DNA from: Streptosporangium sp. NBC_01755
GTDB taxonomy: Bacteria; Actinomycetota; Actinomycetes; Streptosporangiales; Streptosporangiaceae
Length of the DNA stretch: 64,000 nt
Direction of reading: 5' to 3'
Assembly (NCBI RefSeq): GCF_035917995.1
Contig: NZ_CP109131.1
Coordinates: forward strand, 248,001 to 312,000
In this document: positions 1-64,000 of the stretch, one piece after another
How the letters are laid out: each line of letters starts with the position of its first letter
Numbering within the stretch: position 1 is the stretch's first letter
Program-made: the position numbers and the translations under genes
The notes under the pieces: model-generated
Databases searched by the model: none
Told to the model about the DNA's origin: nothing
The model's input: the letters and a program-made list of their open reading frames with translations, nothing else

Positions 1-52
1 CGCGGCCCGCCTCGCCCTTACCCTCCGTACCCGAACAGGAGTCTGAACCGCC

Positions 53-673
53 ATGCCACGTCAAGCCGATACCCGCGTCCGCGCCCGCGATGAATTCGCC
101 CGCCTCCTCGCCGAACGCGGCTACCTCGGGGTCTCCCTCGACGAGATCGCAAAAACCGTGGACGTGAAGAAGGCCAGCCTCTACCACCACTTCCCCGGCG
201 GGAAGCCCGCCCTGTTCATGGAAGTCGCCCACCACTACATCGAGGAGACCTCCGCCGCGCTCCAGCGGGCGCTGGGGGGCGACGGTGATCTCCGCGACCG
301 TCTCCTCGCCCTCGCCGACACCTATGCGCGGGGAACGTACAACTCCGCTCTCGGTGACCAGATCTACTACGCCACCCGCCACCTGGATGACGCACAGCGC
401 GCCGACGTCTCGCACGCCTACGTGCGTAGCCTGATCACACCCGTCACCGACCTGATGGCCCAAGCAGTGGAGACGGGCGAGCTACGGAAGGCTGATCCGA
501 GCTTCCTGGCCATGGCCTTCATGGAACTGGCCGGCATGCTCCAGCCCATGCCCGCCGATGTGGCGATGCCCCCGCAGGAGCGTCCCGTTCCGCCTCCCGC
601 CGATCAGCTGGTCCACGAGGTCGTCGACCTCTTCCTGCGAGGGGCAGCCGTCCCGGATCGGCCCATGACCTGA
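53..673 (+). CDS. TetR/AcrR family transcriptional regulator
   Basis: This is a one-component DNA-binding repressor of 206 residues, the usual TetR length. Residues about 19-58 form the N-terminal helix-turn-helix, with the signature run VSLDEIAKTVDVKKASLYHH in the recognition-helix region. The remainder is a helical ligand-binding domain with no residues that identify an effector. The ATG at 53 is preceded by an AGGAG ribosome site at 36-40. No divergent target gene lies within the window, because the left edge cuts the context. By family rule it probably represses its own or a neighbouring gene, but no operator palindrome is obvious in the 52 bases upstream. The family call is secure; the target is unknown. 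Confidence 0.9.
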   Translation: MPRQADTRVRARDEFARLLAERGYLGVSLDEIAKTVDVKKASLYHHFPGGKPALFMEVAHHYIEETSAALQRALGGDGDLRDRLLALADTYARGTYNSALGDQIYYATRHLDDAQRADVSHAYVRSLITPVTDLMAQAVETGELRKADPSFLAMAFMELAGMLQPMPADVAMPPQERPVPPPADQLVHEVVDLFLRGAAVPDRPMT

Positions 674-926
674 CCAAGGCGGTCTCGAAAACCCACCACT
701 GCGCCGACCACATGGGTTCACCGGGTTGCGACACGCGGTGAGCGTGTCCGGGGACGTCCGCGCGGGACGGCCCCGGACTGCTCTACCACGTCGTGCAGAC
801 GGCTCCGTTTCGGCCCTGCGTTCGTAGTCTCCGTCGAGGAACGGGGCATAAAACTATTTGATCCAGGCTTGTACTCCCTCGGTACCCTGAGAACACGCAC
901 ACCCCCGTGAGAAGGAAGTCGCCGCC

Positions 927-1349
927 ATGCCCGGTCCGCTCCAGATCAGCGGTTCGGTCTCGGTCCCCGAGGCCGAGCTCGGCTGGCGGTTCTCCCGTTC
1001 CTCAGGCCCCGGCGGCCAGGGGGTCAACACCACCGACAGCCGGGTCGAGCTCAGCTTCGACCTGGCCGCCACCGAGGCCCTCGAAGAGGTCTTCAAGTCC
1101 CGAGCCCTCGAACGTCTTGCCTCCCGCCTGGTGAACGGCGTGATCACCATCGCCGCCTCGGAGTTCCGCTCCCAGCTGCGCAACCGCGAGGCCGCCGAGA
1201 TGCGCCTGGCCCAGCTGCTCCGCGAGGCGATCGCCCCGCCCCCCAAGAAGCGCCGCCCGACCAAACCGAGCAGGGGCGCGATCGAACGGCGGATCACCGC
1301 CAAGAAGCAACGCTCCGACCTCAAACGCCTGCGCAGGGACCACCGCTGA
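927..1349 (+). CDS. arfB: ArfB (YaeJ)-type peptidyl-tRNA hydrolase, ribosome rescue factor
   Basis: This 140-residue protein carries the class I release-factor catalytic core, with the motif GPGGQGVN and the GGQ at residues 29-31. It has no codon-recognition domain. The C-terminal third is strongly basic (PPPKKRRPTKP followed by alternating Arg/Lys), as in ArfB, where this tail enters the empty mRNA channel of a stalled ribosome. The expected role is hydrolysis of peptidyl-tRNA on non-stop ribosomes in the cytoplasm. The length matches the family (about 135-140). The ATG at 927 has a purine-rich site (GAAGGAAG) about 9 bases upstream. The gene is monocistronic, and a metE remnant on the other strand begins 11 bases after its stop. 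Confidence 0.9.
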   Translation: MPGPLQISGSVSVPEAELGWRFSRSSGPGGQGVNTTDSRVELSFDLAATEALEEVFKSRALERLASRLVNGVITIAASEFRSQLRNREAAEMRLAQLLREAIAPPPKKRRPTKPSRGAIERRITAKKQRSDLKRLRRDHR

Positions 1350-1360
1350 CCGAGTAAGCG

Positions 1361-1514
1361 CTACGCCGTTTGAGCAGAGGGAACGGCCCCGAACGAAAAG
1401 ACGTGCAGCGTCGCCCAGGCCAGGTAGGCGGGCCGGTTGGCGGCGCGCAGCGGCAGGGTCTCCTGCAGGGGCGGGCTCGTCCACCTGGATGATCACCGTC
1501 CCGGCGGCCTCCAG
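1361..1514 (-). pseudogene. metE: Remnant of cobalamin-independent methionine synthase (metE)
   Basis: Reading the minus strand from 1514, the peptide LEAAGTVIIQVDEPA is followed, after a one-base frameshift in a run of four C (about 1467-1470), by LQETLPLRAANRPAYLAWAT and a stop at 1361-1363. This matches the conserved C-terminal MetE segment in which the family reads IIQ(V/I)DEPALRE.LPLR. Only about 45 residues survive. Everything upstream (above 1514) and the final zinc-site region are missing, so the fragment cannot function. The first residues after the break (LHVFSFGAVP) no longer follow MetE. Recognition is by eye from family consensus. Confidence 0.65.
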
Positions 1515-1586
1515 GGGTCGCGTCCGCGGAGGTGGTGTATGAGTGTTTGAGATCGGTACCTGCGTCGCGCCTGGCTGATCGCCGTT

Positions 1587-2250
1587 GAAAAGCGCGGCGT
1601 CGTCCGTGGGGAAAAGCGCGGCGAGGGCGGCGGAGTGGCTCAGGACCGCTCACCGGCAACGCATCGTGCGGGGTGGTGGCGGGCGTTGGCCGGGTGTGGG
1701 TGACCGGGGGCGGGCCGGTGGAGCTCCGGAAGGGGGCAAAGCGGGTCATGGCGGGCGTGGAGGCGGGGCCGTGGTGGTGACGATCGGGGATTTTCCATGA
1801 TCTGGGTGAGTTGGCACGCTGGGGGCGTGCGGATTCACCCCGATCAAGGAAAGCGCCACTCCCACCCCCTCGGATGGGCCGCTTTTCGTGGTGGAAGGCC
1901 CGATTCGTCCCCGCACCCGGCCGAGGGCGACCCCTGACCGGACGCCCCGCGGACCTTCGTACCCCGCACGGCGAGAGCCCCGCGCGAGGCGGCGGCGAGG
2001 AGCGGCCCCGGATCCTTCCGCACCGCGGCGGACCCGTACCGATGGGCGGTCTGGGGCCATTCCACGGTCCTCGGCGCGCTTTTGACCTTCCACCCCGCAC
2101 GACGCGACACCGACGAGCGGCCCTGAACCACTCCACCCCCCTCGCCGCGCTTTTGACCTTCCACCCCGCACGACACGACACCAACGAGCGGCCCTGAACC
2201 ACTCCACCCCCCTCGCCGCGCTTTTCACCACGGACGACGCCGCGCTTTTC
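1587..2250. repeat. 58-bp inverted repeat pair (1587-1644 and 2193-2250)
   Basis: The segment 1587-1644, which begins GAAAAGCGCGGCGTCGTCCG, reappears as its reverse complement at 2193-2250 with only a few mismatches. The arms are separated by about 550 bases. Each arm itself contains two copies of GAAAAGCGCGGCG. The arrangement could be two opposed copies of a small repeat family or the ends of a non-autonomous element. No transposase lies between them. Confidence 0.75.
2075..2229. repeat. 71-bp tandem direct repeat, two full copies and a partial third
   Basis: Copies run 2075-2145 and 2146-2216, and a third begins at 2217 and diverges after about 9 bases. The two full copies differ at a few positions only. 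Each starts CGCGCTTTTGACC. The second copy overlaps the right arm of the inverted repeat. The repeat encodes nothing recognisable. Confidence 0.85.
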
Positions 2251-2737
2251 CACCGTGACCGGCTTACCGGATTCGGATGCTCGTACACCACGTCCATGGA
2301 CGCCCCCCCAGGTCGCCGACCTCTTCCCGCAGCGCCGGCGCGACCTGGCCTTTACTACTAATTTCTGTACCACTGCTGACCCGCGTCGCCAGACGCGCAC
2401 CCACCTGCATAGACGCTGCCCGAAGAGTTGCTGTCCAGGCACCGCCCGGTGGCCACATTCCGCAACGCGCTTCCCTGTGTTGTCCATAGCTGGTACTGAG
2501 CCGATCATAAGTTCTGGGACTTTTGAGAAGATCGGAAGGCGCGTCGGCCCTGCTGGAGTGGCAGGCGGACCACCTGGACCTCCGGAAAATCTCAATATTT
2601 GTAGGGTCGGGGGCTGGCGCGGTGGCTTCTCCTGGCGGGAGGGCCTGGGGCCTTCCTTCCGTCGGTTTCCCGGACGGGTGTGCCACCCCAGTGGCCGTGA
2701 CCAGGTTCTTCGCTCCGTTTCCAACCCCCGCCACCTC

Positions 2738-2770
2738 GATCCGTGCATGCGGTTCTCCCGCACACGGCTC
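2738..2770 (-). ncRNA. Group II intron domain V hairpin
   Basis: The minus strand from 2770 reads GAGCCGTGTGCGG, loop GAGA, then ACCGCATGCACGGATC. It forms the 33-34 base hairpin with central bulge that carries the ribozyme catalytic triad. It lies directly after the maturase stop, as expected. Confidence 0.85.
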
Positions 2771-4148
2771 ACCGACGTCGTTCACCGCCGGCATTCGGCC
2801 TTTCCCGCCAGGGCTTGCCCGCCCTGGGCGCGACGACGATTCCATACAGGCTGATCAAGCCGAGATCGCTGAGCGAGCGTTTCAGCACGCCCCGGCCGTA
2901 GCTCCGGCTGCGCCGGTGTTTTCGGCTGAGGAACAGCGCCAGGCGCATCCAGGCGAACTCTCTGATCTTGCTAAAGCGCCGGGCAGAATGCCCGTACCGG
3001 AAATAGCCAGCCCATCCCCGCAGGAACAGGTTGACCTCCTTGGTGATCGCTTCGGTGCGAAGCAGCAGCCTGCGGCCGTCCGTGAGGTCACGGATCCGGT
3101 CGCGGGCGTGTTGCATCGCCCTGTCTGAGGGCCAGCGAGCGAGGAAAACGAACGGCCGTTTCCCGTTGAACCCGCGTGAGCGCACCAGCCGGTGGTGAAA
3201 GCCCAGGAAGTCCAGGCCTTCCCCACCGACCTCCAGGTGCACGATGCGGGTCTTGGCGGCCTTCGGCTCCAAACCGAGTGCCGCCAGCAGCTCCGTCAGG
3301 CGGGCCAGGGCCCGCTCGGCTTGACCGCGGGACCAGCACATCACGATCGCGTCGTCGGCATAGCGGGCCAGCACGCCGTCCGCCTCGTCCCACGCCCGAT
3401 CCAATCGGTGCAGGTAGACGTTACAGAGGACGGGTGAAACCACGCCGCCTTGTGGCGTGCCGGTGACCTCTCGCCGGATCTGTCCGTCCTCCATCACCCC
3501 GGCGCGCAGAATCACCCGCAGGAGCTTCAGGAGCGACTGATCGCAGACGCGTTCCTCGATCGCACGCATCAACTCATCGTGCGGAATCGCCGAAAAGCAG
3601 TTGGCGATGTCCGTCTCGACCACCCACCGGCGGCCCCGCGCCTGCTCCTCAATGAGCACTTGCAGAGCATCGTGTGCTGAGCGCTTCGGGCGAAACCCGA
3701 ATGAGCAATCAGCCATGTCCGCCTCGAAGACCGGTTCGAACACGATCTTCACAGCGGCCTGCACGATCCGATCCCGAACAGCGGGAATCGACAACGGCCG
3801 GTACTCGTCCTTCAGCCCAGGCTTGGGGATCATCACCCGGCGCGCGGGCAATGGCCGATACCGGCCCTGCCGAAGTTCCGCGGCCAACTCCTCAAGAAGC
3901 CGGACGATCCCGTACTCCTCGATGTCGGCCAGCGTGGTCGCGTCGATGCCCGGTGCGCCGTTGTTGCTGCGCACCATGACCCACCCGCGCTCCAGAACGT
4001 CTCTGCGATAGACCTTGTCCATGAGCGCGTGGAACCGACGTCCGGGATCGGCCTTGGCCGCCCGGTAGAGCACATGCTGCAAGGCGCGGACCGGATCACG
4101 CGGAACACGCGGCCCCACGGCGGCGGGAATAGCCAAAACGGCACTCAC
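2769..4148 (-). CDS. ltrA: Group II intron reverse transcriptase/maturase
   Basis: This 459-residue intron-encoded protein assists splicing and reverse-transcribes the intron RNA during retrohoming. The reverse-transcriptase domain shows the fingers region (RPLSIPAVRDRIVQ), the TPQGGVVSPVL block and the catalytic YADD. The maturase X domain follows, with FLRGWAGYFRYGHSARRFSK and a basic helix after it. The protein ends shortly after the X/D region with no HNH endonuclease, so retrohoming would rely on replication forks or single-stranded targets. I chose GTG 4148 because GAGGAGG lies just upstream; an in-frame ATG at 4202 is possible. The stop overlaps the first base of domain V. No frameshift is visible, so the intron may be active. 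Confidence 0.93.
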   Translation of the reverse strand: MSAVLAIPAAVGPRVPRDPVRALQHVLYRAAKADPGRRFHALMDKVYRRDVLERGWVMVRSNNGAPGIDATTLADIEEYGIVRLLEELAAELRQGRYRPLPARRVMIPKPGLKDEYRPLSIPAVRDRIVQAAVKIVFEPVFEADMADCSFGFRPKRSAHDALQVLIEEQARGRRWVVETDIANCFSAIPHDELMRAIEERVCDQSLLKLLRVILRAGVMEDGQIRREVTGTPQGGVVSPVLCNVYLHRLDRAWDEADGVLARYADDAIVMCWSRGQAERALARLTELLAALGLEPKAAKTRIVHLEVGGEGLDFLGFHHRLVRSRGFNGKRPFVFLARWPSDRAMQHARDRIRDLTDGRRLLLRTEAITKEVNLFLRGWAGYFRYGHSARRFSKIREFAWMRLALFLSRKHRRSRSYGRGVLKRSLSDLGLISLYGIVVAPRAGKPWRERPNAGGERRR

Positions 4149-4782
4149 CGAGCCCCTCCTCCACCTCAATATGCATCGACGAAGTAGCGGCCCTTCCCTC
4201 ACCGCCGGTTATGTTGTCCGGTCGGCTCAAGCAGTACTACGGCCGCCTCCGACGCCCACCCGGCCAGCAATCCACTTCCCGGCGTTGACCGGTTATAGGA
4301 CGCCACGCTCCGGTAACACCTTCCGCAGGTCACCGGGCCGGGGAGGGCCTCCCCAGTTCCCGCCGTCACTATCGATACGTTCCGCGCCCCATACGCCGGG
4401 GAGTTCTTCGCGGCTGCAATTTCCAGGCTCTTCGCCGCTTCCATGGCCTTCACCCCGATCACGAGGGGCTCGGCTCTCCCTTGTCCCGTCCGAAGACGGC
4501 TGAGTAACGACGCCGCAGGCTTCGCGTCATGCTACGGACCGCATCGTCGCTCCCCCTTAAGGGCTTTTGACGCTGGGCTTCGACCCCGCCCGTTTCCAGA
4601 CGAAGCCGCCAGCCTGCTACCGGGCCTCCTGGCAGCTACCCGGACCGGACTTTCACCGGCAAGCGACGACGAGCTTACGAACATGCAGATCAGCCGCTAT
4701 GTCACGGCTTCACCTCCAGTTCTACTGGGCGCACATGATCGCCTCAGTAGAGTGGTAAAAGTCCGAAGGAGATAGAAACATA

Positions 4783-5036
4783 CTGAAAGGCTCCAGGCGT
4801 AGGTTTAGCCAGGAGTTCAAGGACGAGGCTGTGCGCATGGTCCTCGACGGCCCCCGTACGATCGCCGAGGTCGCCAGAGAGTTCGGCGTCCACGACACCA
4901 CGCTCGGCAATTGGGTGAGCACCTACAAGCGAACGCGCGCGGAAGAAGAACCGCACTCCCTCAGCGGCCCCGAGCGCGCCCGACTGCGTGAACTTGAGCG
5001 AGAAAACTCCGAACTCCGAGAGAGGCTTTCCTTCTT
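4783..5036 (+). pseudogene. Truncated IS3-family transposase OrfA
   Basis: The reading RRRFSQEFKDEAVRMV, then TIAEVAREFGVHDTTLGNWV and a Glu/Arg-rich leucine-zipper segment, is the helix-turn-helix and coiled-coil part of an IS3 OrfA (HTH_Tnp_1). It should continue as FLKKAAAFFA but breaks at about 5036 and runs into foreign sequence. OrfB is absent. A likely start is CTG 4783 behind AAGGAG (4766-4771); GTG 4831 is an internal alternative. The group II intron 5' end abuts the left side of this fragment. Confidence 0.8.
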
Positions 5037-5041
5037 GTGTT

Positions 5042-5188
5042 GTGATCGATTTCCGGCCTGACCAGCTCAAATGGCAAGCCGTCCTTGAAGAGATACGGCG
5101 ACGCATCAAGAATGGCGAATATCAGCCAGGTAACCCGATTCCGGGCGAACCTCGCATGGCCGATGAGTTCGACATCTCCCAGGTACTA
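5042..5188 (+). pseudogene. 5' fragment of a GntR-family regulator gene
   Basis: From GTG 5042 the peptide reads VIDFRPDQLKWQAVLEEIRR, then IKNGEYQPGNPIPGEPRMAD and EFDISQ. This is the first half of a GntR winged helix (the family reads ...I..G.Y.PG..LPSE..LA.EFGVSR.T). It is cut at 5188 by the left end of the IS630 element, before the recognition helix is complete. The remainder of the gene does not resume on the other side of the IS, so a deletion accompanied or followed the insertion. Confidence 0.75.
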
Positions 5189-6334
5189 CTAACCAGAAAC
5201 TAAGTTACTGGACTGTAAGAAACTTTACTCATGTGGTCATATAGCGGAGGCCTCGATCCGCGAAGAAGCCTCGGACGATTTCGGGAAGGTTGCGCATCCG
5301 TGCTACTGCCTTCTCGATCCCCTTCTTGAGCTCATCCTTGGTTCGCGCGGCCATCCGCCCAACATGATCGTGCTTTATATTCTTCCACACCCACTCATCG
5401 GGATTCAGTTCAGGAGAGTAGGGTGGAAGGAAGAACAACTTCAGTCGGCCCTTGGTGGACTTCGCGAACTCCTTAGCGGCGTTAGATCTGTGGGCCGACG
5501 CACCATCTATGATCAAGAAGATCTTCCCGGGAATGTCGTCGAGCAGCTTCTTGAGGCATTCAATGAACACCTCGGCGTTGAGGTTTCCTTCAAAGAAGGA
5601 GAAGTACAGCTTCCCCTGCGTGTTCACTGCGGAGAACATGTTTGCTGAAACTCGACTTCCACTCCCGATTACAATCGGCGTGTTCCCGACTGGAGCCCAT
5701 GTGGTACCGGAGTGGTAATCAGTGCGGACACCCGCCTCGTCAGCGAAGAAGACGCTTGCACCTGCGGTGATGGCCATAGCTCGAATCTTCGGATACTCCT
5801 CTTCTTTCCACTGCCGCACGCGTTCTGGATTCTGTTCATACGCGCGGACCAATGGTCGCTGTGGAGACAGGTCGAGCCGATGCAGGAGTGTCCCGACCCA
5901 TTGCGATGTGAACACGACACCGAACTTGCGCTTGATAAGCTCACCGACCATCTCGCGAGTCCACAGACCAAACTCGAACTGCAATTGGCGGGGGTCATTA
6001 CCGATTATCCATCCCCGCAGCTGCGCCATTTGACGTTCTGTCAGTTGCGGTTCGCGTCCCGGAGCCTTTTTCACCACCAATGCCGCTGGACCCGACTCTT
6101 TCCGCAGCTTGAGCCAACCGAATATTGTGGATCGCCCAACACCGAAGACAGTGGCGGCTTCATCCACGCGCATTCCCTTGTCAATTGCGCTGAGAACTAG
6201 TGTTCGGGTGCCTTCAAGGGTGCGCCGCGGAATGCGCCGAGATGGTTTCTCCATGCGATTATTGTCTAATCTGAAAGGTAAAGCGAAGTGGTATGCAACG
6301 ACGAATTTGGTCCAGTAATCTAGTTTCCGCTTAG
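5189..6334. mobile_element. IS630-family insertion sequence
   Basis: A DDE transposase gene is bounded by imperfect terminal inverted repeats of about 25 bases. The left end reads CTAACCAGAAACTAAG and the right end, on the minus strand, CTAAGCGGAAACTAGA; both arms continue to TTACTGGAC. TA dinucleotides flank both sides (5187-5188 and 6335-6336), as IS630/Tc1 elements insert at TA. The 1146-bp length is normal. The left flank is a GntR fragment and the right flank is the 3' end of a DnaB-like gene, so the flanks do not come from one interrupted gene. Confidence 0.85.
5229..6254 (-). CDS. IS630-family DDE transposase
   Basis: This complete 341-residue transposase has an N-terminal helix-turn-helix (DEAATVFGVGRSTIFGWLK), a second winged-helix region (GLWTREMVGELIKRKFG) and a C-terminal DDE domain. 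The catalytic acidic residues are recognisable in VFFADEAGV (first Asp), LIIDGASAH (second Asp) and LPPYSPELNPDEWVW (Glu). The ATG at 6254 and the stop at 5229 sit inside the terminal repeats with short margins. There is no frameshift, so no programmed slippage is needed. It is probably functional for cut-and-paste transposition at TA sites. Confidence 0.93.
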   Translation of the reverse strand: MEKPSRRIPRRTLEGTRTLVLSAIDKGMRVDEAATVFGVGRSTIFGWLKLRKESGPAALVVKKAPGREPQLTERQMAQLRGWIIGNDPRQLQFEFGLWTREMVGELIKRKFGVVFTSQWVGTLLHRLDLSPQRPLVRAYEQNPERVRQWKEEEYPKIRAMAITAGASVFFADEAGVRTDYHSGTTWAPVGNTPIVIGSGSRVSANMFSAVNTQGKLYFSFFEGNLNAEVFIECLKKLLDDIPGKIFLIIDGASAHRSNAAKEFAKSTKGRLKLFFLPPYSPELNPDEWVWKNIKHDHVGRMAARTKDELKKGIEKAVARMRNLPEIVRGFFADRGLRYMTT

Positions 6335-7200
6335 TAGTGGCCCTGGAAGGCCACGGTGATCGTGGCCGTGGGGCCGTTACGGTGCTTGGCCACGATCAGG
6401 TCGGCCTCCCCCGCGCGGGGGGAGTCGCGCTCGGCGGCGTCCTCGCGGTGCACCAGGACGACGAGGTCGGCGGTGCGGGCGACGGCGTCGCACAGATCGG
6501 TGTGCAGGGCCGGCAGCCGGCCGGAACCCACCTCGGGCAGGCGGTCGAGGTCGGCGGAGACGACGATGGGGACCTCCAGCCGCACGGCGAGCGCCTTGAG
6601 GGTGTGGACGGTTTCGGTGACCTCGCGTTCGCGGGTGCCGCCGCGCACGTCGGGGCGGATGTGGCGCAGGCCGTCGACGGCGACCAGGCGGGCCGCGGGC
6701 TCGCCGGCGGTGCAGGCGTGGGTGATGCGGGCGCTCAGCTCGCCCAGGGTCCAGTCGGCCGGGGTGGCCAGGTGCAGGGGGGCTTCGGCGAGGCGGGGCA
6801 TCACGCGGGCGAGCGTGGCCCGGTCGTCGTCGCGCAGGGCGCCGGAGCGCAGCGCGTGCCCGACGACGCGAGCCTCGGCCGAGGTGATGCGGGTGAGCAG
6901 GTCGCGGCGGGAGGACTCGTAGCTGACCAGCAGGGTGGGGGTGTTGCGGACGAGGGCGGCTCCCCGGCAGAAGGCGAGCAGCAGGGTCGTGCTTCCCACA
7001 CCGGGGCGGGAGGCCACGACGGTCAGGGTGCCGGGGGCAGGCTGATGAGGACGGCGTCGAGGTCGGTGACGCCGGTGAGGATGTGGCCGGGAGGCCGGCT
7101 GTGGAGGTGTCCGGCACCGGGGCGGTCTGTGAAGTCGAGGTGGTCCAGGAGACCGAGGAACTCCTCGCGGGCCGGGGCGGGGGCGGGGTCGTAGGGCATG
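6335..7200 (-). pseudogene. DnaB-like helicase C-terminal domain protein, frameshifted and IS-truncated
   Basis: On the minus strand from ATG 7200 the first frame reads MPYDPAPAPAREEFLGLLDH and onward to TGVTDLDAVLISL. Near 7035 it must shift frame to continue as PGTLTVVASRPGVGSTTLLL and on to VAFQGHY, the usual end region of DnaB (family ...FQG.YSRF). It therefore carries one indel. The last codons are lost: the IS630 right end supplies TAC TAA as Tyr and stop. The Walker A segment reads RPGVGSTT, with Ser where the essential Lys should be. The Walker B-like (RLVAVDGL) and SADLDRLPE segments are still visible. It is either a decayed gene or a divergent non-ATPase paralogue; replication helicase function is excluded. 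Confidence 0.75.
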
Positions 7201-7328
7201 GCGGCCATCCTGCCAGTCGAAGGCGGCTGGAGGGGCGTCCGAAAAAACCGGAAACTCCGAGGGGCGGCGATCCAGCGATTCACGCGCGAGCCGCAGCATT
7301 GTCTGATCTTGCGTTGCGGCTTTTGGGC

Positions 7329-7547
7329 TCACCTTGGCTGGACCCGGGTACGGCCGGAGTCGGAGTGGCGTACCGAGTTGGTGACGAGTTCGGTGAGCAG
7401 CAGGAGCGCGTCGTCGGCGTGCGGGTGGTTCACGCCGTCCAGCAGGTCGCGGACGTAGCGGCGGGCCTGGGGAACGGCGGCGACCTGCGCGGGGAGGTCG
7501 ACCTCGGCAAGGAAATCCCGCCTCCCCGGGGCCCGGATGCGGATCAC
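7329..7547 (-). pseudogene. 5' fragment of an RsbW-like ATP-binding (anti-sigma/HATPase) gene
   Basis: From GTG 7547 the minus strand encodes VIRIRAPGRRDFLAEVDLPA, then the diagnostic AQVAAVPQARRYVRDLL and DDALLLLTELVTNSVRHSDS. This is the N-box of the HATPase_c_2 regulators that control SpoIIAA/RsbV-type switches (the family reads LLVSELVTNAVRHS). The ATP-lid and G boxes are missing: the frame ends at 7329 after about 72 residues, where the family needs 130 or more. It was probably truncated by the rearrangement that also damaged the neighbouring DnaB-like gene. Confidence 0.7.
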
Positions 7548-7575
7548 GTCACCGGGTCGGTGGCACAATGGCCCC

Positions 7576-8019
7576 ATGCCTGACGTGCCGAGTGTTCGCG
7601 CCGTCCTCCTCGACGACGACCGGCTGGTGGTTTTCCGGCGTACGGTCCCCGGCAAGGAGCTCTACTGGTCCGTCCCCGGCGGCCATGTCGAGCCCGAGGA
7701 CGCCTCGCTGGAGCACACCCTGCACCGCGAGGTCATGGAGGAGCTCGGCGCCGTGGTCTCCGGCGTCACCCCGCTGACCACCCTGGAATGCGTGCGCGAC
7801 GAGGGAATCAAGACCCAGCACGTCTACGGCTGCCGCCTGGTCTCGATGGATCTCGCCCTGCGCTGCGGCCCGGAGTTCGACGACCCCGCCCGTGGCCGGT
7901 ACGAGGTGGTGCGGCTCCCGCTCGATCCGGCCGAGATCTCCGCCATCAACCTCGTCCCCCCGGAGCTCGGCACCTACCTGGCAGGCACCGTCACCCTGCT
8001 GCCCGGCCTGATCGCCTGA
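7576..8019 (+). CDS. NUDIX hydrolase
   Basis: This 147-residue Nudix-fold pyrophosphohydrolase should cleave a nucleoside diphosphate linked to another moiety. The Nudix box is visible in the GGHVEPEDASLEHTL and REVMEELG segments. The REVxEELG helix is perfect, but the spacing from the upstream Gly/Glu is about two residues longer than the classical pattern. The specificity cannot be read. ATG 7576 gives the natural start VRAVLLDDDRLVVFRR; an ATG at 7537 only adds a non-conserved leader. It is divergent from the truncated HATPase gene, with starts 28 bases apart. A short GATCGCCT triplication follows its stop at about 8010-8035. Confidence 0.88.
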   Translation: MPDVPSVRAVLLDDDRLVVFRRTVPGKELYWSVPGGHVEPEDASLEHTLHREVMEELGAVVSGVTPLTTLECVRDEGIKTQHVYGCRLVSMDLALRCGPEFDDPARGRYEVVRLPLDPAEISAINLVPPELGTYLAGTVTLLPGLIA

Positions 8020-8078
8020 TCGCCTGATCGCCTGATCCTCCCGTCCATCGGGGCCCGCCGAGGTCATCGCGAACGGTC

Positions 8079-8530
8079 TTACCGGCTCGCGCCGGGCGAG
8101 GCAGTGGCACCGCAGCAGGCCGACCTGCGGGCATAAAGGCCGATCCACGAATACCCAAAATCATCTGTGAATCTCAGCACGAAATCACGGTTGCCCATGA
8201 GTGCCAGGTAGCGCTCGTCGTCCTCCACAAAGGCGCTGTTCTGGCGCCTCCTGCCACAGGCCGACGCCCGGGGCCGCAGGGCGTCCAGGCCCGCACCTGC
8301 GATCAGCGCCATGGCGGGGACGGTGAAGAGCAGGTATCTCGGGCTGTAGACCGGATGGATCTGCGAGATCACCATGGACACCAACGGCAGCAGCGCCCAG
8401 GGCAGCGCGACCCCGGTCAGCCGCCCGCCGGAGATCACCCCGAAGATCATGAGGGCGACCAGGGGCCGGCACGACCACCGCCGTCACGATGGCGTAGCTC
8501 CGGGTCTCCTGGGCGCACCGGCTCACCATC
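8079..8530 (-). pseudogene. Remnant of a polytopic glycosyltransferase (GT39/mannosyltransferase-like)
   Basis: The minus strand shows two adjoining frames: AQETRSYAIVTAVVVP, then, after a shift near 8455, LTGVALPWALLPLVSMVISQ and HPVYSPRYLLFTVPAMALIA. The membrane-helix/loop pattern with HP.Y.PRYLL resembles the distal transmembrane part of bacterial protein O-mannosyltransferase-like or arabinofuranosyltransferase-like membrane glycosyltransferases. The end (TDDFGYSWIGLYARR) looks like the terminal beta-strand tail of such proteins, so the region between may have been deleted. No start or catalytic DD/DE loop remains. The remaining bases to 8691 hold nothing I can identify. Confidence 0.5.
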
Positions 8531-8691
8531 GGCAGCGCGGCGTAGCACAGCTACGAAAGCGGCCGGGTGGATGCGGAAACTGCGGCGCTCCAGCTGCGTG
8601 AGGCTCTCACGGTGAGGCAGACCGGCGCCCCGGGTGGCGGGTTGGTGGCCGGCCAGGCGGTCGAAGGTGGAAACGATGTGCAGGAGGCGCA

Positions 8692-9330
8692 GTGGCTGAT
8701 CAGTCTGTGGCGGGCGTGGAGGCGTCCGGGGCCGATTCGCGTACCGGCCTGAACGGGTTCGCGTGGGCGGTGACGGAGGTATTCGCGCCGCAGAACCTGA
8801 TGCTGAGCCTGCCGCCGGTAGTCGGCGGGTTGGCTGCCGGTTGGGCGGGTGCGGCATGGGGTGCGGCGATCTCGGCGGTGTGCGGCGGCGTACCGGCCAC
8901 GGTGATCGCGATCGGCGTGTGGCGGGGCCGGTTGGACTCACGGCACATCGTGGAGCGGACGAGCCGCTTCAAGCCGATGCTGGCGGCGCTGGCGGCCGTG
9001 CTGGTGACACTGCTGATGTTGCTGCTGGCCGACGGGGAGCCGGTCGAGCTGACGGCGATGGTCGTGGTGATGCTCGGCTGGCTGGCGGTGCTAGGCCCGA
9101 TCACCTTGGTGTGGAAGATCTCGTTTCACACGAGCACGGCGGCCGGCGTCGTTGTGATGCTGGCGTACGTGCTGCCGGCCGCGGTGACGCTCACGGTGGG
9201 TGCGGCGCTGGTGGCGGTGATCGGGTGGGCGCGGGTGCGGATTTCTCACCACACGCTCGCCCAAGCCGCCGCGGGTGCGGTGGCCGGGGCGGGCGTGGCG
9301 TGGGCGGTGTTCGCCGCCATGGGCGTGTAG
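8692..9330 (+). CDS. PAP2-superfamily-like integral membrane protein
   Basis: This 212-residue protein has six or so hydrophobic segments and PAP2-like motifs: KISFHTSTAAG where the family has PSGH, and SHHTLAQAAAGAVAG where the third motif has SR.....H...D/Q. The arrangement matches lipid-phosphatase-related proteins that act on membrane isoprenoid or lipid phosphates on the outer leaflet. The first motif (KxxxxxxRP) is not clear, so catalysis is uncertain. GTG 8692 is preceded by AGGAGG, which fixes the start. The last six codons and the stop (9311-9331) form the first copy of a five-fold 30-bp tandem repeat. No partner gene is adjacent. Confidence 0.72.
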   Translation: MADQSVAGVEASGADSRTGLNGFAWAVTEVFAPQNLMLSLPPVVGGLAAGWAGAAWGAAISAVCGGVPATVIAIGVWRGRLDSRHIVERTSRFKPMLAALAAVLVTLLMLLLADGEPVELTAMVVVMLGWLAVLGPITLVWKISFHTSTAAGVVVMLAYVLPAAVTLTVGAALVAVIGWARVRISHHTLAQAAAGAVAGAGVAWAVFAAMGV

Positions 9331-9460
9331 AGGGTGGGGCTCGCCGCCATGGGCGTGTAGAGGGTGGGGCTCGCCGCCATGGGCGTGTAGAGGGTGGGGC
9401 TCGCCGCCATGGGCGTGTAGAGGGTGGGGCTCGCCGCCATGGGCGTGTAGAGGGTGGGGC
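9311..9460. repeat. Five tandem copies of a 30-bp unit that begins inside the PAP2-like gene
   Basis: The five units start at 9311, 9341, 9371, 9401 and 9431 and are identical. Each begins TCGCCGCCATGGGCGTGTAG, which contains the final codons of the upstream gene and its stop, followed by a purine-rich 10 bases. There is no spacer, so this is a minisatellite, not a CRISPR. It occupies most of the gap between the PAP2-like gene and the convergent HAD gene. Confidence 0.98.
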
Positions 9461-9507
9461 TCGCGCGGGGGCTTGTGGCGGACGCCGACCTTGCGTGCGG
9501 ACCTGGC

Positions 9508-10290
9508 CTAGTCGATCAGCTCGATCAGGTCGGCGACGGAGTCGACCACCAGGGAGGGGCGGAACGGGTAGCGGTCGATCTGGTCCCTGCTGACGACCCC
9601 GGTCAGCACCAGGATCGTGTGCAGCCCCGCCTCCATGCCGGAGACGATGTCGGTGTCCATCCGGTCACCGATCATCGCGGTGCTCTCGCTGTGGCCGTCG
9701 ATGGCCCGCAGCGCGCTGCGCATCATCATCGGGTTGGGCTTGCCCACGAAGTAGGGCTCCACCCCGGTCGCCTTGGTGATCATCGCGGCGACCGCACCGC
9801 AGGCGGGCAGCGACCCCTCGTTGGAGGGCCCGACCGCGTCAGGGTTGGTGGCGATGAACCGGGCGCCACCCTCGATCAGCCGGATCGCCCGGGTGATCTG
9901 GGTGAAGCTGTAGGTGCGGGTCTCGCCCAGGACCACGTAGTCGGGGGCGATGTCGGTGAGGATGTAGCCGATCTCGTGCAGGGCCGTGGTCAGGCCCGCC
10001 TCCCCGACCACGTACGCCGAGCCGCCGGGGCGCTGGCCGTCCAGGAACTTGGCCGTGGCCAGTGCGGAGGTCCAGATCGACTCCGGCGGGATGTCCAGGC
10101 CTGCCGCGCGCAGCCGTACGGCGAGGTCACGCGGGGTGTATATGGAGTTGTTGGTCAGAACCAGGAACCGCTTTCCGGACTCGCGCAGGCGGCGGATGAA
10201 CTCGTCTGCACCGGGCACCGGCTGTCCTTCATGGACGAGGACCCCGTCCATGTCCGACAGCCAGCACTCGATCGGCTTGCGCTCGTCCAC
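9508..10290 (-). CDS. HAD-IIA family sugar-phosphate/phosphoglycolate-type phosphatase (NagD-like)
   Basis: This cytosolic phosphatase of 260 residues contains all four HAD motifs. Motif I is SDMDGVL (nucleophile Asp13 and Asp15), motif II is LVLTNNS, motif III is the Lys in VGKPNP and motif IV is MIGDRMDTD. The order and the C2 cap between motifs II and III place it in subfamily IIA with NagD and the 4-nitrophenylphosphatase group. The substrate is not predictable. GTG 10290 is chosen because GGGGAG lies just upstream and it places motif I near the N-terminus as usual; upstream in-frame codons to 10380 are not conserved-looking. It is convergent with the PAP2-like gene across the minisatellite. 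Confidence 0.9.
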
Positions 10291-10521
10291 CGTTCTCCCC
10301 TGTTTCGGCCGTATATGTACGAGAACAAGGATGACAGGGCGAGGCCGATGATGCGCCATCAGACCCGTACATCGGAGCATCGCACAGATGAACGGTCGTC
10401 CAATCGGGCCTGCGGCCGCCGCGCGGCGCCGGACCGCCCTTCGACCGGTTCCCCGCCGGACCCTGTCCCTCGGATCTTGCCGTGGCGGGGAACGGTGGGC
10501 GAAAGACCCAGGGACCGCGGA

Positions 10522-10953
10522 CTAACACATGGTCCGCCAGGTCTGTTCCTCGATCAGTTCTCTGCTGCGCCAGCCGTACATGGTGCGGACCAGGCGGTGG
10601 TGGTACCAGCCGCCGCCGCGGATGAGCCCTGCGGTGTCGGCGGCGATCATGTCCCTGGACGGCGCGAGCGTGTCGGTGAACGAGGCGGTGACCGCCGCCT
10701 CGTCCCCGTCGAACCTGATGGTCATCGCCCCGATCAGGTGCTGGCGTCCCGGCCAGGTCGGCAGCACCTCGGCGAGCCATCGCCGCGCCTCGTCCCTGCT
10801 GCCCCTGATGCCGCCCGCCGAGGTGTAGTCGATCACCGCGTCCGGGGTGAAGACCAGATCGAGCCGTTCCCAGTCTCCGGTGTCCACCGCGTAGGCGTAT
10901 CTGGCGAGCAACTCGCCGATCTCCAGCCGGTCTGCCATCTCCTGTGCCCTCAT
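10522..10953 (-). CDS. SnoaL-like (NTF2-fold) protein
   Basis: This small 143-residue cone-shaped-barrel protein has the opening helix EIGELLARYAYAVDTGDWER, then LDLVFTPDAVIDYTSAGG. That is the usual start of SnoaL-like/nuclear-transport-factor-2 proteins that act as isomerases, hydrolases or plain binding proteins. Late residues GGGWYHHRLVRTMYGWRS complete the sheet. A Tyr/Asp/His pocket is present but the substrate is unknown. It starts 24 bases after the stop of the LLM oxidoreductase on the same strand, so the two are likely co-transcribed and may act on a common substrate (inference). Confidence 0.82.
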   Translation of the reverse strand: MRAQEMADRLEIGELLARYAYAVDTGDWERLDLVFTPDAVIDYTSAGGIRGSRDEARRWLAEVLPTWPGRQHLIGAMTIRFDGDEAAVTASFTDTLAPSRDMIAADTAGLIRGGGWYHHRLVRTMYGWRSRELIEEQTWRTMC

Positions 10954-10977
10954 GCCCCTATCGAACCAAACGCTTGA

Positions 10978-11877
10978 TCAGGGCGCGAGTGCCTCCAGTG
11001 CCGCCTCCGCCCGGTACATCGACTCCTCGGGGTCGGCATCGGGCGATCCGATCTCCGGATCGAAGTTGAGGTCGTGGAAGACGTCGGTGACCCCCTTGGC
11101 GGCGAGCCTGTCGACGTCCTGCCTGATCTCCTCGAACGAGCCGGTCAGCGGTTCGCGTCCGGCCGCCCCGGAAGGGCGTATGCGGGTGACACCCCGGGTG
11201 ACGAAGCGCAGCGCCTCGGGATCGCGCCCGGCGTCACGAGCCGCCTCCTTGACGATGGAGATCTTCTTGTCGATGTTGTCGAGGTCTTCTCGGCTCGAAC
11301 TGATCCAGCCGTCCGCCAGCCGCCCGACGCGCCGCAGCGCCACCTCCGCCGACCCGCCCAGCAGGATCGGCGGCACGGTGGGCGGTTTGGGGTCCTGGTA
11401 CGCGGCCGGCAGTTCGTAGAACTCGCCGCTGTGCTCCACGGTCTCCTCCGTCCACAGGCGCCGCAGCAGCGTGACGAACTCCTCCCCACGCCGTCCGCGC
11501 CGCTCGAACGACACCCCCGAGGCAGCGAACTCCTCGGGCAGCCAGCCCAGCCCGAGTCCCACGTCAAGCCGCCCGCCGGAGACCGCCTGCAGGCTCGCCA
11601 GCTGCTTGGCCAGCAGCGCGGGCGAGGCGAACGGCATGTTGAGCACCGCGACCCCGAGCCTGATCCGGCTCGTCAACCCCGCCAGGTAGGCGAGCGTGAC
11701 CACCGGGTCGTGCACGCTGCGGTAGACCGGGCCCATGTCGTGACGCTGCGGATAGAGCAGGCGCTGGAAGGTCCACACCTCGGGGTAGCCGAGCTCCTCG
11801 GCCCTGCGGGCGACCCGCGTCATGTTGCCCGGCGTCGCCCATGATCCCGATACCGGCACCGCAAAACCGATCCTCAT
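10978..11877 (-). CDS. LLM-class F420-dependent oxidoreductase
   Basis: This 299-residue luciferase-like TIM barrel opens with MRIGFAVPVSGSWATP. It has the typical helix RVARRAEELGYPEVWTFQR, the strand SRIRLGVAVLNMPF and the loop RLDVGLGLGWLPEEF seen in F420-using (not FMN) actinobacterial members. The expected activity is hydride transfer between F420H2 and an unknown substrate. The ATG at 11877 fits the family N-terminus exactly; a longer open frame upstream belongs to antisense of the divergent gene. The divergent APH gene starts 58 bases away, so the two share a promoter region that includes TACTTTATG. The SnoaL-like gene follows directly. Confidence 0.92.
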   Translation of the reverse strand: MRIGFAVPVSGSWATPGNMTRVARRAEELGYPEVWTFQRLLYPQRHDMGPVYRSVHDPVVTLAYLAGLTSRIRLGVAVLNMPFASPALLAKQLASLQAVSGGRLDVGLGLGWLPEEFAASGVSFERRGRRGEEFVTLLRRLWTEETVEHSGEFYELPAAYQDPKPPTVPPILLGGSAEVALRRVGRLADGWISSSREDLDNIDKKISIVKEAARDAGRDPEALRFVTRGVTRIRPSGAAGREPLTGSFEEIRQDVDRLAAKGVTDVFHDLNFDPEIGSPDADPEESMYRAEAALEALAP

Positions 11878-11935
11878 ATCCCGTACTTTATGCGGCAGCC
11901 CGGAAGGATCATGGATCGAGTGGTTCACTTGCCCG

Positions 11936-12829
11936 GTGAACAGCGACGACCTGATCGACAAATTGCGCCGGATCGGCGTCGGATACGGCGGTGTGCCCGC
12001 CACCGTGCTGCCGACCAGGCCAGACGTGATCATCCTGCGGGCCGGCTCCATCGTGGTCAAGGCGCACGCGCCGGGAGCGGAGCGGGAGCCGCTGGCGGAG
12101 CGGATGCGGGCCACCGCCCACCCGGCGCTGCGCGGGATCATGCTCCAGCCGGTGACCGAGGAGGTCATGACCGTCGAGGACCGGCTGATCACCGTCTGGC
12201 CCGCCGGAACTCCGGTGGATCACGAGGATCCGGACGCGGCGCCCTGGGAGGCCGCCGCCCGGCTGCTGGCACGGCTGCACACCGTACCCGCGCGGGCCCT
12301 GCCCCCGCTGGGAGACGCGGGAGGGCCGAGCCGGGTGGCCGCGACGGTCGCCCGCCTGGGCGACCGCTCCGCCGCCGAGCTGGCGGTACGCCGGGCCTTC
12401 AGCTGCCTGCCCTTCCCCTCCGCGGGCCCCGGCGGCCTGACCCACGGCGACTGGCACATGGGCCAGATGGTCCGCGCGCCTGACGAGTGGATCCTCATCG
12501 ACATCGACGACCTGGGCATCGGCGACCAGGCATGGGACCTGTCCAGGCCCGCCGCCTGGTTCGCGGCCGGACTGCTGGAACCACAGGTGTGGCACCGCTT
12601 CCTGGATGCCTACCGCGCCGCGGGCGGGGTCGCCGTTCCACCGGACGGTGACCCGTGGGAACGACTGGATATCCCGGCGCAGGCGATGACCGTACAGCTC
12701 GCGGCGGCGGCGGTGTCCACCGCCGGGCGGGCGGGGCGCCCCCTGGACGAGGTCGAGGAGATCCTCGTTGAGGCGTGCCTGAGGATTGTCCGGCACAGAA
12801 GCGCCTGCCATGCTGTGCCCACGCAGTAG
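11936..12829 (+). CDS. APH-fold phosphotransferase family protein
   Basis: This 297-residue protein has the aminoglycoside/choline-kinase fold. The catalytic loop is GGLTHGDWHMGQM (HGD...N/Q) and the metal-binding loop is ILIDIDDLGIGDQAWDL. An N-lobe with IIVVK-like SIVVKAHAPG holds the ATP lysine. Such proteins phosphorylate small-molecule hydroxyls; nothing here shows that it confers antibiotic resistance. GTG 11936 (VNSDDLIDKL) is my choice because it clears the divergent promoter; no strong ribosome site is visible, so the start is uncertain and the frame is open back to 11822. The final residues are close to the next gene (zinc ribbon, 45 bases on). Confidence 0.82.
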   Translation: MNSDDLIDKLRRIGVGYGGVPATVLPTRPDVIILRAGSIVVKAHAPGAEREPLAERMRATAHPALRGIMLQPVTEEVMTVEDRLITVWPAGTPVDHEDPDAAPWEAAARLLARLHTVPARALPPLGDAGGPSRVAATVARLGDRSAAELAVRRAFSCLPFPSAGPGGLTHGDWHMGQMVRAPDEWILIDIDDLGIGDQAWDLSRPAAWFAAGLLEPQVWHRFLDAYRAAGGVAVPPDGDPWERLDIPAQAMTVQLAAAAVSTAGRAGRPLDEVEEILVEACLRIVRHRSACHAVPTQ

Positions 12830-12874
12830 GTTGTGGTTACTTGGCAACCAGGCCCGAACAAGGAGAGCAGCCAG

Positions 12875-13153
12875 ATGCAGTGCCCCAAGTGTCGGGGTGC
12901 CATGCGCACTTACGAGCGCAACGGCGTCCACATCGACCAGTGCGAGAGCTGTCGCGGAATCTTCCTGGACTACGGCGAGCTTGAGACGCTGACCCGCATG
13001 GAGAGCCAGTGGTCACAGCAGTCCCATGCTGCTCCGCCTCCTCCTCCTCCGCCGCCGCCCGTGCACGGCGCTCCCGGCTGGGGCGCACCGCACCACGGTC
13101 ACTACGGTCACCACCGCCAGCGCAGCTGGGTGGGGATGCTCTTCTCGACCTGA
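12875..13153 (+). CDS. TFIIB-type zinc-ribbon protein
   Basis: This 92-residue protein has two CxxC pairs (CPKC at residues 3-6 and CESC about 23 residues later) and the flanking pattern DQCESCRGIFLDYGELETL. That is the zf-TFIIB family, common and uncharacterised in actinobacteria. The second half is low complexity: nine prolines, then Gly/His-rich. The ATG at 12875 is preceded by AAGGAGAG. A strong intrinsic terminator follows 20 bases after the stop. Function is unknown; it is probably a cytosolic metal-stabilised adaptor. Confidence 0.88.
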   Translation: MQCPKCRGAMRTYERNGVHIDQCESCRGIFLDYGELETLTRMESQWSQQSHAAPPPPPPPPPVHGAPGWGAPHHGHYGHHRQRSWVGMLFST

Positions 13154-13173
13154 TCCGGGCCGGAGGGACACAG

Positions 13174-13204
13174 AGACCGCGATCTCACGGCGAGATCGCG
13201 GTCT
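13174..13204 (+). terminator. Intrinsic terminator
   Basis: A 13-bp perfect stem, AGACCGCGATCTC with its complement, closes a five-base loop (ACGGC). It lies 20 bases after the zinc-ribbon stop. There is no long U-tract, as is usual in high-GC actinobacteria. Confidence 0.85.
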
Positions 13205-13906
13205 TCGCGTCCGTCTCCTAACTGCTCGGGCCCCCTCCAGATTCATGGACGGCCGTCGTGTGATACCGGCGGACCTCAGGAACCGCAGGTCGTGACCGAC
13301 GATGACAGGCGCGCGCCGGTAGACCCCCAACGCCCGGACCGGCCGCGGGACATTCGTAAAATACGCCGGAGTCTCAGGCACCCTCCGGCTCCCAGGGCTC
13401 CGATATGGCGGTTTGAGGTCATGCTCACCACTGCGGGCAGGACAGCATGATCTACCCCCACCTCACCTGGAGGGCCGGGGCGCCGGCATGTTCCCCCCAT
13501 GCCTGCCGGCGCGTGCTCCGTGTCGGCCCGGCTCCCGCTGGAGTGTGCGACGGAAGGCTCCGCGGTTTACCTAAACAAGGTTTTCGCGCCAGAAGACCGC
13601 CCGTGCCATGAGGAGTTCCCGGAAAACCATGCCATCGGATCAGGAGACATTTGAAAACAACTACCCTCGTCACCGGAGGTGTAGCTCAGAGTGATTAAAC
13701 GCCTCTGATCAATTCTTGCCGGGAACCCGAGGGCAATCAGACTGAACCGCTACCTTTGCCTCCCTGAGATGACCGTTCTCACGCTTCGCACCTAGCGTGA
13801 GTCAGATCCAGACGCTGTGCAGGTGTCGTCCTCGATACCGGCTCAGGCGTCTTGGCAGCCCGGGTATCTCCCAGGGTTCCACCAATTCGGCAGGGAGTGA
13901 TCTCTC
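13205..13906 (+). other. 700-base non-coding leader region of the poly-glycine gene
   Basis: No gene is visible on either strand. The stretch contains a 9-bp perfect hairpin (GCGCCGGCA, 13480-13488, with TGCCGGCGC, 13504-13512). From about 13560 it drops in GC and shows several short pairings: GAGGTGT/ACGCCTC (about 13678-13710), TTGCC/GGCAA around CGGGAACCCGAG (about 13717-13736) and CTCACGCT/AGCGTGAG (about 13779-13802). This suggests a long structured 5' leader rather than spacer. No known riboswitch consensus fits. A clear ribosome site, AGGGAGTGA, precedes the ATG at 13907. Confidence 0.45.
13480..13512. other. Perfect 9-bp inverted repeat (possible hairpin or protein site)
   Basis: GCGCCGGCA at 13480-13488 pairs with TGCCGGCGC at 13504-13512 around a 15-base loop that includes six C. 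It may be an upstream gene-independent terminator or an operator for the poly-glycine gene. Confidence 0.6.
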
Positions 13907-14365
13907 ATGATCATCCTTAGGAACATGCTCGCAGCCGGCGCGATGGTCGTCTCAACCCTCGCCGCCCCCGTAGCGATGTCGGCCCAGCCCGCCAGTGCGG
14001 GCACCGTGGCACAGGAGGTCGTCACGACCACCCTCATCTCCGCTGAGAAGCCCTGCAGGTTCCACAAGAATCCCGCGAGATGCTTCGCCAGGCGCGGTGG
14101 CGGAGGCGGTGGTGGTGGTGGCGGCGGAGGCGGTGGAGGCGGCGGCGGTGGCGGTGGCGGAGGCGGAGGCGGAGGCGGAGGCGGAGGCGGCGCCAATGTC
14201 AGCAACGTCAACACCAACACCAACATCGTCGGCGGCGGTGGAGGTGGCGGCGGCGGAGGCGGCAACCGCGGAGGCGGCGGCGGAGGCGGCGGCGGCGACC
14301 GCAGCGGCGGTGGAGGCGGCGGCGGCGGAGGAGGAGGCGGCGGCGGAGGCGGAGGCGGAGGCTGA
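13907..14365 (+). CDS. Secreted poly-glycine protein
   Basis: This 152-residue protein has a clear Sec signal: a hydrophobic core (MLAAGAMVVSTLAAPVAM) and a cleavage-like site after QPASA at about residue 31. A short mature head of about 32 residues follows, with two cysteines (C50 and C59) in KPCRFHKNPARCFARR. Then come nearly uninterrupted glycine tracts broken only by NVSNVNTNTNIV, NR and DRS segments. No family is recognisable. The glycine codons vary (GGC, GGT, GGA), so the protein sequence, not just DNA slippage, seems to be maintained. It may be a wall- or sheath-associated structural polymer. It stands alone, with a long leader upstream; the antisense poly-proline frame is a shadow. 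Confidence 0.75.
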   Translation: MIILRNMLAAGAMVVSTLAAPVAMSAQPASAGTVAQEVVTTTLISAEKPCRFHKNPARCFARRGGGGGGGGGGGGGGGGGGGGGGGGGGGGGGGGANVSNVNTNTNIVGGGGGGGGGGGNRGGGGGGGGGDRSGGGGGGGGGGGGGGGGGGG

Positions 14366-14567
14366 TCCACCGACAGCCGCAGAGACCATCGCCAGAGGCA
14401 TTCGACACCGCACGTGCCAAGCGATGAGGCGGTAGAAACACCGGCGCCCGCCCAACGGCCGGGACAGCTCCGGCAGTGAACCCGCGCCAACAGATCAGGA
14501 TGTTCCGCGCCGGTCGCCGAAGGCGGCCGGCGCGGAACCCGATCGCAGCCGAGACCTCGTCCGGATC

Positions 14568-16019
14568 TCAGCCGGTCGGCCGGACCACGAGGAGCGACCG
14601 CGGGCGCTTGGTGAACTCCGCCTCGCCCGTGACCGTGAACGTCTCACCGTCGCACGCCAGCCGCAGTCGTCCCGAGGGGGCCGAAAGGCACAGCGTGTCG
14701 GCCTGCCACTGCTGGTAGTGGCGTGAGAGATTCACCCTTGCGGCCAGCAGGCTGAGGAATACCCGCACCCGGGGCAGCCGGTCGGCGGCGGTGAGCACAC
14801 GGATGTCCAGCAGACCGTCTTCCAGCCGTTGCCGTCTGGCGGGAGCGCCACCGCGCGCCTCGTAACGGCAGTTGCCCACGAACACCGTCCAGACACGCCT
14901 GGGCACACCGTCCACGACGAGATCCACCGGCCGCGCGCCCCCCGGGCCGAGTACCTCGGCCATGGCCCAGAACAGCGCGGGCCACGTGCCGACCCGGCTC
15001 TGCCGTCGCTCCCCGCTCTCCACCAGCGCCTGGTGGAGGCCCACACTGACGGAGTTGACGAACCTCCGGCCCGCGACCTCGCCGACGTCGACAGCCACGA
15101 GGTCACCGCTGTGGTACGCCTCAACCGCCTCCTGGGCGGTCTCGACTCCGAGCGCGCGGGCGAACCGACCGCGGAGGCTCGTGGGAACGACCAGCAGCGG
15201 GGTCGCCGCGCCCGTCGTCTCCTGTGCGGCGAGATTGACCACGGCGTCTCCCCCGGCCACCGCGAGCACTTTGGCCCGCGAAGCGGCGTCCCGCACGGCG
15301 GCCCCGAGGTCGGCACCTGGCGCCACCTCGACGATCTCGGCCCGGGGAAGGGCCGTGCGTAGCGTCTCGGCCGTTCCCGCGGCGGCGTCGGCTGAGCCGT
15401 CGACCACGGCGACCGCCCCCTCGCCCTCCGGATCGAGCAGCACGGAGGGCGCCGTCAGGGCGGCACGGGCGTGCCCCGCCTCTCCCGCGTCGGGCCAGAT
15501 ACGGCGGGTGGCCAGTCCCGCCACCACGCCGATCCCGGCCCCCGCGAGTACGTCGCCCGGATAGTGCACACCGGTGTAGACGCGGGAGAAGCAGACGGCG
15601 GCCGCGAGAAGCCCGACAGGGACCGCGACCGCTCGGGGCGCCTCCATCGCCACGGCCGCGGCGAAGGCGGCGGCCGAGGCGGAGTGGCCCGAGGGAAACG
15701 ACGCCGAAGTGGGCATCTTGATCATCCGGGCGAGCGGGAGCCCTTCGGCCGACGGCCGGTTCCGGCGGAAGGCCTGCTTGCCGACCAGGTTGACCAGCGG
15801 GCTGGCCAGGCTGACCGCGAGCAGCCCCCTGGTCGCGGCGCGGCGCAGCGGCCGGCGCCCACTGACCGCGAACGCCCCGGCCACCCCGGCCCACAGCAGG
15901 GAGTTGTCCGCCGCGCGTGACAGCGCGGGCACCACACGTTCAAGACCGGGCAACCTCGCGCTCGCCACCATGGCGAACACCCTCCGGTCCAGCCTGCTCA
16001 GCCGCGAGCTCAACCGCAT
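14568..16019 (-). CDS. PAP2 phosphatase fused to a diacylglycerol-kinase-like domain
   Basis: This 483-residue fusion has an N-terminal half that is a PAP2 phosphatase with the motif KQAFRRNRPSAE, the catalytic FPSGHSASAAA and SRVYTGVHYPGDV, embedded in membrane helices. All three PAP2 motifs are intact, so lipid-phosphate phosphatase activity at the membrane is expected. The C-terminal half has the DAGK fold, but the nucleotide loop reads GGDAVVN instead of GGDGTVN. The usual P.GT.N.FA loop reads VPTSLRGRFARALG. The kinase half is therefore probably inactive or altered. ATG 16019 follows GGGAGGGG; an upstream frame to 16109 is unlikely. It lies downstream of the PPK2 gene on the same strand, separated by the 45-bp repeat. 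Confidence 0.88.
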   Translation of the reverse strand: MRLSSRLSRLDRRVFAMVASARLPGLERVVPALSRAADNSLLWAGVAGAFAVSGRRPLRRAATRGLLAVSLASPLVNLVGKQAFRRNRPSAEGLPLARMIKMPTSASFPSGHSASAAAFAAAVAMEAPRAVAVPVGLLAAAVCFSRVYTGVHYPGDVLAGAGIGVVAGLATRRIWPDAGEAGHARAALTAPSVLLDPEGEGAVAVVDGSADAAAGTAETLRTALPRAEIVEVAPGADLGAAVRDAASRAKVLAVAGGDAVVNLAAQETTGAATPLLVVPTSLRGRFARALGVETAQEAVEAYHSGDLVAVDVGEVAGRRFVNSVSVGLHQALVESGERRQSRVGTWPALFWAMAEVLGPGGARPVDLVVDGVPRRVWTVFVGNCRYEARGGAPARRQRLEDGLLDIRVLTAADRLPRVRVFLSLLAARVNLSRHYQQWQADTLCLSAPSGRLRLACDGETFTVTGEAEFTKRPRSLLVVRPTG

Positions 16020-16144
16020 GCGTCCCCTCCCGCGATGACGAAGAACAATGACCGACGAATGGACGGTCATTTGATTCTGCCGCCTACCCCGATCCACGGT
16101 GCGTGGCACGTCTCCACCACCTCCATACTTCTCGTCAGAACGGC

Positions 16145-16279
16145 TTTAACGACACGGTCTCGCTAGTCGTCCGCCATCCCCTCCGCCCTTTTAACGACAC
16201 GGTCTCGCTAGTCGTCCGCCATCCCCTCCGCCCTTTTAACGACACGGTCTCGCTAGTCGTCCGCCATCCCCTCCGCCCC
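16145..16279. repeat. Three tandem copies of a 45-bp unit that copies the 3' end of the PPK2 gene
   Basis: Units at 16145, 16190 and 16235 are essentially identical, each starting TTTAACGACACGGTCTCGCT. The third copy (16235-16279) overlaps the true 3' end of the PPK2 gene on the minus strand. The repeat therefore carries the last 8-9 codons, including GMADD and the stop, plus about 18 bases of flank, duplicated twice downstream of the gene. Confidence 0.97.
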
Positions 16280-17038
16280 GGAGGGGGTCGTCGGCCTGTA
16301 GCCCCGGGCGGTGAGTTCGGCCTCGATCGCGGCGCAGACGGTCTCCACCACCGTGACCCGGGCCAGGCGTTTGTCGTCGCCGGGGACCACGTGCCACGGC
16401 GCCTTCGGGTGGTCGGTATGTGCGAGCATGTCCTCCACGGCGGCCTCGTACAGCGGACGCTTCTCGCGGTTGCGCCAGTCCTCGTCCGTGAGCTTCCACG
16501 CCCGCAGCGGGTCGCCGGCCCGGTCCTGGAAGCGCCGGAGCTGCTCGTCCTCGGAGACGTGCATCCAGAACTTGACCATGATCATGCCCTCGGCCACGAG
16601 GGTCCGCTCGAACTCCACGATCTCTCCGTACGCGCGGGACCACTGCTCCTCGGTGGCGAAGCCCTCGACCCGCTCCACCAGCACCCGGCCGTACCAGGAG
16701 CGGTCGAGCACGGTCATCCCGCCCCAGCCGGGCAGGACCGGCCAGAACCGCCACAGAAAGTGGTGGCGCTTCTCGTCGTAGGTCGGCGCGGCGAACTGTG
16801 CGACGCGAACGTGGCGCGGGTCCAGCGGGCGCACCAGCCGCTTGATGGCACCTCCCTTGCCCGAGGCGTCCCACCCTTCGAAGACCACGCACAGCGGTGG
16901 ACCGATGCGCTGCTCGCCGACCTGGCCGCCGAGCGTGAGCCGCAGGTGGAGCAGGCGTTCGAGAGCGGCGTCGAGACGCTCGGAGGCCTCTTTCTTGGTG
17001 AGTTTCCGTGACAGGTCAACCTCAGCCAGGCGATTCAT
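16253..17038 (-). CDS. ppk2: PPK2-family polyphosphate kinase
   Basis: This 261-residue P-loop kinase transfers phosphate between polyphosphate and nucleotides. It shows Walker A (GWDASGKGG), the Walker B-like DRSWYGRVLVERVEGF and the conserved segments EQWSRAYGEIVEFE and MVKFWMHVSEDEQLRRF. These define class I/III PPK2 proteins, which phosphorylate nucleoside mono- or diphosphates. ATG 17038 (MNRLAEVDLSRKL) is preceded by GAGG at about 11 bases; an alternative ATG lies at 17062. The 3' end is repeated downstream (see the 45-bp repeat). A Ppx/GppA gene about 25 kb away supplies the hydrolytic side of polyphosphate metabolism. Confidence 0.93.
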   Translation of the reverse strand: MNRLAEVDLSRKLTKKEASERLDAALERLLHLRLTLGGQVGEQRIGPPLCVVFEGWDASGKGGAIKRLVRPLDPRHVRVAQFAAPTYDEKRHHFLWRFWPVLPGWGGMTVLDRSWYGRVLVERVEGFATEEQWSRAYGEIVEFERTLVAEGMIMVKFWMHVSEDEQLRRFQDRAGDPLRAWKLTDEDWRNREKRPLYEAAVEDMLAHTDHPKAPWHVVPGDDKRLARVTVVETVCAAIEAELTARGYRPTTPSGAEGMADD

Positions 17039-17216
17039 GCTGACAAGCCTCGCATGTCCCATCCTGTGCGCACTCCCGAAGAGCGGCTCCGGTCGCGCGC
17101 CGTCAGGTCAGGCGTCCCGGTAGACCTCTCTGGCCCGGCCGATCAGGTCAAGGTGGTCGGCGAGCGAGAAGACGGGCTCGGTGGAGCCCCGCCCGTCCCG
17201 GAAGGGGGCATGCTCG

Positions 17217-17858
17217 TCAGCGGGTCCCGGTCCGCTCCGCGGAGGGTTCGGCACTCCCCTGCGGGGATGTCGTGCCCAGCCGCATCCGCATCGCGTGCTC
17301 CACGAGGGCGATGAGCACCTCCTTGCCCGACTCCCGCTGCCTGGCGTCGCACAGCACGATCGGGATGTCCTCGTGGAGGGTCAGCCCGAGCCTGACCTCG
17401 TCGAGTTCGTAGTGACGGGCCCCGTCGAAGCAGTTGACCGCGACGATGAAGGGCGTCTCGCGCCGCTCGAAGTAGTCGAGCGAGGGGAAGCAGTCGGCCA
17501 GCCTGCGGGTGTCGGCGAGGACCACCGCGCCCAGCGCGCCCAGCGCCAGCTCGTCCCAGAGGAACCAGAAGCGCTCCTGCCCCGGCGTGCCGAACAGGTA
17601 GAGGCGGTAGTCGTCGCCGATGGTGATCCGGCCGAAGTCCATCGCGACGGTGGTGGTCTGCTTGGTCTCCACGCCCGACAGGTCGTCGACGCCTATGCCC
17701 CGGTCGCTCAGGGTCTCCTCGGTGCGCAGCGGCTCTATCTCGGAGACCGCGCCGACCAGCGTGGTCTTGCCCGCGCCGAACCCTCCGGCGACCAGGATCT
17801 TGATCGCCTTGGGCATCTTCGCGCGCCCGGCGTCACGGCTAGAGCGCGCGGAGTCCAT
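17217..17858 (-). CDS. cvnD: CvnD: conservon small Ras-like GTPase
   Basis: This 213-residue GTP-binding protein of the actinobacterial conservon has a P-loop GGFGAGKTT, a switch region with TTTVAMDFGRI, the G3-like LFGTPGQERFWFLWDEL and the G4-like VAVNCFDGARHYEL. Conservon GTPases work with CvnA-C as a membrane-associated complex that resembles a eukaryotic G-protein module. The start at ATG 17858 (MDSARSSRDAGRAK...) overlaps the end of cvnC by 20 bases and matches the family N-terminus better than ATG 17816. It is the last gene of the cvnABCD set. The region to 17039 holds only promoter-sized spacer. Confidence 0.93.
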   Translation of the reverse strand: MDSARSSRDAGRAKMPKAIKILVAGGFGAGKTTLVGAVSEIEPLRTEETLSDRGIGVDDLSGVETKQTTTVAMDFGRITIGDDYRLYLFGTPGQERFWFLWDELALGALGAVVLADTRRLADCFPSLDYFERRETPFIVAVNCFDGARHYELDEVRLGLTLHEDIPIVLCDARQRESGKEVLIALVEHAMRMRLGTTSPQGSAEPSAERTGTR

Positions 17859-18225
17859 CGAGCACCGCCCTGTACAACCTCTCGTCGTGCATATCCGTCT
17901 CCGAATGCGGTTCTTGTATAGCGATGAATCCCTGGTCGAGCAGGTCACTGAGCAGGACGCGGACCGTGCCTGCCGGAAGGTTCATGTGGGCGGCGATCTC
18001 CGCGACCGACTGGGCCAACTGGCAGAGCCGGACGATGGCCAGGCACTCCGGGTCCAGTCCTGGCTCCCTCGACGAGACCTGCCGGATGGTCACCACCAGG
18101 GTGATGAGGTCGAACCTACCGCGGGTCGGTTCGGTCCTGCCTCGCGTCAGGATGTACGGCCTGACGATCGGCCCTGCCTCGTCCCCGACCCACTGGGCCT
18201 CGGGCTGCTCGTCGAAGATGCTCAT
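17839..18225 (-). CDS. cvnC: CvnC: DUF742 protein
   Basis: This 128-residue DUF742 protein is recognised by GPIVRPYILTRGRTEP near the N-terminus. A winged-helix-like segment with LCQLAQSVAEIAAHMNLPAG and VRVLLSDLLDQGFI follows. In conservons it associates with CvnB and CvnD and may bind DNA or bridge the complex. The ATG at 18225 overlaps the cvnB stop as ATGA, which indicates translational coupling. Nothing is missing compared with the family (115-130 residues). Confidence 0.93.
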   Translation of the reverse strand: MSIFDEQPEAQWVGDEAGPIVRPYILTRGRTEPTRGRFDLITLVVTIRQVSSREPGLDPECLAIVRLCQLAQSVAEIAAHMNLPAGTVRVLLSDLLDQGFIAIQEPHSETDMHDERLYRAVLDGLRAL

Positions 18226-18653
18226 CGCGTGCCGTCGCCTCTGAAGGAGGTGTCGGCAGTCCGGGTGGGCGAGGTGAGGTACTGGCCGACGCGGGTGACG
18301 AGCATGGCCATCTCGTAGGCGACCAGGCCGACGTCGGCGTCGGCGCCGCAGAGCACCGCCAGGCACGCCCCTTTCCCGGCTGCCGTCACGATCAGGTACG
18401 CGGTCCGCATCTCGATGATGGTCTGGCGCATCGGCCCGCCGCCGACCCGGTCGCTGACCCCGCGGCCCAGGCTCTGGATCGCCGACCCGACGGCGGCCAG
18501 GTGCTCGGCGTCGGCGGGAGGGAATCCGGCCGAGGCCGCCAGCAGCAGGCCGTCCGTGGAGAACACGATTCCGTGCTGAGCTTCCTCCACCCGCGAGACC
18601 AGGTCGTCCAGCAACCAGGCCAGGTCCGTGAAAGATCCTGTTCCCTGCACCAC
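18222..18653 (-). CDS. cvnB: CvnB: roadblock/LC7 domain protein
   Basis: This 143-residue roadblock/LC7 protein has the segment LAWLLDDLVSRVEEAQHGIV followed by STDGLLLAASAGF, the classical roadblock start. It also has the later strand YLIVTAAGKGACLAVLCG. Roadblock proteins regulate small GTPases such as CvnD, and they dimerise. GTG 18653 is preceded by AGGAGAGG. The C-terminus runs into cvnC. The gap to cvnA (100 bases) is larger than within B-C-D. Confidence 0.94.
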   Translation of the reverse strand: MVQGTGSFTDLAWLLDDLVSRVEEAQHGIVFSTDGLLLAASAGFPPADAEHLAAVGSAIQSLGRGVSDRVGGGPMRQTIIEMRTAYLIVTAAGKGACLAVLCGADADVGLVAYEMAMLVTRVGQYLTSPTRTADTSFRGDGTR

Positions 18654-18753
18654 TCGTTGTCCTCTCCTTCTGCCTGCCGATGTTCCGTCGCCGGCCCTCG
18701 GCGCCTCGTCGGCACCGAACCTGGCACGCGCGACTCAAGATCAAATATTGGGG

Positions 18754-21336
18754 TCACACGGCAGGCCCACCCTCGTTCACGGGGTCGCCGTCCTGCCTGG
18801 TCAACTGGGCCGCGACGTCGCGGCCGCGGCGCGTGCCCGTCTGGAAGGACGTCATGGCCGCGCGGATCATCTCCGGGGAGCGTTCGTCGGCGCCACCGTC
18901 GTCCGGAGGCACCGGCGCCGCCGGCTCGTCGTCCTGCAGCGGGGCGGCGAGATGTGTCTGGGGAACGCGTCTCGGGAGGCCGCCCGGTGTGTGGCTGCTG
19001 TCGGGCGGGGGCAGCACGGGCGGCGGTGCCCCCCCTGGGCCTCCCGGACGTCCGGGAGCCGCGGAGCCGTCGAGGGCTCCGCCCGCAGGCGCGCCCGGTG
19101 AGGCGGGATGTCCGGGGTTCGTGAAGTCGGGCAGGCTCATAGGTGCTCCGGAGTCGGGCAGCCGCCTGAGTGCCGCGGGATCGGCGAACCCCTCCGCGGG
19201 CGCCTGAGCGGCGAGACCCTGGTCGGCGAAGCGACCAGGAGACGCGGGTTCCCACGCCTCGGGCCAGGCCCCCAGGACGGGCTCGCCGACGGGCTCTCCC
19301 TCGGCGCCGCCGGCCCGCACGGGACCACCGGCGATGCCCAGGGGATCGCCGACCCTGCTGCGGACCGCGGCGACCGCGGACGTGGTGCCGTTCATCTCGC
19401 CGGTGCTCGCCGGGCGTGCCTGCGGCACGCCGACGCCGACGGAGGCGCCCGGCCCCTCCTCGTTGATCAGGTCCTGTGGGATGAGGACGACGACGGTCGT
19501 GCCGCCGTACGGGGACGCCTTGAAGGCCACCCGGACGTTGTGCCGTTCGGCCAGGCGGCTGACGACGTACAGGCCCAGCCTGGCGTTGCCGGAGAGCTTG
19601 AGCTCCGGGGGGTTGGCGATCCGCTCGTTGGCGCTCGCGATGTCCGCGGCGCTCATGCCCAGCCCCCGGTCCTCGATCTCCAGCGCGTAGCCGTGGGCCA
19701 CGAGGTGCCCGCCGACCTGGACCGTGGTGTAGGGCGGTGAGAAGGAGGCGGCGTTCTCGACGAGTTCGGCGATCAGGTGGATGACGTCGCTCACGGCCCG
19801 GCCGTCCAGCGCCACCTCTCCCAGGGGCATCACGTCGACCCGGGTGTAGTCCTCGATCTCGGCGAGCGAGCCGCGGACCACGTCGATCATCGGGACCGCC
19901 TCGCGCCAGGCCCGGCCGGGCGCCGCACCGGAGAGGACGAGGAGGTTCTCCGCGTAGCGCCGCATCCGGGTCGCCAGGTGGTCGAGCCGGAACAGGTCGC
20001 GCAACTCCTGCGGGTCGTTCTCGCGCCGCTCCATGATGTCGAGCACGCCCAGCTGGCGGTGCACGAGCGACTGGGTGCGGCGGGCGAGGTTGCGCAGGAT
20101 GTCGGCGATGTCACGGCGCAACTGGGCCTGCTCCGCCGCGACCTTGATCGCGGTTTGCTGCACGGCGTTGAACGCCTGGCCGACCTGCCCGATCTGGTCG
20201 TCGCCGAACTTGAGTGGCGGCGCCTCCGCCTCGATGTCCACGATCTGCCCGTGGCCGATCCGCTCGACCACGGAGGGCAGCCTCTCGTTGGCGAGCTCCC
20301 AGGCGGCGGCCCGCAGCTTCTCCAGCTGCTGGACCAGGGCGCGGGCCGTGGTGATGGCCAGGACGACCGAGGCGATGACGGCCACGAGGCCCAGGCCGCC
20401 GGCCAGCGCAAGCCGCACGATCACGCCGGCCGCGACCGGGCCCGACCGCTCGACCACGCCGCTGCCGGCCGTGAGCACCGTCTCCGTCAGCTTGGTCTGT
20501 GCGGGCTGGGCGTCGGAGCTCCACCGCGTGACGTCGACCATTCCGGTCGACACCACGCTCGCGCCCCCGATCAGCTGCTCCTCCATGGCTCTCAGCCGGG
20601 TGAACTGCTCGCCGGCGGCCAGCCGCCGGTAGGCCTCCTGGTCGGCAGCGGGCAGCTCGGCCACCGCATCGGCGAGGAGGAAACGCCGCGTGCCGACGAT
20701 CTGCGTGAATCTGACCTGCTCGCCGTCGGCGAACCGGCCCGCCGTCAAGGCGCCCATCACCAGGGCGTCCCCCTGGGAGAGCATGTCCCGGGCCCGGTTC
20801 ATCTCGATGAGCGTGCGGGTGTCCTTGGCGAGTTCCTCGTCGTCCAGCGTGGCCAGCGAGTCGTAGACGCGGAAGATGGAGTCGACGATGTCGGTGAACT
20901 CCTCGGCGGCCCAGGTCCGGTTGACCCGGCCCGCGTCGATCGCCTTGCGCGCGGCGGCCAGGTCGTCCAGCAACCGGCGCGTCTCGGCGATACGGCGTTG
21001 CAGGGCCGAGCTTCCCAGAAGCTGCACGCTGCTACCGGCGGTGAGCTCCCGGAAGTTCGCGCCCGCGGCGTCGGTGCGCCCGCGCTGGGCGGCCAGCGCG
21101 TCGCGCCGGTGTTCCGTGCCGCCCGCGCCCAGCGTGATCGCGGTAAGCCTTCGTTCGGCCTGCACCTCGACGATGAGCCGCTCGCTCGGCTCCGCCACGT
21201 CGGTGTTGAGGGTCGCCACGCCCAGCATGTTCACACCGTCACGGACCGTCACCCATGCCGTGAACGCCCAAAGCGCGGTGAGCGACACCAGAAGTGCCGT
21301 GACCTTGGTCCGCAAGCTCGCGTTACGCAAGCGCAT
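18754..21336 (-). CDS. cvnA: CvnA: nitrate-sensor-like histidine kinase-type membrane protein
   Basis: This 860-residue conservon sensor is anchored by a first membrane helix (VTALLVSLTALWAFTAWVTV). It has a long extracytoplasmic region of the nitrate/nitrite-sensing (NIT) type and a second helix (LALAGGLGLVAVIASVVLAI). A HAMP-like segment and a coiled DHp-like helix (RRTQSLVHRQLGVLDIMERR) precede an HATPase domain with ELVENAASFSPP (N box), DRGLGMS (G1) and NARLGLYVVSRLAERH (G2). A Pro/Gly/Ala-rich disordered tail of about 200 residues ends the protein. The start ATG 21336 is chosen over 21423 because the basic-then-hydrophobic start is canonical. It lies 197 bases after the diterpene cyclase gene, with a hairpin in the gap. 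Confidence 0.92.
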   Translation of the reverse strand: MRLRNASLRTKVTALLVSLTALWAFTAWVTVRDGVNMLGVATLNTDVAEPSERLIVEVQAERRLTAITLGAGGTEHRRDALAAQRGRTDAAGANFRELTAGSSVQLLGSSALQRRIAETRRLLDDLAAARKAIDAGRVNRTWAAEEFTDIVDSIFRVYDSLATLDDEELAKDTRTLIEMNRARDMLSQGDALVMGALTAGRFADGEQVRFTQIVGTRRFLLADAVAELPAADQEAYRRLAAGEQFTRLRAMEEQLIGGASVVSTGMVDVTRWSSDAQPAQTKLTETVLTAGSGVVERSGPVAAGVIVRLALAGGLGLVAVIASVVLAITTARALVQQLEKLRAAAWELANERLPSVVERIGHGQIVDIEAEAPPLKFGDDQIGQVGQAFNAVQQTAIKVAAEQAQLRRDIADILRNLARRTQSLVHRQLGVLDIMERRENDPQELRDLFRLDHLATRMRRYAENLLVLSGAAPGRAWREAVPMIDVVRGSLAEIEDYTRVDVMPLGEVALDGRAVSDVIHLIAELVENAASFSPPYTTVQVGGHLVAHGYALEIEDRGLGMSAADIASANERIANPPELKLSGNARLGLYVVSRLAERHNVRVAFKASPYGGTTVVVLIPQDLINEEGPGASVGVGVPQARPASTGEMNGTTSAVAAVRSRVGDPLGIAGGPVRAGGAEGEPVGEPVLGAWPEAWEPASPGRFADQGLAAQAPAEGFADPAALRRLPDSGAPMSLPDFTNPGHPASPGAPAGGALDGSAAPGRPGGPGGAPPPVLPPPDSSHTPGGLPRRVPQTHLAAPLQDDEPAAPVPPDDGGADERSPEMIRAAMTSFQTGTRRGRDVAAQLTRQDGDPVNEGGPAV

Positions 21337-21488
21337 GGTGTCCACCCCGGGAAGCAGAAAGAAAATAGACGGCACTTTTTGCGGCAGTCGACGCACATAG
21401 GTCAAACGGTCGCCGCATCGCACGGATCAGCGGGACATCCCGCATCACACCCGCCGAACCCTAGCAATGTCACTAAACACACTCAAGG

Positions 21489-21519
21489 CGGGACAGAGCA
21501 GATGTACCCTTCTGTCCCG
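21489..21519 (-). terminator. Hairpin between the diterpene operon and the conservon
   Basis: A 9-bp perfect stem (CGGGACAGA at 21489-21497 and TCTGTCCCG at 21511-21519) sits 15 bases after the cyclase stop on the minus strand. It lacks a U-tract, so it is a terminator or attenuator typical of high-GC genomes. It could make the cvn genes partly independent of the terpene operon. Confidence 0.6.
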
Positions 21520-21533
21520 TTTCGCATTCATCG

Positions 21534-23195
21534 TCAATTCTCAATACGAGTCGTCTCCGGAAGTGAGAGCCCGCGCCGTGCCAGGTGAAGCGCGCCCAGA
21601 ACGGCCGCCCTGACGATCGCCACCGGCAGGTACAGGTCCTTGTCGACCCAGAGCGACGGCGCCTCGCCGTCGCGGGTGGCCGCCAGGCGGCGGTATCCAC
21701 GTTCCACGGCCTCCCGCCACCGCTCCCCCCGCGCCGCGCCGGTCAGCAGCAGGGTCTGCAGCGCGTAGGCGGTCTCCTCCGCGGTGCCCTCCCACCGGCC
21801 CCACGACCCGTCCGCGCGCTGGGTGCCGAACACCCACTCCAGTGCCCTGTCCACCGCGCCCACCGACTCCTCACCGCCGAACTCGTGCAGCGCGATGGCG
21901 CAGCAGGCGGTGGCGTAGTACGGCGAGACGTGCCAGCGGTCCGTCCAGCTGCCGTCCGCCTCCTGGCGGTCACGCAGCCACCCGGCCAGCTTGGTCACGA
22001 CGGCCTCGTGGCGGGGCTCCCCCCCGCACCGGCGCAGGTACTCGCCGAAGGCGTCGAGCACGTGCGCGTTGGTCGTCGGGGACATTCCCTCCTCTCCGCG
22101 CCAGGTGCAGAAGTGGGTCTCCGTCTCGAACGGCCACAACCCCTCGGGCTCGCGTGGCTCGCCGATCAGCGCCAGCGCGTACAGGGCGACGGAGGTGGTG
22201 TCGGCGTCCGCGGGAAGACCGGGCCCCGTGGCGGCCCCCTCGGGACCGAGCCCGTCCCGCAGGCTCGCGACCAGCTCCGGTGACACGTCCACCGGGATTC
22301 CCGCGCGCCGCAGCCAGCTGAGCGTCCAGCCGCGCTCGAACACGCTGATGGGGAGGGCGCAGGGCACCGGCCCGCCGGTGGAGGCCACGACCGCCTCCAG
22401 GTAACGCCGTACGGCCGCCTCCTGGCCTGGCCTGGAGCCGGGCGACGCGGCCAGCCAGGCCGCGCCGGCCGCGGGCGAGGCACCGACGGCGGCCATCCCG
22501 CCGGGCATCGGCGTGGGAAGGATCCCGGAGGCCGCCGTCGCCTCCGCCCCCGCGACCTCAAGGGCGTGGACCAGCTTCTGCGGGATCTCCGCGCCCGACG
22601 TCAGCCACGCCCTGACCGAGGCCAACTTGGCACCGTCCATGCCCGGGGGCGGTTTCGGCCCCGCCCCGCCGAGGTGACCGTCGATCAGGGAGAGCAGGGA
22701 CGACACGATGAGCTCGATCGCGGGCGTGTCCGGCAGGGACTCGGCGCGGCGGAACCGCTTCCTCACGGCCTCCAGCCCGCGGTCGGCCGCCTTGGCGAGC
22801 AGGTCGAGGTCGGCGGAGGCGCCGCGCCCGATCTCGGCCAGCAGCGCCTCGACCGCGCTCAGCGTGGGGACCAGGGCATGGTCGCCGGATGAGTGCCAGC
22901 CGCCGTCCGGCCGCTGGGTGGCGAGCAGGAACCCGACCCGCTCGGCGTGCCCGGCCAGCCACGGGGCCAGGCTCACCACCCGGCCGGTCTCGTACGGGGA
23001 GGCGGACACCTGCCCCCAGGGCTGGGCCAGCAGCCCGGCGACCAGCTCGCGCGCCTCGGCGACCATGTCGATCCCGTCGCCTGGCCCGGTGCCGGTCTTC
23101 GTGCCGCTCCCGGCGTCGGACCCGGTAGGGACCCTCCGGCCGATCTCCGGCGAGATGTCGAGCGCCGCGGGGGCGGACAGGTCGTCGATGCTCAC
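21534..23195 (-). CDS. Class II (type-B) diterpene cyclase with DXDTT motif
   Basis: This 553-residue cyclase has the alpha/alpha-barrel fold of squalene-hopene and copalyl-diphosphate synthases. Three QW-like repeats are visible (QRPDGGWHSSGDHALVPTL, RQEADGSWTDRW and QRADGSWGRWEG). The general-acid motif is DADTT at residues 330-334, where most class II enzymes have DXDD. The same DXDTT form is known from the Mycobacterium tuberculosis Rv3377c halimadienyl-diphosphate synthase. The expected reaction is proton-initiated cyclisation of GGPP to a bicyclic diphosphate without loss of the diphosphate. The start GTG 23195 overlaps the stop of the class I gene (GTGA), so expression is coupled. The first 45 residues are variable. 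Confidence 0.88.
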   Translation of the reverse strand: MSIDDLSAPAALDISPEIGRRVPTGSDAGSGTKTGTGPGDGIDMVAEARELVAGLLAQPWGQVSASPYETGRVVSLAPWLAGHAERVGFLLATQRPDGGWHSSGDHALVPTLSAVEALLAEIGRGASADLDLLAKAADRGLEAVRKRFRRAESLPDTPAIELIVSSLLSLIDGHLGGAGPKPPPGMDGAKLASVRAWLTSGAEIPQKLVHALEVAGAEATAASGILPTPMPGGMAAVGASPAAGAAWLAASPGSRPGQEAAVRRYLEAVVASTGGPVPCALPISVFERGWTLSWLRRAGIPVDVSPELVASLRDGLGPEGAATGPGLPADADTTSVALYALALIGEPREPEGLWPFETETHFCTWRGEEGMSPTTNAHVLDAFGEYLRRCGGEPRHEAVVTKLAGWLRDRQEADGSWTDRWHVSPYYATACCAIALHEFGGEESVGAVDRALEWVFGTQRADGSWGRWEGTAEETAYALQTLLLTGAARGERWREAVERGYRRLAATRDGEAPSLWVDKDLYLPVAIVRAAVLGALHLARRGLSLPETTRIEN

Positions 23196-24085
23196 AACGT
23201 CCCCCAGTAGTCACCGACCTGGTAGAAACCGGCGCAGAAGTCCATCTGCCGTTCCATGTAGCCCGCCAGCTCCGGATGGGCCTCCCGAAGCGGGGCGACC
23301 AGCTCCCTGCTCCGGGCCGCCAGCTCGGCGATCCGCCGCTCCACCTCGGCGCGGCCGATGTCGAGCAGCAGGACGTTGAGGTCTCCCCAGGCGACGTCCC
23401 GCTCGTAGGTGCCCAGGTCGTTGAGGAGGCGGATGACCCGTTGCACGGCCCAGCCCGCCTCGCGCAGCGGGCCGACGTCCGCGACCGCGCCCCGGCCCGT
23501 GACGTGGATCCAGTGGGCGGCGAACACGAAGGAGAAGCCGAGGTTGTCGGCGTTGCCGAGATACTCCTCGAAGGTCGGCACGACCTTGTCGCTCTTCCAG
23601 CGCCACTCCACGAGCATCCCGTCCAGCATGCGTTCCAGCTCGTCACGCCAGATCGGCCCGAGCTCGGGGAAGACCGGCGAGGAGGCGAGCTCGTCGCGGA
23701 TGCCGGCGAGCATGCGGGTGAGGTCGTCGCCGGGGACCGGCGGACCCCCGGCGGCCACGTCCAGGCATCGCCGGGAGATGTCCGCCACCTCGGCCGGCGA
23801 GGTGGCGACGTAGTCGACGAGCCAGTCCAGCCCGAACGCCCACAGGGAGGTCTTGTTCGCCATCCGCAGCTGCTCGGCGGTGAACCAGGGCCCGCCGAAC
23901 GCCATGGCGAGCGAGAGGGTGCTGTACAGGGCCGCGTCGAAGGGCTTCGCGGAGAACAGGCCGGGATAGGTCTCCGCCCACTCGCGCATGTCCCGCTGGG
24001 AGCGGCCGGCGCGGGCGCAGATCGTCCCGGCGGCCGTCGCCTCCATGGCCTCCGGCCGGATGCCGGGGTCGAGTCGCGCCGTCAT
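23192..24085 (-). CDS. Class I terpene synthase
   Basis: This 297-residue all-alpha ionisation-type synthase has the NSE triad in LLNDLGTYERDVAWGD (NDxxTxxxD), which binds Mg2+. The aspartate-rich site reads DWLVD (residues 87-91) in FGLDWLVDYV instead of DDxxD. It should ionise the bicyclic diphosphate made by the neighbouring class II enzyme, giving a diterpene alcohol or olefin; that pairing is inferred from the operon. ATG 24085 overlaps the P450 stop (ATGA). The longer in-frame extension to 24166 overlaps P450 coding and is rejected. Confidence 0.87.
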   Translation of the reverse strand: MTARLDPGIRPEAMEATAAGTICARAGRSQRDMREWAETYPGLFSAKPFDAALYSTLSLAMAFGGPWFTAEQLRMANKTSLWAFGLDWLVDYVATSPAEVADISRRCLDVAAGGPPVPGDDLTRMLAGIRDELASSPVFPELGPIWRDELERMLDGMLVEWRWKSDKVVPTFEEYLGNADNLGFSFVFAAHWIHVTGRGAVADVGPLREAGWAVQRVIRLLNDLGTYERDVAWGDLNVLLLDIGRAEVERRIAELAARSRELVAPLREAHPELAGYMERQMDFCAGFYQVGDYWGTL

Positions 24086-25482
24086 CGCAAGACCCCGCCC
24101 TGATCGTGCCGGGCGGAGGATACGCCCAGCTCGACCTTGCCCTTGGGGCGCAGCGAGGCGGCCCACCCCGTGATGAACGGCCCCGGTGTGCGCACCGACA
24201 TCCGGAACCGGCTGAGGATGCTCGCGACCACGAGCGGCGCCTCAATGTAGAACAGGGGCTCGCCCAGGCATTTGTGCGGCCCGCCGCCGAAGGGGAAGTA
24301 GGCGTACCTGTGCCTGCGCTCCTCGCTCTCGGACCTGCCGGGCGCGAACCGCTCGGGGTCGAACTCGTCCGGGCGCTCCCAGAACTCCTCAAGCCGCTGG
24401 GTGGCGTACGGGGTTACCAGCACCGTCGAGCCGGCCTTGATCCGCACACCGCCGATCTCCGCGTCCTCCATGACCATGCGAGGGAGCAGCCAGCCCGCCG
24501 GGTACAGGCGCAGGGTCTCCTGAAGGACCATGCGGGTGTAGGTGAGGTGGGGGATGTGCTCTGGGCGGGCCGGCCCCGCGCCCACCACCTCGTCGATCTC
24601 CGCCTGGAGCCTGGCCTCGACGTCCGGGTGCTCGTCCAGCAGCAGCCACAGCCAGGTGAGGACCATCGCGGTGGTCTCCGACGACGCGGCGTACACGCTG
24701 ACCAGGGCGTCGCGGATCTGTTTCTCGGTGAGCCTGTCGCCGTTCTCGTCGACGGACCGGCAGAGCACGGAGATGACGTCGACGTTGTCGTCGGGGTCGG
24801 CCATCGCCTTTCTCGCCACGGGGAAGACCACGTCGTCGATCTCCCTGACGGCCTTCAGGAAGGCCCGGTCGCCGGGGATCCGGATGAAATACGGCATGAA
24901 CGGCATGAGGATCCGGTAGACAAGCGAGTGGGACACCCGGTCGAAGGCGGGGATGATGCGCTCCCCGTCCTCCCGGTTCAGCTTGTCCCCGAACAGCACC
25001 CGGTTGACGATGTAGCTGAGGATCCCGGACATCTCCGTGGCCGCGTCGAAGTCGCGCCCCGACTGGACGTACCCGTCCCACTCCTGGACGCGCCCGGCGA
25101 CGCGCCTGGACACCTCCTCGGCGATCGTGGCGATGTACCGCGTGGTGAACAGCGGCTGCAGGACCTTCCGGCTGTTCTGCCAGTGCTCGCCGTCACTCAT
25201 GATGCTGTGCCCGAAGAGCCGCTCCAGGGGGCGCCAGAACATCCCCAGGCGCCGGTAGTTCGTCCATTCGACGCGCATCACCTGCTGGACGTGGTCGGGA
25301 TGGGTGACCAGGTAGGGGCGGAACGGTCCCAACTCCAGCCGGACGACCTCCCCGCCGGCCTCCCGGGCGAACTCGGCGAGCGCGCCCGCCGGTTCACGGA
25401 GCAGCTTCGGCAGGGCCTGGCGTATCGGAATGGATCTCACTCGGCGACCGGGACCGGTATGCACGTCGACGGACATAGGCAA
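24082..25482 (-). CDS. Cytochrome P450, first gene of the diterpene operon
   Basis: This 466-residue P450 has the I-helix segment YAASSETTA, the K-helix ETLR, and the heme loop FPFGGGPHKCLG with the cysteine ligand. The length and the aromatic FxGGG loop are those of class VII/CYP4-like bacterial enzymes, not the short 400-residue type. It should hydroxylate the diterpene made by the two downstream synthases. It also matches the P450 (CvnE) component known next to some conservons. No ferredoxin gene is adjacent. ATG 25482 has a second ATG two codons later. It heads the operon; the 434 bases upstream carry its promoter. Confidence 0.92.
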   Translation of the reverse strand: MPMSVDVHTGPGRRVRSIPIRQALPKLLREPAGALAEFAREAGGEVVRLELGPFRPYLVTHPDHVQQVMRVEWTNYRRLGMFWRPLERLFGHSIMSDGEHWQNSRKVLQPLFTTRYIATIAEEVSRRVAGRVQEWDGYVQSGRDFDAATEMSGILSYIVNRVLFGDKLNREDGERIIPAFDRVSHSLVYRILMPFMPYFIRIPGDRAFLKAVREIDDVVFPVARKAMADPDDNVDVISVLCRSVDENGDRLTEKQIRDALVSVYAASSETTAMVLTWLWLLLDEHPDVEARLQAEIDEVVGAGPARPEHIPHLTYTRMVLQETLRLYPAGWLLPRMVMEDAEIGGVRIKAGSTVLVTPYATQRLEEFWERPDEFDPERFAPGRSESEERRHRYAYFPFGGGPHKCLGEPLFYIEAPLVVASILSRFRMSVRTPGPFITGWAASLRPKGKVELGVSSARHDQGGVLR

Positions 25483-25916
25483 ACGTCTCCCACCTCACGT
25501 GATGTGAATTCGCGCAGCGTGAGACAACCGTCCGCGCGGGTGAGCGCGGCAGCGTTCGGAAACGGGGACATTCCACTTGTCCCGCTCCCACCCGGTGCAT
25601 GGATAACGACTGGCCGACCAGCGGATCAGAACCGGCCGACCGAAATCCTTCCAGAGTACTCCGGGTCTCCTCGCCTGTCTCAGTACCGGATTTACGTACT
25701 AAAGCGCATCACATCACATCATTGGTAAGTCTTCACATGAAGTATCACATGACCTACCAGAAGTGATCAAGCTCGTATTTGATATAAACCCTGCCCGTTT
25801 CGGACACGAGCTTCGTTAACATGCGCTTAACACGGCGGCTTAAATGACGGATCAGCTCCCCAGCGCGCCGTCACCCGATGTCACCCAGGGTTACCGGAGA
25901 TTCGCGCCCGGAGCCG
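25483..25916 (-). promoter_or_regulatory. Intergenic control region upstream of the P450-terpene operon
   Basis: These 434 bases lie upstream of the P450 on the minus strand and 3' to meaB. No gene is visible. Between about 25708 and 25755 the hexamer TCACAT recurs four times (CATCACATCACATCAT, CTTCACATGAAG, TATCACATGACC). The middle one is set in TTCA-CA-TGAA, which looks like a clustered operator. The region is markedly less GC-rich than its neighbours. A conventional promoter hexamer pair cannot be fixed by eye. Confidence 0.45.
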
Positions 25917-26903
25917 TCAGTCGCCCCTGCCGAAGGCCGCGAGGATGCGGTCGGCGGCCAGCGAGGGGGTGAGTTCACCCTCGGCGACCTCGCGTTCCAT
26001 CTCGGCGATGATCGCCGCGACCCCCGGGTGCTCACGGAGCCGGGTGAGCAGCCGGTCGGTGACCATGGCCCAGGTCCAGCGGACCTGCTGGCGGCGGCGG
26101 CGCTCGGCGAGCTCCCCCGAGGCCTCCAGGGCGTCGCGGTGCCTGACGACCTGGAGCCAGAGCTCCTCCAGGCCGTTACCGGTCAGCCCGCTGCAGGTGA
26201 GCACCGGAGGCGTACGCTCCGCGCCGAGCAGGTGGAGCGCGCCGGCGAGTTCCCTGGCGGCCCTGCGCGCGTCCAGCTCGTGGGGGCTGCCCTCGGCTCC
26301 GTCGGCCTTGTTGATCGCGATCACGTCGGCCAGCTCCAGCACCCCCTTCTTGATGCCCTGGAGCTGGTCGCCCGTCCTGGCCAGGGTGAGCAGCAGGAAG
26401 GTGTCGACCATGTCGGCGACGGTGGTCTCCGACTGGCCGACGCCGACGGTCTCCACCAGGACGACGTCGTACCCGGCCGCCTCCACCACGACCATCGCCT
26501 CGCGGGTCGCCCTGGCGACCCCGCCCAGGGTGCCCGAGGTGGGCGAGGGGCGGATGAAGGCTGCCGGGTCGGCCGCCAGGCGGGACATCCTGGTCTTGTC
26601 ACCCAGGATGCTCCCGCCGGTACGGGTCGAGGACGGGTCGACGGCGAGCACCGCCACCCGGTGGCCCTCCCCGGTCAGCAACGTGCCGAGCGCGTCGACG
26701 AACGTGGACTTGCCGACGCCGGGCACACCGGTGATGCCGACCCTGCGCGCCGCACCGGCCAGCGGGGTCAGTTCGACCAGCAGCCGCTGGGCCAGTTCCC
26801 TGTGGTCGGCCCTGGAGGACTCCACCAGTGTGATCGCCCGCGCGATCCACACCCTGGAGCCCTCCTTCACCCCCTGGACGTAGTCGTCAAGCGTGCGCGT
26901 CAT
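25917..26903 (-). CDS. meaB: MeaB/ArgK-type GTPase, methylmalonyl-CoA mutase chaperone
   Basis: This 328-residue G3E-family GTPase protects and reloads methylmalonyl-CoA mutase with adenosylcobalamin. It shows the P-loop [16 protein letters not shown], the ArgK-specific [20 protein letters not shown], the switch [13 protein letters not shown] and the G4 motif INKADG. The start ATG at 26903 lies 17 bases inside the end of the mutase large-subunit gene, so the three genes form one coupled operon. The chaperone is placed last, as in many actinobacteria. Confidence 0.96.
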
Positions 26904-29037
26904 GACCCAGCCGGGTGAGCAGGTCCGCCAGCAGTCCCCTGGCCGCGTCGGCGATGACGGTGCCGGGTGGGAAGATCGCGCTCGCGCCCGCGGCGCGCAG
27001 TTCGTCGAAGTCGCCCGGCGGGATGACGCCGCCGACCACGATCATGACGTCCTCCGCGCCCAGCTCGGCCAGCGCCTCGCGGAGCGCAGGCACGAGCGTG
27101 AGGTGGCCGGCGGCCAGCGAGTTCACGCCGACCACGTGCACGTCCGCCTCGACCGCCTGCCGGGCGACCTCCTCGGGCGTCTGGAACAGCGGGCCGACGT
27201 CCACGTCGAAGCCGAGGTCGGCGAAGGCCGTGGCGATCACCTTCTGGCCCCGGTCATGACCGTCCTGGCCCATCTTCGCCACCAGGATGCGGGGGCGGCG
27301 GCCCTCCAGCCGCTCGAACTCGGCGCACGCCTCGCGGACCGTGTCCACGCCTGATCCCACCTCCTCACGATACACGCCGGTGATCGTACGGATCTGTGCC
27401 GCGTGCCGCCCGAACACCCGCTCCAGGGCGTCGGAGATCTCCCCGACCGTGGCCATCGCACGGGCCGCCTCGATCGCCAGCGCGAGCAGGTTCCCGTCGC
27501 TCGCGGCCCCCTTGCTGAGTGCCGTCAATGCCTCCTCCACCCGCTCGGGGTCGCGCTCGGCGCGCAGGCGGCGCAGCTTGTCGAGCTGCTGGGCGCGTAC
27601 GGAGGTGTTGTCGACCTTGAGCACCTCGATGGGCTCGTCGGCGTCGGGCCGGTACTTGTTGACGCCGATGACCGGCTGGCGCCCGGAGTCGATGCGCGCC
27701 TGGGTACGGGCGGCGGCCTCCTCGATGCGGAGCTTGGGCAGCCCGGCGTCGATCGCCTTCGCCATGCCCCCGGCGGCCTCCACCTCCTCGATGTGGGCCC
27801 ATGCCTTGGCCGCCAGCTCGTGGGTGAGCCGCTCGACGTAGTAGGAACCGCCCCAGGGGTCGATCACCCGGCAGGTGCCCGACTCCTGCTGGAGCAGCAG
27901 CTGGGTGTTGCGGGCGATCCGCGCGGAGAAGTCGGTGGGCAGGGCCAGCGCCTCGTCCAGGGCGTTGGTGTGCAGCGACTGGGTGTGGCCCTGGGTGGCG
28001 GCCATCGCCTCGACGCAGGTGCGGACGACGTTGTTGTAGACGTCCTGGGCGGTGAGCGACCAGCCGGAGGTCTGCGAGTGGGTCCGCAGCGAGAGCGACT
28101 TGGGGTTCTTCGCGTCGAACCCGGACACCAGCCGCGACCAGAGCAGCCGGGCGGCCCGCAGCTTGGCGACCTCCATGAAGAAGTTCATGCCGATGCACCA
28201 GAAGAACGACAGGCGCGGCGCGAACCTGTCGATGTCCATGCCCGCCTCGACACCCGCCCGCAGGTACTCCACCCCGTCTGCGAGGGTGTAGGCGAGCTCC
28301 AGGTCACACGTGGCCCCGGCCTCCTGGATGTGGTACCCGGAGATCGAGATCGAGTTGAACTTCGGCATCCTCTCGCTGGTGTACGCGAAGATGTCGGAGA
28401 TGATCCGCATCGAGGGGCCCGGCGGGTAGATGTAGGTGTTGCGGACCATGAACTCCTTGAGGATGTCGTTCTGGATGGTCCCGGCGAGCTGCTCGGGTGC
28501 CACCCCCTGCTCCTCGGCGGCCACGACGTAGAGCGCGAGCACCGGAAGCACCGCGCCGTTCATGGTCATCGACACGCTCATCTTGTCGAGGGGGATCCCG
28601 TCGAACAGCTGCCGCATGTCGTAGATGGAGTCGATGGCCACGCCCGCCATGCCGACGTCCCCGGCGACGCGCGGGTGGTCGGAGTCGTAGCCCCGGTGGG
28701 TGGCCAGGTCGAAGGCGACCGACAGCCCCTTCTGCCCGGCGGCCAGGTTACGCCGGTAGAAGGCGTTGGACTCACTCGCGGTGGAGAACCCGGCGTACTG
28801 CCGGATGGTCCACGGCTGGTTGACGTACATGGTCGGGTACGGGCCGCGCAGGTAGGGCGCGACGCCGGGGTAGGTCCCCAGGAAGTCGAGACCATCGGTG
28901 TCCGCGGCGGTGTAGAGCGGTTTCACCTCGATCCCCTCGGGCGTCTCCCACACCGGGCCACGAGGTCCGTCCGCCGCGGCCGGGGCGGCCACCGCCGGTC
29001 GCGTGCCGAGTTCGATCTCGGAGAAGTCGGGAATCAT
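26887..29037 (-). CDS. mutB: Methylmalonyl-CoA mutase large (alpha, catalytic) subunit
   Basis: This 716-residue adenosylcobalamin enzyme interconverts succinyl-CoA and (R)-methylmalonyl-CoA, which supplies propionate assimilation and methylmalonyl extender units. The N-terminal TIM barrel contains [17 protein letters not shown] and [14 protein letters not shown]. The C-terminal B12 domain has the ligand-containing [12 protein letters not shown] (DxHxxG), GVNSLAAGH and VVGGVIPP. Full length for the family. The ATG at 29037 overlaps the small-subunit stop (ATGA); an open frame to 29973 is antisense-like noise over the small subunit. Confidence 0.98.
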
Positions 29038-30773
29038 CGAGCCACCCCCAGGTCTTCGAAGGTCGTCCGGAGCGCGCCGAGCGCGTCGCACCCGGTGTAG
29101 AGGTTGGCGTCCACGCCCTCGAACCCGCCCTTTCCTGCCAGCCAGATCCTGCGCGCCCCCGCGCCCCTCAGCGCGGCGGCCACCGCCTCGGCGTGCTCGG
29201 CGTACAGCCGGTCGCTGGAGCACAGGCACGCGACCTCGGTACCGGCCGCGGAGAACGCGGCGGCGATCTCCGCGGGGTCCGTCGCGGCGCCACCGGCCAC
29301 GGTGGCGATACCACCCGCCTGGAACAGGTTGGCCGCGAACGACGCCCTGGCGGTGTGCGCGGCCACCGGGCCGATGGTCGCCAGGAAGACCTTCGGCCGG
29401 CTCGCCTGGGCGTCGGCCAGGTCGCGCAACGCCTCGAACTCCTGCGCGTAGTGCACCCCGGTATCCCCGGTGGGCCTGGCCTGCCTGACCAGAGGCTTCT
29501 CGGCGAGGTCGGGGAACTCGCTGACACCGGTGATCGGGTCGCGGCGCCTGGCGATGGCGGCCGAACGCCGCTCCCAGGTGGCGGCGAGCCGTTCGGCGAC
29601 GAGCGTGGAGCCCTCGGCGGCCCCGATGCCCCCGGCGCGCTCGATCTCCTGGAACCATTCCCAGGCGCTGGAGGCCAGATCCTCGGTGAGCCGCTCGACG
29701 TACCAGGAGCCCCCGGCCGGGTCGATCACCCGGGCCACACCGGCCTCCTCCACGAGCAGCGACTGGGTGTTGCGCGCGATGCGGCGGGCGAAGGCGTCCG
29801 GAAGGCCGAGGCGGGCGTCGAAGGGCTGGACGGTCACCGCGTCGGCCCCGCCGGTCCCGGCCGCGAAGCAGGCGAGCGTGGTGCGGAGCATGTTCACCCA
29901 CGGATCGCGGGCGGTCATCATGGCCGAGCCGGTCACCGCGTGCTGCCGCTGTCCCCCGTCGGGGGCGCCGCACACCTCGGTGACGCGCGCCCAGAGCCGG
30001 CGGGCGGCCCGGAGCTTGGCGATGGTGAGGAACTGATCGGCGGTGGCCGCGTACCGGAACTCCAGCTGCCCGAACGCCTCGGGCACGGTCAGGCCCGCGC
30101 CGGTCAGGGTACGCAGCGCGGCGACCCCGGCGGCGAGGGAGCAGCCGAGCTCCTCGGCGTCACCGCCTCCCGCGTCGTGGTAGGCGGTGGCGTCCACCGT
30201 GACGGCCCTGAGGCCGGGGTGGCTTCGAACGCAGCGGCGGGCCAGCTCGATCGCGGTCTCCGCGTCGGCGAGCGCGTCGGCTCCCAGGTTCCCCTTCAGC
30301 GTGCCGGCCTTCTCACCCGCCAGCCCGATGAGCACCTCGGCCGCCTCGCGGGTCCGCTTGCCCGCGTCGAGCGTGACCGAGATCAGATCCAGGTGGACCC
30401 GCTCCAGGGCTCGCGGCAGGTCCTCGGGGTCGAGGGTGAGCCACAGCGAGGTGACACCGTTCTCCAGGTCGGTGAGGATCGCCTCGGGATCGGGCACCTC
30501 GTGGCGCTGCCGCACCTCCCAGCCCCCCTCGGGGGCGGAGCCCCGGATGTAGGGGGCGGATCCTGGAAGGCCGGGATCACCGGGCAGGTCGGACGCGTCG
30601 TAGAGTGGCGCGATCGTCACACCGTCGTACGTGGTGGAGGCCAACGCCTCCTCCGGGGAACCGGTCTCGACCCCGGACTTGCGCAACACCCCGAGCGCCA
30701 GCTCCCGCCACCGCTCACGCGTGGTCGGCGGGAACTCGGCGGCCGGTCGGGGTTCCTCAGGCGGCACCGTCAT
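29034..30773 (-). CDS. mutA: Methylmalonyl-CoA mutase small (beta) subunit
   Basis: This 579-residue non-catalytic mutase subunit is built like the large subunit, with a TIM barrel ([16 protein letters not shown], then [16 protein letters not shown] and [16 protein letters not shown]). Its C-terminal flavodoxin-like domain lacks the cobalamin-binding DxHxxG, as expected for the beta subunit. The start ATG 30773 gives the usual MTVPPEEP leader; an ATG at 30833 precedes it but is unsupported. It is the first gene of the mutA-mutB-meaB operon. Confidence 0.96.
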
Positions 30774-30877
30774 GCACCGGATACTAAACGTTGCCTTTTT
30801 CCGAACTCTCGCCGGGCTCCTGACAAACATCAACAGGAGGGTCGTCAGGGGGATCGGGCGGGGGATTCCCGGACCAT

Positions 30878-31648
30878 TCAGCTGACGGGCTCCTGCCAGG
30901 CCGCGTCCCAGGTGGCGCGGTCGACGGCGCCCGTGACGGACAGGCCCTTCTCCTCCTGGAACTTCCTGCAGACGTCGCTGGAGCCGGGGCCGTACAGGCC
31001 GTCGACGTCGATGTTCCAGCCTCGGTCGCGCATCTGCCGCTGCCAGGTGCGAACGTCCTCCCCCTTCATGACCGGCGGCTGCTTGAGCGTACGGCCGGGG
31101 AAGGAGGGGTGCGGTTCCGGCGGGTTGGCGGGCCCTCCACCGGGACGGGGGGCACCCCGCTTGACCCAGGCGTACAGGGGCTCGCCGGGGCAGCTGGTCG
31201 AGTAGCCGTCGCGGTGGCCCTTGATCTCCTTGCCTGCCCCGCCCTTGTCCCTGAGGTATTCGACGGCATCGAGAATGCCGTGCAGGATGCCGTCGGTCGG
31301 CTTGGTGAGCCCCGACGAGCCGACCAGGCCGAGCACCGCGTAGTGGTCGCTGTTGAGACCGGCACCGTTGGCGGCCGGCACGCGATTCGGGCCCCGGCCC
31401 TCGAAGACCTTCCGGTGCGGACAGACCAGCATCGAATAACCGACGTCAATCCATCCATTGCCATCCATATGGTGGCTCTGGATGGATTTCACTAGAGCAA
31501 CGCACTTGGCGTGGTCGTTCACGATGTCCGGACTGACCTGGCCACCCGTGTAGTGGACCTTCACTCCCCGAGTGGAGCTGAGCCTGCTGTAGGAACCGCG
31601 CGGCTGGCGAGCGCCCCACTCGCGGCGAGTAACAAGATCGATGGCCAC
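30878..31648 (-). CDS. N-acetylmuramoyl-L-alanine amidase with C-terminal peptidoglycan-binding domain
   Basis: This 256-residue PGRP/amidase_2 enzyme cuts the bond between muramic acid and the stem peptide. Zinc-site residues are visible in KVHYTGGQVS (His) and GHRDGYSTSCPGEPLYAW (His and Cys). The start reads DLVTRREWGARQP, as in T7-lysozyme-like amidases. Residues about 190-250 are a PG_binding_1 domain (VRTWQRQMRDRGWNIDVDG, GPGSSDVCRKFQEEKG). No signal peptide is seen from GTG 31648 (GGAG upstream), so it is either cytosolic (recycling) or exported another way. Confidence 0.9.
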   Translation of the reverse strand: MAIDLVTRREWGARQPRGSYSRLSSTRGVKVHYTGGQVSPDIVNDHAKCVALVKSIQSHHMDGNGWIDVGYSMLVCPHRKVFEGRGPNRVPAANGAGLNSDHYAVLGLVGSSGLTKPTDGILHGILDAVEYLRDKGGAGKEIKGHRDGYSTSCPGEPLYAWVKRGAPRPGGGPANPPEPHPSFPGRTLKQPPVMKGEDVRTWQRQMRDRGWNIDVDGLYGPGSSDVCRKFQEEKGLSVTGAVDRATWDAAWQEPVS

Positions 31649-31905
31649 GGAATGTCTCCACTGTCTGGGGGATACTGCCCTACGGAGGGTAACGGTTGAC
31701 ACGGCACCATACAGTGCTGTTAATCAACTGATCTCCGTCGTATCAGGATCTGAGAGCACACCGGATAGTCGTCGGGCAGCGAAACAGCCGTCCCCTTAAC
31801 CGCAACCGGATGGCTTGAACCAGGAAAACGCCCGCACTCCTCTCGGCAGCCGCCGTCCACCCGCGTCTCCTCCCATTTCAGACGGGCATGGATAGCCTTG
31901 CCCTC

Positions 31906-32050
31906 ATGGTCGCGCCCCCCTCACCCCTGACGATCCGACCCGGCTCGGCGCCTTCCGGCCGGAAGAATAGGCGGAAGAATAGGCGAGGGCGGGCGGGGCG
32001 TCGTCTACCTCGCGCACGCCCCCGGCGGCGAGCGAGTGGCGATCAAGGTC
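31906..32050 (+). pseudogene. 5' fragment of a Ser/Thr protein kinase gene
   Basis: The readable pieces are DDPTRLGAFRPEE followed by a stop, and, in another frame, GRGVVYLAHAPGGERVAIKV. Together they are the start of an actinobacterial Hanks-type kinase (the family reads ...LG.FRLEGRLGEGGQGVVYLA...G..VAIKVL), including the invariant Lys. At least one frameshift and a stop are present, and everything beyond the N-lobe is gone. ATG 31906 is the likely old start. Confidence 0.7.
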
Positions 32051-32106
32051 CGGCCTCCTTCGCCGGCGCGTGGGCGGGTGACGGCGTCACCTCGACCAAA
32101 CCCTTG

Positions 32107-32430
32107 TCACCGAGACCGGCGACCTGTCCAGGAGGTGAACACACCCTGGCCGGTCATGATGCCGACGACGACCACCACCGCCCCTAGCGGCTGGTTCCAC
32201 GTCAGCGCCTCGCCCAGGACGAGCACCCCGAGGACGACACCCACCAGCGGGGTCAGGTACGTCACCGTCGAGGCTGCCGTCGCCCCCCAACGGGCGATGA
32301 CCGTGGTGTTCCAGATGTAGGCGAGCCCCGTGCCCAGGATGCCCAGGGCCGCCATGCTCGCCACGACGGGCAGGTCCAGGTGCACGGGACCGGTGGCCAG
32401 CAGCGGGCTCAGCGCGAGATATCGGGCAAG
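32107..32430 (-). pseudogene. C-terminal half of an EamA/DMT-family transporter gene
   Basis: The minus-strand frame that ends at 32107 encodes PVVASMAALGILGTGLAYIW, then NTTVIARWGATAASTVTYLT and PLVGVVLGVLVLGEALTWNQ. That is the last three or four helices of an EamA (RhaT/YdcZ-like) drug/metabolite transporter. Above about 32430 the frame turns into unrelated sequence, so the N-terminal half is missing. Confidence 0.75.
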
Positions 32431-33070
32431 GACGGACTGGCTCGCCGGAGTCGTCCGCGTCGCCGCCCCGCCCACGGTCTGCTGCGGGCTGCTCCCCCGG
32501 CTCATGCGGACGTGGCGCGCGGAACTCCCCGGTGTCGAGGTGCAGGTCTTCGAGGGCGACGACGACGAGCTGTCCCCCTGGCTGGAGACCGGAGTCGTCG
32601 ACGCCGCGATCCTCGTCGACCCGACGCCCCCGCCTCCCGCGCACGTGGTGGTGGGCCGCGACGCCTTCCACGCGGTGGTCCGCACCGACCATCCCCTGGC
32701 CGGCCAGGAACACATCGCGATGGCCGAGCTGCTGGAGGATCCGCTGCTGGTCTCCAGGGGGGCTGCGAGCCGCAGACCCGCACCCTGTGCTCCATGGCGG
32801 GTGTCCCCTACGCTCCGGCCCAGCATGTGCGCGAGCTCGGCACGCTCATCGGCATGATCGCCGCGGGCATCGGCGTCTCGACGGTTCCCGACCTCGGCCG
32901 CGGTCTCCTCACCCCCGGGCTCGTCATGATCCCGCTGAAACCGTCCCTGGAACGTGCCCTCGTCCTCACCGGCCCGCTGACCCGCCCGCCGAGCCCCCTG
33001 GTCGACGCCCTGCTCCGCACCGCCCCGAGGCCCCCGCACCGCCGGTGGCACCCTGAGCCCGGCCACCTCG
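32431..33070 (+). pseudogene. C-terminal effector-binding domain of a LysR-type regulator gene
   Basis: From about 32431 the plus strand reads VVRVAAPPTVCCGLLPRLMR, then VQVFEGDDDELSPWLETGVV and PLAGQEHIAMAELLEDPLLV. After a one-base shift in a run of six G (32757-32762) it reads CEPQTRTLCSMAGVPYAPAQ and IGMIAAGIGVSTVPDLGRGL. This is a LysR substrate-binding domain. The helix-turn-helix half is absent, because the sequence before 32431 is transporter (antisense). A normal LysR would have about 90 more residues upstream. Confidence 0.75.
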
Positions 33071-33116
33071 CGAAAACCCGTCGACCGGCGGGCGTGCCAA
33101 GAGGATCATTACCGCC

Positions 33117-33454
33117 ATGTCCGTACTCAAGGAGGTCCACTTCTCGCCGGAGCCACGCCCGGCGGCAGCCGCCGCTCGGAGAGGCCGATCACCGCCTCCC
33201 CCTGGGCGGAGGTCCGCGGCAACTACGCCAGGTCGGTCGGCGAGCCGCTGTCGCGGCTGATGTCCGTCACCCGCCCGGGCCGCTGCCTCGCCCAGATCGA
33301 GGTCGGCCGCCTCCCCTACGACGAGGCCGCCCACTGGCTCGGCGGCACCGAAGGGCTCTCCCCCTCCGGTGCGACCCTCGCCGAACTCTTCGCCCTCCGC
33401 GACGGCCTGCTCAGCCGCACTGCCGTCCCTGAGCACACCGGCCTCTACCTCTGA
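33117..33454 (+). pseudogene. AAA-family ATPase (DUF5925-like) with the ATPase core deleted
   Basis: The gene begins MSVLKEVHFSPEPRP and, after a frameshift, reads SPWAEVRGNYARSVGEPLSR and then RPGRCLAQIEVGRLPYDEAA, ending EHTGLYL and a stop. The first segment resembles what precedes the Walker A of actinobacterial DUF5925/AAA proteins (the family reads W.EVR.NY...V...L..L). The second is their conserved ending (RPGRCLA.IEV...EA..WLG...GATLAELYAL). The 150-odd residues between, including both Walker motifs, are missing. Confidence 0.65.
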
Positions 33455-34491
33455 CCCCCGGCCGTGCGGGAGGTACGGCCGATCTCGTCCAGGCGGTCAT
33501 CGACCGGCGCCCCCGGGCGCGGGGGACCGGCAATGCCCATATCACTCTCCGGCCGTTACACGAACAATTCAGGGAACACCGGCTGTTGATCCGCCCAGAC
33601 GATGGAACGGGCCAATGGCGGTCAAGGGGCAAACGGAGCCTGCGGCTCCTCCTCGCCCACAATGGGAGGCGCCCGAAATCGTACGGTCCGTGTGGCAGGC
33701 CTCGCCTCACCCGAGCGTGTCGAGACCATGCCCCAAGGTGATCGGCCACGTGTCGGCGACCACCTTCGAACGCATCCGATCTCAAGTGCCGGCAAAACCG
33801 GAGACCTGCGGCCCGCATTCCGGAGCGCGAGGAAGTCATTTGTCCTCCGGAAATCCTGGAACATGTTCGGTGGCAGACACCTGGCATGCGCGAATTGTCC
33901 GACGGGCATCCGGAGCGGGTCCCACAGCGCTTCTCCCCTGCCACGCCCCTCCCTCCGGACCCGGTTCACTCGCCGGCCCCTCACCCCATCAAGTGTCACG
34001 GCCAGCGAAAAGGGGATGGAGGACTCACTCGCGCACCGGTGGGACATCACGGCCGGCGCGGTGGAGGCCTCGAAGCGAGCGGCAGTGGAACGATGGACCA
34101 GACCCCCCCAAGTGGCCGAAGTCGATTTTTTCACGGCGACCGGGGCGGAAACCACTCGGAGGTCACGAAACTCCAAAGCGCTCAGACACCTCCGTCCAGA
34201 AAACCCGCCATGGGCAACCGACAGATCTCGGCAGCCAAGACACCAAGGGGCGCACCGCACCTCCGTCGTTTTTAATCCCTCGCGAGCGGGAAGCATTTCC
34301 CAATGACGCGGAGACGCCGGAGTTCAACCTTGGGTAATTAACCTGATCGAGTGGATCTCCGGCGGACAGGGTTTCCCGGCGCGACGGCGAAAGGAGGGGC
34401 TAGAGTTTTACTCGCGGAGAAGAGACGCGGGAGCCGTCGCCGGCCGGGTTCACAGCCGCACACTCTGGCGCCAAGATTAAGGAGTGACACA
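33455..34491 (+). other. 1-kb stretch without recognisable genes
   Basis: Open frames here are short or low-complexity and none shows a family motif on either strand. GC is slightly lower than in the neighbours. The last 100 bases are the lsr2 upstream region. An ancient decayed gene is possible but cannot be named. Confidence 0.5.
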
Positions 34492-34875
34492 ATGGCACGT
34501 CAGCAAGTCGTCACGTTCACCGATGACATCACCGGGAAACGGGCGGACGAGACCGTCTCGTTCGGCCTGGACGGGACCGCCTACGAGATCGACCTGAGCA
34601 CGAAGAACGCCACAAAACTTCGAGAGGCCCTTAAACCCTTCCAGTCCGCCGCCCGCAAGGCGAGCACCGCCCTGAGCCGTAAGGGCAAGACGAAGGGGTC
34701 CGGCGGCAACCGCGAGCGGAGCGCCGAGATCCGGGCGTGGGCGAAGTCCCACGGAATCGAGGTGAGCGAGCGCGGGCGCATTGGGGGAAAGGTCGCCGCG
34801 GCGTTCGCGGCGGGCGACCCCAGCGTGGCCAAGGCCGCGGCCAAGAAGACCTCGCAGGCCGCGCTCAGCGAGTAG
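34492..34875 (+). CDS. lsr2: Lsr2 nucleoid-associated xenogeneic silencer
   Basis: This 127-residue Lsr2 opens with MARQQVVTFTDDITGKRADE and VSFGLDGTAYEIDLSTKNAT, the N-terminal dimerisation domain. A basic linker follows. The C-terminal DNA-binding domain shows AEIRAWAKSHGIEVSERGRI, with the RGR AT-minor-groove hook (the family usually reads RGRIP; here RGRIG). It binds and silences AT-rich or foreign DNA. Length is near the upper limit (usually about 110) because of an Ala/Lys-rich tail. The ATG has AAGGAG eight bases upstream. It is intact although surrounded by pseudogenes; its variant hook and tail suggest it may be one of several copies. Confidence 0.94.
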   Translation: MARQQVVTFTDDITGKRADETVSFGLDGTAYEIDLSTKNATKLREALKPFQSAARKASTALSRKGKTKGSGGNRERSAEIRAWAKSHGIEVSERGRIGGKVAAAFAAGDPSVAKAAAKKTSQAALSE

Positions 34876-34970
34876 CGACCAAGCTCCCGGCCCCTCTTGG
34901 AGGTAACGGCGTCACAGCCGACCGGGAGTACACAGGGCGAACCCGGAGGTGCCGCTCCCGCCCCGGCAGG

Positions 34971-35099
34971 ACCGGCGTGGTCGCCAGGATCCCCGGCGAC
35001 TCGCCCGATGCCCTGCTGATCCACGGCCATCTCGACGTGGTCCCCGTCGAGGGCCTGGAGTTCGGCGTCCGCGTCCTGGACCGCCTCCTCACCTCCTGA
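34971..35099 (+). pseudogene. M20-family metallopeptidase remnant with internal deletion
   Basis: The open frame reads TGVVARIPGDSPDALLIHGH, then LDVVP, and directly VEGLEFGVRVLDRLLTS and stop. LLIHGHLDVVP is the first zinc ligand region of M20 dipeptidases/deacylases. The ending resembles the family C-terminus (FG.RVLDR.L). About 350 residues between them are absent. The flanking 35100-35415 bases hold nothing identifiable. Confidence 0.65.
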
Positions 35100-35415
35100 A
35101 TCCTTCCGGCCACCCCGGCCGCCTCCGCGGGTGGCAGCGCCAATCCCGGATAAAACAGGGCGGCCCCCATCGCAATCGAGTCCTGCCGGGTACTTCCGGA
35201 TACATGCCGGACACGGCCCGCCTGAAACTGGGGCATCATGGCTCACGTGCCGACTCTCATGTACCCCTCGGTGACCGGCCGGTCTCGTGGCGAGACGCGA
35301 ACGTTGGTGAGGCGCCATCCCGCTCCCCCCGGGAATGCCGTCGAACCACCCCGCGCGAGCGATGGGCGGGCATCCGGCACCGCCCCGGAAAACGGTGCGG
35401 ATCGGGAGCGTCGAG
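35100..35415. other. 316-base interval without recognisable genes
   Basis: There is no coding signature on either strand. The downstream flippase start lies at its right edge. Several Pro/Arg-rich open frames are chance. Confidence 0.45.
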
Positions 35416-36966
35416 GTGAATGAGGACGGCACGGGGCTGCCTGCCCGGCACGAGGGCGGCACTCTCTCGCCGGATACCCGGCCGAACCAGCCGGGCACCC
35501 GGCCGGACCCACCGGACACCTGGCCGGACTCGGCCACCGGCCTGCGTACAGCCGACGGCAAGGTCGATGCAAGCGCTCCGCCCCATGATGACGACGAGGT
35601 GACGCGCGACGGAGGCGACCAGGCGATGGGCCGGACAGTGACCGAGGAGCGCAGGAACGGCCTGATGGACCGCCTGCGCAAGGACCTGAGAAACCCCCTG
35701 TTCCTCCAGGGCTACGCACTGATGATCAATACCGGGATCACCGCCGTGCTGGGCCTCGGCTACTGGTTCCTCGCCACGCACATGTACACCGCCTCCGCGT
35801 TCGGTGAGGGCCAGGCTGTGATCAGCGCGATGCGGCTGTTCGCCTCTCTGACCGGGCTCGCCTTCGCGGGCGCGCTGGCCAGGTTCATCCCGGTGGCCGG
35901 CCGCCGCACCGCCGAGTTCGTCCTGCGCGGCTACGCGATCGCCGGGGCCACCGGCCTGGTGGCGGCGCTGGGGTTCCTGCTGACCTTGCCGGCGTGGGGG
36001 ACGGTCTACGCCGACCTCGCCGGGTTCGGCCCAGGACTGTTCTTCCTCGTCTCGGTTCTCATCTGGACGATCTTCACCCTCCAGGACGTGACTCTGGCCG
36101 GGCTACGCAAGGCCGTCTGGGTGCCGGTCAACAGCCTGGCGTTCGGCCTGGTCAAGATGGGCATGCTCGCCGCGCTGGCGTTCGCGCTGCCGGAGGGCGG
36201 CCTCTTTGGCGGGATCTTCGTCTCGTGGATCATACCGACGGCCATGGCGCTGATCCCGATCAGCTGGTTCATCTTCGGCGTCATCATCCCCAAACACGTC
36301 AAGAACACCGAGGAGAGCGCCGCGAACCCGCCGCGCCTGCGCGAGGTGGGGCGGTTCCTGGCCGGAGACTTCCCCGGCGCGTTCTCCATCCTGCTGATCC
36401 TCTACCTGGTCCCGGTCATCATCGCGGGCTGGCTCGACGACGCGCCGACGTTCGGCTACTTCTCAATAGCCCACACGCTGGGCTCCATGGTCGGGCTGCT
36501 GGCGGCCAACATGGCGGTGTCCCTCACGGTCGAGGGGTCCTTCAACGCCACCCGACTGGCGCAGAGCGTGCGCAACGCGCTGCGCCGCACCTTCCTGATC
36601 GTCGGACCGGTCATCACGGTGGTCGTGGTCGGCGCACCCTTGATCCTGAGCGTGTTCGGCCCCGGGTTCGCCGAGGCGGGCACGCCGCTGCTCCGCCTGA
36701 TGGCGATCGCCGTACTTCCCCAGACAGTGATAGAGATCTGCCTCAGCATGCTGCGCGCGCAGAGCGAGGCCCGCAAGCTCGCACTCATCCAGATCGGGAT
36801 GGCGGTGCTGGTCCTCACCTCGATCACCGTGCTGTTCCCCCTTTTCGGGATCGCCGCGGTGGGCTACGCGATGCTCGGCAGCCAACTCCTGGTCGCGCTG
36901 CTGATCCTCCCGAACATCCGCAGGGTGATCAACCACGGTAAGACGTCCCAGGTGGCCGCCGACTAG
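35416..36966 (+). CDS. Polysaccharide/lipid-linked oligosaccharide flippase (MOP superfamily)
   Basis: This 516-residue polytopic membrane protein has about 14 hydrophobic segments, beginning NPLFLQGYALMINTGITAVL. The pattern (paired helices, charged RR at loop ends, repeated FG...A.G.PLL) is that of O-antigen/teichoic-type MOP flippases rather than drug MATE proteins. It would move a lipid-linked sugar across the membrane. A Pro/Asp-rich disordered leader of about 70 residues (TRPNQPGTRPDPPDTW...) precedes the first helix. I place the start at GTG 35416 (after GGAGC), but ATG 35625 just before the helix cannot be excluded. It heads a four-gene operon with two aminotransferase-like genes and an acyltransferase. 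Confidence 0.85.
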   Translation: MNEDGTGLPARHEGGTLSPDTRPNQPGTRPDPPDTWPDSATGLRTADGKVDASAPPHDDDEVTRDGGDQAMGRTVTEERRNGLMDRLRKDLRNPLFLQGYALMINTGITAVLGLGYWFLATHMYTASAFGEGQAVISAMRLFASLTGLAFAGALARFIPVAGRRTAEFVLRGYAIAGATGLVAALGFLLTLPAWGTVYADLAGFGPGLFFLVSVLIWTIFTLQDVTLAGLRKAVWVPVNSLAFGLVKMGMLAALAFALPEGGLFGGIFVSWIIPTAMALIPISWFIFGVIIPKHVKNTEESAANPPRLREVGRFLAGDFPGAFSILLILYLVPVIIAGWLDDAPTFGYFSIAHTLGSMVGLLAANMAVSLTVEGSFNATRLAQSVRNALRRTFLIVGPVITVVVVGAPLILSVFGPGFAEAGTPLLRLMAIAVLPQTVIEICLSMLRAQSEARKLALIQIGMAVLVLTSITVLFPLFGIAAVGYAMLGSQLLVALLILPNIRRVINHGKTSQVAAD

Positions 36967-37018
36967 GGAGCGCGGTTCCATTTGCAGTCCTGATCTCGCC
37001 CGTGATAGAGGGTCTCCA

Positions 37019-38197
37019 GTGACTCCTGAGCACATTGTGGCGAAGCGAACAGGCCGCTTCTGCCTTCCGCTGCCCTCCAACCGCCTGGGCCTGTATCTGG
37101 CCCTGCGGCACTGGTGCAGCCCCGGCCAGCGGTTGCTGATGTCGCCGCTGTCGGCCGACGAGATCCTTTTCCTCGTGCTCGCCGCCGGGCTGCGCCCGGT
37201 CATCGCACCGCTCTCCATCGACGACGGCAACATCGATGCGGACGCCGTCGATCTCGACACGGTCGACGCGGTACTGACCACCAACCTGTACGGTCTGCCG
37301 GACCGGGTGGCCGCCTTCACCGGCAAGATCCTGATCGAGGACGTCGCGCACGCGATGGAGACGAGCGTGCACGGCAGGCCGCTGGGCACCTTCGGGGTGG
37401 CCGGCGTGTTCAGCCTGTCCAAGCACGCCGGAGCGGGCTCCGGCGGGGTGATCGCGGTCGAGCGCCTGGAGGACCTGCGCGCCCTGGAGCGCGACCGTGA
37501 CCGGCTGCTACAGCCCGGCGCCTTCAGGAAAGAGATCCATACCGTGCTGACCTCGGTGGGCCGGCACGCCGCGCTGCGGCTGAACATGGTCCGCCCGGCG
37601 CTGAGGGCGATGCGCGCGCTCGGCATGGAGGAGGAGCGCGATGGCTACCGGATCGCCCCGCGCCCGGCAGAGCTGCTCAGGGCGCTGGAGTACGCGCCGC
37701 AACTACCGGCGTTCGACTCCTGGGTCCAGGCGGACCTGCACGACTACCGGGCCAGGCGCGGCCACCTCTCAAGCTGGTACCAGTCGCGGCGCCTGCGGAC
37801 GCTGCCCCGGCAGCGGTCGCGGCGGATCGTCGGCGTCTCGGCACTGGCCGCACTGCCCACCGTGGCACCGGCCGTTCACCGCCATCTGGACCAGCCGCTG
37901 TTCCGGGTCCCGCTGCTGGTCTCGGGCCGGGACGAGGCCATCGCCGAGCTGGAGCGGCACGGGGTCGCCACCGGATACCTCTACGACCCGCCGTACGACA
38001 GCTACCTGCCCGGGTTCACCAGACCCTCACCTGCACCCGAGATCGCGCGCTGGTGGGGCCGGCATGTACTGCCGGTCGATCCGCTCTACGCCCACCGCGC
38101 CCTGCCGGTCGTCGAACGACTCGTCCCGGCGATCCCCCCCGCCCTTCCCAGGGTTCCCCCGGTGCTGCCGAGTCCGGCCATCTCCGATATCGCTTAG
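37019..38197 (+). CDS. DegT/DnrJ/EryC1-like PLP-dependent protein (copy 1)
   Basis: This 392-residue fold-type I PLP protein has the Schiff-base lysine in GVFSLSKHAGAGSGG. The phosphate/ring site is at EDVAHAMETSVHGRPLGTFG (the family reads E/DDAAHA.G...G..GT.G). The sugar aminotransferases of this family convert nucleotide-keto-sugars to amino sugars. The start GTG 37019 gives the short leader TPEHIVAKRTGRF; an SD is weak. Compared with copy 2 it lacks part of the loop after PDRV (only AAFTGKILIEDV). The C-terminal domain shares RWWGRHVLPVDPLYA with copy 2. The two are about 45-50% alike by eye and probably form a heteromer or act on sister sugars. Confidence 0.85.
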   Translation: MTPEHIVAKRTGRFCLPLPSNRLGLYLALRHWCSPGQRLLMSPLSADEILFLVLAAGLRPVIAPLSIDDGNIDADAVDLDTVDAVLTTNLYGLPDRVAAFTGKILIEDVAHAMETSVHGRPLGTFGVAGVFSLSKHAGAGSGGVIAVERLEDLRALERDRDRLLQPGAFRKEIHTVLTSVGRHAALRLNMVRPALRAMRALGMEEERDGYRIAPRPAELLRALEYAPQLPAFDSWVQADLHDYRARRGHLSSWYQSRRLRTLPRQRSRRIVGVSALAALPTVAPAVHRHLDQPLFRVPLLVSGRDEAIAELERHGVATGYLYDPPYDSYLPGFTRPSPAPEIARWWGRHVLPVDPLYAHRALPVVERLVPAIPPALPRVPPVLPSPAISDIA

Positions 38198-38456
38198 CAG
38201 GTAAGGTAAAATTTAGGTAGATTCGCTGTATCGGACGGCGGTGGGGGATCGCCGCCCGGTTCCGGGACGGTTTCCGCGCTCCGTGACGCACGCCACCCAT
38301 TTCTGCGGGCCAGTCGGATCGCGCGTGCTCCGCTCCGAGGACGACGTTCAGTTCCTGAGCCCGGGCTTCGAGAAAGGATCACCTCCTCGTGAACGGTAGG
38401 TTGACGTGCACCGCAGGTACGGTCGCCGGTCACCCCGGCGCGGCGGGAGGGGCTAC

Positions 38457-39548
38457 ATGAAGGTCAACGTCATCCGGCCCGCGGAGCTGGGCTCGGGCGA
38501 GGTCGCGGCCTGGCGCGAGATGCAGAGCTCCGGCGCGCACCTCGCCAACCCTTTTCTCAGCCCGGACTTCACGATCGCGATGGGTGAGGTCCGCGCCGAA
38601 GCGCGGGTGGCGGTGATCACCGAGTCGGACGGGCCCGTCGGGTTCTTTCCCTTCGAGCGGCACGGCGGCGGAGTGGGCACCGCCCTGGGCGGATGGGTCT
38701 CGCTCTCCCAGGGCGTGGTCCACGCGCCCGGCACCGAATTCGACTCCAACACCCTGCTCAAGGAGTGCGGGCTGAACGTGTGGGAGTTCGGCTGCATGAT
38801 CGACCACCAGCCGTGGTTCCAGCCGTTCGAGACGCTCAGGCAGGAGGCCGTGGTCCTCGACTTCGCCGACGGCTACCCGGCCTTCCTCGACGAGCTGCGC
38901 GAACGCTCTCCGAAGTTCGTCAAGACCACCCTGTACAAGGAACGGAAGCTGAGCCGCGACGCGGGCGAGGTCACCTCCGAGTTCGCGGTGCGCGACGCGG
39001 AGCAGTTCCGGCTGCTGCGGGAGTGGAAGTCGGCCCAGTACCAGCGGATGGGCCGCCCCGACCGCTTCGCCAAGTCATGGGTGGTGGAGCTGACCGAGCG
39101 CCTGCACTCCGTCGACACCCCCGACTTCGCCGGGCCGCTGTCCATGCTGTACGCGGACGGCAGGCCCGTCGCGGGCCACTTCGGGCTGCGCACCGGCACG
39201 ATGATGATCGGCTGGTTCCCCGCGTACGATCCCGACTATGCCAAGTACTCCCCCGGCCTGATCCAGCACCTGCACATGGTCGAGGCCGCCGCGAAGATCG
39301 GTGTCGGCTCGCTGGACCTCGGTATCAGCAACGGCTCGGAGTACAAGGACGCGCTGTGCAGTAGGACCGTTCCAGTCACCGAGGGCATCGTGCGCCGCCG
39401 CTCGGCCGGTGCGGCGGCGCACTGGCTGCGCACCGCACCGGTCCGCCGCGTGCGGCGGTTCATCCTTGACAGTCCGGCCCTGTACGGCGCCGCCGACAGG
39501 GCCATGAAGCGGTACGGGCGGCTGCGTACCCGAGGGAAGGTCCGTTGA
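38457..39548 (+). CDS. FemAB/GNAT-like N-acyltransferase
   Basis: This 363-residue protein belongs to the FemAB-like part of the GNAT superfamily (Acetyltransf_6), used to acylate amino sugars or lipid-linked intermediates. Recognisable pieces are NPFLSPDFTIAMGEVRAEAR near the N-terminus and the second domain SMLYADGRPVAGHFGLRTG. The conserved ending around SPGLIQHLHMVEAAAKIGVG and LDLGISNGSEYKDALCSR also fits. ATG 38457 follows GGGAGGGG. The stop overlaps the start of the next aminotransferase (TTGA), so they are coupled. Its likely role is to acylate the amine installed by the DegT-like proteins (inference). Confidence 0.83.
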   Translation: MKVNVIRPAELGSGEVAAWREMQSSGAHLANPFLSPDFTIAMGEVRAEARVAVITESDGPVGFFPFERHGGGVGTALGGWVSLSQGVVHAPGTEFDSNTLLKECGLNVWEFGCMIDHQPWFQPFETLRQEAVVLDFADGYPAFLDELRERSPKFVKTTLYKERKLSRDAGEVTSEFAVRDAEQFRLLREWKSAQYQRMGRPDRFAKSWVVELTERLHSVDTPDFAGPLSMLYADGRPVAGHFGLRTGTMMIGWFPAYDPDYAKYSPGLIQHLHMVEAAAKIGVGSLDLGISNGSEYKDALCSRTVPVTEGIVRRRSAGAAAHWLRTAPVRRVRRFILDSPALYGAADRAMKRYGRLRTRGKVR

Positions 39549-40735
39549 ACGGACAGAACGGCGGCCGTGAGCTTGAGGCGGCCATGCGTGACCGGATCGG
39601 CCAGGAGTGCCTCCATGTGCCGTCCGCCAGATTCGGCCTGCTCCTGGCACTGCGTCACTGGTTCAGGCGCGGCGACAGGGTGCTCATCTCGCCGACGAAC
39701 TGCGAAACCGTGCTGTTCGTCGTGCTGGCCGCCGGGCTGGAACCGGTGATGGCGCCCGTCTCCTGGCGCGACGGCAACATCGACGTCCCCAACGTCGACT
39801 GGAGCGGCCTGGCCGGTGTCGTCACCACGCACCTGTACGGCCAGCCCGACCGGGTGACCGAGCTGCGGGCCGAGTGCGACCGGCGCGGCGTGATCCTCCT
39901 CGACGACGCGGCGCACGCCATGCAGACGACAGTGGACGGCCGCCCCGCGGGTACGTTCGGCACCGCCGGGGTGTTCAGCCTCGCCAAGCACGGGCGGTCG
40001 ATGTCCGGCGGGTTCCTCACCGCGCGGGACCCGGCCGCACTGCCCGAGCTGGCCCGTGCCAGGGACGAGCTGCTGCTCCCCGGCGGAGCGCGCGCCCAGC
40101 TGCTCGGCACGTTGCGGCCCGTACTTCGCGAGACGATCTACCGCACCGGGCTGGTCAGGCCGATGTGGCACGCCCTCAAGGCACTCGGGCTCGTCCAGTG
40201 GACCGGCCACCGCTGCCCGCCCCGTGAGAAGGAGCTGCGCGCGGTCACCACCGCCGATCCGGTCGACCTGCGCGCCATGGACCACTGGCTCCGGATCGAC
40301 CTCGACGACTGGCGGATGCGCCAGGGGCCGCTGCTCCGCCGCTACCAGCGCTCCCGCTTCCGGGTGATCGACCGCGAGCGCGAGCGGCGGGTGGCCGGGG
40401 TCGAACTGCTGCGTACCCTGCCCTGGGCGGCCGAGGGTGTCCGCGACGCGGCGCCGCAACCGCTGCTGCGGGTGCCCCTGCTGGTCGAGAACCGCGACGT
40501 GGTGGTCGCCCGGCTGGAGAGCCGGGGCGTGGTGCCCGGCTTCATCTACGATCCGCCGCTGGACGACTACCTGGACCTGGTGTCCGGGGGGCCGACCCAG
40601 GAGATCGCCCGCTGGTGGACCGGCCATGTCCTGCCCGTCGACCCGCTCCGCGCCACCCGCATGGCCAGGTTGCTGACCGAACTCGACGCCCGCCCCGCCA
40701 CACGCCCGACCTCTCCCTCGGAGCGGCCGGCCTGA
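39545..40735 (+). CDS. DegT/DnrJ/EryC1-like PLP-dependent protein (copy 2)
   Basis: This 396-residue paralogue of the protein at 37019 has the Schiff-base lysine in GVFSLAKHGRSMSGG. The aspartate site is DDAAHAMQTTVDGRPAGTFG and the ending is RWWTGHVLPVDPLRATRM. It starts at TTG 39545, overlapping the acyltransferase stop. The first half contains SWRDGNIDVPNVDWSGLAGV, where copy 1 has a similar SIDDGNIDADAVD. The last codons (PSERPA and stop) are the first unit of a 36-bp tandem repeat. The substrate is unknown. Confidence 0.85.
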   Translation: MNGQNGGRELEAAMRDRIGQECLHVPSARFGLLLALRHWFRRGDRVLISPTNCETVLFVVLAAGLEPVMAPVSWRDGNIDVPNVDWSGLAGVVTTHLYGQPDRVTELRAECDRRGVILLDDAAHAMQTTVDGRPAGTFGTAGVFSLAKHGRSMSGGFLTARDPAALPELARARDELLLPGGARAQLLGTLRPVLRETIYRTGLVRPMWHALKALGLVQWTGHRCPPREKELRAVTTADPVDLRAMDHWLRIDLDDWRMRQGPLLRRYQRSRFRVIDRERERRVAGVELLRTLPWAAEGVRDAAPQPLLRVPLLVENRDVVVARLESRGVVPGFIYDPPLDDYLDLVSGGPTQEIARWWTGHVLPVDPLRATRMARLLTELDARPATRPTSPSERPA

Positions 40736-40822
40736 CCGGCGCTCACCTCGCCCTCGGAACGACCGATCCGACCGGCGCCCACCTCGCCCTCGGAACGGCC
40801 GATCCGACCGGCGCTCACCTGG
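40715..40822. repeat. Three tandem copies of a 36-bp unit spanning the convergent gene ends
   Basis: Units start at 40715, 40751 and 40787 and match at about 32 of 36 positions. The first contains the last codons and stop of the upstream DegT-like gene. The last reaches the stop of the convergent ATPase gene at 40815. Each unit contains GACCGGCGC(T/C)CACCT. Confidence 0.92.
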
Positions 40823-41255
40823 CACCGGCCAGGCTGCCCGCGCGTATCCCGGCCAGTTCGAGTACCAGCTCGAACCAGACCTTGTTGGCCCCCGCCTCCC
40901 TGACCAGGCCCCAGCGGTGGGCCAGCGCCTCCAGCAGGGGCAGGCCGCGGCCCCCTGTCTCGTCCGCCGAGGCGTGACACACGCAGGGGGCCTGTGACGA
41001 GCCCTCGTCCTGGACGCAGACCCGCACGCCCGTTGCCGAGTAGGCCACGGTGACCGTGAACGCCCCGCCGTCCCCGGACCGGGAGTGGATCACCGCGTTG
41101 GTGGCGATCTCGCTGGTCAGCAGGACACAGTCGTCATGGAGGGGATGGTCTCGCCCCAGGGTCATCGAGACCAGGCGGCGGGCTCTGACCACCTGGTCCG
41201 GGGAACCCGCAAGGCGGAGAACCCATTCGCTGCCGTCGTACTCCGACGAGTCCAT
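40815..41255 (-). CDS. RsbW-like ATP-binding regulator (HATPase_c_2)
   Basis: This 146-residue serine-kinase/anti-sigma-type ATPase has the N box LLTSEIATNAVIHSRSGDGG and the G1-like VCVQDEGSS. The later GGRGLPLLEALAHRWGLVR carries the ATP-lid glycine and the family's closing W...G.KVWFEL. These small ATPases bind or phosphorylate SpoIIAA-like antagonists or sigma factors. ATG 41255 follows GGAGGGGC. A Cys-rich insertion (APCVCHASADETG) sits before the lid. The stop lies in the 36-bp repeat. No anti-anti-sigma partner is adjacent. Confidence 0.88.
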   Translation of the reverse strand: MDSSEYDGSEWVLRLAGSPDQVVRARRLVSMTLGRDHPLHDDCVLLTSEIATNAVIHSRSGDGGAFTVTVAYSATGVRVCVQDEGSSQAPCVCHASADETGGRGLPLLEALAHRWGLVREAGANKVWFELVLELAGIRAGSLAGAR

Positions 41256-41419
41256 ATGCCCCTCCGATATTGTTCCTGCCTCTGGGAAGACGCGGAGCTC
41301 GAAAGGGAAGATGTCTCGGAAAAGTAGGAATGCGATCACTTACCGGATAGATAGGTAGGGCTTGCCAGGTGGGCCTTCAGCTGCGTGCCCGCACCTGCCG
41401 TACCGTGCGGTTTCACCCG

Positions 41420-42238
41420 TCACATCCGGTGCCGGCGAGCCTCGAAGAAACAGTAGACCGCGAACAGCAGCAGTCCGATCGCGACGACCCCGAGCAGCCA
41501 CGGACCGGCCGGGGTCTCGGCCAGCGAGCGCAGCGTCGCGTCGATGCCCTTGGCCTTGCCGGGGTCGTAGGTGACCGCGGCCTGGATGACGAAGACACCG
41601 GCGACCACGGCGACCACACCACGGGCGACGTAACCGGCCATGCCCAGCCGCTCGGTGAGGTCACGCGCCTCGGCCGGCATCTCGCCGGTGCGCAGGTCCT
41701 GGAGGAACTTCTTCTTCCAGCCCTTGCGGATCCAGTAGGCACCCAGGGCGATCAGTCCCAGGCCGACCAGTCCCACGATGACCTGGCCGCCGGGCAGGTC
41801 CATCAGCTTGGCCGTGAGGTCCTTCGACTGCTCGTCCATCGAGTCGCCGGAGTCCCCGCGCAGCACCACGTTGATCAGGGTGAACACGATCAGTCCGTAG
41901 ACCACCGTGCGCGCCGCCGCCTCCACCCGGTCCTTGGTCCGGCCCCGGCCGATGACGGCCTCCGACAGCTGCCAGAGGGTCAGGGCCGCGAAACCGACGG
42001 TCATGAGCCAGAGCAGCACCATGCCGAACGGCTGCTCGGCCACCGTCTGGATGGCCCCGGTCTTGTCGGCCTCCTTGCCACCGCTGCCCCCGCCGAAGGC
42101 GATCTGCAGGGCAAGGAAACCGATCAGCCCGTACAGGACACCTCGGCAGGCCAGGCCGATCCGCGCCAGCCTGTCCAGCGTCTGACTGTTGGCCGCTCTG
42201 CGAGCGGCACCTTCCAGCTGAGTCTGAGGGCTGTTCAT
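41420..42238 (-). CDS. DUF1206 membrane protein
   Basis: This 272-residue integral membrane protein has three copies of the DUF1206 helix pair. Each starts with an ARxGxxxRGxVY-like segment: RLARIGLACRGVLYGLIGFL, EAAARTVVYGLIVF and ERLGMAGYVARGVVAVVAGV. The spacing and length match the family, whose function is unknown. The ATG at 42238 gives the acidic/polar leader MNSPQTQLEGAARRAANSQT. It is co-oriented with ppx upstream, 38 bases away, and could share its transcript. Confidence 0.9.
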   Translation of the reverse strand: MNSPQTQLEGAARRAANSQTLDRLARIGLACRGVLYGLIGFLALQIAFGGGSGGKEADKTGAIQTVAEQPFGMVLLWLMTVGFAALTLWQLSEAVIGRGRTKDRVEAAARTVVYGLIVFTLINVVLRGDSGDSMDEQSKDLTAKLMDLPGGQVIVGLVGLGLIALGAYWIRKGWKKKFLQDLRTGEMPAEARDLTERLGMAGYVARGVVAVVAGVFVIQAAVTYDPGKAKGIDATLRSLAETPAGPWLLGVVAIGLLLFAVYCFFEARRHRM

Positions 42239-42275
42239 GGCTTTGCGCGCTAACCCTCAGGCGGCCGAATAAACC

Positions 42276-43208
42276 TTACTGCTCGGGCATGGCGTCCAGC
42301 CTCCGCAGGATGACCCCCTCACGCAGCGCCCACGGGCACACCTCCAGCCGGGGCACTCCGAACAGGTCCATCGCGGCGTCGGCGACGATGGCACCGGCGG
42401 GCAGTTGCGGCGCCCGCCCCTCCGACACCCCGGGCAGCTCGGCCCTTTCCCGCGTGCTCATCCTGATCAGCCGGTCGGTCCAGCCGACCAGGTCCGCGTG
42501 CCCGAGCACCCGGCGTACGTTCGCCCCCTCGTTCGAGGGCGCCGCGCCGGCGATTCTCGCGAGCTGCCTGAACGTCTTGGACGTCGCCACCGCGTGGTCG
42601 GCCCGGCCGTATCGCGACACCTTGCCCACCGCGCGAGCGATCTCGGCCCGCACGTGCCTGCGCAGCACCCGTGCCTCGTCGGCCGGCGGCGGGTCGGCGG
42701 TGAAGTGGTCGCGGGTGAGACGGCCGGCCCCCAGCGGCAGCGACACCGCCACGTCGGGCTGCTCGTCGATACCCGAGGCGATCTCCAGCGACCCGCCGCC
42801 GATGTCCAGCACCAGCAGCCGCCCGGAGGACCACCCGAACCAGCGGCGCACCGCCAGGAAAGTCAACCTCGCCTCGTCCTGGCCGGACAGCACCTCGATG
42901 TCGACCTGCGTGTCGGCCTTGATCCCGGCGAGGACCTCCTCACCGTTCACCGACTCCCTGACCGCGGAGGTCGCGAAGGCCATGAGGTCCTCGACCCCCT
43001 TGTCCTCGGCGATCCGCAGTGCCTCCTCGATGAACTCCCGCAGCCGCGTCGCGCCCTGCGCCGACAGGCGGTTGCCCTCGTCCATGTGCTCGGAGAGCCT
43101 CAGCTCCTCCTTGTGAGAGTACGCTGGCAGCGGCCGGGCCCCTCGATGCGCGTCCATCACCAGCAGATGGACCGTGTTGGAACCGATGTCTAGAACGCCC
43201 AGTCGCAT
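42276..43208 (-). CDS. ppx: Exopolyphosphatase/guanosine pentaphosphatase (Ppx/GppA)
   Basis: This 310-residue ASKHA-fold hydrolase has phosphate-1 [14 protein letters not shown], the catalytic-Glu segment [15 protein letters not shown] and phosphate-2 [15 protein letters not shown]. These bind and hydrolyse polyphosphate or pppGpp. The short form without the HD domain is typical of actinobacterial Ppx1/2. The ATG at 43208 sits at the usual position, just before the first strand. The methyltransferase gene lies immediately upstream on the same strand. Confidence 0.93.
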
Positions 43209-43220
43209 GGGATGAAGCTA

Positions 43221-43934
43221 CTACTCCTCGAAGGCTCGTCCACCAGGGGTGCGTATGTGGACACTTACCGCGTATCCACCACCGTCGTAGGGGGCGCCGT
43301 CCCATGTCGCCAGGCGCCGCAGCGGGGCGAGCCCCGAGGCCTGGCACCAGGTGTCGTAGTCGGCCAGGGTGACCGTGGCGGAGGCGAGCGGGAGATGCGC
43401 GGTGTCCAGCCCGAACCCGCTCACCAGCAGCCCGCCGGGCCGCAGCAGTGCGGCGAGCCCGGCGACGGTCCGCGCCTCGGTCCCGTGGGCGAGCAGGGGG
43501 ATGACGTTACCCGCGGCGACGACCATGTCGAAGCGCTCGCCCTGCCCACGCCGCTCGCCGGATACGACCCGCTCCGCCGGATCCGCGGAGCCGCCGAAAT
43601 CGCTGAGATCACCGAGATCGCTGATGTCGCTGATGTCGCTGATGTCGGCCAGGATCCAGGGCAGTTCCGGCGCGGTCCGCCGGGCGACCTCAAGCATGGA
43701 CGCGTCGAGGTCGACACCCACGCAGTCGTATCCCAGCTCCGCCAGCCGGATCGCCACCCGCCCGGTACCGCACCCGGCGTCCAGCACCCGCGCACCCGGC
43801 GGCAGCAGCCCCGCGCACAACCGCGCCTCGCCATGCGTGTCCGCCCCCGACTCGGCCAGCCTGGCGAACCTCGCCGCATACCGCTCCCCGGCGTCATCTC
43901 CCGCGATGTCCGCCCAGCGACTCCTCTGTTCCAT
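43221..43934 (-). CDS. SAM-dependent methyltransferase
   Basis: This 237-residue class I methyltransferase has motif I VLDAGCGTGRVAIRLAELGY and motif II-like CVGVDLDASMLEVARRTAP. The later strand is FDMVVAAGNVIPLLAHGTEA. The substrate is unknown. The start is ATG 43934; the longer open frame to 44054 has no ribosome site. A curious insertion after motif II reads ISDISDISDLGDLSDFGG. It comes from a 9-bp repeat at 43620-43646 and probably forms a flexible surface loop. It lies 12 bases upstream of ppx. Confidence 0.88.
   Translation of the reverse strand: MEQRSRWADIAGDDAGERYAARFARLAESGADTHGEARLCAGLLPPGARVLDAGCGTGRVAIRLAELGYDCVGVDLDASMLEVARRTAPELPWILADISDISDISDLGDLSDFGGSADPAERVVSGERRGQGERFDMVVAAGNVIPLLAHGTEARTVAGLAALLRPGGLLVSGFGLDTAHLPLASATVTLADYDTWCQASGLAPLRRLATWDGAPYDGGGYAVSVHIRTPGGRAFEE
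43620..43646. repeat. Triplicated 9-bp unit inside the methyltransferase gene
   Basis: GCTGATGTC occurs three times in tandem at 43620, 43629 and 43638, preceded by degenerate copies. It encodes the ISD repeats in frame and leaves the protein open. Confidence 0.9.
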
Positions 43935-44309
43935 CACACCAGGGTCGCATCCCCCGCGGGAGCCGCTCACAGCGGCCAGACCGGGCGTGGTCCGCGAAGC
44001 ATCCGTGAACACCGGCACGCCCCGCTGTCCATAGGGTTGTCCGGATCCGGCCACTCTAAGAAATAGATCTTGTCAATATGGGTAATTACTGCGAATACTT
44101 GCGATTTGTTGTTATTTGCGAGAGAGGCCTGTAATGAAGCGCATTATTGTTCACAAACCCGGCACCGTCACGCTCAGTGGCACCGCAAGCGCTAAGCACA
44201 TCGGCTGACACGAATCACAGCACCGGCGTCCAGCGGTGGGCGCCGGCCCCTGTCACGACATAGCGCGATATATCATCGAATATCATCTAAATCGACTTAG
44301 AGGAGTCCG
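43935..44309 (+). promoter_or_regulatory. AT-richer control region between the methyltransferase and the TPR gene
   Basis: These 375 bases drop well below the window's GC content from about 44050. They carry a small ORF (44134-44208), a hairpin CCGGCG...CGCCGG at about 44225-44250 and, at 44267-44290, the direct repeat ATATCATC twice (ATATATCATCGAATATCATC). These look like a regulated promoter for the TPR gene at 44310. No larger gene is visible. Confidence 0.45.
44134..44208 (+). CDS. Possible 24-residue peptide ORF
   Basis: ATG 44134 opens MKRIIVHKPGTVTLSGTASA, then KHIG and stop. GAGAGAGG lies 6 bases upstream. The ORF stands in AT-rich DNA, 101 bases before a TPR gene on the same strand. 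It resembles a leader peptide or a ribosomally made precursor (basic head, Thr/Ser/Ala tail), but I recognise no family. No modification enzyme is next to it. It could equally be chance. Confidence 0.4.
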   Translation: MKRIIVHKPGTVTLSGTASAKHIG

Positions 44310-46148
44310 GTGAGTCGGGGACCGCAACCGCCAGAAAACCCGCCTCTTCCCATGCCGCCGCTGCTCGCGGTGGACGCCGACCGGCACCTGCGCGGGCCCT
44401 ACACAGCGGGGGGCGCGCTCGTCTCCGCCCTGGTGCCCACCGCCCGGCCAGAGCTGGTCACCCGCTACGACATCGAACTGCTCGCGGTGGCGCCCGACCT
44501 ACGGGATCTGGTTCCCGCCCGGCGCAGCTCCGTGGCCGCGAGCCTGCCCAGCGCGGAGCGGATCCTGGTGCACGCGCCGCGGCGAACGCTACGCCTGGCT
44601 AACGGCCTGGCCGAGTTCGTCCGCGAGTACCTGGCCGAAACCGGTCCCCGGACGCTCGTCGTCGAGAACACCGGCCGAGCCGACCCCACCGACCTCGAGT
44701 TCCTGGCCGTGTTGCGGCGCCGCGTCCCCACCGAGCTGCTGACCGTGGTGACCCGCGAGGGGATCACCACCGAGGATCCGCTTGGCGAGGAGGAGCACGA
44801 CGCCCTCGCCGACGAGTTGGAGAGAGAGGGGACGGTCGGCGCGCGACTTGGAGCGGTCCCCTACCATCGCGAGCGCGGCGGCGACCCTTCGAAGGCGGTG
44901 GAGGCGTTCCTGTTCGCGGTGCAGTGGTGCCTGGACGCGGGTTGCCACGACGCCGTGGTGTACCTCGGCAGGCGCGCCCTGCGCCTCACCGATCCCGAAG
45001 GCGCCCCCGGGACCTGGTGGCGGCTCCTGCACAGCACCGCGACCGCGCTGGCCGCGCTGGGCAGGGAGGACGAGGCTGAGGCCCTGTTCGACCTGGCCAG
45101 GCGGGAAAGCATCTCCCCGGCCGTCCACGCCTCGGCCGCCTACGCCACCGGAATGCTGAAGGTACGCCACCACGACCAGAACCGGCGTGACCCGGACGCC
45201 GCGCTCGCGCTGGTGAACCAGGCGATCGCCATCTCCTCGCTGCTGCCCGATCCGCGCGAGCGGGCGTTCAAGCTGGGGTTCGACCTCAACGGCCGGGCAC
45301 TGGTGGAGGTGCGGCGGGGCCGCCCCGCCAAGGCACTGGAGCTGGTCTCCGAGGCCGTCGCCCTGGCCGACCGCGACCTGCGTCCCGGCGAGCACCCGAT
45401 ACACCGGCTGGTGCTGCTGGCCAACAGGGCGCAGCTCACCGTGATGCTGGGCCGCCCCGAGGAGGCGCTGGAGGACCTGGACGCGGTGATCGCGGCCGAC
45501 CCCGGCTACCCCGACTACTACATCGACCGGGGCAACCTGCTGCACCGGCTGGGCCGGATGGACGCGGCGATCGACGACTACGAGACGGCCATGCGGGCCG
45601 GCCCGCCCTTCCCCGAGCCCTACTACAACCGGGCCGAGATCCGCTTCTCCAGGGGCGACCACCGGGGCGCGCTCAGCGACCTGGACCATGCGCTGGAGCT
45701 GGACCCCGGGTTCGTGGACGGCCTGGCCAACCGGGCCGGGCTGCTGGCCGCGCTCGGCGATTACGACAGGGCCAGGGCGGACGCGGAGGCCGGGCTTGCC
45801 ATCGATCCCGCCAACCCGTACCTGCTGTGCGCGCTGGGCCAGGTGGAGACCGCGGAAGGGCGCTACGACAGGGCGCGTACCGCCTTCGACCGGGCGCTGG
45901 AGCTCTCCCCCTCGCTGGCGGCCGCCTGGGCGAACCGGGGGCTGCTCGCGTTCGAGACCGGTGACCCCGAGGGCGCCGTCGCGGACTTCACCCGAGCCCT
46001 CGAACCCGGAGCGGACCCCGCCCTGCTGTTCAACCGGGCGATGGCGCTGCGCGCCGCCGGGCGAGAGGGGGAGGCGGTCGCCGACCTCACCCGGGCACTG
46101 GAACTGGCACCGGACGACGAGGACATCAGGCGCGAACTGAAATCCTGA
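44310..46148 (+). CDS. Tetratricopeptide-repeat protein with unknown N-terminal domain
   Basis: This 612-residue protein has residues 1 to about 180 as an undefined alpha/beta domain. It contains LLAVDADRHLRGPYTAGGAL, VTRYDIELLAVAPDLRDLVP and a DEAD-like strand RTLVVENTGRADPTDLEFL. The remainder is TPR solenoid: at least eight 34-residue repeats, the clearest being YYIDRGNLLHRLGRMDAAID and PYYNRAEIRFSRGDHRGALS. TPRs bind peptides or proteins, so this may be a peptide receptor or a scaffold. GTG 44310 follows AGAGGAG. The tiny ORF upstream and the repeated ATATCATC elements may belong to its regulation. It is cytoplasmic, with no signal or membrane helix. Confidence 0.85.
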   Translation: MSRGPQPPENPPLPMPPLLAVDADRHLRGPYTAGGALVSALVPTARPELVTRYDIELLAVAPDLRDLVPARRSSVAASLPSAERILVHAPRRTLRLANGLAEFVREYLAETGPRTLVVENTGRADPTDLEFLAVLRRRVPTELLTVVTREGITTEDPLGEEEHDALADELEREGTVGARLGAVPYHRERGGDPSKAVEAFLFAVQWCLDAGCHDAVVYLGRRALRLTDPEGAPGTWWRLLHSTATALAALGREDEAEALFDLARRESISPAVHASAAYATGMLKVRHHDQNRRDPDAALALVNQAIAISSLLPDPRERAFKLGFDLNGRALVEVRRGRPAKALELVSEAVALADRDLRPGEHPIHRLVLLANRAQLTVMLGRPEEALEDLDAVIAADPGYPDYYIDRGNLLHRLGRMDAAIDDYETAMRAGPPFPEPYYNRAEIRFSRGDHRGALSDLDHALELDPGFVDGLANRAGLLAALGDYDRARADAEAGLAIDPANPYLLCALGQVETAEGRYDRARTAFDRALELSPSLAAAWANRGLLAFETGDPEGAVADFTRALEPGADPALLFNRAMALRAAGREGEAVADLTRALELAPDDEDIRRELKS

Positions 46149-46453
46149 CCTTACCGGGACCGCCGCCCGTGGCCACGGAGACGAAGTCAACTGGAAAACA
46201 CCCCGCATTGGGCGGCGGGAACCGGAAATCAGGATTCGGGAAGACAGAATCCCATCTCGGAAATCTCATTATCGGAATATCCGTCGCGCGCACGGTGATG
46301 CGACGGTGATGCGGACGCCGGCGCGTATTCGCCATCCCGGACCCGCCGGGACCCGGGAGCGGATAGGGACGATTTCCCGATGCGCGGTCACGGCGCGCCA
46401 CTTCGCCGGACAGCCCGTACGGGAACATCGCGCGTACCAGGTGGCGGGCCGGG
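46149..46453. other. 305-base convergent spacer
   Basis: It lies between the TPR gene and the oppositely oriented APH-fold gene. No gene, terminator hairpin of note, or repeat is visible. Confidence 0.5.
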
Positions 46454-47491
46454 TCAGCGAAGCGAGCCGCCGAGATAGCGCTCGGCCAGCTCGCAGGTGC
46501 CCTCGGTGTAACCGGAGCCCAGCTCGGCGGCGATGTCCGCGCCGGTATGGGTGCCGATCCAGGCGACCAGCAGCAGGCGGCGGAACATGACGAACGTCCA
46601 GATCTCCGCCTCGTCCTCGGCCGGAAGGTCCAGGACGGTCCGGTAACCCCGCACCCACGCGTCGACCAGTTCGGGGACCTCCGACCGGTGCTCGATGAAG
46701 CTGACCGCCGCGGCCAGGTCGTAGAGGTGCCAGCCGAAACCGCAGTCGTCGAAGTCGATGACACTGGGCGGTCCCTCGCCCGCCACGAGCAGGTTGGCGG
46801 AACGCAGGTCGGCGTGGATCAGACCGTAGCGCTCCGGCCCCCGGCCGAAGCGGTGGAGCCGCTCGCGCAGTTCCTTGTCCAGCCGCCCCAGCACGGCCCG
46901 CGCCTCGGCCCCCATGCCCAGGCCGTCCTGCCAGTGGCCCCATCGCGACCCGGCGCCGAGGGCCGCCTCGTAGTCCCAGTGGAAGCGGGTGAACCACTCG
47001 GGCGGGGACCAGCGGCGCGTGTGCCGGTGCATCCGCGCCGTGAGGGCACCGAGCCGCTCGAAGCCGGGCACCGGGTTCTCCTGGGACGGCTCGGCGCCGG
47101 GCAGGAACTCGAACATGACGCACTCTCGGGGTTCGGCGCCGGGCTCGAACATGACGCGCTCCCGGGGTTCGGCGCCGGGGACGGTCAGCACCCGGGAGCC
47201 GCCGGGAGCCCGGATCACCCGGGGGGTGCGGATCCCCTCCTGCTCGCGGAGCGCCTCCAGCCAGGCCAGCTCGGACAGGATCGCCGGGGTGGAGTGATAG
47301 CCGAGGCGGTGCACCCGCAGGATGGAACGCCTTCCTGTGGCCGGGTCGTCCACCCGGTAGGTGGCGTTCTCCGACACGTTGATCAGCGTGACCTCGGCGT
47401 CGGGCAGGCCGTGGATCCGCGTCGCCGCACGTGCCACGTCATGCACACGGGCCAGTACGCCGCCCCCGGCGGACAGGTCGTGGGCCCGCAT
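46454..47491 (-). CDS. APH-fold phosphotransferase (homoserine-kinase-II-like)
   Basis: This 345-residue kinase-fold protein has the catalytic loop YGLIHADLRSANLLV and the metal loop SVIDFDDCGFGWHLYDLAAA. The N-lobe has NATYRVDDPATGRRSILRVH. The family includes homoserine, choline and fructosamine kinases; the substrate is not evident. ATG 47491 with GGGGGA upstream is the start. A 36-bp in-frame duplication inserts a second copy of PGAEPRE.VMFE at about residues 104-127, in the loop before the hinge. It lies 36 bases downstream of a methyltransferase gene on the same strand. Confidence 0.85.
   Translation of the reverse strand: MRAHDLSAGGGVLARVHDVARAATRIHGLPDAEVTLINVSENATYRVDDPATGRRSILRVHRLGYHSTPAILSELAWLEALREQEGIRTPRVIRAPGGSRVLTVPGAEPRERVMFEPGAEPRECVMFEFLPGAEPSQENPVPGFERLGALTARMHRHTRRWSPPEWFTRFHWDYEAALGAGSRWGHWQDGLGMGAEARAVLGRLDKELRERLHRFGRGPERYGLIHADLRSANLLVAGEGPPSVIDFDDCGFGWHLYDLAAAVSFIEHRSEVPELVDAWVRGYRTVLDLPAEDEAEIWTFVMFRRLLLVAWIGTHTGADIAAELGSGYTEGTCELAERYLGGSLR
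47108..47179. repeat. In-frame 36-bp tandem duplication in the APH-fold gene
   Basis: Units 47108-47143 and 47144-47179 differ at a few positions. They encode the two successive copies of PGAEPRERVMFE and PGAEPRECVMFE and preserve the frame. Confidence 0.93.
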
Positions 47492-47527
47492 CGGTTCCCC
47501 CAGATCGGTCGCGCGAAACGCTCGATC

Positions 47528-48397
47528 TTATACGAGATCCGGCGTCTCCTGCTCGGCTTCGCGGTCGAGATGTCCCTGACGGACCGCCTCAGGCCGGGCG
47601 CGGCCGGGTGCGGTCCACTCCTTTGGGGACCCGTCGCCGGGGAATGTGATACGGATCTTGGACTGCCGGTGCGGAAGCCGCTCCCAGTCCTCCATGAGAG
47701 TCGCCTGCAGGCCGCATCCGGAGGCCAGGTCGAGCAGGGTCTCGGCGCGGTAGTAGAAGTCCTCACCCAGGACCTGGTGCTCCCTGCCCTCGGTACGGTC
47801 GAAGGTGAAGTCGAACCAGCCTCCCGGCTTCACGACCCGGCCGATGTTCCGGAAGCACTCCTCGATCACCGGCAGCGGGGAGTGGGAGAAGACGCTGTGG
47901 GCGTGCACGACGTCGAACATCTCACTGGGCAGGGCGGCGAAGCGCAGGTTCCCGACCAGCATGAGGTAGGGGAGTTTCTCACGCAGCTCGTAGGAGACCA
48001 GGGTCTCCTGGGCGGCGATCAGGATGTCCGGGGAGATGTCGAGACCGTAGTAGTTTCCGGTGTCGAGGTAACCGATGAACAGGCGCCCGGCCCGCAGGTT
48101 GCCGCAACCGATCTCCAGCATGCGGTGCTCGGGTTTCAGCCCGTGCCGCACCAGGTAGTCGAACTGCATCTTCCCCAGGACCGTCCAACGCCGGTAGGAC
48201 CTGCTGCCCACGGCCGCGTGGGGGCTGCGCGCGGCGTCGGACCTCATGATGGCCCGATAGTAGGAGACATGGTCGCGGGTGCTCAGGCGCAGCCACATGT
48301 TCCTGCTCAGCCGGCTCAGGTGCCTGGGAACTCGCCCCGGATGACTGAGGGCGTACTTGAGCTGGTGAACGATGTTCGCACGGTTATGACTGTGCAT
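47528..48397 (-). CDS. SAM-dependent methyltransferase
   Basis: This 289-residue class I methyltransferase has motif I HRMLEIGCGNLRAGRLFIGY followed by LDTGNYYGLDISPDIL. Motif IV/V is represented by MFDVVHAHSVFSHSPLPVIE and VVKPGGWFDFTF. The N-terminal 80 residues are basic and helical (HQLKYALSHPGRVPRHLSRL) and resemble those of polysaccharide-linked methyltransferases. ATG 48397 is preceded by GGGGAGAGG. An operator-like palindrome lies about 80 bases upstream (48474-48488). It is probably co-transcribed with the APH-fold gene. Confidence 0.88.
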   Translation of the reverse strand: MHSHNRANIVHQLKYALSHPGRVPRHLSRLSRNMWLRLSTRDHVSYYRAIMRSDAARSPHAAVGSRSYRRWTVLGKMQFDYLVRHGLKPEHRMLEIGCGNLRAGRLFIGYLDTGNYYGLDISPDILIAAQETLVSYELREKLPYLMLVGNLRFAALPSEMFDVVHAHSVFSHSPLPVIEECFRNIGRVVKPGGWFDFTFDRTEGREHQVLGEDFYYRAETLLDLASGCGLQATLMEDWERLPHRQSKIRITFPGDGSPKEWTAPGRARPEAVRQGHLDREAEQETPDLV

Positions 48398-48473
48398 GCC
48401 TCTCCCCACGTCGAGACGACACCTCAACGATTCCGCCGGTGACGAGATCGTAGCTTGAAGTAAGGTGATCATC

Positions 48474-48488
48474 ACTCTTGGTAAGAGT
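48474..48488. promoter_or_regulatory. Palindromic operator candidate
   Basis: ACTCTT-GGT-AAGAGT is a perfect 6-bp inverted repeat with a three-base centre. It lies between the divergent methyltransferase (start 48397) and GlcG-like (start 48666) genes, next to GGTGATCATCAC. This is a good site for a dimeric repressor, but no regulator is adjacent. Confidence 0.4.
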
Positions 48489-48665
48489 CGTCGGAATGTC
48501 GCCGCGCGTTCTCCTCTCCTCACCGGGCAGTGATCCCGGCTCGCCCCGGTCCTCCGAAGAGCGCACATGAGCGTCGAATCGTTATGACACCTCGCATCCC
48601 CCGAGCGGCGACACGTGCGCATCCGACCGTCCGCACCGGAGGCTTTCGAAACAGTGAGGAGCCCG

Positions 48666-49067
48666 GTGAACCTGGAACTCGCGCTGCGCATGTGTGAGGC
48701 CGCGGTGCGGCAGGCCCTGCGGGAGGGGGCGCTCATCTCGGTCGCGGTGGTCGACGCGGGCGGGCATCTGGTGGCGTTCCAGCGGATGGACGGCGCGCGG
48801 ATCTCCGGCCCCGTCCTCGCCCCCGGCAAGGCCCACACCGCGCTGGCCCACCACATGCCGACCGCCGACCTCGCGCCGCTGATCCTGCCGGGAGGCGAAC
48901 TGTACGGCCTGGCCGGCGACCGGTACGTGTGCTTCGGCGGCGGCATCCCGCTCGGAGAGCCCGGCAACGGCCGCGACGTGGTGGGCGCGGTCGGCGTCAG
49001 CGGCGGCACCATCGGTCAGGACGTGGCCTGCGCCGAGGCCGCCGCCGCCCTCTGGGAAGGGGCATAG
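48666..49067 (+). CDS. GlcG/HbpS-type (DUF336) protein
   Basis: This 133-residue protein has the segments VNLELALRMCEAAVRQALRE, ISVAVVDAGGHLVAFQRMDG and GGGIPLGEPGNGRDVVGAVG. These define the GlcG/HbpS family; HbpS binds heme or oxidatively damaged cofactors, and GlcG accompanies glycolate/diol enzymes. GTG 48666 follows GAGGAG. No partner operon is here, so the role is open. It is convergent with ribokinase, with seven bases between the stops. Confidence 0.9.
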   Translation: MNLELALRMCEAAVRQALREGALISVAVVDAGGHLVAFQRMDGARISGPVLAPGKAHTALAHHMPTADLAPLILPGGELYGLAGDRYVCFGGGIPLGEPGNGRDVVGAVGVSGGTIGQDVACAEAAAALWEGA

Positions 49068-49074
49068 CCGGATG

Positions 49075-49971
49075 TCAGGCGCCGGCTCCTGAAAGGCTCC
49101 GGTCGATCTCGGCGCGGGTGGGCATCGAGCTGCTGGCACCCGCGCGCTGGACGGACAGACCCGCCGCCGCGGTGGCGAAGCGGACGGCCCGGTCGGCGGG
49201 CTGCTCCTCGACGCGGGCCACGGCGAGGGCGCCCACGAAGGTGTCGCCCGCGGCCGTGGTGTCCACCGCGTTCACCCTGGGCGCCTCGACCCACACGGCG
49301 GCCTCGTCGCCGGAGGCGGTGAGCGCGCCGCGCGATCCCAGGGTGATGATCACCCAGCCGACCGTGCCCCTCAGCTCCTCCAGGGCACGCTCGTGGTCCG
49401 CCTGGCCGGTGATCGCGACGGCCTCGTGCTCGTTGGCCACCAGGATGTCCACCGCCTCCAGCAGCTCAGCGGGCAGAGGCTGGACAGGCGCGGGGGTGAG
49501 GACCACCGTGGTCCCGGCGGCGCGGGCGGCCCTGGCGGCGGCGGTGACCGCCTCGATGGGGAGCTCCAACTGCAGCAGGAGCACGTCTGAGCGGGAGATG
49601 ACCTCGATCTCGGCCTCGGTGGGGGCGGTCACGGCCCCGTTGGCACCGGGAACCACGATGATCGAGTTGCCGCCGCCGCCGTCCACCACGATCTGGGCGA
49701 TGCCCGAGGGGCCGGGGACCGTGCGCAGGTTCGTCACGTCGACGCCCGCCTCGGCGAGCGTCCTGCGCATCTCGGTCCCGAAGTCGTCGTCACCCACGGC
49801 CCCGAGGAAGGCCACCTTGGCACCCGCCCGCGCGGCGGCGATGGCCTGGTTGGCGCCCTTGCCGCCGGGAACCGTGCTGAAGGCGCGGCCGGTCACGGTC
49901 TCGCCGAGCGCGGGGGCGGCATCGACGTAGGCCACCAGGTCCATGTTGGCACTGCCGAAGACCGAGATCAT
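49075..49971 (-). CDS. rbsK: Ribokinase-type PfkB carbohydrate kinase
   Basis: This 298-residue PfkB kinase phosphorylates ribose (or a related pentose) at O5. Signature 1 is FSTVPGGKGANQAIAAARAG and signature 2 is VNAVDTTAAGDTFVGALAVA, with the catalytic Asp in GD. The monovalent-cation and ATP loops (IITLGSRGAL) are present. Most ribokinases have DTTGAGD; here DTTAAGD replaces one glycine, which may alter activity slightly. The start ATG 49971 has AGGAAAAAA upstream; the longer frame to 50046 is unlikely. No ribose transporter is adjacent. Confidence 0.9.
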   Translation of the reverse strand: MISVFGSANMDLVAYVDAAPALGETVTGRAFSTVPGGKGANQAIAAARAGAKVAFLGAVGDDDFGTEMRRTLAEAGVDVTNLRTVPGPSGIAQIVVDGGGGNSIIVVPGANGAVTAPTEAEIEVISRSDVLLLQLELPIEAVTAAARAARAAGTTVVLTPAPVQPLPAELLEAVDILVANEHEAVAITGQADHERALEELRGTVGWVIITLGSRGALTASGDEAAVWVEAPRVNAVDTTAAGDTFVGALAVARVEEQPADRAVRFATAAAGLSVQRAGASSSMPTRAEIDRSLSGAGA

Positions 49972-50317
49972 TTTTTTCCTCCACCACCGGCGCCGGCGTC
50001 CGGCCTGCCGATTCGTCCACTTCGATCCCTCCGAATCCGCTGACACCGTGGGTCAGCCGGTTCCTCGGAGACCGTTTCCACATTGGTCCCGACACGCTTA
50101 TCGGCGCGCCGAGGCCGAGCCTACGGTCGCGCTCCCGGCGTCACTCTCCCAGCCCCCATGATGGCCGGGCAGGCGTCCAGCCGAGGCCGAGCCTACGGTC
50201 GCGCTCCCGGCGTCACTCTCCCAGCCCCCATGATGGCCGGGCAGGCGTCCAGGGGCGCGGCGCGGGGGCTCCACGGGAGGGGACGCGCAGGCCGGGGTCC
50301 CGCGGGTGGGCTCACGG
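49972..50317. other. Intergenic region with 72-bp repeat
   Basis: This 346-base interval lies between rbsK and the response-regulator gene. Apart from a two-copy 72-bp tandem repeat (50109-50252) it holds no recognisable gene. The rest is the rbsK upstream region and the 3' flank of the regulator. Confidence 0.5.
50109..50252. repeat. 72-bp tandem duplication in the rbsK/response-regulator gap
   Basis: The two units, 50109-50180 and 50181-50252, are identical over their length as far as I can see, starting CCGAGGCCGAGCCTACGGTC. They lie in non-coding DNA 65 bases downstream of the response-regulator stop. They encode nothing known. Confidence 0.95.
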
Positions 50318-50965
50318 TCAGGAGCGCAGATAGGCCAGGACGGCAAGGACGCGGCGGTGCTGATCGCCGTCCTCGGCGTACAGGCCGAGCTTGGCGAAGA
50401 TACTGCGGATGTGCTTCTCCACCGCCCCGTCGCTGACCACCAGCTGACGGCCGATGGCGGGGTTGGATCTGCCCTCGGCCATCAGGCCGAGCACCTCGCG
50501 CTCGCGTGGGGTGAGCTGGGCGAGGGGGTCGTCACGACGGCGCCTCACCATCAGCTGTGCCACCACCTGGGGATCGAAGACCGTACCGCCCGCCGCGACG
50601 GTGCGCAGGCCCGCCATGAAGTCGTCCACGTCCACGACGCGGTCCTTGAGCAGGTATCCCACCGCGCCTCTGGCGTCGGCGAGCAGGTCGTCGGCATAGG
50701 AGACCTCCACATACTGGGACAGGATCAGCACCGGCGCGCCCGGCACCCTCCGGCGCGCCTCCACCGCCGCCCGCAGTCCCTCGTCCGTGAAGCCCGGCGG
50801 CATCCGCACATCCACCACCGAGACGTCGGGCCTGTGCTCGGCGACGGCGGCCACCAGCCGGTCACCGTCCCCCACCGCTGCGACCACCTGGCAGCCGAAC
50901 TCCTCCAGGAGCCTGATCAGGCCCTCCCTGATGAGCACCGCGTCGTCGGCCACGACTACCCGCAC
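50318..50965 (-). CDS. NarL/LuxR-family response regulator
   Basis: This 215-residue two-component regulator has the receiver domain with acidic pocket VVADDAVLIREGL, the phospho-Asp in VSVVDVRMPP and Lys in GYLLKDRVVD. The C-terminal LuxR helix-turn-helix has LTPREREVLGLMAEGRSNPA and VEKHIRSIFAKLGL. GTG 50965 overlaps the kinase stop region by 10 bases, so it is coupled to the kinase. The target genes are not marked. Confidence 0.94.
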   Translation of the reverse strand: MRVVVADDAVLIREGLIRLLEEFGCQVVAAVGDGDRLVAAVAEHRPDVSVVDVRMPPGFTDEGLRAAVEARRRVPGAPVLILSQYVEVSYADDLLADARGAVGYLLKDRVVDVDDFMAGLRTVAAGGTVFDPQVVAQLMVRRRRDDPLAQLTPREREVLGLMAEGRSNPAIGRQLVVSDGAVEKHIRSIFAKLGLYAEDGDQHRRVLAVLAYLRS

Positions 50966-52206
50966 GGAACCTCCGCCACTATGACCGTCGGCCCTCCGAC
51001 GGGTGAATCAACGGCCAGTTCGCCGTCGACCGCCTTCAGGCGGTCGCCGAGACCGGACAGGCCATGCCCTTTGGCGACGTGTGCGCCGCCGACCCCATCA
51101 TCCCCGATTGTCAGCATCAGGAAGTCACCCGTTCTGGTCAGCGTCACGGTGCAGATCGTGGCATGGCTGTGCTTGGCGACGTTGGTGAGGGACTCGGCGA
51201 CGACGAAGTAGACGCTGTTCTCCACCGCGGCCGAGAAGCGTCCCTCCACCTGGACGTCCAGCTCGACGGGGACGGTGCAGCGCCCGGCGAGCGCGGCGAG
51301 CGCGGGGGCCAGGCCGCGGTCGCTGAGGACCGGAGGGGCGATGCCGCGCGAGAGGGCACGCAGCTCGTCCAGCGTCTCGCGGGTCGAGGTGATGGCCTGG
51401 CTGAGCATCTGCTCGACTGCCGCCGGGTCGCGCCTGAGCTGGCGCTGTGCCCGTGACAGGTCCATGGCCAGGGAGACCAGGCGCTGCTGCGGCCCGTCAT
51501 GGATGTCGCGCTCCAGCCGGCGCAGCGCGTTGGCCTCGGCCGACACCGCGGCGGCCCGGCCCTCGGCCAGGTCGTCGATGCGGTCGTGCAGCTCGGCCAC
51601 GCCGGTCAGCATGGCCCTGCCGAGCCCGGCCTGGATGAGCGCGGCGCTCCGCACGACCGGCGTGAGGGTGATCGCGAACAGCACACCGATGACGGTGTTG
51701 ATGACCACCTCGACCCAGAGACTGCCGCCCAGGCCGAGGAGCGGGCCGAGCCCGCCGTTATTGCCGGGGATGGCGTAGATGATCCACCCGTAGAGCGGAT
51801 AGGTGAGGCCGAGGATCGTCCCGGCCCACCAGACCACCGCGAAGACGAAGGTCACGATGGAGATCGGGAAGGCCACGATGCCGTAGAGCAGGTCGAGCCA
51901 GGACTGGCCGCTGGTCAACGGATTGATCATCCTGCGGAACCATCCGGCGCCCTGTGGAGCGGGCCGGTACCTCGGCCTGGCGACGGGGCGGCCGAGCACC
52001 TCGGGCAGCCAGCGCCGCTCGACGTCCGCGAGGCCCCGGGCGACCAGGAGTGTCGTCGCGAGGATGGGCAGGCCCACGAACACCACAGCCAAGCCTGTCC
52101 CGGCGGAGAAACCAGCCACCATGATGACGAACCAGATGATGGAGAGGGGAAAGCCCACGAGCAGGTAGCGGGTGTCGGCGCCGATGCGGCTCAGGAGGGT
52201 TCTCAT
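50956..52206 (-). CDS. NarL-type sensor histidine kinase
   Basis: This 416-residue membrane kinase has two hydrophobic hairpins in a duplicated sensor-like N-terminal half (SIIWFVIMVAGFSAGTGLAV and LLYGIVAFPISIVTFVFAVV). These are the actinobacterial DUF-type sensor without an extracytoplasmic domain. The HisKA_3 box RRLERDIHDGPQQRLVSLAM carries the phospho-His. The HATPase shows NVAKHSHAT and DDGVGGAHVAKGHGLSGLGD. ATG 52206 is chosen; an extension to 52278 is unsupported. It is the first gene of the two-gene operon with the response regulator. Confidence 0.93.
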   Translation of the reverse strand: MRTLLSRIGADTRYLLVGFPLSIIWFVIMVAGFSAGTGLAVVFVGLPILATTLLVARGLADVERRWLPEVLGRPVARPRYRPAPQGAGWFRRMINPLTSGQSWLDLLYGIVAFPISIVTFVFAVVWWAGTILGLTYPLYGWIIYAIPGNNGGLGPLLGLGGSLWVEVVINTVIGVLFAITLTPVVRSAALIQAGLGRAMLTGVAELHDRIDDLAEGRAAAVSAEANALRRLERDIHDGPQQRLVSLAMDLSRAQRQLRRDPAAVEQMLSQAITSTRETLDELRALSRGIAPPVLSDRGLAPALAALAGRCTVPVELDVQVEGRFSAAVENSVYFVVAESLTNVAKHSHATICTVTLTRTGDFLMLTIGDDGVGGAHVAKGHGLSGLGDRLKAVDGELAVDSPVGGPTVIVAEVPCG

Positions 52207-52384
52207 ACCGCCAACGCTATGAGTACCGGCTGCGGCAATCGACCCTGCGCACCTGCTTGTCGGGGGTGGGGCCAGCACTACCCCCGGGGGTGAGGGGATC
52301 CGGCGAGAAGAGTGCCGCGTACGTCACTGCGCCGCCGGGGTCCCGGCGGGAGGCTTTTCACACAGCCTTTCCCGAGGTTTCCAC

Positions 52385-53767
52385 TTGCCCTCCCCGAGAA
52401 TCGAGACCCCCTTGACCGCCGTGATCCCCAGTCCGGCAACGCGTCCGATAACCCCTGTGACACCGGCGTCCGCCGGTCGCGACCCGTTCATCGACGTGCT
52501 CCGTGTGTTCGGCATGGCCCTGGTGGTGCTCCAGCACTGGAGCATGCCGGTGCTCTCCTTCAGCGACGGCCGGATCACCATGGGCAACGCGCTGGCCGCC
52601 GGAAGCGGCTGGATGCTCACGTGGATCAGCCAGGTGATGCCGCTGGTGTTCTTCGCCGGGGGTGCGGCGGGCGCGATCAGTAGCCGCGCCGCAGTGCGGC
52701 GCGGTGACAGCGCTCCCGCGTGGCTTGCGACGCGCCTGCGCCGCCTGGCCTGGCCGGTGGTGCCGCTGGCGGCGGTCTGGCTGCCCCTCCCCCACCTGCT
52801 CCTGACGCTCGGCATGCCGGAGCAACCGGTCATGACCGCCTCGCGGCTGGCCGGGCAGCTGCTCTGGTTTTTGGCGATCTACCTTGTCACGGTGGCGCTG
52901 ACCCCGTCGATGCTCAGGCTCAACATGGCGTACGGCTGGCGGGTGCCGGTCGCGCTGGCGGCGGGGGCGGTGGCGGTGGACATCCTGCGCTTCACCAGCG
53001 GCCTGGACGTCGCCGGTTTTCCCAACATCGTGCTGGTCTGGCTGGCGGTGCACCAACTCGGCTTCCTGTACGCCGACGGACGGCTGGGCCGCCCCTGGAT
53101 CCTGGCGTCGGCCGGGTACGGTCTGGCCACGGCACTGGTGACCTTCGGCCCCTATCCACTCAGCATGATCGGGATGCCGGGCGCCCCCGTCTCCAACATG
53201 GCACCGCCCACGCTCGCGCTGCTCTCGGTCGGGGTCGGCCAGATCGGGCTGGCGCTGGCACTGCGCCGCTGGATCGTCTCCTTCGCGGGGTGGCCCGGGG
53301 TGTCGAGGGCGCTCGGCTGGGCCGGCAGCCGGATGACGACCCTCTACCTGTGGCACATGAGCGCGCTGTTCGTCATCGTCTCGATGGTCGTGGTGGGTCT
53401 GGGAGTCTCCACTCCCGAGCCGGGCACCTCGGCCTGGCTGTCGGGCTGGCCGCACTGGCTGCTCATGCTCATCCTGGCGATGTGGCCGCTGCTGCGGGGC
53501 CTCGCGCGGTTCGAGACTCCCCCCGCGGGCAGACCGTACACCGGGGGGACGGCCAGGGTCGTCGTGGCCACCGTGCTGGTTGGGCTGGGTCTGCTCACGC
53601 TCACGGCGATCGGCTTCGTCCCGGGGACGGCTCCCCTGCTCGGGGCGGGCGCGATCGTGGCGGGCCTGGCGCTCACCGGTCCGTCCTTTCGCACCTCACC
53701 CGCCTCACGGACGAGCATTCCCGGACCGCGTCCGGCCTCGGATCACCGGCACCCGCGGCGCGTCTGA
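52385..53767 (+). CDS. Acyltransferase 3 (membrane O-acyltransferase-like)
   Basis: This 460-residue integral membrane acyltransferase of the Acyl_transf_3 family starts FIDVLRVFGMALVVLQHWSM, with the active-site-proximal histidine of the family (R...F...VLQHW). Ten or so helices follow. The family transfers acetyl or other acyl groups to sugars, lipids or antibiotics, usually on the cell surface. The annotated frame opens at TTG 52385; nearby TTG/GTG codons before FIDV are also possible and no strong ribosome site decides it. It stands alone between the two-component operon and the helicase gene. Confidence 0.85.
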   Translation: MPSPRIETPLTAVIPSPATRPITPVTPASAGRDPFIDVLRVFGMALVVLQHWSMPVLSFSDGRITMGNALAAGSGWMLTWISQVMPLVFFAGGAAGAISSRAAVRRGDSAPAWLATRLRRLAWPVVPLAAVWLPLPHLLLTLGMPEQPVMTASRLAGQLLWFLAIYLVTVALTPSMLRLNMAYGWRVPVALAAGAVAVDILRFTSGLDVAGFPNIVLVWLAVHQLGFLYADGRLGRPWILASAGYGLATALVTFGPYPLSMIGMPGAPVSNMAPPTLALLSVGVGQIGLALALRRWIVSFAGWPGVSRALGWAGSRMTTLYLWHMSALFVIVSMVVVGLGVSTPEPGTSAWLSGWPHWLLMLILAMWPLLRGLARFETPPAGRPYTGGTARVVVATVLVGLGLLTLTAIGFVPGTAPLLGAGAIVAGLALTGPSFRTSPASRTSIPGPRPASDHRHPRRV

Positions 53768-53939
53768 CGGTTCCGGCACGCTCACCGCACACCCCACTCG
53801 ACGCTAAGTCCTTTTAGTAGCTGTTTATACCAAAAAAAGCGATCATAACTACATAATGTTACACGTTTTACACAAAATGTAATGCGATCCATTGCCGCCA
53901 CCGGTTCGACCACCACAAGTTCTTCGGCAGTATTGGACT
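53768..53939 (+). promoter_or_regulatory. AT-rich upstream region of the Ski2-like helicase gene
   Basis: About 100 bases (53810-53885) are strikingly AT-rich (CTTTTAGTAGCTGTTTATAC, CATAATGTTACACGTTTTAC). They contrast with both neighbours and probably hold the promoter. Repeats of TTTACAC/TTACACG are visible. Confidence 0.4.
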
Positions 53940-56432
53940 GTGAGCCTTGTAGACCGCCTGCCAGAAGAGATCGACGCCGATCCCGATGCCATCTTCGACG
54001 CCTTCGTCGAATGGAACTCCGAGCGAGGGCTGACCCTCTACCCCGCGCAGGAGGAGGCTCTGATCGAGGTGGTCTCGGGAAACAACCTGATCCTGGCCAC
54101 CCCCACCGGCTCGGGCAAGAGCCTGGTCGCCGCCGGAGCCCACTTCACCGCGCTGACCAAGGACATCCGCACCTTCTACACCGCCCCGATCAAGGCACTG
54201 GTGTCCGAGAAGTTCTTCGACCTCTGCGCGGTCTTCGGCACCGAGAACGTCGGCATGATGACCGGCGACGCGAGCGTGAACCCCGGGGCACCGATCATCT
54301 GCTGCACCGCGGAGATCCTCGCCAACGTCGCGCTGCGCGACGGCGCCCAGGCCGATATCGGCCAGGTGGTGATGGACGAGTTCCACTTCTACTCCGAGCC
54401 CGACCGCGGCTGGGCCTGGCAGGTACCGCTCCTGGAGCTACCGAACGTCCAGTTCATCCTGATGTCGGCGACGCTGGGCGACGTCACCAGGTTCGAGGAG
54501 GACCTCACCCGGCGCACCGGCAGGCCCACCGCGGTGGTGAAGAACGCCGAGCGCCCGGTCCCGCTGGTCTACTCCTACCGGATGACCCCCCTCCACGAGA
54601 CGCTGGAGGAGATGCTCACCACCAACCAGTACCCGGTCTACGTCGTCCACTTCACCCAGGCCTCGGCCATGGAGCGGGCACAGGCACTGATGAGCATCAA
54701 CATGTCGACCAAGGCCGAGAAGGAGGCGATCGCCTCCATGATCGGCAACTTCCGGTTCACCACCCGGTTCGGCAAGGCGCTCTCCCGCCTGGTGCGGCAC
54801 GGCATCGGCGTGCACCACGCCGGGATGCTCCCGAAGTACCGCCGCCTGGTGGAGCGGCTCGCCCAGGCGGGCCTGCTGAAGGTCATCTGCGGCACCGACA
54901 CGCTCGGCGTCGGCGTCAACGTCCCGATCAGGACCGTGCTCTTCACCGCGCTGTCGAAGTACGACGGCAACAGGGTGCGGCGGCTGCGTGCCCGCGAGTT
55001 CCACCAGATCGCCGGACGGGCCGGGCGGGCCGGATTCGACACCATCGGCTACGTCGTCTGCCAGGCCCCCGACCACGTGGTGGAGAACGAGAAGGCACTC
55101 GCCAAGATCGGCGACGACCCCAAGCGGCGGCGCGGGTTCGCCCGTAAGAAGCCGCCGGAGGGGTTTGTCGGCTGGAGCGAGGAGACCTTCGAGAAGCTGC
55201 AGAGCGCCGAGCCGGAGCCGCTGAACTCCCGGTTCAAGGTCAGCAACGCCATGCTCCTCGCGGTGATCAACCGGCCCGGCGACTGCTACACGGCCATGCG
55301 CCACCTGCTCACCGACAACCACGAGGATCGCAAGTGGCAGCGGCGGCACATCAGCCAGGCCATCGCGATCTACCGGTCACTGCTGGCCGGAGGCGTGGTG
55401 GAGAAGCTGGAGGAGCCCGACGAGCACGGCCGGATGGCCCGCCTGACCGTCGACCTGCAGGAGGACTTCGCGCTGAACCAGGCGCTCTCCACCTTCGCGC
55501 TGGCCACCCTCGAACTGCTCGACATCGAGGCGCCGAACTACGCCCTGGACATGGTCTCGATCATCGAGTCGATTCTCGACGACCCCCGCCAGATCCTGTC
55601 CGCGCAGCTCAACAAGGCGCGCGGCGAGGCGGTGGCGCAGATGAAGGCCGACGGCATCGAGTACGAGGAGCGGATGGAGCTCCTCAACGAGGTCACCTAT
55701 CCGATGCCGCTGGCCGACATGCTGCTGGGCGCGTACGAGACCTACCGGCGCGGCCACCCCTGGGTGGGCGACTACACGGTCAGCCCCAAGAGCGTCATCC
55801 GCGACATGTACGAGCGGGCGATGACCTTCGCCGACTACGTGCAGTTCTACGAGCTGACCCGGTCCGAGGGCACGGTCCTCCGCTACCTCGCCGACGCCTA
55901 CCGCACCCTGTCGCGGACCATCCCCGAGCATCTCAAGACCGAGGACCTGGTCGACCTCATCGAGTGGCTCGGCGAGCTGGTCCGCCAGGTCGACTCCAGC
56001 CTCCTGGACGAGTGGGAGCAGCTGCAGAACCCGACCGGGGAACTGGAGGCGCCCTCCCTGGAGGAGAGCACCAAGCCGGTCACCGCCAACACCCGCGCGT
56101 TCCGCGTGCTGGTCCGCAACGCGATGTTCCGCCTGATCGAGCTGACCGCTCTGGAGAACGAGCAGGAGCTGGAGCAGCTGGCCCCCGACGTCGACTGGGG
56201 CGCCGCGCTCGACGCCTACTACGCCGACCACGAGGAGGTCGGCACCGGCCCGGACGCCCGGGGTCCCGGCCTGCTCCGCATCGAGGAGGAGAAGGAGTTC
56301 TGGCGGGTCCGCCAGGTCGTCTCCGACCCGGCCGGCGACGGCGACTGGGGCATCGACGCCCAGGTCGACCTGGCCTCCTCCGACGAGGAGGGCCGCGCCG
56401 TGGTCCACGTCATCGGCCTGAACCGCCTCTGA
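53940..56432 (+). CDS. Ski2-like DEAD/DEAH RNA helicase with DUF3516 C-terminal domain
   Basis: This 830-residue ATP-dependent helicase has Walker A ATPTGSGKSLVAAG, the DExH-type box VMDEFHFY, motif III MSATLGDVTRF and motif VI FHQIAGRAGRAGFD. A Ski2-like core is followed by a C-terminal actinobacterial DUF3516 helical domain to the end. Family members occur throughout actinobacteria and may unwind RNA during turnover, but their substrate is not established. GTG 53940 begins VSLVDRLPEEIDADPDAIFD, which matches the family start; the open frame to 53892 is unsupported. It is followed 116 bases later by the DUF2087 gene. Confidence 0.93.
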   Translation: MSLVDRLPEEIDADPDAIFDAFVEWNSERGLTLYPAQEEALIEVVSGNNLILATPTGSGKSLVAAGAHFTALTKDIRTFYTAPIKALVSEKFFDLCAVFGTENVGMMTGDASVNPGAPIICCTAEILANVALRDGAQADIGQVVMDEFHFYSEPDRGWAWQVPLLELPNVQFILMSATLGDVTRFEEDLTRRTGRPTAVVKNAERPVPLVYSYRMTPLHETLEEMLTTNQYPVYVVHFTQASAMERAQALMSINMSTKAEKEAIASMIGNFRFTTRFGKALSRLVRHGIGVHHAGMLPKYRRLVERLAQAGLLKVICGTDTLGVGVNVPIRTVLFTALSKYDGNRVRRLRAREFHQIAGRAGRAGFDTIGYVVCQAPDHVVENEKALAKIGDDPKRRRGFARKKPPEGFVGWSEETFEKLQSAEPEPLNSRFKVSNAMLLAVINRPGDCYTAMRHLLTDNHEDRKWQRRHISQAIAIYRSLLAGGVVEKLEEPDEHGRMARLTVDLQEDFALNQALSTFALATLELLDIEAPNYALDMVSIIESILDDPRQILSAQLNKARGEAVAQMKADGIEYEERMELLNEVTYPMPLADMLLGAYETYRRGHPWVGDYTVSPKSVIRDMYERAMTFADYVQFYELTRSEGTVLRYLADAYRTLSRTIPEHLKTEDLVDLIEWLGELVRQVDSSLLDEWEQLQNPTGELEAPSLEESTKPVTANTRAFRVLVRNAMFRLIELTALENEQELEQLAPDVDWGAALDAYYADHEEVGTGPDARGPGLLRIEEEKEFWRVRQVVSDPAGDGDWGIDAQVDLASSDEEGRAVVHVIGLNRL

Positions 56433-56548
56433 CCGCCCCGACAGGGGTCCGCCACTCGCCGTACTCGTTCAGTGTGGCGGGGAATTCCCCCGCTCCCCGA
56501 TTGTCCGTGAGCACGGAAACACCGGGCTCGACCGACGAGAATGGCGGG

Positions 56549-57067
56549 ATGAGCGACGAAGCGATCAGGCAGGTGCTCGGCCTGCTCTACCAGGAGGACA
56601 CGCTGCGGGTGCTGGCGACTCTGGCACTGGGCGGCAAGCCAGAGGAGGAGTCCGGCCTCGACAGGGAGGCGGTCAGGCGCGCGCTGGACCGCCTGGAACG
56701 CGGCGGGCTCGCCGTGCGGGGGGAGGGCGGCGAGTGGCAGGTGCGGCGCGAGCGGTTCCGCGAGCTGCTGCACACCACGGCCAAGCCCGCGCCCGCGGTC
56801 TCCGCCGAGGAGAAGGTGCTGCGCTCCTTCCTCGTCGAGGGGCGGCTGCGGGCGATCCCCAGCAAGCGGGACAAACAGCTGGTCGTGCTCGACTACGTGG
56901 TCCAGGTCTTCGAGCCGGGGGTCCGCTACCCGGAGAAGGAGGTCAACGTCGCGCTGCGCGCCTTCCACGACGACCACGCGGCACTGCGCCGTTACCTGGT
57001 CGACGAGGGCATGCTCAGCAGGGAGAACAACCTCTACTGGCGCAGCGGCGGCTCCGTCGAGGCCTGA
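56549..57067 (+). CDS. DUF2087 winged-helix-like protein
   Basis: This 172-residue protein has an N-terminal helical part (AIRQVLGLLYQEDTLRVLAT) and a winged-helix segment. A DUF2087 domain follows, recognised by RLRAIPSKRDKQLVVLDYVV, then YPEKEVNVALRAFHDDHAAL and RRYLVDEGMLSREN. DUF2087 proteins are presumed transcription factors. ATG 56549 follows GGCGGG. The 3' end abuts a TAXI remnant on the opposite strand. Confidence 0.88.
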   Translation: MSDEAIRQVLGLLYQEDTLRVLATLALGGKPEEESGLDREAVRRALDRLERGGLAVRGEGGEWQVRRERFRELLHTTAKPAPAVSAEEKVLRSFLVEGRLRAIPSKRDKQLVVLDYVVQVFEPGVRYPEKEVNVALRAFHDDHAALRRYLVDEGMLSRENNLYWRSGGSVEA

Positions 57068-57068
57068 A

Positions 57069-57260
57069 TCAGCCGTAGTACTTCCGCGCGCCGTCGTGCA
57101 GGGGCAGCGGCTCGGTCTTCCGCGCATTGTCGCGGCTGATCTCCCTGGCCACGGGGTGGATCTTCTCCAGCTCCGCTCCGCGCTCGAAGAGCAGCCTCGT
57201 CAGGCTCTCCACCAGGGCGGGGTCCATCTTCTCGGTCACCACGAGCAGGTCAGCCGCCCG
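57069..57260 (-). pseudogene. C-terminal remnant of a TAXI-family TRAP solute-binding protein
   Basis: The minus strand ends at 57069 with ADLLVVTEKMDPALVESLTR, then LFERGAELEKIHPVAREISR and LPLHDGARKYYG. That is the last 60 residues of TAXI-type TRAP periplasmic receptors (family PLHPGA.RYY.E). It lies directly downstream of dusB and overlaps its 3' end. Everything before the last helix pair is missing. Confidence 0.65.
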
Positions 57261-58371
57261 GGGTGTCGGTCTCGGCGTCGGCGCAGGGGACCGCGAGGTC
57301 GTACGGGTCGTCGAGCCAGCCGGCGGGCAGGTGAACGCGGTCACGCGGGTTGGTCTTGCCCCGGGGGACGTCCACGCCTTCGGGCCAGGGTTGGGCGGCG
57401 TCGAGCTCGGCGAGACCCTCTCGCAGACCGGCGAGGGTCTCGGAGGTGGCCAGGCGACGGCGGAGGGCCGAGCCGACGGTGAAGCCCTTGAGATACCAGC
57501 TGACGTGCTTGCGGAAGTCGGCCACGGCGTGCGGCTCGCTCTCGAAGCACTCGGCCAGCAGGGTGGCGTGCCGGTCCATGGTCGCGGCGACCTCGCCCAG
57601 CAGGGGGCGGCGCCGCTCGTCGCCGCCCTCGCACATGGCGGCCAGGTCGGCGAAGAGCCACGGGCGCCCCAGGCAGCCCCGGCCCACGACGACGCCGTCG
57701 CATCCGGTCGCGTCCATCATGCGGCGCGCGTCGTCGGCGCTCCAGATGTCGCCGTTGCCGAGCACCGGGATCTCCGGAACGCTCTCCTTGAGCCGCGCGA
57801 TCGCCTCCCAGTCGGCGGTCCCGCCGTAGTGCTGGATCGCGGTGCGGCCGTGCAGCGCGATCGCGGAGACGCCCTCCTCCACGGCGATCCGACCGGCGTC
57901 CAGATAGGTCAGGTGGTCGTCGTCTATGCCCTTGCGCATCTTCATGGTCACCGGCAGCGTCCCGGCGTTGCGCACCGCCTCGCGCAGGATCGCCCGGAGC
58001 AGGTTCCGCTTGTACGGCAGGGCGGAACCACCGCCTTTGCGGGTCACCTTGGGCACCGGGCAGCCGAAGTTGAGATCGACGTGGTCGGCCAGGCCCTCCT
58101 CCGCGATCATGCGGACGGCCCTGCCGACCGTCACCGGATCGATCCCGTAGAGCTGGACGCTCCGGGGACGCTCGTCGGACTCGAACCGGATCATCTTGAA
58201 CGTCTTGGGGTTGCGCTCCACCAGCGCCCGCGTTGTGATCATTTCACAGACGAACAGACCGCCGCCCTGCTCCCGGCAGAGCGCGCGGAACGCCGTGTTG
58301 GTGATACCGGCCATCGGGGCGAGGACGACCGGCGGCCATACCTCCAGCGATCCCAGTTTCAACGACTCCAC
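57250..58371 (-). CDS. dusB: tRNA-dihydrouridine synthase
   Basis: This 373-residue FMN-dependent enzyme reduces specific uridines in tRNA D-loops. It shows the TIM-barrel flavin start PVVLAPMAGITNTAFRALCR, the catalytic loop VDLNFGCPVPKVTRKGGGSA (Cys is the general acid) and IALHGRTAIQHYGGTADWEA. The GNGDIWSADDARRMM and DGVVVGRGCLGRPWLF phosphate sites are also present. GTG 58371 is the probable start, ahead of MESLKLGSLEVWPPV. The C-terminus is a little longer than average and acidic. It is divergent from the ACT-domain gene. Confidence 0.94.
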   Translation of the reverse strand: MESLKLGSLEVWPPVVLAPMAGITNTAFRALCREQGGGLFVCEMITTRALVERNPKTFKMIRFESDERPRSVQLYGIDPVTVGRAVRMIAEEGLADHVDLNFGCPVPKVTRKGGGSALPYKRNLLRAILREAVRNAGTLPVTMKMRKGIDDDHLTYLDAGRIAVEEGVSAIALHGRTAIQHYGGTADWEAIARLKESVPEIPVLGNGDIWSADDARRMMDATGCDGVVVGRGCLGRPWLFADLAAMCEGGDERRRPLLGEVAATMDRHATLLAECFESEPHAVADFRKHVSWYLKGFTVGSALRRRLATSETLAGLREGLAELDAAQPWPEGVDVPRGKTNPRDRVHLPAGWLDDPYDLAVPCADAETDTPGG

Positions 58372-58461
58372 CTGGCTTTTCTACCGCACCGCGGCGAGCG
58401 GGACGAATCCTCGCTGGATATGGTGTCCCTGAGTAGTCAGACGTGACCTGGGAGGCCCCGG

Positions 58462-59115
58462 ATGCTCCTGCGACTGCGGATCGCACTGCCCGACCAGCCG
58501 GGCTCCCTGGGGAAGGTCACCCGTGTCCTCGGCGTCGCGGGCGCCGACATCACCCAGGTGGTCGTCCTGGAGCGCGGCGAGGGCCGGGCGCTGGACGACA
58601 TCACCGTCTACTGGCCCGACTCCGCTCCCAGACAGACCCTGATCGATGGGCTGGAGAGCGTGCCGGGGGTGACGATCGAGGGCGTCTGGAGCACGCGCGA
58701 GGCACCTGGCACCTACCCGGAGCTGGAGATCCTCAAATACATCACCACGGCGGGCGACCGCGCCCTGGCCACCCTGATCGACTCCATGCCCGTGCTGTTC
58801 AGCGCCGACTGGGCCGCGGCGGCGACCGAGAAGATCCCTCGCGCGACCGTCCACTCCAGCTGGCGCGCCCCCGAGCAGGTGCCCTTCCCCGACGAGACCC
58901 CCGCCCGGCCGACCGCCTTCACCCTCGACTCCGGCCTGCACGTGATCGTCGCCCCGCTGCCCCCGCTGGCCCTGACCTTCCTGCTGGCCCGCACCACCGG
59001 CCCCGCCTTCCACCGCATCGAGGTGCACCGCCTCACCCGCATCCTGGAGATCTTCCTCACCCTGCCCGCGGTGGAACGCGCCGTCGCCCGCCAGTTGCGC
59101 CATCCGGCCGACTGA
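58462..59115 (+). CDS. ACT-domain protein
   Basis: This 217-residue protein has an N-terminal ACT domain (LRLRIALPDQPGSLGKVTRV, GADITQVVVLERGEGRALDD), a ligand-binding fold for amino acids. A second half (LIDSMPVLFSADWAAAATEK to the end) matches the GAF-like C-terminus of actinobacterial amino-acid-binding ACT proteins of unknown function. It is probably an allosteric sensor rather than an enzyme. The start ATG follows GGAGG closely. It lies upstream of the tRNA cluster on the same strand. Confidence 0.9.
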   Translation: MLLRLRIALPDQPGSLGKVTRVLGVAGADITQVVVLERGEGRALDDITVYWPDSAPRQTLIDGLESVPGVTIEGVWSTREAPGTYPELEILKYITTAGDRALATLIDSMPVLFSADWAAAATEKIPRATVHSSWRAPEQVPFPDETPARPTAFTLDSGLHVIVAPLPPLALTFLLARTTGPAFHRIEVHRLTRILEIFLTLPAVERAVARQLRHPAD

Positions 59116-59162
59116 ACCGCCCGCTCAGCCGACGGGCGCCGGGCGGACGGCTGAACGCACGG

Positions 59163-59193
59163 TTACGCAACCGCGCGGAAAACCCGCTAGAGT
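59163..59193 (+). promoter_or_regulatory. Promoter of the tRNA-Gly/Cys/Val cluster
   Basis: A -10 hexamer TAGAGT at 59188-59193 and a -35-like TTACGC at 59163-59168, with a 19-base spacer, lie 40 bases upstream of the first tRNA. The spacing is slightly long, so the -35 call is tentative. Confidence 0.4.
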
Positions 59194-59232
59194 TCTCTCG
59201 TCGCCACCGGGAGCGAAACCCGGAGGAAACAC

Positions 59233-59304
59233 GCGGAAGTGGCTCAGTGGTAGAGCATCACCTTGCCAAGGTGAGGGTCGCGGGTTCGAATCCCGTCTTC
59301 CGCT
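59233..59304 (+). tRNA. tRNA-Gly (anticodon GCC)
   Basis: The acceptor stem GCGGAAG pairs with CTTCCGC, with discriminator T at 59304. The D-loop is GGCTCAGTGGTAGAGC, the anticodon loop CTTGCCAAG with GCC at 59265-59267, and the T-loop GGTTCGAATCC. CCA is not encoded. Confidence 0.97.
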
Positions 59305-59329
59305 CGAAGGGTCTTCGGGCTCTCACTCC

Positions 59330-59400
59330 GGTGGAGTGGCCGAGAGGCGAGGCAACGGCCTGCAAAGCCGTCTACACGGGTTCAAATCCCGTCTCCACCT
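59330..59400 (+). tRNA. tRNA-Cys (anticodon GCA)
   Basis: The acceptor GGTGGAG pairs with CTCCACC. The anticodon GCA is at 59362-59364 in CCTGCAAAG. The T-loop is GGTTCAAATCC. CCA is not encoded. Confidence 0.97.
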
Positions 59401-59417
59401 CTGGTCCTTCCCCATGC

Positions 59418-59492
59418 GGACGATTAGCTCAGCGGGAGAGCGCTTCCCTGACACGGAAGAGGTCACAGGTTCAATCCCTGTATCGTCCACCA
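59418..59492 (+). tRNA. tRNA-Val (anticodon GAC)
   Basis: The acceptor GGACGAT pairs with ATCGTCC. The anticodon GAC is at 59450-59452 in CCTGACACG. The T-loop is GGTTCAATCCC. The 3' CCA is encoded (59490-59492), unlike in the other two. Confidence 0.97.
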
Positions 59493-59504
59493 CGCTCCAT
59501 AGCA

Positions 59505-59523
59505 GACCAGGCCTGACCTGGTC
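59505..59523 (+). other. Small hairpin after tRNA-Val
   Basis: GACCAGG (59505-59511) pairs with CCTGGTC (59517-59523) around a 5-base loop. It may help processing of the tRNA transcript. Confidence 0.5.
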
Positions 59524-59535
59524 AAACAGGAGACA

Positions 59536-59574
59536 AAGCCCCAGCTCACGGCCTAGATCGTGAGTCTGGGGCTT
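59536..59574 (+). terminator. Intrinsic terminator of the tRNA cluster
   Basis: AAGCCCCAG-CTCACG pairs with CGTGAG-CTGGGGCTT with one bulge and an eight-base loop. CTTGTTGCTT follows. It is well formed and correctly placed after the three tRNAs. Confidence 0.88.
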
Positions 59575-60145
59575 CTTGTTGCTTCGGGTCATTCCCCGTC
59601 TTTGTCAGCACCGGTGCTGATGTTGTGCTGACCCGTGGCGGCTCACCAGAACGCCCCAAGATCCATCAACCTGAGAAGTTGCAGTGATCCATATCACCGC
59701 TCCATTTCAGTTGGTCACGCGATGCCTTCAGCGCCTCAAACCGCGCCGCGATCTGGTCGCTCCGGCACAGTCCCAAGGCTGTCGCGGCTCTGCTCTTAGA
59801 AGTCCTTCAGGGGGTCGCGTAGTGAACATCCAAGGTGTCCGTCGACCCATGGCATGCGCAGACTGGCTACCTCACTGGGGTGGAGACCCGTTCTGCATCG
59901 CGAGTTGCGGAAGCCTGCACTGCACCGTCTGTCATCCAATCCCCGAACCTTGGCCCTGTGTCCGTGCCCGTGTCGATGAACGGCTAGGGATCAAGCGACC
60001 CTCGGGCATACCCCCGATGCCCCGGGCGAGCACGATGTGCGCGAACTTCACGCCGTTCGCGTTCGCCCAGACGCCAAGCCGTTCGACGTCGTCGCTCGCG
60101 GCCACGGTCAGGTGGGTGTCGAGACGCCCGAGAACTCCGCGGCGG

Positions 60146-61702
60146 TCATCTGCTCGTCCGGATCAGCCAGCGCAGCAGGCGGGCGTTCTCCACGCCCACG
60201 ATGCTCTCCGACCTTGCCAGCATGTCCTCCAGTTCGCTGCGGATCTCGTCGGGGCAGCCGCGATACACCCTCGTCGAATCACGCGAGCACCAAGAGCCGA
60301 GGTCGGTGCGGGCACACGCACTCAGCACTGGGTCCAGATCGCCGAGCAGGAGAAGATCCGCTCTGATCCGGCTCCAGGCATCGCGGTCGGCCAGGAGCCG
60401 GTGGGCGGCCTGCCGTACATGACGGGGTTTATCAGGCCCGAGCAGCGCCCACAGCTGCTCGATCCGCACGGCAGGACCCGACGCCCGCAGTGAGTTGACC
60501 ACATTCCGGACCACCACCGGAGCGGGGTCCTCCAACAGGTCGGCGATATCGACCGTCGCACCCAGGCGACGAAGTGTCCGCACCGCCTCTGCCCGGACTC
60601 GAGGCCGTGGGTCACTCAGAAAGGGAAGAGCCAGTCCGGCATCAGCCCGAGTGCCGCAGTCGCCGAGTCCGGCGAGCAACCCACGCAGCCCCTGGCCAGA
60701 AGGTGCCGCGAGGTATCGCCTGTAGAGCTCGGCCGGATCGCCGCCCGCCCGTTGAACCGCCCACTGCGCGGTCAGGCGCATCATCGACGCGCCGTCACAT
60801 AGGAATCGCGGGCCCGATTCGGTACGGCCGAGCCGTACCAGGGCGGTGAGCGCTTCGACGCGGACCCGGGCCGAGGAGCTGTCCAGGAGTTCCTCTACCA
60901 GTTCCGGTCGGTTCTGTTCGACTGCCTCGGCTGCCAGAGCTTCGGCACACCGAGTCCGGGAGATGATGTCGGACTCGTGAAGGGCCGCCTCAGCCAGCTG
61001 CCGCTGATCCATCCGCCTGGCCTCCAGCGAGACCTCGAATACGAAACGCCGCCCTCGAAGGTCTTCGCATCTGCGTACGGTGCCAAGCGTGTCTCCGTCG
61101 GCTCGCAACAGAGCAGCGCGGATCATCTCGGTGGCGGGCTGCCCACGCCGCCGGTCATCGAGCCGCACCACGACCGGTACGAGGGTCAGCAACGCCGCCG
61201 CGTCCGCTCGGGAGACAACCTCGCTCAGGGCTCGCAGGGCCTGGCGCTGCACCGCGTTGGCCCAGTCAGCCGTTCTGATCGCCAACACGGGAAACAGCCG
61301 GACATCGGTACGCATGGCGGGGTGCTTGACTGCTTTCGCACGCTCGCGGCCATCCCGGCTGCAGGCGGTCAATGCGACCGCAAGGGGATTGCTCATTTCG
61401 CGTACGGCTTGCGCCAGCGTGATGCGTGGATCCTGGTAACCGTACATCCACGGACGCAACACAGAGTCGAGCTCCAGCCAGATCTTCGGCCCGGCCGCAG
61501 TGAGAAGGCCCAGGGTCAGCTCGGCGAGCTCATCATTGGAAACGGCGATGAACAGGGCACGTGCAAGATCCTCAAGAGGATCCCGGCCACCCCGGGCGCC
61601 CGCGAGGACCAGCCGATGAATCGAGTCCACGGTGGGTTCATCGGAGACGTTCAGATGCCCGATACGCTGTAGAAACCGGTCTAAGAAGCCTGTCATCCGC
61701 AC
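60146..61702 (-). CDS. HEAT/armadillo-repeat protein
   Basis: This 518-residue all-helical solenoid is built of repeated helix pairs such as TLVPVVVRLDDRRRGQPATE and ALPFLSDPRPRVRAEAVRTL, then VVVRNVVNSLRASGPAVRIE. Positions around SDPRPRVR and EDPAPVVV follow the HEAT consensus (D..P.VR). It is a protein-interaction scaffold of unknown partner, cytoplasmic, with no signal peptide. The start may be GTG 61702 or ATG 61696. No other gene is co-oriented with it closely. Confidence 0.8.
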   Translation of the reverse strand: MRMTGFLDRFLQRIGHLNVSDEPTVDSIHRLVLAGARGGRDPLEDLARALFIAVSNDELAELTLGLLTAAGPKIWLELDSVLRPWMYGYQDPRITLAQAVREMSNPLAVALTACSRDGRERAKAVKHPAMRTDVRLFPVLAIRTADWANAVQRQALRALSEVVSRADAAALLTLVPVVVRLDDRRRGQPATEMIRAALLRADGDTLGTVRRCEDLRGRRFVFEVSLEARRMDQRQLAEAALHESDIISRTRCAEALAAEAVEQNRPELVEELLDSSSARVRVEALTALVRLGRTESGPRFLCDGASMMRLTAQWAVQRAGGDPAELYRRYLAAPSGQGLRGLLAGLGDCGTRADAGLALPFLSDPRPRVRAEAVRTLRRLGATVDIADLLEDPAPVVVRNVVNSLRASGPAVRIEQLWALLGPDKPRHVRQAAHRLLADRDAWSRIRADLLLLGDLDPVLSACARTDLGSWCSRDSTRVYRGCPDEIRSELEDMLARSESIVGVENARLLRWLIRTSR

Positions 61703-61958
61703 ATCGTTGCATCACCTGAGCAGCACCTTCGACCCGATTTTTTCCTCAACGGCACGACAGGCCTTCGTTGGCCTTGCCGGGCTGGACGCCGCCGCAGCAG
61801 ATTTCAGTGCACCCTGTACTGGCCTATCGTGACTTCATGCGTGCCCGTACGCAAGAGGATGATCAAATATTGCGCGACGTTGAAGCAGGAAGCCCCCGGC
61901 CATAGCCGGGGGCCTATTGGGAAGCCATAGCCGTCAGGCGGCAACCTCACCCCGTCTG
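61703..61958. other. Interval with possible IS200/IS605 right-end remnant
   Basis: No gene is visible. About 61830-61920 carries the run GTTGAAGCAGGAAGC followed by the hairpin GCCCCCGGC-CATA-GCCGGGGGC at 61892-61913. This resembles the 3' ends of actinobacterial TnpB-type (IS200/IS605) elements, where a structured RNA (reRNA/omega RNA) overlaps the right end. No TnpB or TnpA gene remains. The hairpin could alternatively be a plain terminator. Confidence 0.35.
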
Positions 61959-62087
61959 GCCGCTGTGACGCCGGACGCCGTGGTGTCCGCGGCCGAGGAG
62001 TTCCTCGCTCCCGGGCGGTTCTCCGGCGTGGTCGCCGTGGATCCCGAGGTGCTCGCGCATCCCCTCGCTCTCAACGATGTGGAGTAG
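61959..62087 (+). pseudogene. C-terminal remnant of an M16-family peptidase gene
   Basis: The plus strand reads AAVTPDAVVSAAEEFLAPGR, then FSGVVAVDPEVLAHPLALND and VE, stop. This is close to the terminal segment of pitrilysin-like M16 proteins (the family reads VTP..V...A...L.P.....VVVGDA...PL). Only 42 residues survive, and there is no catalytic HxxEH. Confidence 0.5.
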
Positions 62088-62193
62088 GACATGATCGCCA
62101 AGACCAAGCGGGCGCCACGCCCGCTTGGTCGCCGGCGTTCGGCCAGGCATGGGCGGACGGAGCGACGGGTGACCACCAGGACGATCGCGGCGA

Positions 62194-63063
62194 TCACCGA
62201 TCCGAAGGCATCGACTCCACCGCGCGAGACCTGAGCAGGAACCCGGCTCCTGCCGCGGTGAAGAACATCAGCACGCCATACGTGGCGGCCGGGATGGCCA
62301 TCTGGGAGCTGTTCAGCAGGGAGAGCGCCACCGCGATCGACAGCGTGGCGTTGTGGATCCCGATCTCCATGCAGGAGGCGACGGCCTGGCCGCGCTCCAC
62401 CCCGACCAGGCGCGGCGCCCAGTAGCCGACGGTCAGGCTGATCACGCTGAACACCAGCGTGATCAGGCCCACCGACTGGATGTAGCCGCTGAGGTTGTCG
62501 AGCTCCTGGAGCAGGGCGCCGGCGATCACCAGCGCCAGGATGACCGCTGAGGCGATCTTCACGGGCGTATTCATCCGTTCGGCGAAGCTCCGTGCCATGG
62601 CGCGGACCGCCATGCCGATGGCGACCGGAACCAGCACGACCGCCATCACCTGCAGGCTCTTGTCGAACTGCAGGCCGAGCGTGCCCGAGCCGGCCTCGAA
62701 GTAGGACAGCGACAGGTTGGTTACCAGTGGCAGCGTCACGACCGCCAGCACCGAGTTGATCGCGGTCAGCGTCACGTTGAGCGCGACATCACCGCCGAAC
62801 AGATGACTGTAGAGGTTGGCTGTCGTGCCGCCGGGCGAAGCGGCCAGCAGCATCATGCCGACGGCGAGCGCCGACGGCAGGTCGAAGACGACCACCAGAC
62901 CGAAGCAGATCGCGGGCAGCACCAGGATCTGGCAGCCGAGCGCCACGACGGTGGCCTTCGGATAGACGACGACACGGCGGAAGTCGGAGATCGTCAGGCT
63001 CAGCCCGAGGCCGAACATGATGATCGCCAACGCGATGGGCAGGAGGGTTCCGGCAAGGGCCAC
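62194..63063 (-). CDS. Bile acid:sodium symporter (BASS) family transporter
   Basis: This 289-residue protein has nine or ten membrane helices with the BASS marks ASPGGTTANLYSHLFGG and the discontinuous helix region ASCMEIGIHNATLSIAVALS. It likely moves an organic anion with sodium into the cell. The start is GTG 63063 (MALAGTLLPIALAIIMFGLG) with GGAGG nearby on the minus strand. It stands alone: no sulfur or pantothenate genes are beside it to give the substrate. The 62088-62193 gap holds only the M16 remnant's flank. Confidence 0.9.
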   Translation of the reverse strand: MALAGTLLPIALAIIMFGLGLSLTISDFRRVVVYPKATVVALGCQILVLPAICFGLVVVFDLPSALAVGMMLLAASPGGTTANLYSHLFGGDVALNVTLTAINSVLAVVTLPLVTNLSLSYFEAGSGTLGLQFDKSLQVMAVVLVPVAIGMAVRAMARSFAERMNTPVKIASAVILALVIAGALLQELDNLSGYIQSVGLITLVFSVISLTVGYWAPRLVGVERGQAVASCMEIGIHNATLSIAVALSLLNSSQMAIPAATYGVLMFFTAAGAGFLLRSRAVESMPSDR

Positions 63064-63246
63064 GGGGGGTGCTCCTTATCAGCGATCTATCGCTGGGGCG
63101 GCGTAGTGCCATAGCTGAGGTACCACCCACACGATCATCGTCACGATTATGGCGGTGAGCAACCCACCGACACAGATCGTCACCTAGTAGGACTTGGTTA
63201 CCTCGGGTAGGAGACGGTATTTCACCTGCTTTGGGGGTGAGGGAAC

Positions 63247-63576
63247 ATGACCCCTCAAGAACTCGAGGCCGTGCGGGCGCGACTGGAGACGTTTGCCGCC
63301 GAGGTGTTCTCCGGTTTCGCCCGTACTGATCAGCGGCGGTGGGGCGAGCGGTATGTGCGTGGCCTGCTGAGCGATGGGGCGCGTAAATCGATGGAGCCGA
63401 TGGCGGCCCGGCTGGGCGTGGACTGCCAAGGGCTGCAGCAGTTCCTCACCGACGCCCCCTGGTCGCATCAGCTGGTGCCGGCCGAGCCGGCCTGGCGGAT
63501 GGACGCAGCGATCGACCCGGCCGCCTGGGTGGTCGATGATGTGTCCTTTCCCAAGGACGGCGAGGAGTCGCCGTGA
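63247..63576 (+). pseudogene. N-terminal fragment of an IS701-family transposase gene
   Basis: From ATG 63247 the frame reads MTPQELEAVRARLETFAAEV, then RYVRGLLSDGARKSMEPMAA and DAAIDPAAWVVDDVSFPKDG, then a stop at 63576. This is the start of an IS701/DDE_5 transposase with the first catalytic Asp (VVDDVSFPKDG). A normal gene would run about 400 residues. The frame following it (FAALQVRPAYPHLTKP) looks like the C-terminus of a related copy, so an internal deletion is likely. Confidence 0.75.
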
Positions 63577-63729
63577 GGAGCACGGGTCCAGAGGGCCGTT
63601 ACGCTCGCGTTTCGCCGCGTTGCAGGTGCGGCCGGCCTATCCCCACCTAACCAAGCCCTAATAGAAGACCACTGTGGGCGGGCCGGACGTTCTGGTGGAG
63701 GTCGTCGAGGCGATATAGACGATCCGCAG

Positions 63730-64000
63730 TCACCACTTCGCCAGGGGGAGCGCCGAGCCGTTCATCGGGCCTTCGGGGCTGTAGACCGCGCACATGACGT
63801 CGCGGTCGCCGTCGTCCCAGGTCTCCCTGGTCGGCATGACCGGATAGAAGGCCAGTCCCGAGGCCGACTCACCGCTCCAGTTGCTGTCGAATCCCCGTCG
63901 GCAGCTTTCCCACGCGAACGTGGCGAGCGCGGCCGGATCCCATTCACCGTCGGGGGCGTGCACGAAGCCGTACGACTGGTTGGCCGCCTGCTCCTCGCAG
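63730..64000 (-). CDS. Septum-formation family protein, 3' part (runs off the right edge)
   Basis: The visible 90 residues of the C-terminus read CEEQAANQSYGFVHAPDGEW, then LAFYPVMPTRETWDDGDRDV and MCAVYSPEGPMNGSALPLAK. This is the repeat of the Septum_form family (C...A....G....P....W..GDR...C). The family contains secreted/membrane proteins with a DUF4190-type N-terminus. The start lies beyond 64000. The stop is at 63730-63732 with nothing following but the IS701 remnant flank. Confidence 0.8.
   Translation of the reverse strand, partial: CEEQAANQSYGFVHAPDGEWDPAALATFAWESCRRGFDSNWSGESASGLAFYPVMPTRETWDDGDRDVMCAVYSPEGPMNGSALPLAKW

Follow-up and report, generated by a model that had tools for sequence, protein, structure and literature searches.

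A conservon adjoining a two-enzyme diterpene operon in Streptosporangium sp. NBC_01755 and its relatives

Genes and promoter-like elements of the locus

The window, i.e., the whole stretch of 64,000 nucleotides analyzed, carries on its minus strand genes for a cytochrome P450 (24082..25476; PF00067, 5.8e-72), a class I terpene synthase, here termed TSI (23192..24085; Terpene_syn_C_2, PF19086, 8.6e-14), and a class II diterpene cyclase, here termed TCII (21534..23195; SQHop_cyclase_C, 9.8e-15). They are followed on the same strand by cvnA (18754..21336; NIT 5.5e-40, HATPase 5.3e-12), cvnB (18222..18653; PF03259, Robl_LC7, 1.9e-22), cvnC (17839..18225; PF05331, 5.9e-35), and cvnD (17217..17858; PF03029, ATP_bind_1, 4.8e-32). 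The P450 and TSI genes overlap by ATGA, TSI and TCII by GTGA, and cvnB and cvnC by ATGA, while TCII and cvnA are separated by 197 bp (21337-21533). A previous sequence-only reading had described overlapping P450, class I and class II genes with cvnABCD behind them; the junction sequences bear out the overlaps, and the gene coordinates and Pfam domains the arrangement. The P450 gene most likely starts at the ATG at 25476, directly 3′ of GTGGGAG, rather than at the TTG at 25482, and its stop at 24082 lies ahead of TSI, 2.7 kb upstream of cvnA. The start of cvnA was placed at 21336 (MRLRNASL), with the open frame extending to 21423, and cvnD has an alternative start at 17816 instead of 17858. A scan of positions 14000-30000 against Rfam gave no known RNA at gathering scores.

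The cvn genes have the composition and order (A-B-C-D) of a conservon, the G-protein-like system of actinobacteria: a membrane histidine-kinase-like sensor with a HATPase domain (CvnA), a Roadblock/LC7 protein (CvnB), a DUF742 protein (CvnC), and a small GTPase with the P-loop GGFGAGKTT (CvnD). In CvnA an extracytoplasmic NIT domain is followed by the HATPase domain and a C-terminal tail. No solved relatives of CvnC and CvnD were found by sequence, and anti-phage defence models did not match CvnA-D at E 0.001.

Two conserved elements were detected by comparing the loci of relatives. The promoter/operator-like element before the P450 gene (25739..25770, minus strand; TTGATC-N11-GTCATGTGATACTTC) has a spacing of 17 from TTGATC to TGATAC. 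At least 10 of the 13 bases of its part ATCATGTGATACT were matched in 72 of 79 loci compared to 1 of 79 shuffles, and the element is the sole site in the 8.15-Mb genome that matches a 16-mer with 0-1 mismatches. The promoter-like element before cvnA (21458..21487, minus strand; CTTGAG-N-TTGCTAGGGT) lies inside the 21337-21533 gap, the coordinates of which had been given correctly before. Its pattern, TTGA[GC]-N18-TANGGT, was found in 42 of the 74 gaps, against a mean of 0.03 after shuffling, and is unique in the genome of the window. In the forms tried, neither pattern matched at the ten other conservons of this genome, which are spread over nine loci, and a sigma-70 consensus scan of the locus found no promoter. 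Given that both elements are conserved through the clade and have no second copy in the genome, the P450 half and the cvn half probably each have their own promoter. The halves therefore need not be co-transcribed, and a single shared transcript need not be assumed, although a search of the gap gave no terminator.

Conservation of the linkage among relatives

Among 80 TCII loci from genomes of the family, 70 were conservon-linked, nine were paralogues without a conservon, and one (L150) was a contig-end fragment with an apparent complement, L151, that has a conservon in the same genome. In a sample of 60 loci of our own choice, conservon genes follow TCII in all 60; the 20 further loci comprised ten with adjoining conservon genes, the nine paralogues and the fragment. 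The gene order, which the sequence-only reading had proposed to look for in other genomes, was found again in 26 of the 28 named loci. This survey covered somewhat less than half of the 168 TCII-bearing genomes found, with Micromonosporaceae represented by Virgisporangium only. The P450 was not found within 10 kb upstream in Virgisporangium (L058), TCII was not found in the 20.8 kb covered in Actinomadura macrotermitis (L057), and cvnB was not detected in L047 and L067 at E 1e-6. The 4-nucleotide TSI/TCII overlap is present in 68 of 69 loci and the P450/TSI overlap in 54 of 68. The survey loci were picked by us and are not independent, since they belong largely to one family, in which vertical descent accounts for much of the conservation. 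Duplicates (L063, L070, L073, L074, L076, L119, L065, and L159) and L055, which has a short TCII frame, were left out of the tree, element, overlap, motif, class I exchange, and polyprenyl synthetase counts.

The conservon-linked TCII proteins form one clade (SH-aLRT 96). None of the nine paralogues belongs to it, and eight of them group with the ent-CPP synthase of structure 5bp8, which we take to be PtmT2 (support 84). The linked CvnA proteins likewise form one clade (99), separate from 31 rows of CvnAs from other conservons. The linked set consisted of 77 rows from 75 loci, as L082 and L110 entered twice; to be included, a row had to reach 600 aa and 150 bits. The other CvnAs were listed in 32 rows, from which L175, the CvnA of genome G098, was removed; L161_6131 and L165_1858 are one gene, which leaves 30 distinct proteins. 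Nine of these come from the genome of the window, where no CvnA was found at the tenth other conservon (L168). At the other loci examined the linked CvnA clade was absent except for one orphan, that of G098.

Altogether, the association of a conservon with a two-enzyme diterpene operon, pointed out in the sequence-only reading, proved to be real, old and conserved, as seen from linkage, gene order and the two clades. Because it is old and conserved, a functional tie between conservon and operon is likely. The tie of this conservon lineage to the diterpene pathway apparently dates back to an early ancestor of the family.

Proposed function of the locus and alternative explanations

We think it rather probable, judging from gene content and conservation, that the 8 kb constitute one old functional unit, in which a labdane-related diterpene pathway is accompanied by a conservon that is dedicated to it and regulates it. 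TCII would convert GGPP to a bicyclic diphosphate, TSI would ionise this intermediate, and the P450 would oxidise the product. The NIT domain of CvnA is predicted to sense an extracellular or membrane signal and to act via CvnB and CvnC, for which GAP-like and GEF-like roles, respectively, are reported in the Mfp system (PMC13343842), on the GTP state of CvnD. By analogy with Cvn8, this state could in turn determine how strongly the diterpene enzymes are expressed or how active they are, with the P450 promoter as the most likely point of control; none of the genes at the locus was recognised as a dedicated DNA-binding regulator. In these soil actinobacteria conservon and diterpene genes were kept together across much of the family, which points to a sensor that either controls or responds to a diterpene-type small molecule.

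Tentatively, the diterpenoid may itself be the ligand of CvnA, bound at the junction between membrane and NIT domain, i.e., a hormone with its own receptor, with control of biosynthesis as feedback. The region comprising TM1 and the NIT ectodomain (20419..21336, minus strand) contains a clade-specific juxtamembrane signature (W28, V29, R32, G34, and N36, with G291 and P300), each residue of which is present in 94-100% of the linked clade and in 0-32% of the 31 other rows; W28 alone is found in 77/77 linked rows (75 distinct) against 0/31. V29, G34, and D166 are fixed in 77/77 linked rows, and F25 and T30 in 52/52. The CvnA of G098, the sole orphan conservon seen, retained W28, R32, and N36 and lost F25, V29, T30, G34, and D166, but this is a single case on a branch that is long overall. 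CvnA matches the NIT domain of NasR (4akk) at 3.7e-12 with a 52-row profile. In this alignment of 49.6 bits, 75 of 77 linked rows have Asp, not Arg, opposite Arg176 of NasR, a residue of the predicted nitrate pocket. However, 14 of the 31 other rows also have Asp here, and it is therefore no mark of the linked clade. The signature may instead be needed for signalling or for dimer contacts. Lineages that retain it differ in their class I enzyme and hence probably in their product. Rather doubtful is the full form of this idea, a hormone-and-receptor locus in which the diterpenoid made by P450, TSI, and TCII is read at the clade-specific juxtamembrane site and relayed via the Ras-like GTPase, while the ligand diversified by class I exchange. 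If true, Streptosporangiaceae would carry a diterpenoid signalling circuit with GPCR-like logic.

With respect to the pathway itself, the cyclase was earlier suggested to yield a halimane- or labdane-like product on account of an acid motif of the type found in Rv3377c, which together with Rv3378c forms the tuberculosinol pathway. The motif is indeed DADTT at residues 330-334 (22194..22208, minus strand), a variant of the DxDD-type class II acid motif with the middle Asp retained. It extends to the DxDTT(SVA) shared with structure 6vpt, presumably Rv3377c. All 80 distinct conservon-linked TCII proteins (the window and L032-L119, excluding L055 and duplicate loci) have D-[AC]-D-[TS]-[TS] and none has DxDD; ten further linked loci gave DxDTT in nine, once as DSDTT, and no such motif in L151. 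The motif thus fits, but the halimane part of the suggestion is weakened by descent, as TCII scores 362 bits against PtmT2 (5bp8), 214 against 7xkx and 110 against 6vpt, and is thus not nearer to Rv3377c than to the copalyl synthases. The tree agrees, in that L125, a homologue with the DCDTTSVAY of 6vpt, lies outside the linked TCII on a long branch. DADTT is also found in the unlinked paralogues L140, L143, and L147. Rv3378c, the class I partner in the tuberculosinol pathway, has a fold other than that of the PF19086 synthases and is, to our knowledge, unrelated to TSI. A halimane diphosphate as cyclase product is accordingly unlikely, and we do not adopt halimane by motif alone as the leading reading, with TCII nearer PtmT2 and TSI nearest an isopimaradiene synthase.

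TSI has the Asp-rich motif as DWLVD, not DDxxD, and the NSE motif as NDLGTYERD, and its closest solved relative is Sat1646 (7e4n, 232 bits). Sat1646 is described as converting copalyl diphosphate to isopimara-8,15-diene with the catalytic dyad Tyr183-Tyr288 (PMC9814573). By alignment with 7e4n, TSI has Leu at 183 and retains Tyr at 288, and differs further by V84A, T85F, and A185F. Because four active-site residues differ we withhold isopimara-8,15-diene as a predicted product. The Salinispora terp1/sat cluster (SaCPS, SaDTS/Sat1646, and CYP1051A1) resembles the locus in combining class II, class I, and P450 enzymes, whereas the word conservon is absent from its paper (PMC9814573). The P450 resembles terpene oxidases of the pentalenene/albaflavenone kind: among NCBIfam models it matched albaflavenone monooxygenase best (3.5e-70), followed by pentalenene oxygenase (2.2e-66), each under cut-off, and the best PDB matches were 7wzl and 3dbg. 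No polyprenyl synthetase homologue was found in the window. Such homologues are present at 31 conservon-linked loci of relatives (19 with at least 53% and 12 with 34-37% identity to the L081 protein), which makes GGPP somewhat more likely as substrate of the cyclase.

The two halves could also be neighbours by inertia, i.e., by one ancient juxtaposition followed by vertical descent and no interaction. By eye, the TCII and CvnA trees broadly follow the organisms, and the halves have separate promoter-like elements. Genome G098 has an orphan cvnA-cvnC-cvnD (cvnB not detected at E 1e-3) with no terpene genes within 18 kb, and a conservon of this kind can therefore exist alone. We nevertheless consider inertia quite improbable. 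The genes meaB and mutA, upstream neighbours in the window, were near the block in 10 of 23 loci with full flanks and not found in 13, while each gene of the block was present in 21-23. The class I enzyme was exchanged inside the block at nine loci with the conservon linkage retained, and in L082, L101, and L110 the block was split into divergent P450-TSI-cvnA and TCII-tail-cvnBCD halves, so that terpene and cvn genes stayed interleaved in both. A close CvnA, compared by its TM1 and NIT part, was missing in 13 of 14 genomes without TCII.

The sequence-only reading had taken CvnE and CvnF for a P450 and a terpene cyclase, which is wrong for CvnF, a protein with a GAF domain; CvnE is indeed a P450, and as described both accompany CvnAs without a sensory NIT domain, the CvnE gene following cvnA-D (PMC13343842). 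CvnE proteins are thus P450s adjoining conservons, but that the P450 of the window is one of them, with the terpene genes incidental, is highly improbable and was rejected, at least for CvnE as known from these descriptions, since the gene lies upstream of cvnA-D and ahead of TSI with the conserved overlap, CvnA carries a NIT domain, and the best named models, though below cut-offs, are terpene oxidases.

Known systems and significance

The locus bears on the question of what conservons sense and control, as a small defined system with directly testable ligand, output, and promoter. It may also offer a way to switch diterpenoid production on or off in this group. Diterpenoids named from the group include k4610422, actinomadurol, JBIR-65, and a Microbispora pimaradiene acid (PMC10301674, PMC7338456); in these accounts none is tied to the window locus by evidence.

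Conservons tied to other biosynthetic clusters are already in print, and the present locus is a diterpene variant. In Streptomyces coelicolor Cvn8 holds down a neighbouring lanthipeptide cluster and provides a precedent for control of an adjoining cluster (PMC8510531); deletion of cvn8 genes is reported to increase lan expression, with the precursor genes rising about 600-fold when cvnB8 is mutated (PMC8510531, PMC13343842). The adjacency is as in the window, but the product is a lanthipeptide and not a terpene. Cvn8 further includes CvnF8, a GAF accessory of a type described with CvnAs lacking a sensory domain, whereas the CvnA of the window has a NIT domain and no such accessory was seen at the locus. 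More than 10 actinomycete indole prenyltransferase clusters are described, all with a conservon, reportedly upstream of the biosynthetic genes in every case (PMC3617294). They share with the window a conservon and an isoprenoid-modified product, but they make prenylated indoles, no terpene cyclase is described in that account, and the conservon of the window is downstream. The frankiamicin genes of Frankia sp. EAN1pec also contain a conservon, fkmR1-R4, inside the biosynthetic operon, but the product is a type II polyketide, and the authors suggest possible action via a separate regulator, FkmR5 (PMC4383371).

Conservation of the gene order

The window covers positions 248001-312000 of a single-contig genome of 8.15 Mb. 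On its minus strand, the P450 gene and the class I terpene synthase gene (TSI) overlap by ATGA, TSI and the class II diterpene cyclase gene (TCII) overlap by GTGA, and cvnA follows TCII after 197 bp, itself followed by cvnB, cvnC, and cvnD. The sequence-only reading had placed this block at 17217-25482 and the DADTT motif of TCII at residues 330-334, and both were found to be correct when re-read in the window. It had also proposed a search for the same gene order elsewhere; P450-TSI-TCII-cvnA was found in the same order and strand at 26 of 28 loci with TSI relatives from named genomes, four of which (L032, L046, L050, and L056) end before any cvn gene past cvnA. At the Virgisporangium locus among the 28 no P450 was found. 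The Actinomadura macrotermitis locus (L057) deviates, with a TSI homologue and, on the opposite strand, a P450, another TSI that has diverged, and cvnA (10001-16209); TCII was not found in its 20.8 kb. The 4-nt overlap was kept in 68 of 69 loci for TSI/TCII, 54 of 68 for P450/TSI and 67 of 73 for cvnB/cvnC.

TCII homologues (E ≤ 1e-40) were carried by 168 of 297 genomes of the family, in 30 of 68 genera. We fetched 80 loci: 60 good matches (one per genus where listed, plus extra loci that we selected) and 20 that were weaker, partial or second matches. Conservon genes lay 3' of TCII on its strand in 60/60 of the former; the latter comprised 10 with a conservon, nine without, and a contig-end fragment (L150) that complements a linked one. 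In a phylum sample of 396 genomes, our own included, homologues were found in six others, all at 30-34% identity. The genomes listed in the gene-order search all belong to the same family, with 59 without a match outside the listing.

A TCII tree of 108 rows, built by a quick method with SH-aLRT as the only support, placed the 89 linked rows (those at terpene-conservon loci) and fragment L150 in one clade (96). Eight unlinked paralogues from the same family grouped with PtmT2, an ent-copalyl synthase (84), and the partial row L149 was basal on a long branch. Judged from these sequences, the conservon neighbourhood is not shared by every cyclase. Four unlinked class II cyclases (L140, L141, L143, and L147), three of them with DADTT, lie next to a class I synthase distantly related to TSI (28-30%); they represent a second type of diterpene pathway, without a conservon, in Streptosporangium and relatives. 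The genome studied (8.15 Mb, single contig) has 11 DUF742 matches, one for each conservon, and six terpene-synthase domain matches in four places; the present pair is the only one adjoining each other.

The terpene-conservon tie survives exchange of TSI and splitting of the block. Eight loci (L061, L094-L096, L117, L118, L154, and L155) lack TSI and carry a different class I synthase between TCII and cvnA, on the opposite strand in the four inspected in detail; a relative of it adjoins a polyprenyl synthetase at L081. In L082, L101, and L110, P450-TSI-cvnA lies on one side, with TCII and then cvnB-cvnC-cvnD diverging. Short plus-strand frames ahead of cvnB (L082 6751-7251, 166 aa; L101 6764-7270, 168 aa) resemble only the C-terminal tail of CvnA and had no Pfam match; this conserved tail may represent a functional part of CvnA. 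The flanks vary: meaB and mutA were present in 10 and a PPK2 region in eight of 23 full-flank loci, and the block genes in 21-23. Polyprenyl synthetase homologues occurred at 36 loci, five unlinked and 31 linked (19 at ≥53% identity, 12 at 34-37%).

A probably dedicated conservon

In the CvnA tree, linked CvnAs, the split copies and the CvnA of genome G098 formed a single clade with a support of 99; the other CvnAs, 31 rows of which 30 are distinct, fell outside it. Fourteen genomes of the family lacking TCII and four TCII-bearing controls were searched with the first transmembrane segment and NIT domain of CvnA. Two of the 14 had no match at 1e-10, 11 had best matches of 43-125 bits, and G098 reached 182 bits, compared to 173-251 for the controls. 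A close CvnA and TCII thus co-occur in presence and absence with one exception, G098, where cvnA, cvnC, and cvnD stand without any terpene gene in 18 kb.

As its ectodomain, CvnA has a NIT domain akin to the one in NasR. By our derived numbering offset, the position aligned with Arg176 of the predicted NasR nitrate pocket (PMC7496416) is occupied by Asp in 75 of the 77 linked rows, which makes nitrate sensing of the NasR kind unlikely; since 14 of 31 other rows share it, the Asp is no special mark of the clade. The clade-marking residues W28, V29, R32, G34, and N36 sit at the outer end of the first transmembrane segment (W28 in 77/77 linked rows versus 0/31 others). The G098 CvnA retains W28, R32, and N36 and has lost F25, V29, T30, G34, and D166, losses that ligand loss would predict, as an anecdote from a single orphan.

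Pathway chemistry and possible regulation

D-[AC]-D-[TS]-[TS] was found in all 80 distinct linked TCII from the window and L032-L119 (71 DADTT, four DCDTT, three DADTS, one DADST, and one DADSS), and DxDD in none. Among ten linked loci fetched later, nine had DxDTT (one DSDTT) and L151 displayed no such motif. The sequence-only reading had taken DADTT as the Rv3377c-type motif and a halimane- or labdane-like diterpene as a possible product; the motif is present, but TCII is closer to PtmT2 than to the mycobacterial enzyme, and the acid motif alone therefore cannot name the product. In our alignment Tyr522 matches the Tyr for which a role as base has been proposed in the M. tuberculosis enzyme (PMC11795633); as PtmT2 likewise has Tyr there, it does not discriminate. 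TSI is similar to Sat1646, a Salinispora isopimara-8,15-diene synthase, but lacks its Tyr183. A labdane-related, probably oxidised diterpene is expected, with no specific compound named.

Comparison of 22 close loci revealed conserved TTGATC...ATCATGTGATACT before the P450 gene and CTTGAG...TTGCTARGGT before cvnA. With these 22 loci common to consensus and test sets, at least 10 of 13 bases of the P450 element matched in 72/79 loci versus 1/79 shuffles, and the strict cvnA element in 42/74 gaps versus a shuffled mean of 0.03. In the genome studied, the P450 16-mer occurred at its own locus alone with at most one mismatch and at six sites with two (reversed control, one site); the cvnA element was unique (control, 0). 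Both look like promoters with approximately 17 bp spacing, and ATCA-TG-TGAT at the -10 of the P450 element could be an operator. The TCII-cvnA gap showed no terminator.

We consider it likely that the terpene genes and the conservon form a functional unit. That the conservon would regulate the diterpene pathway is somewhat favoured; that it would sense the diterpenoid product is doubtful. Among the titles and abstracts listed from a library of open-licence papers, none dealt with such a linkage. Conservons are tied to lan, which adjoins cvn8 (PMC8510531), to indole prenyltransferase clusters (PMC3617294) and to the frankiamicin cluster (PMC4383371), and the diterpene-linked conservon is thus a variant of already known ties.

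Other features of the window

A reverse transcriptase at 2769-4202 with RVT_1 (2.4e-39) and group II intron maturase (GIIM, 1.9e-13) domains, a DDE_3 transposase (5229-6254) and a protein with a DnaB-like helicase C-terminal domain (6331-7332) make 2769-7332 look like a mobile patch. These genes surround the 2 kb with the lowest GC content in the window (4001-6000, 59%). Three perfect 45-bp tandem copies (16145-16278) overlap and extend beyond the 3' end of the minus-strand PPK2 gene (16253-17062). Further perfect tandem repeats were found at 9311-9464 (5.1 copies of 30 bp) and 50108-50252 (2.0 copies of 72 bp).
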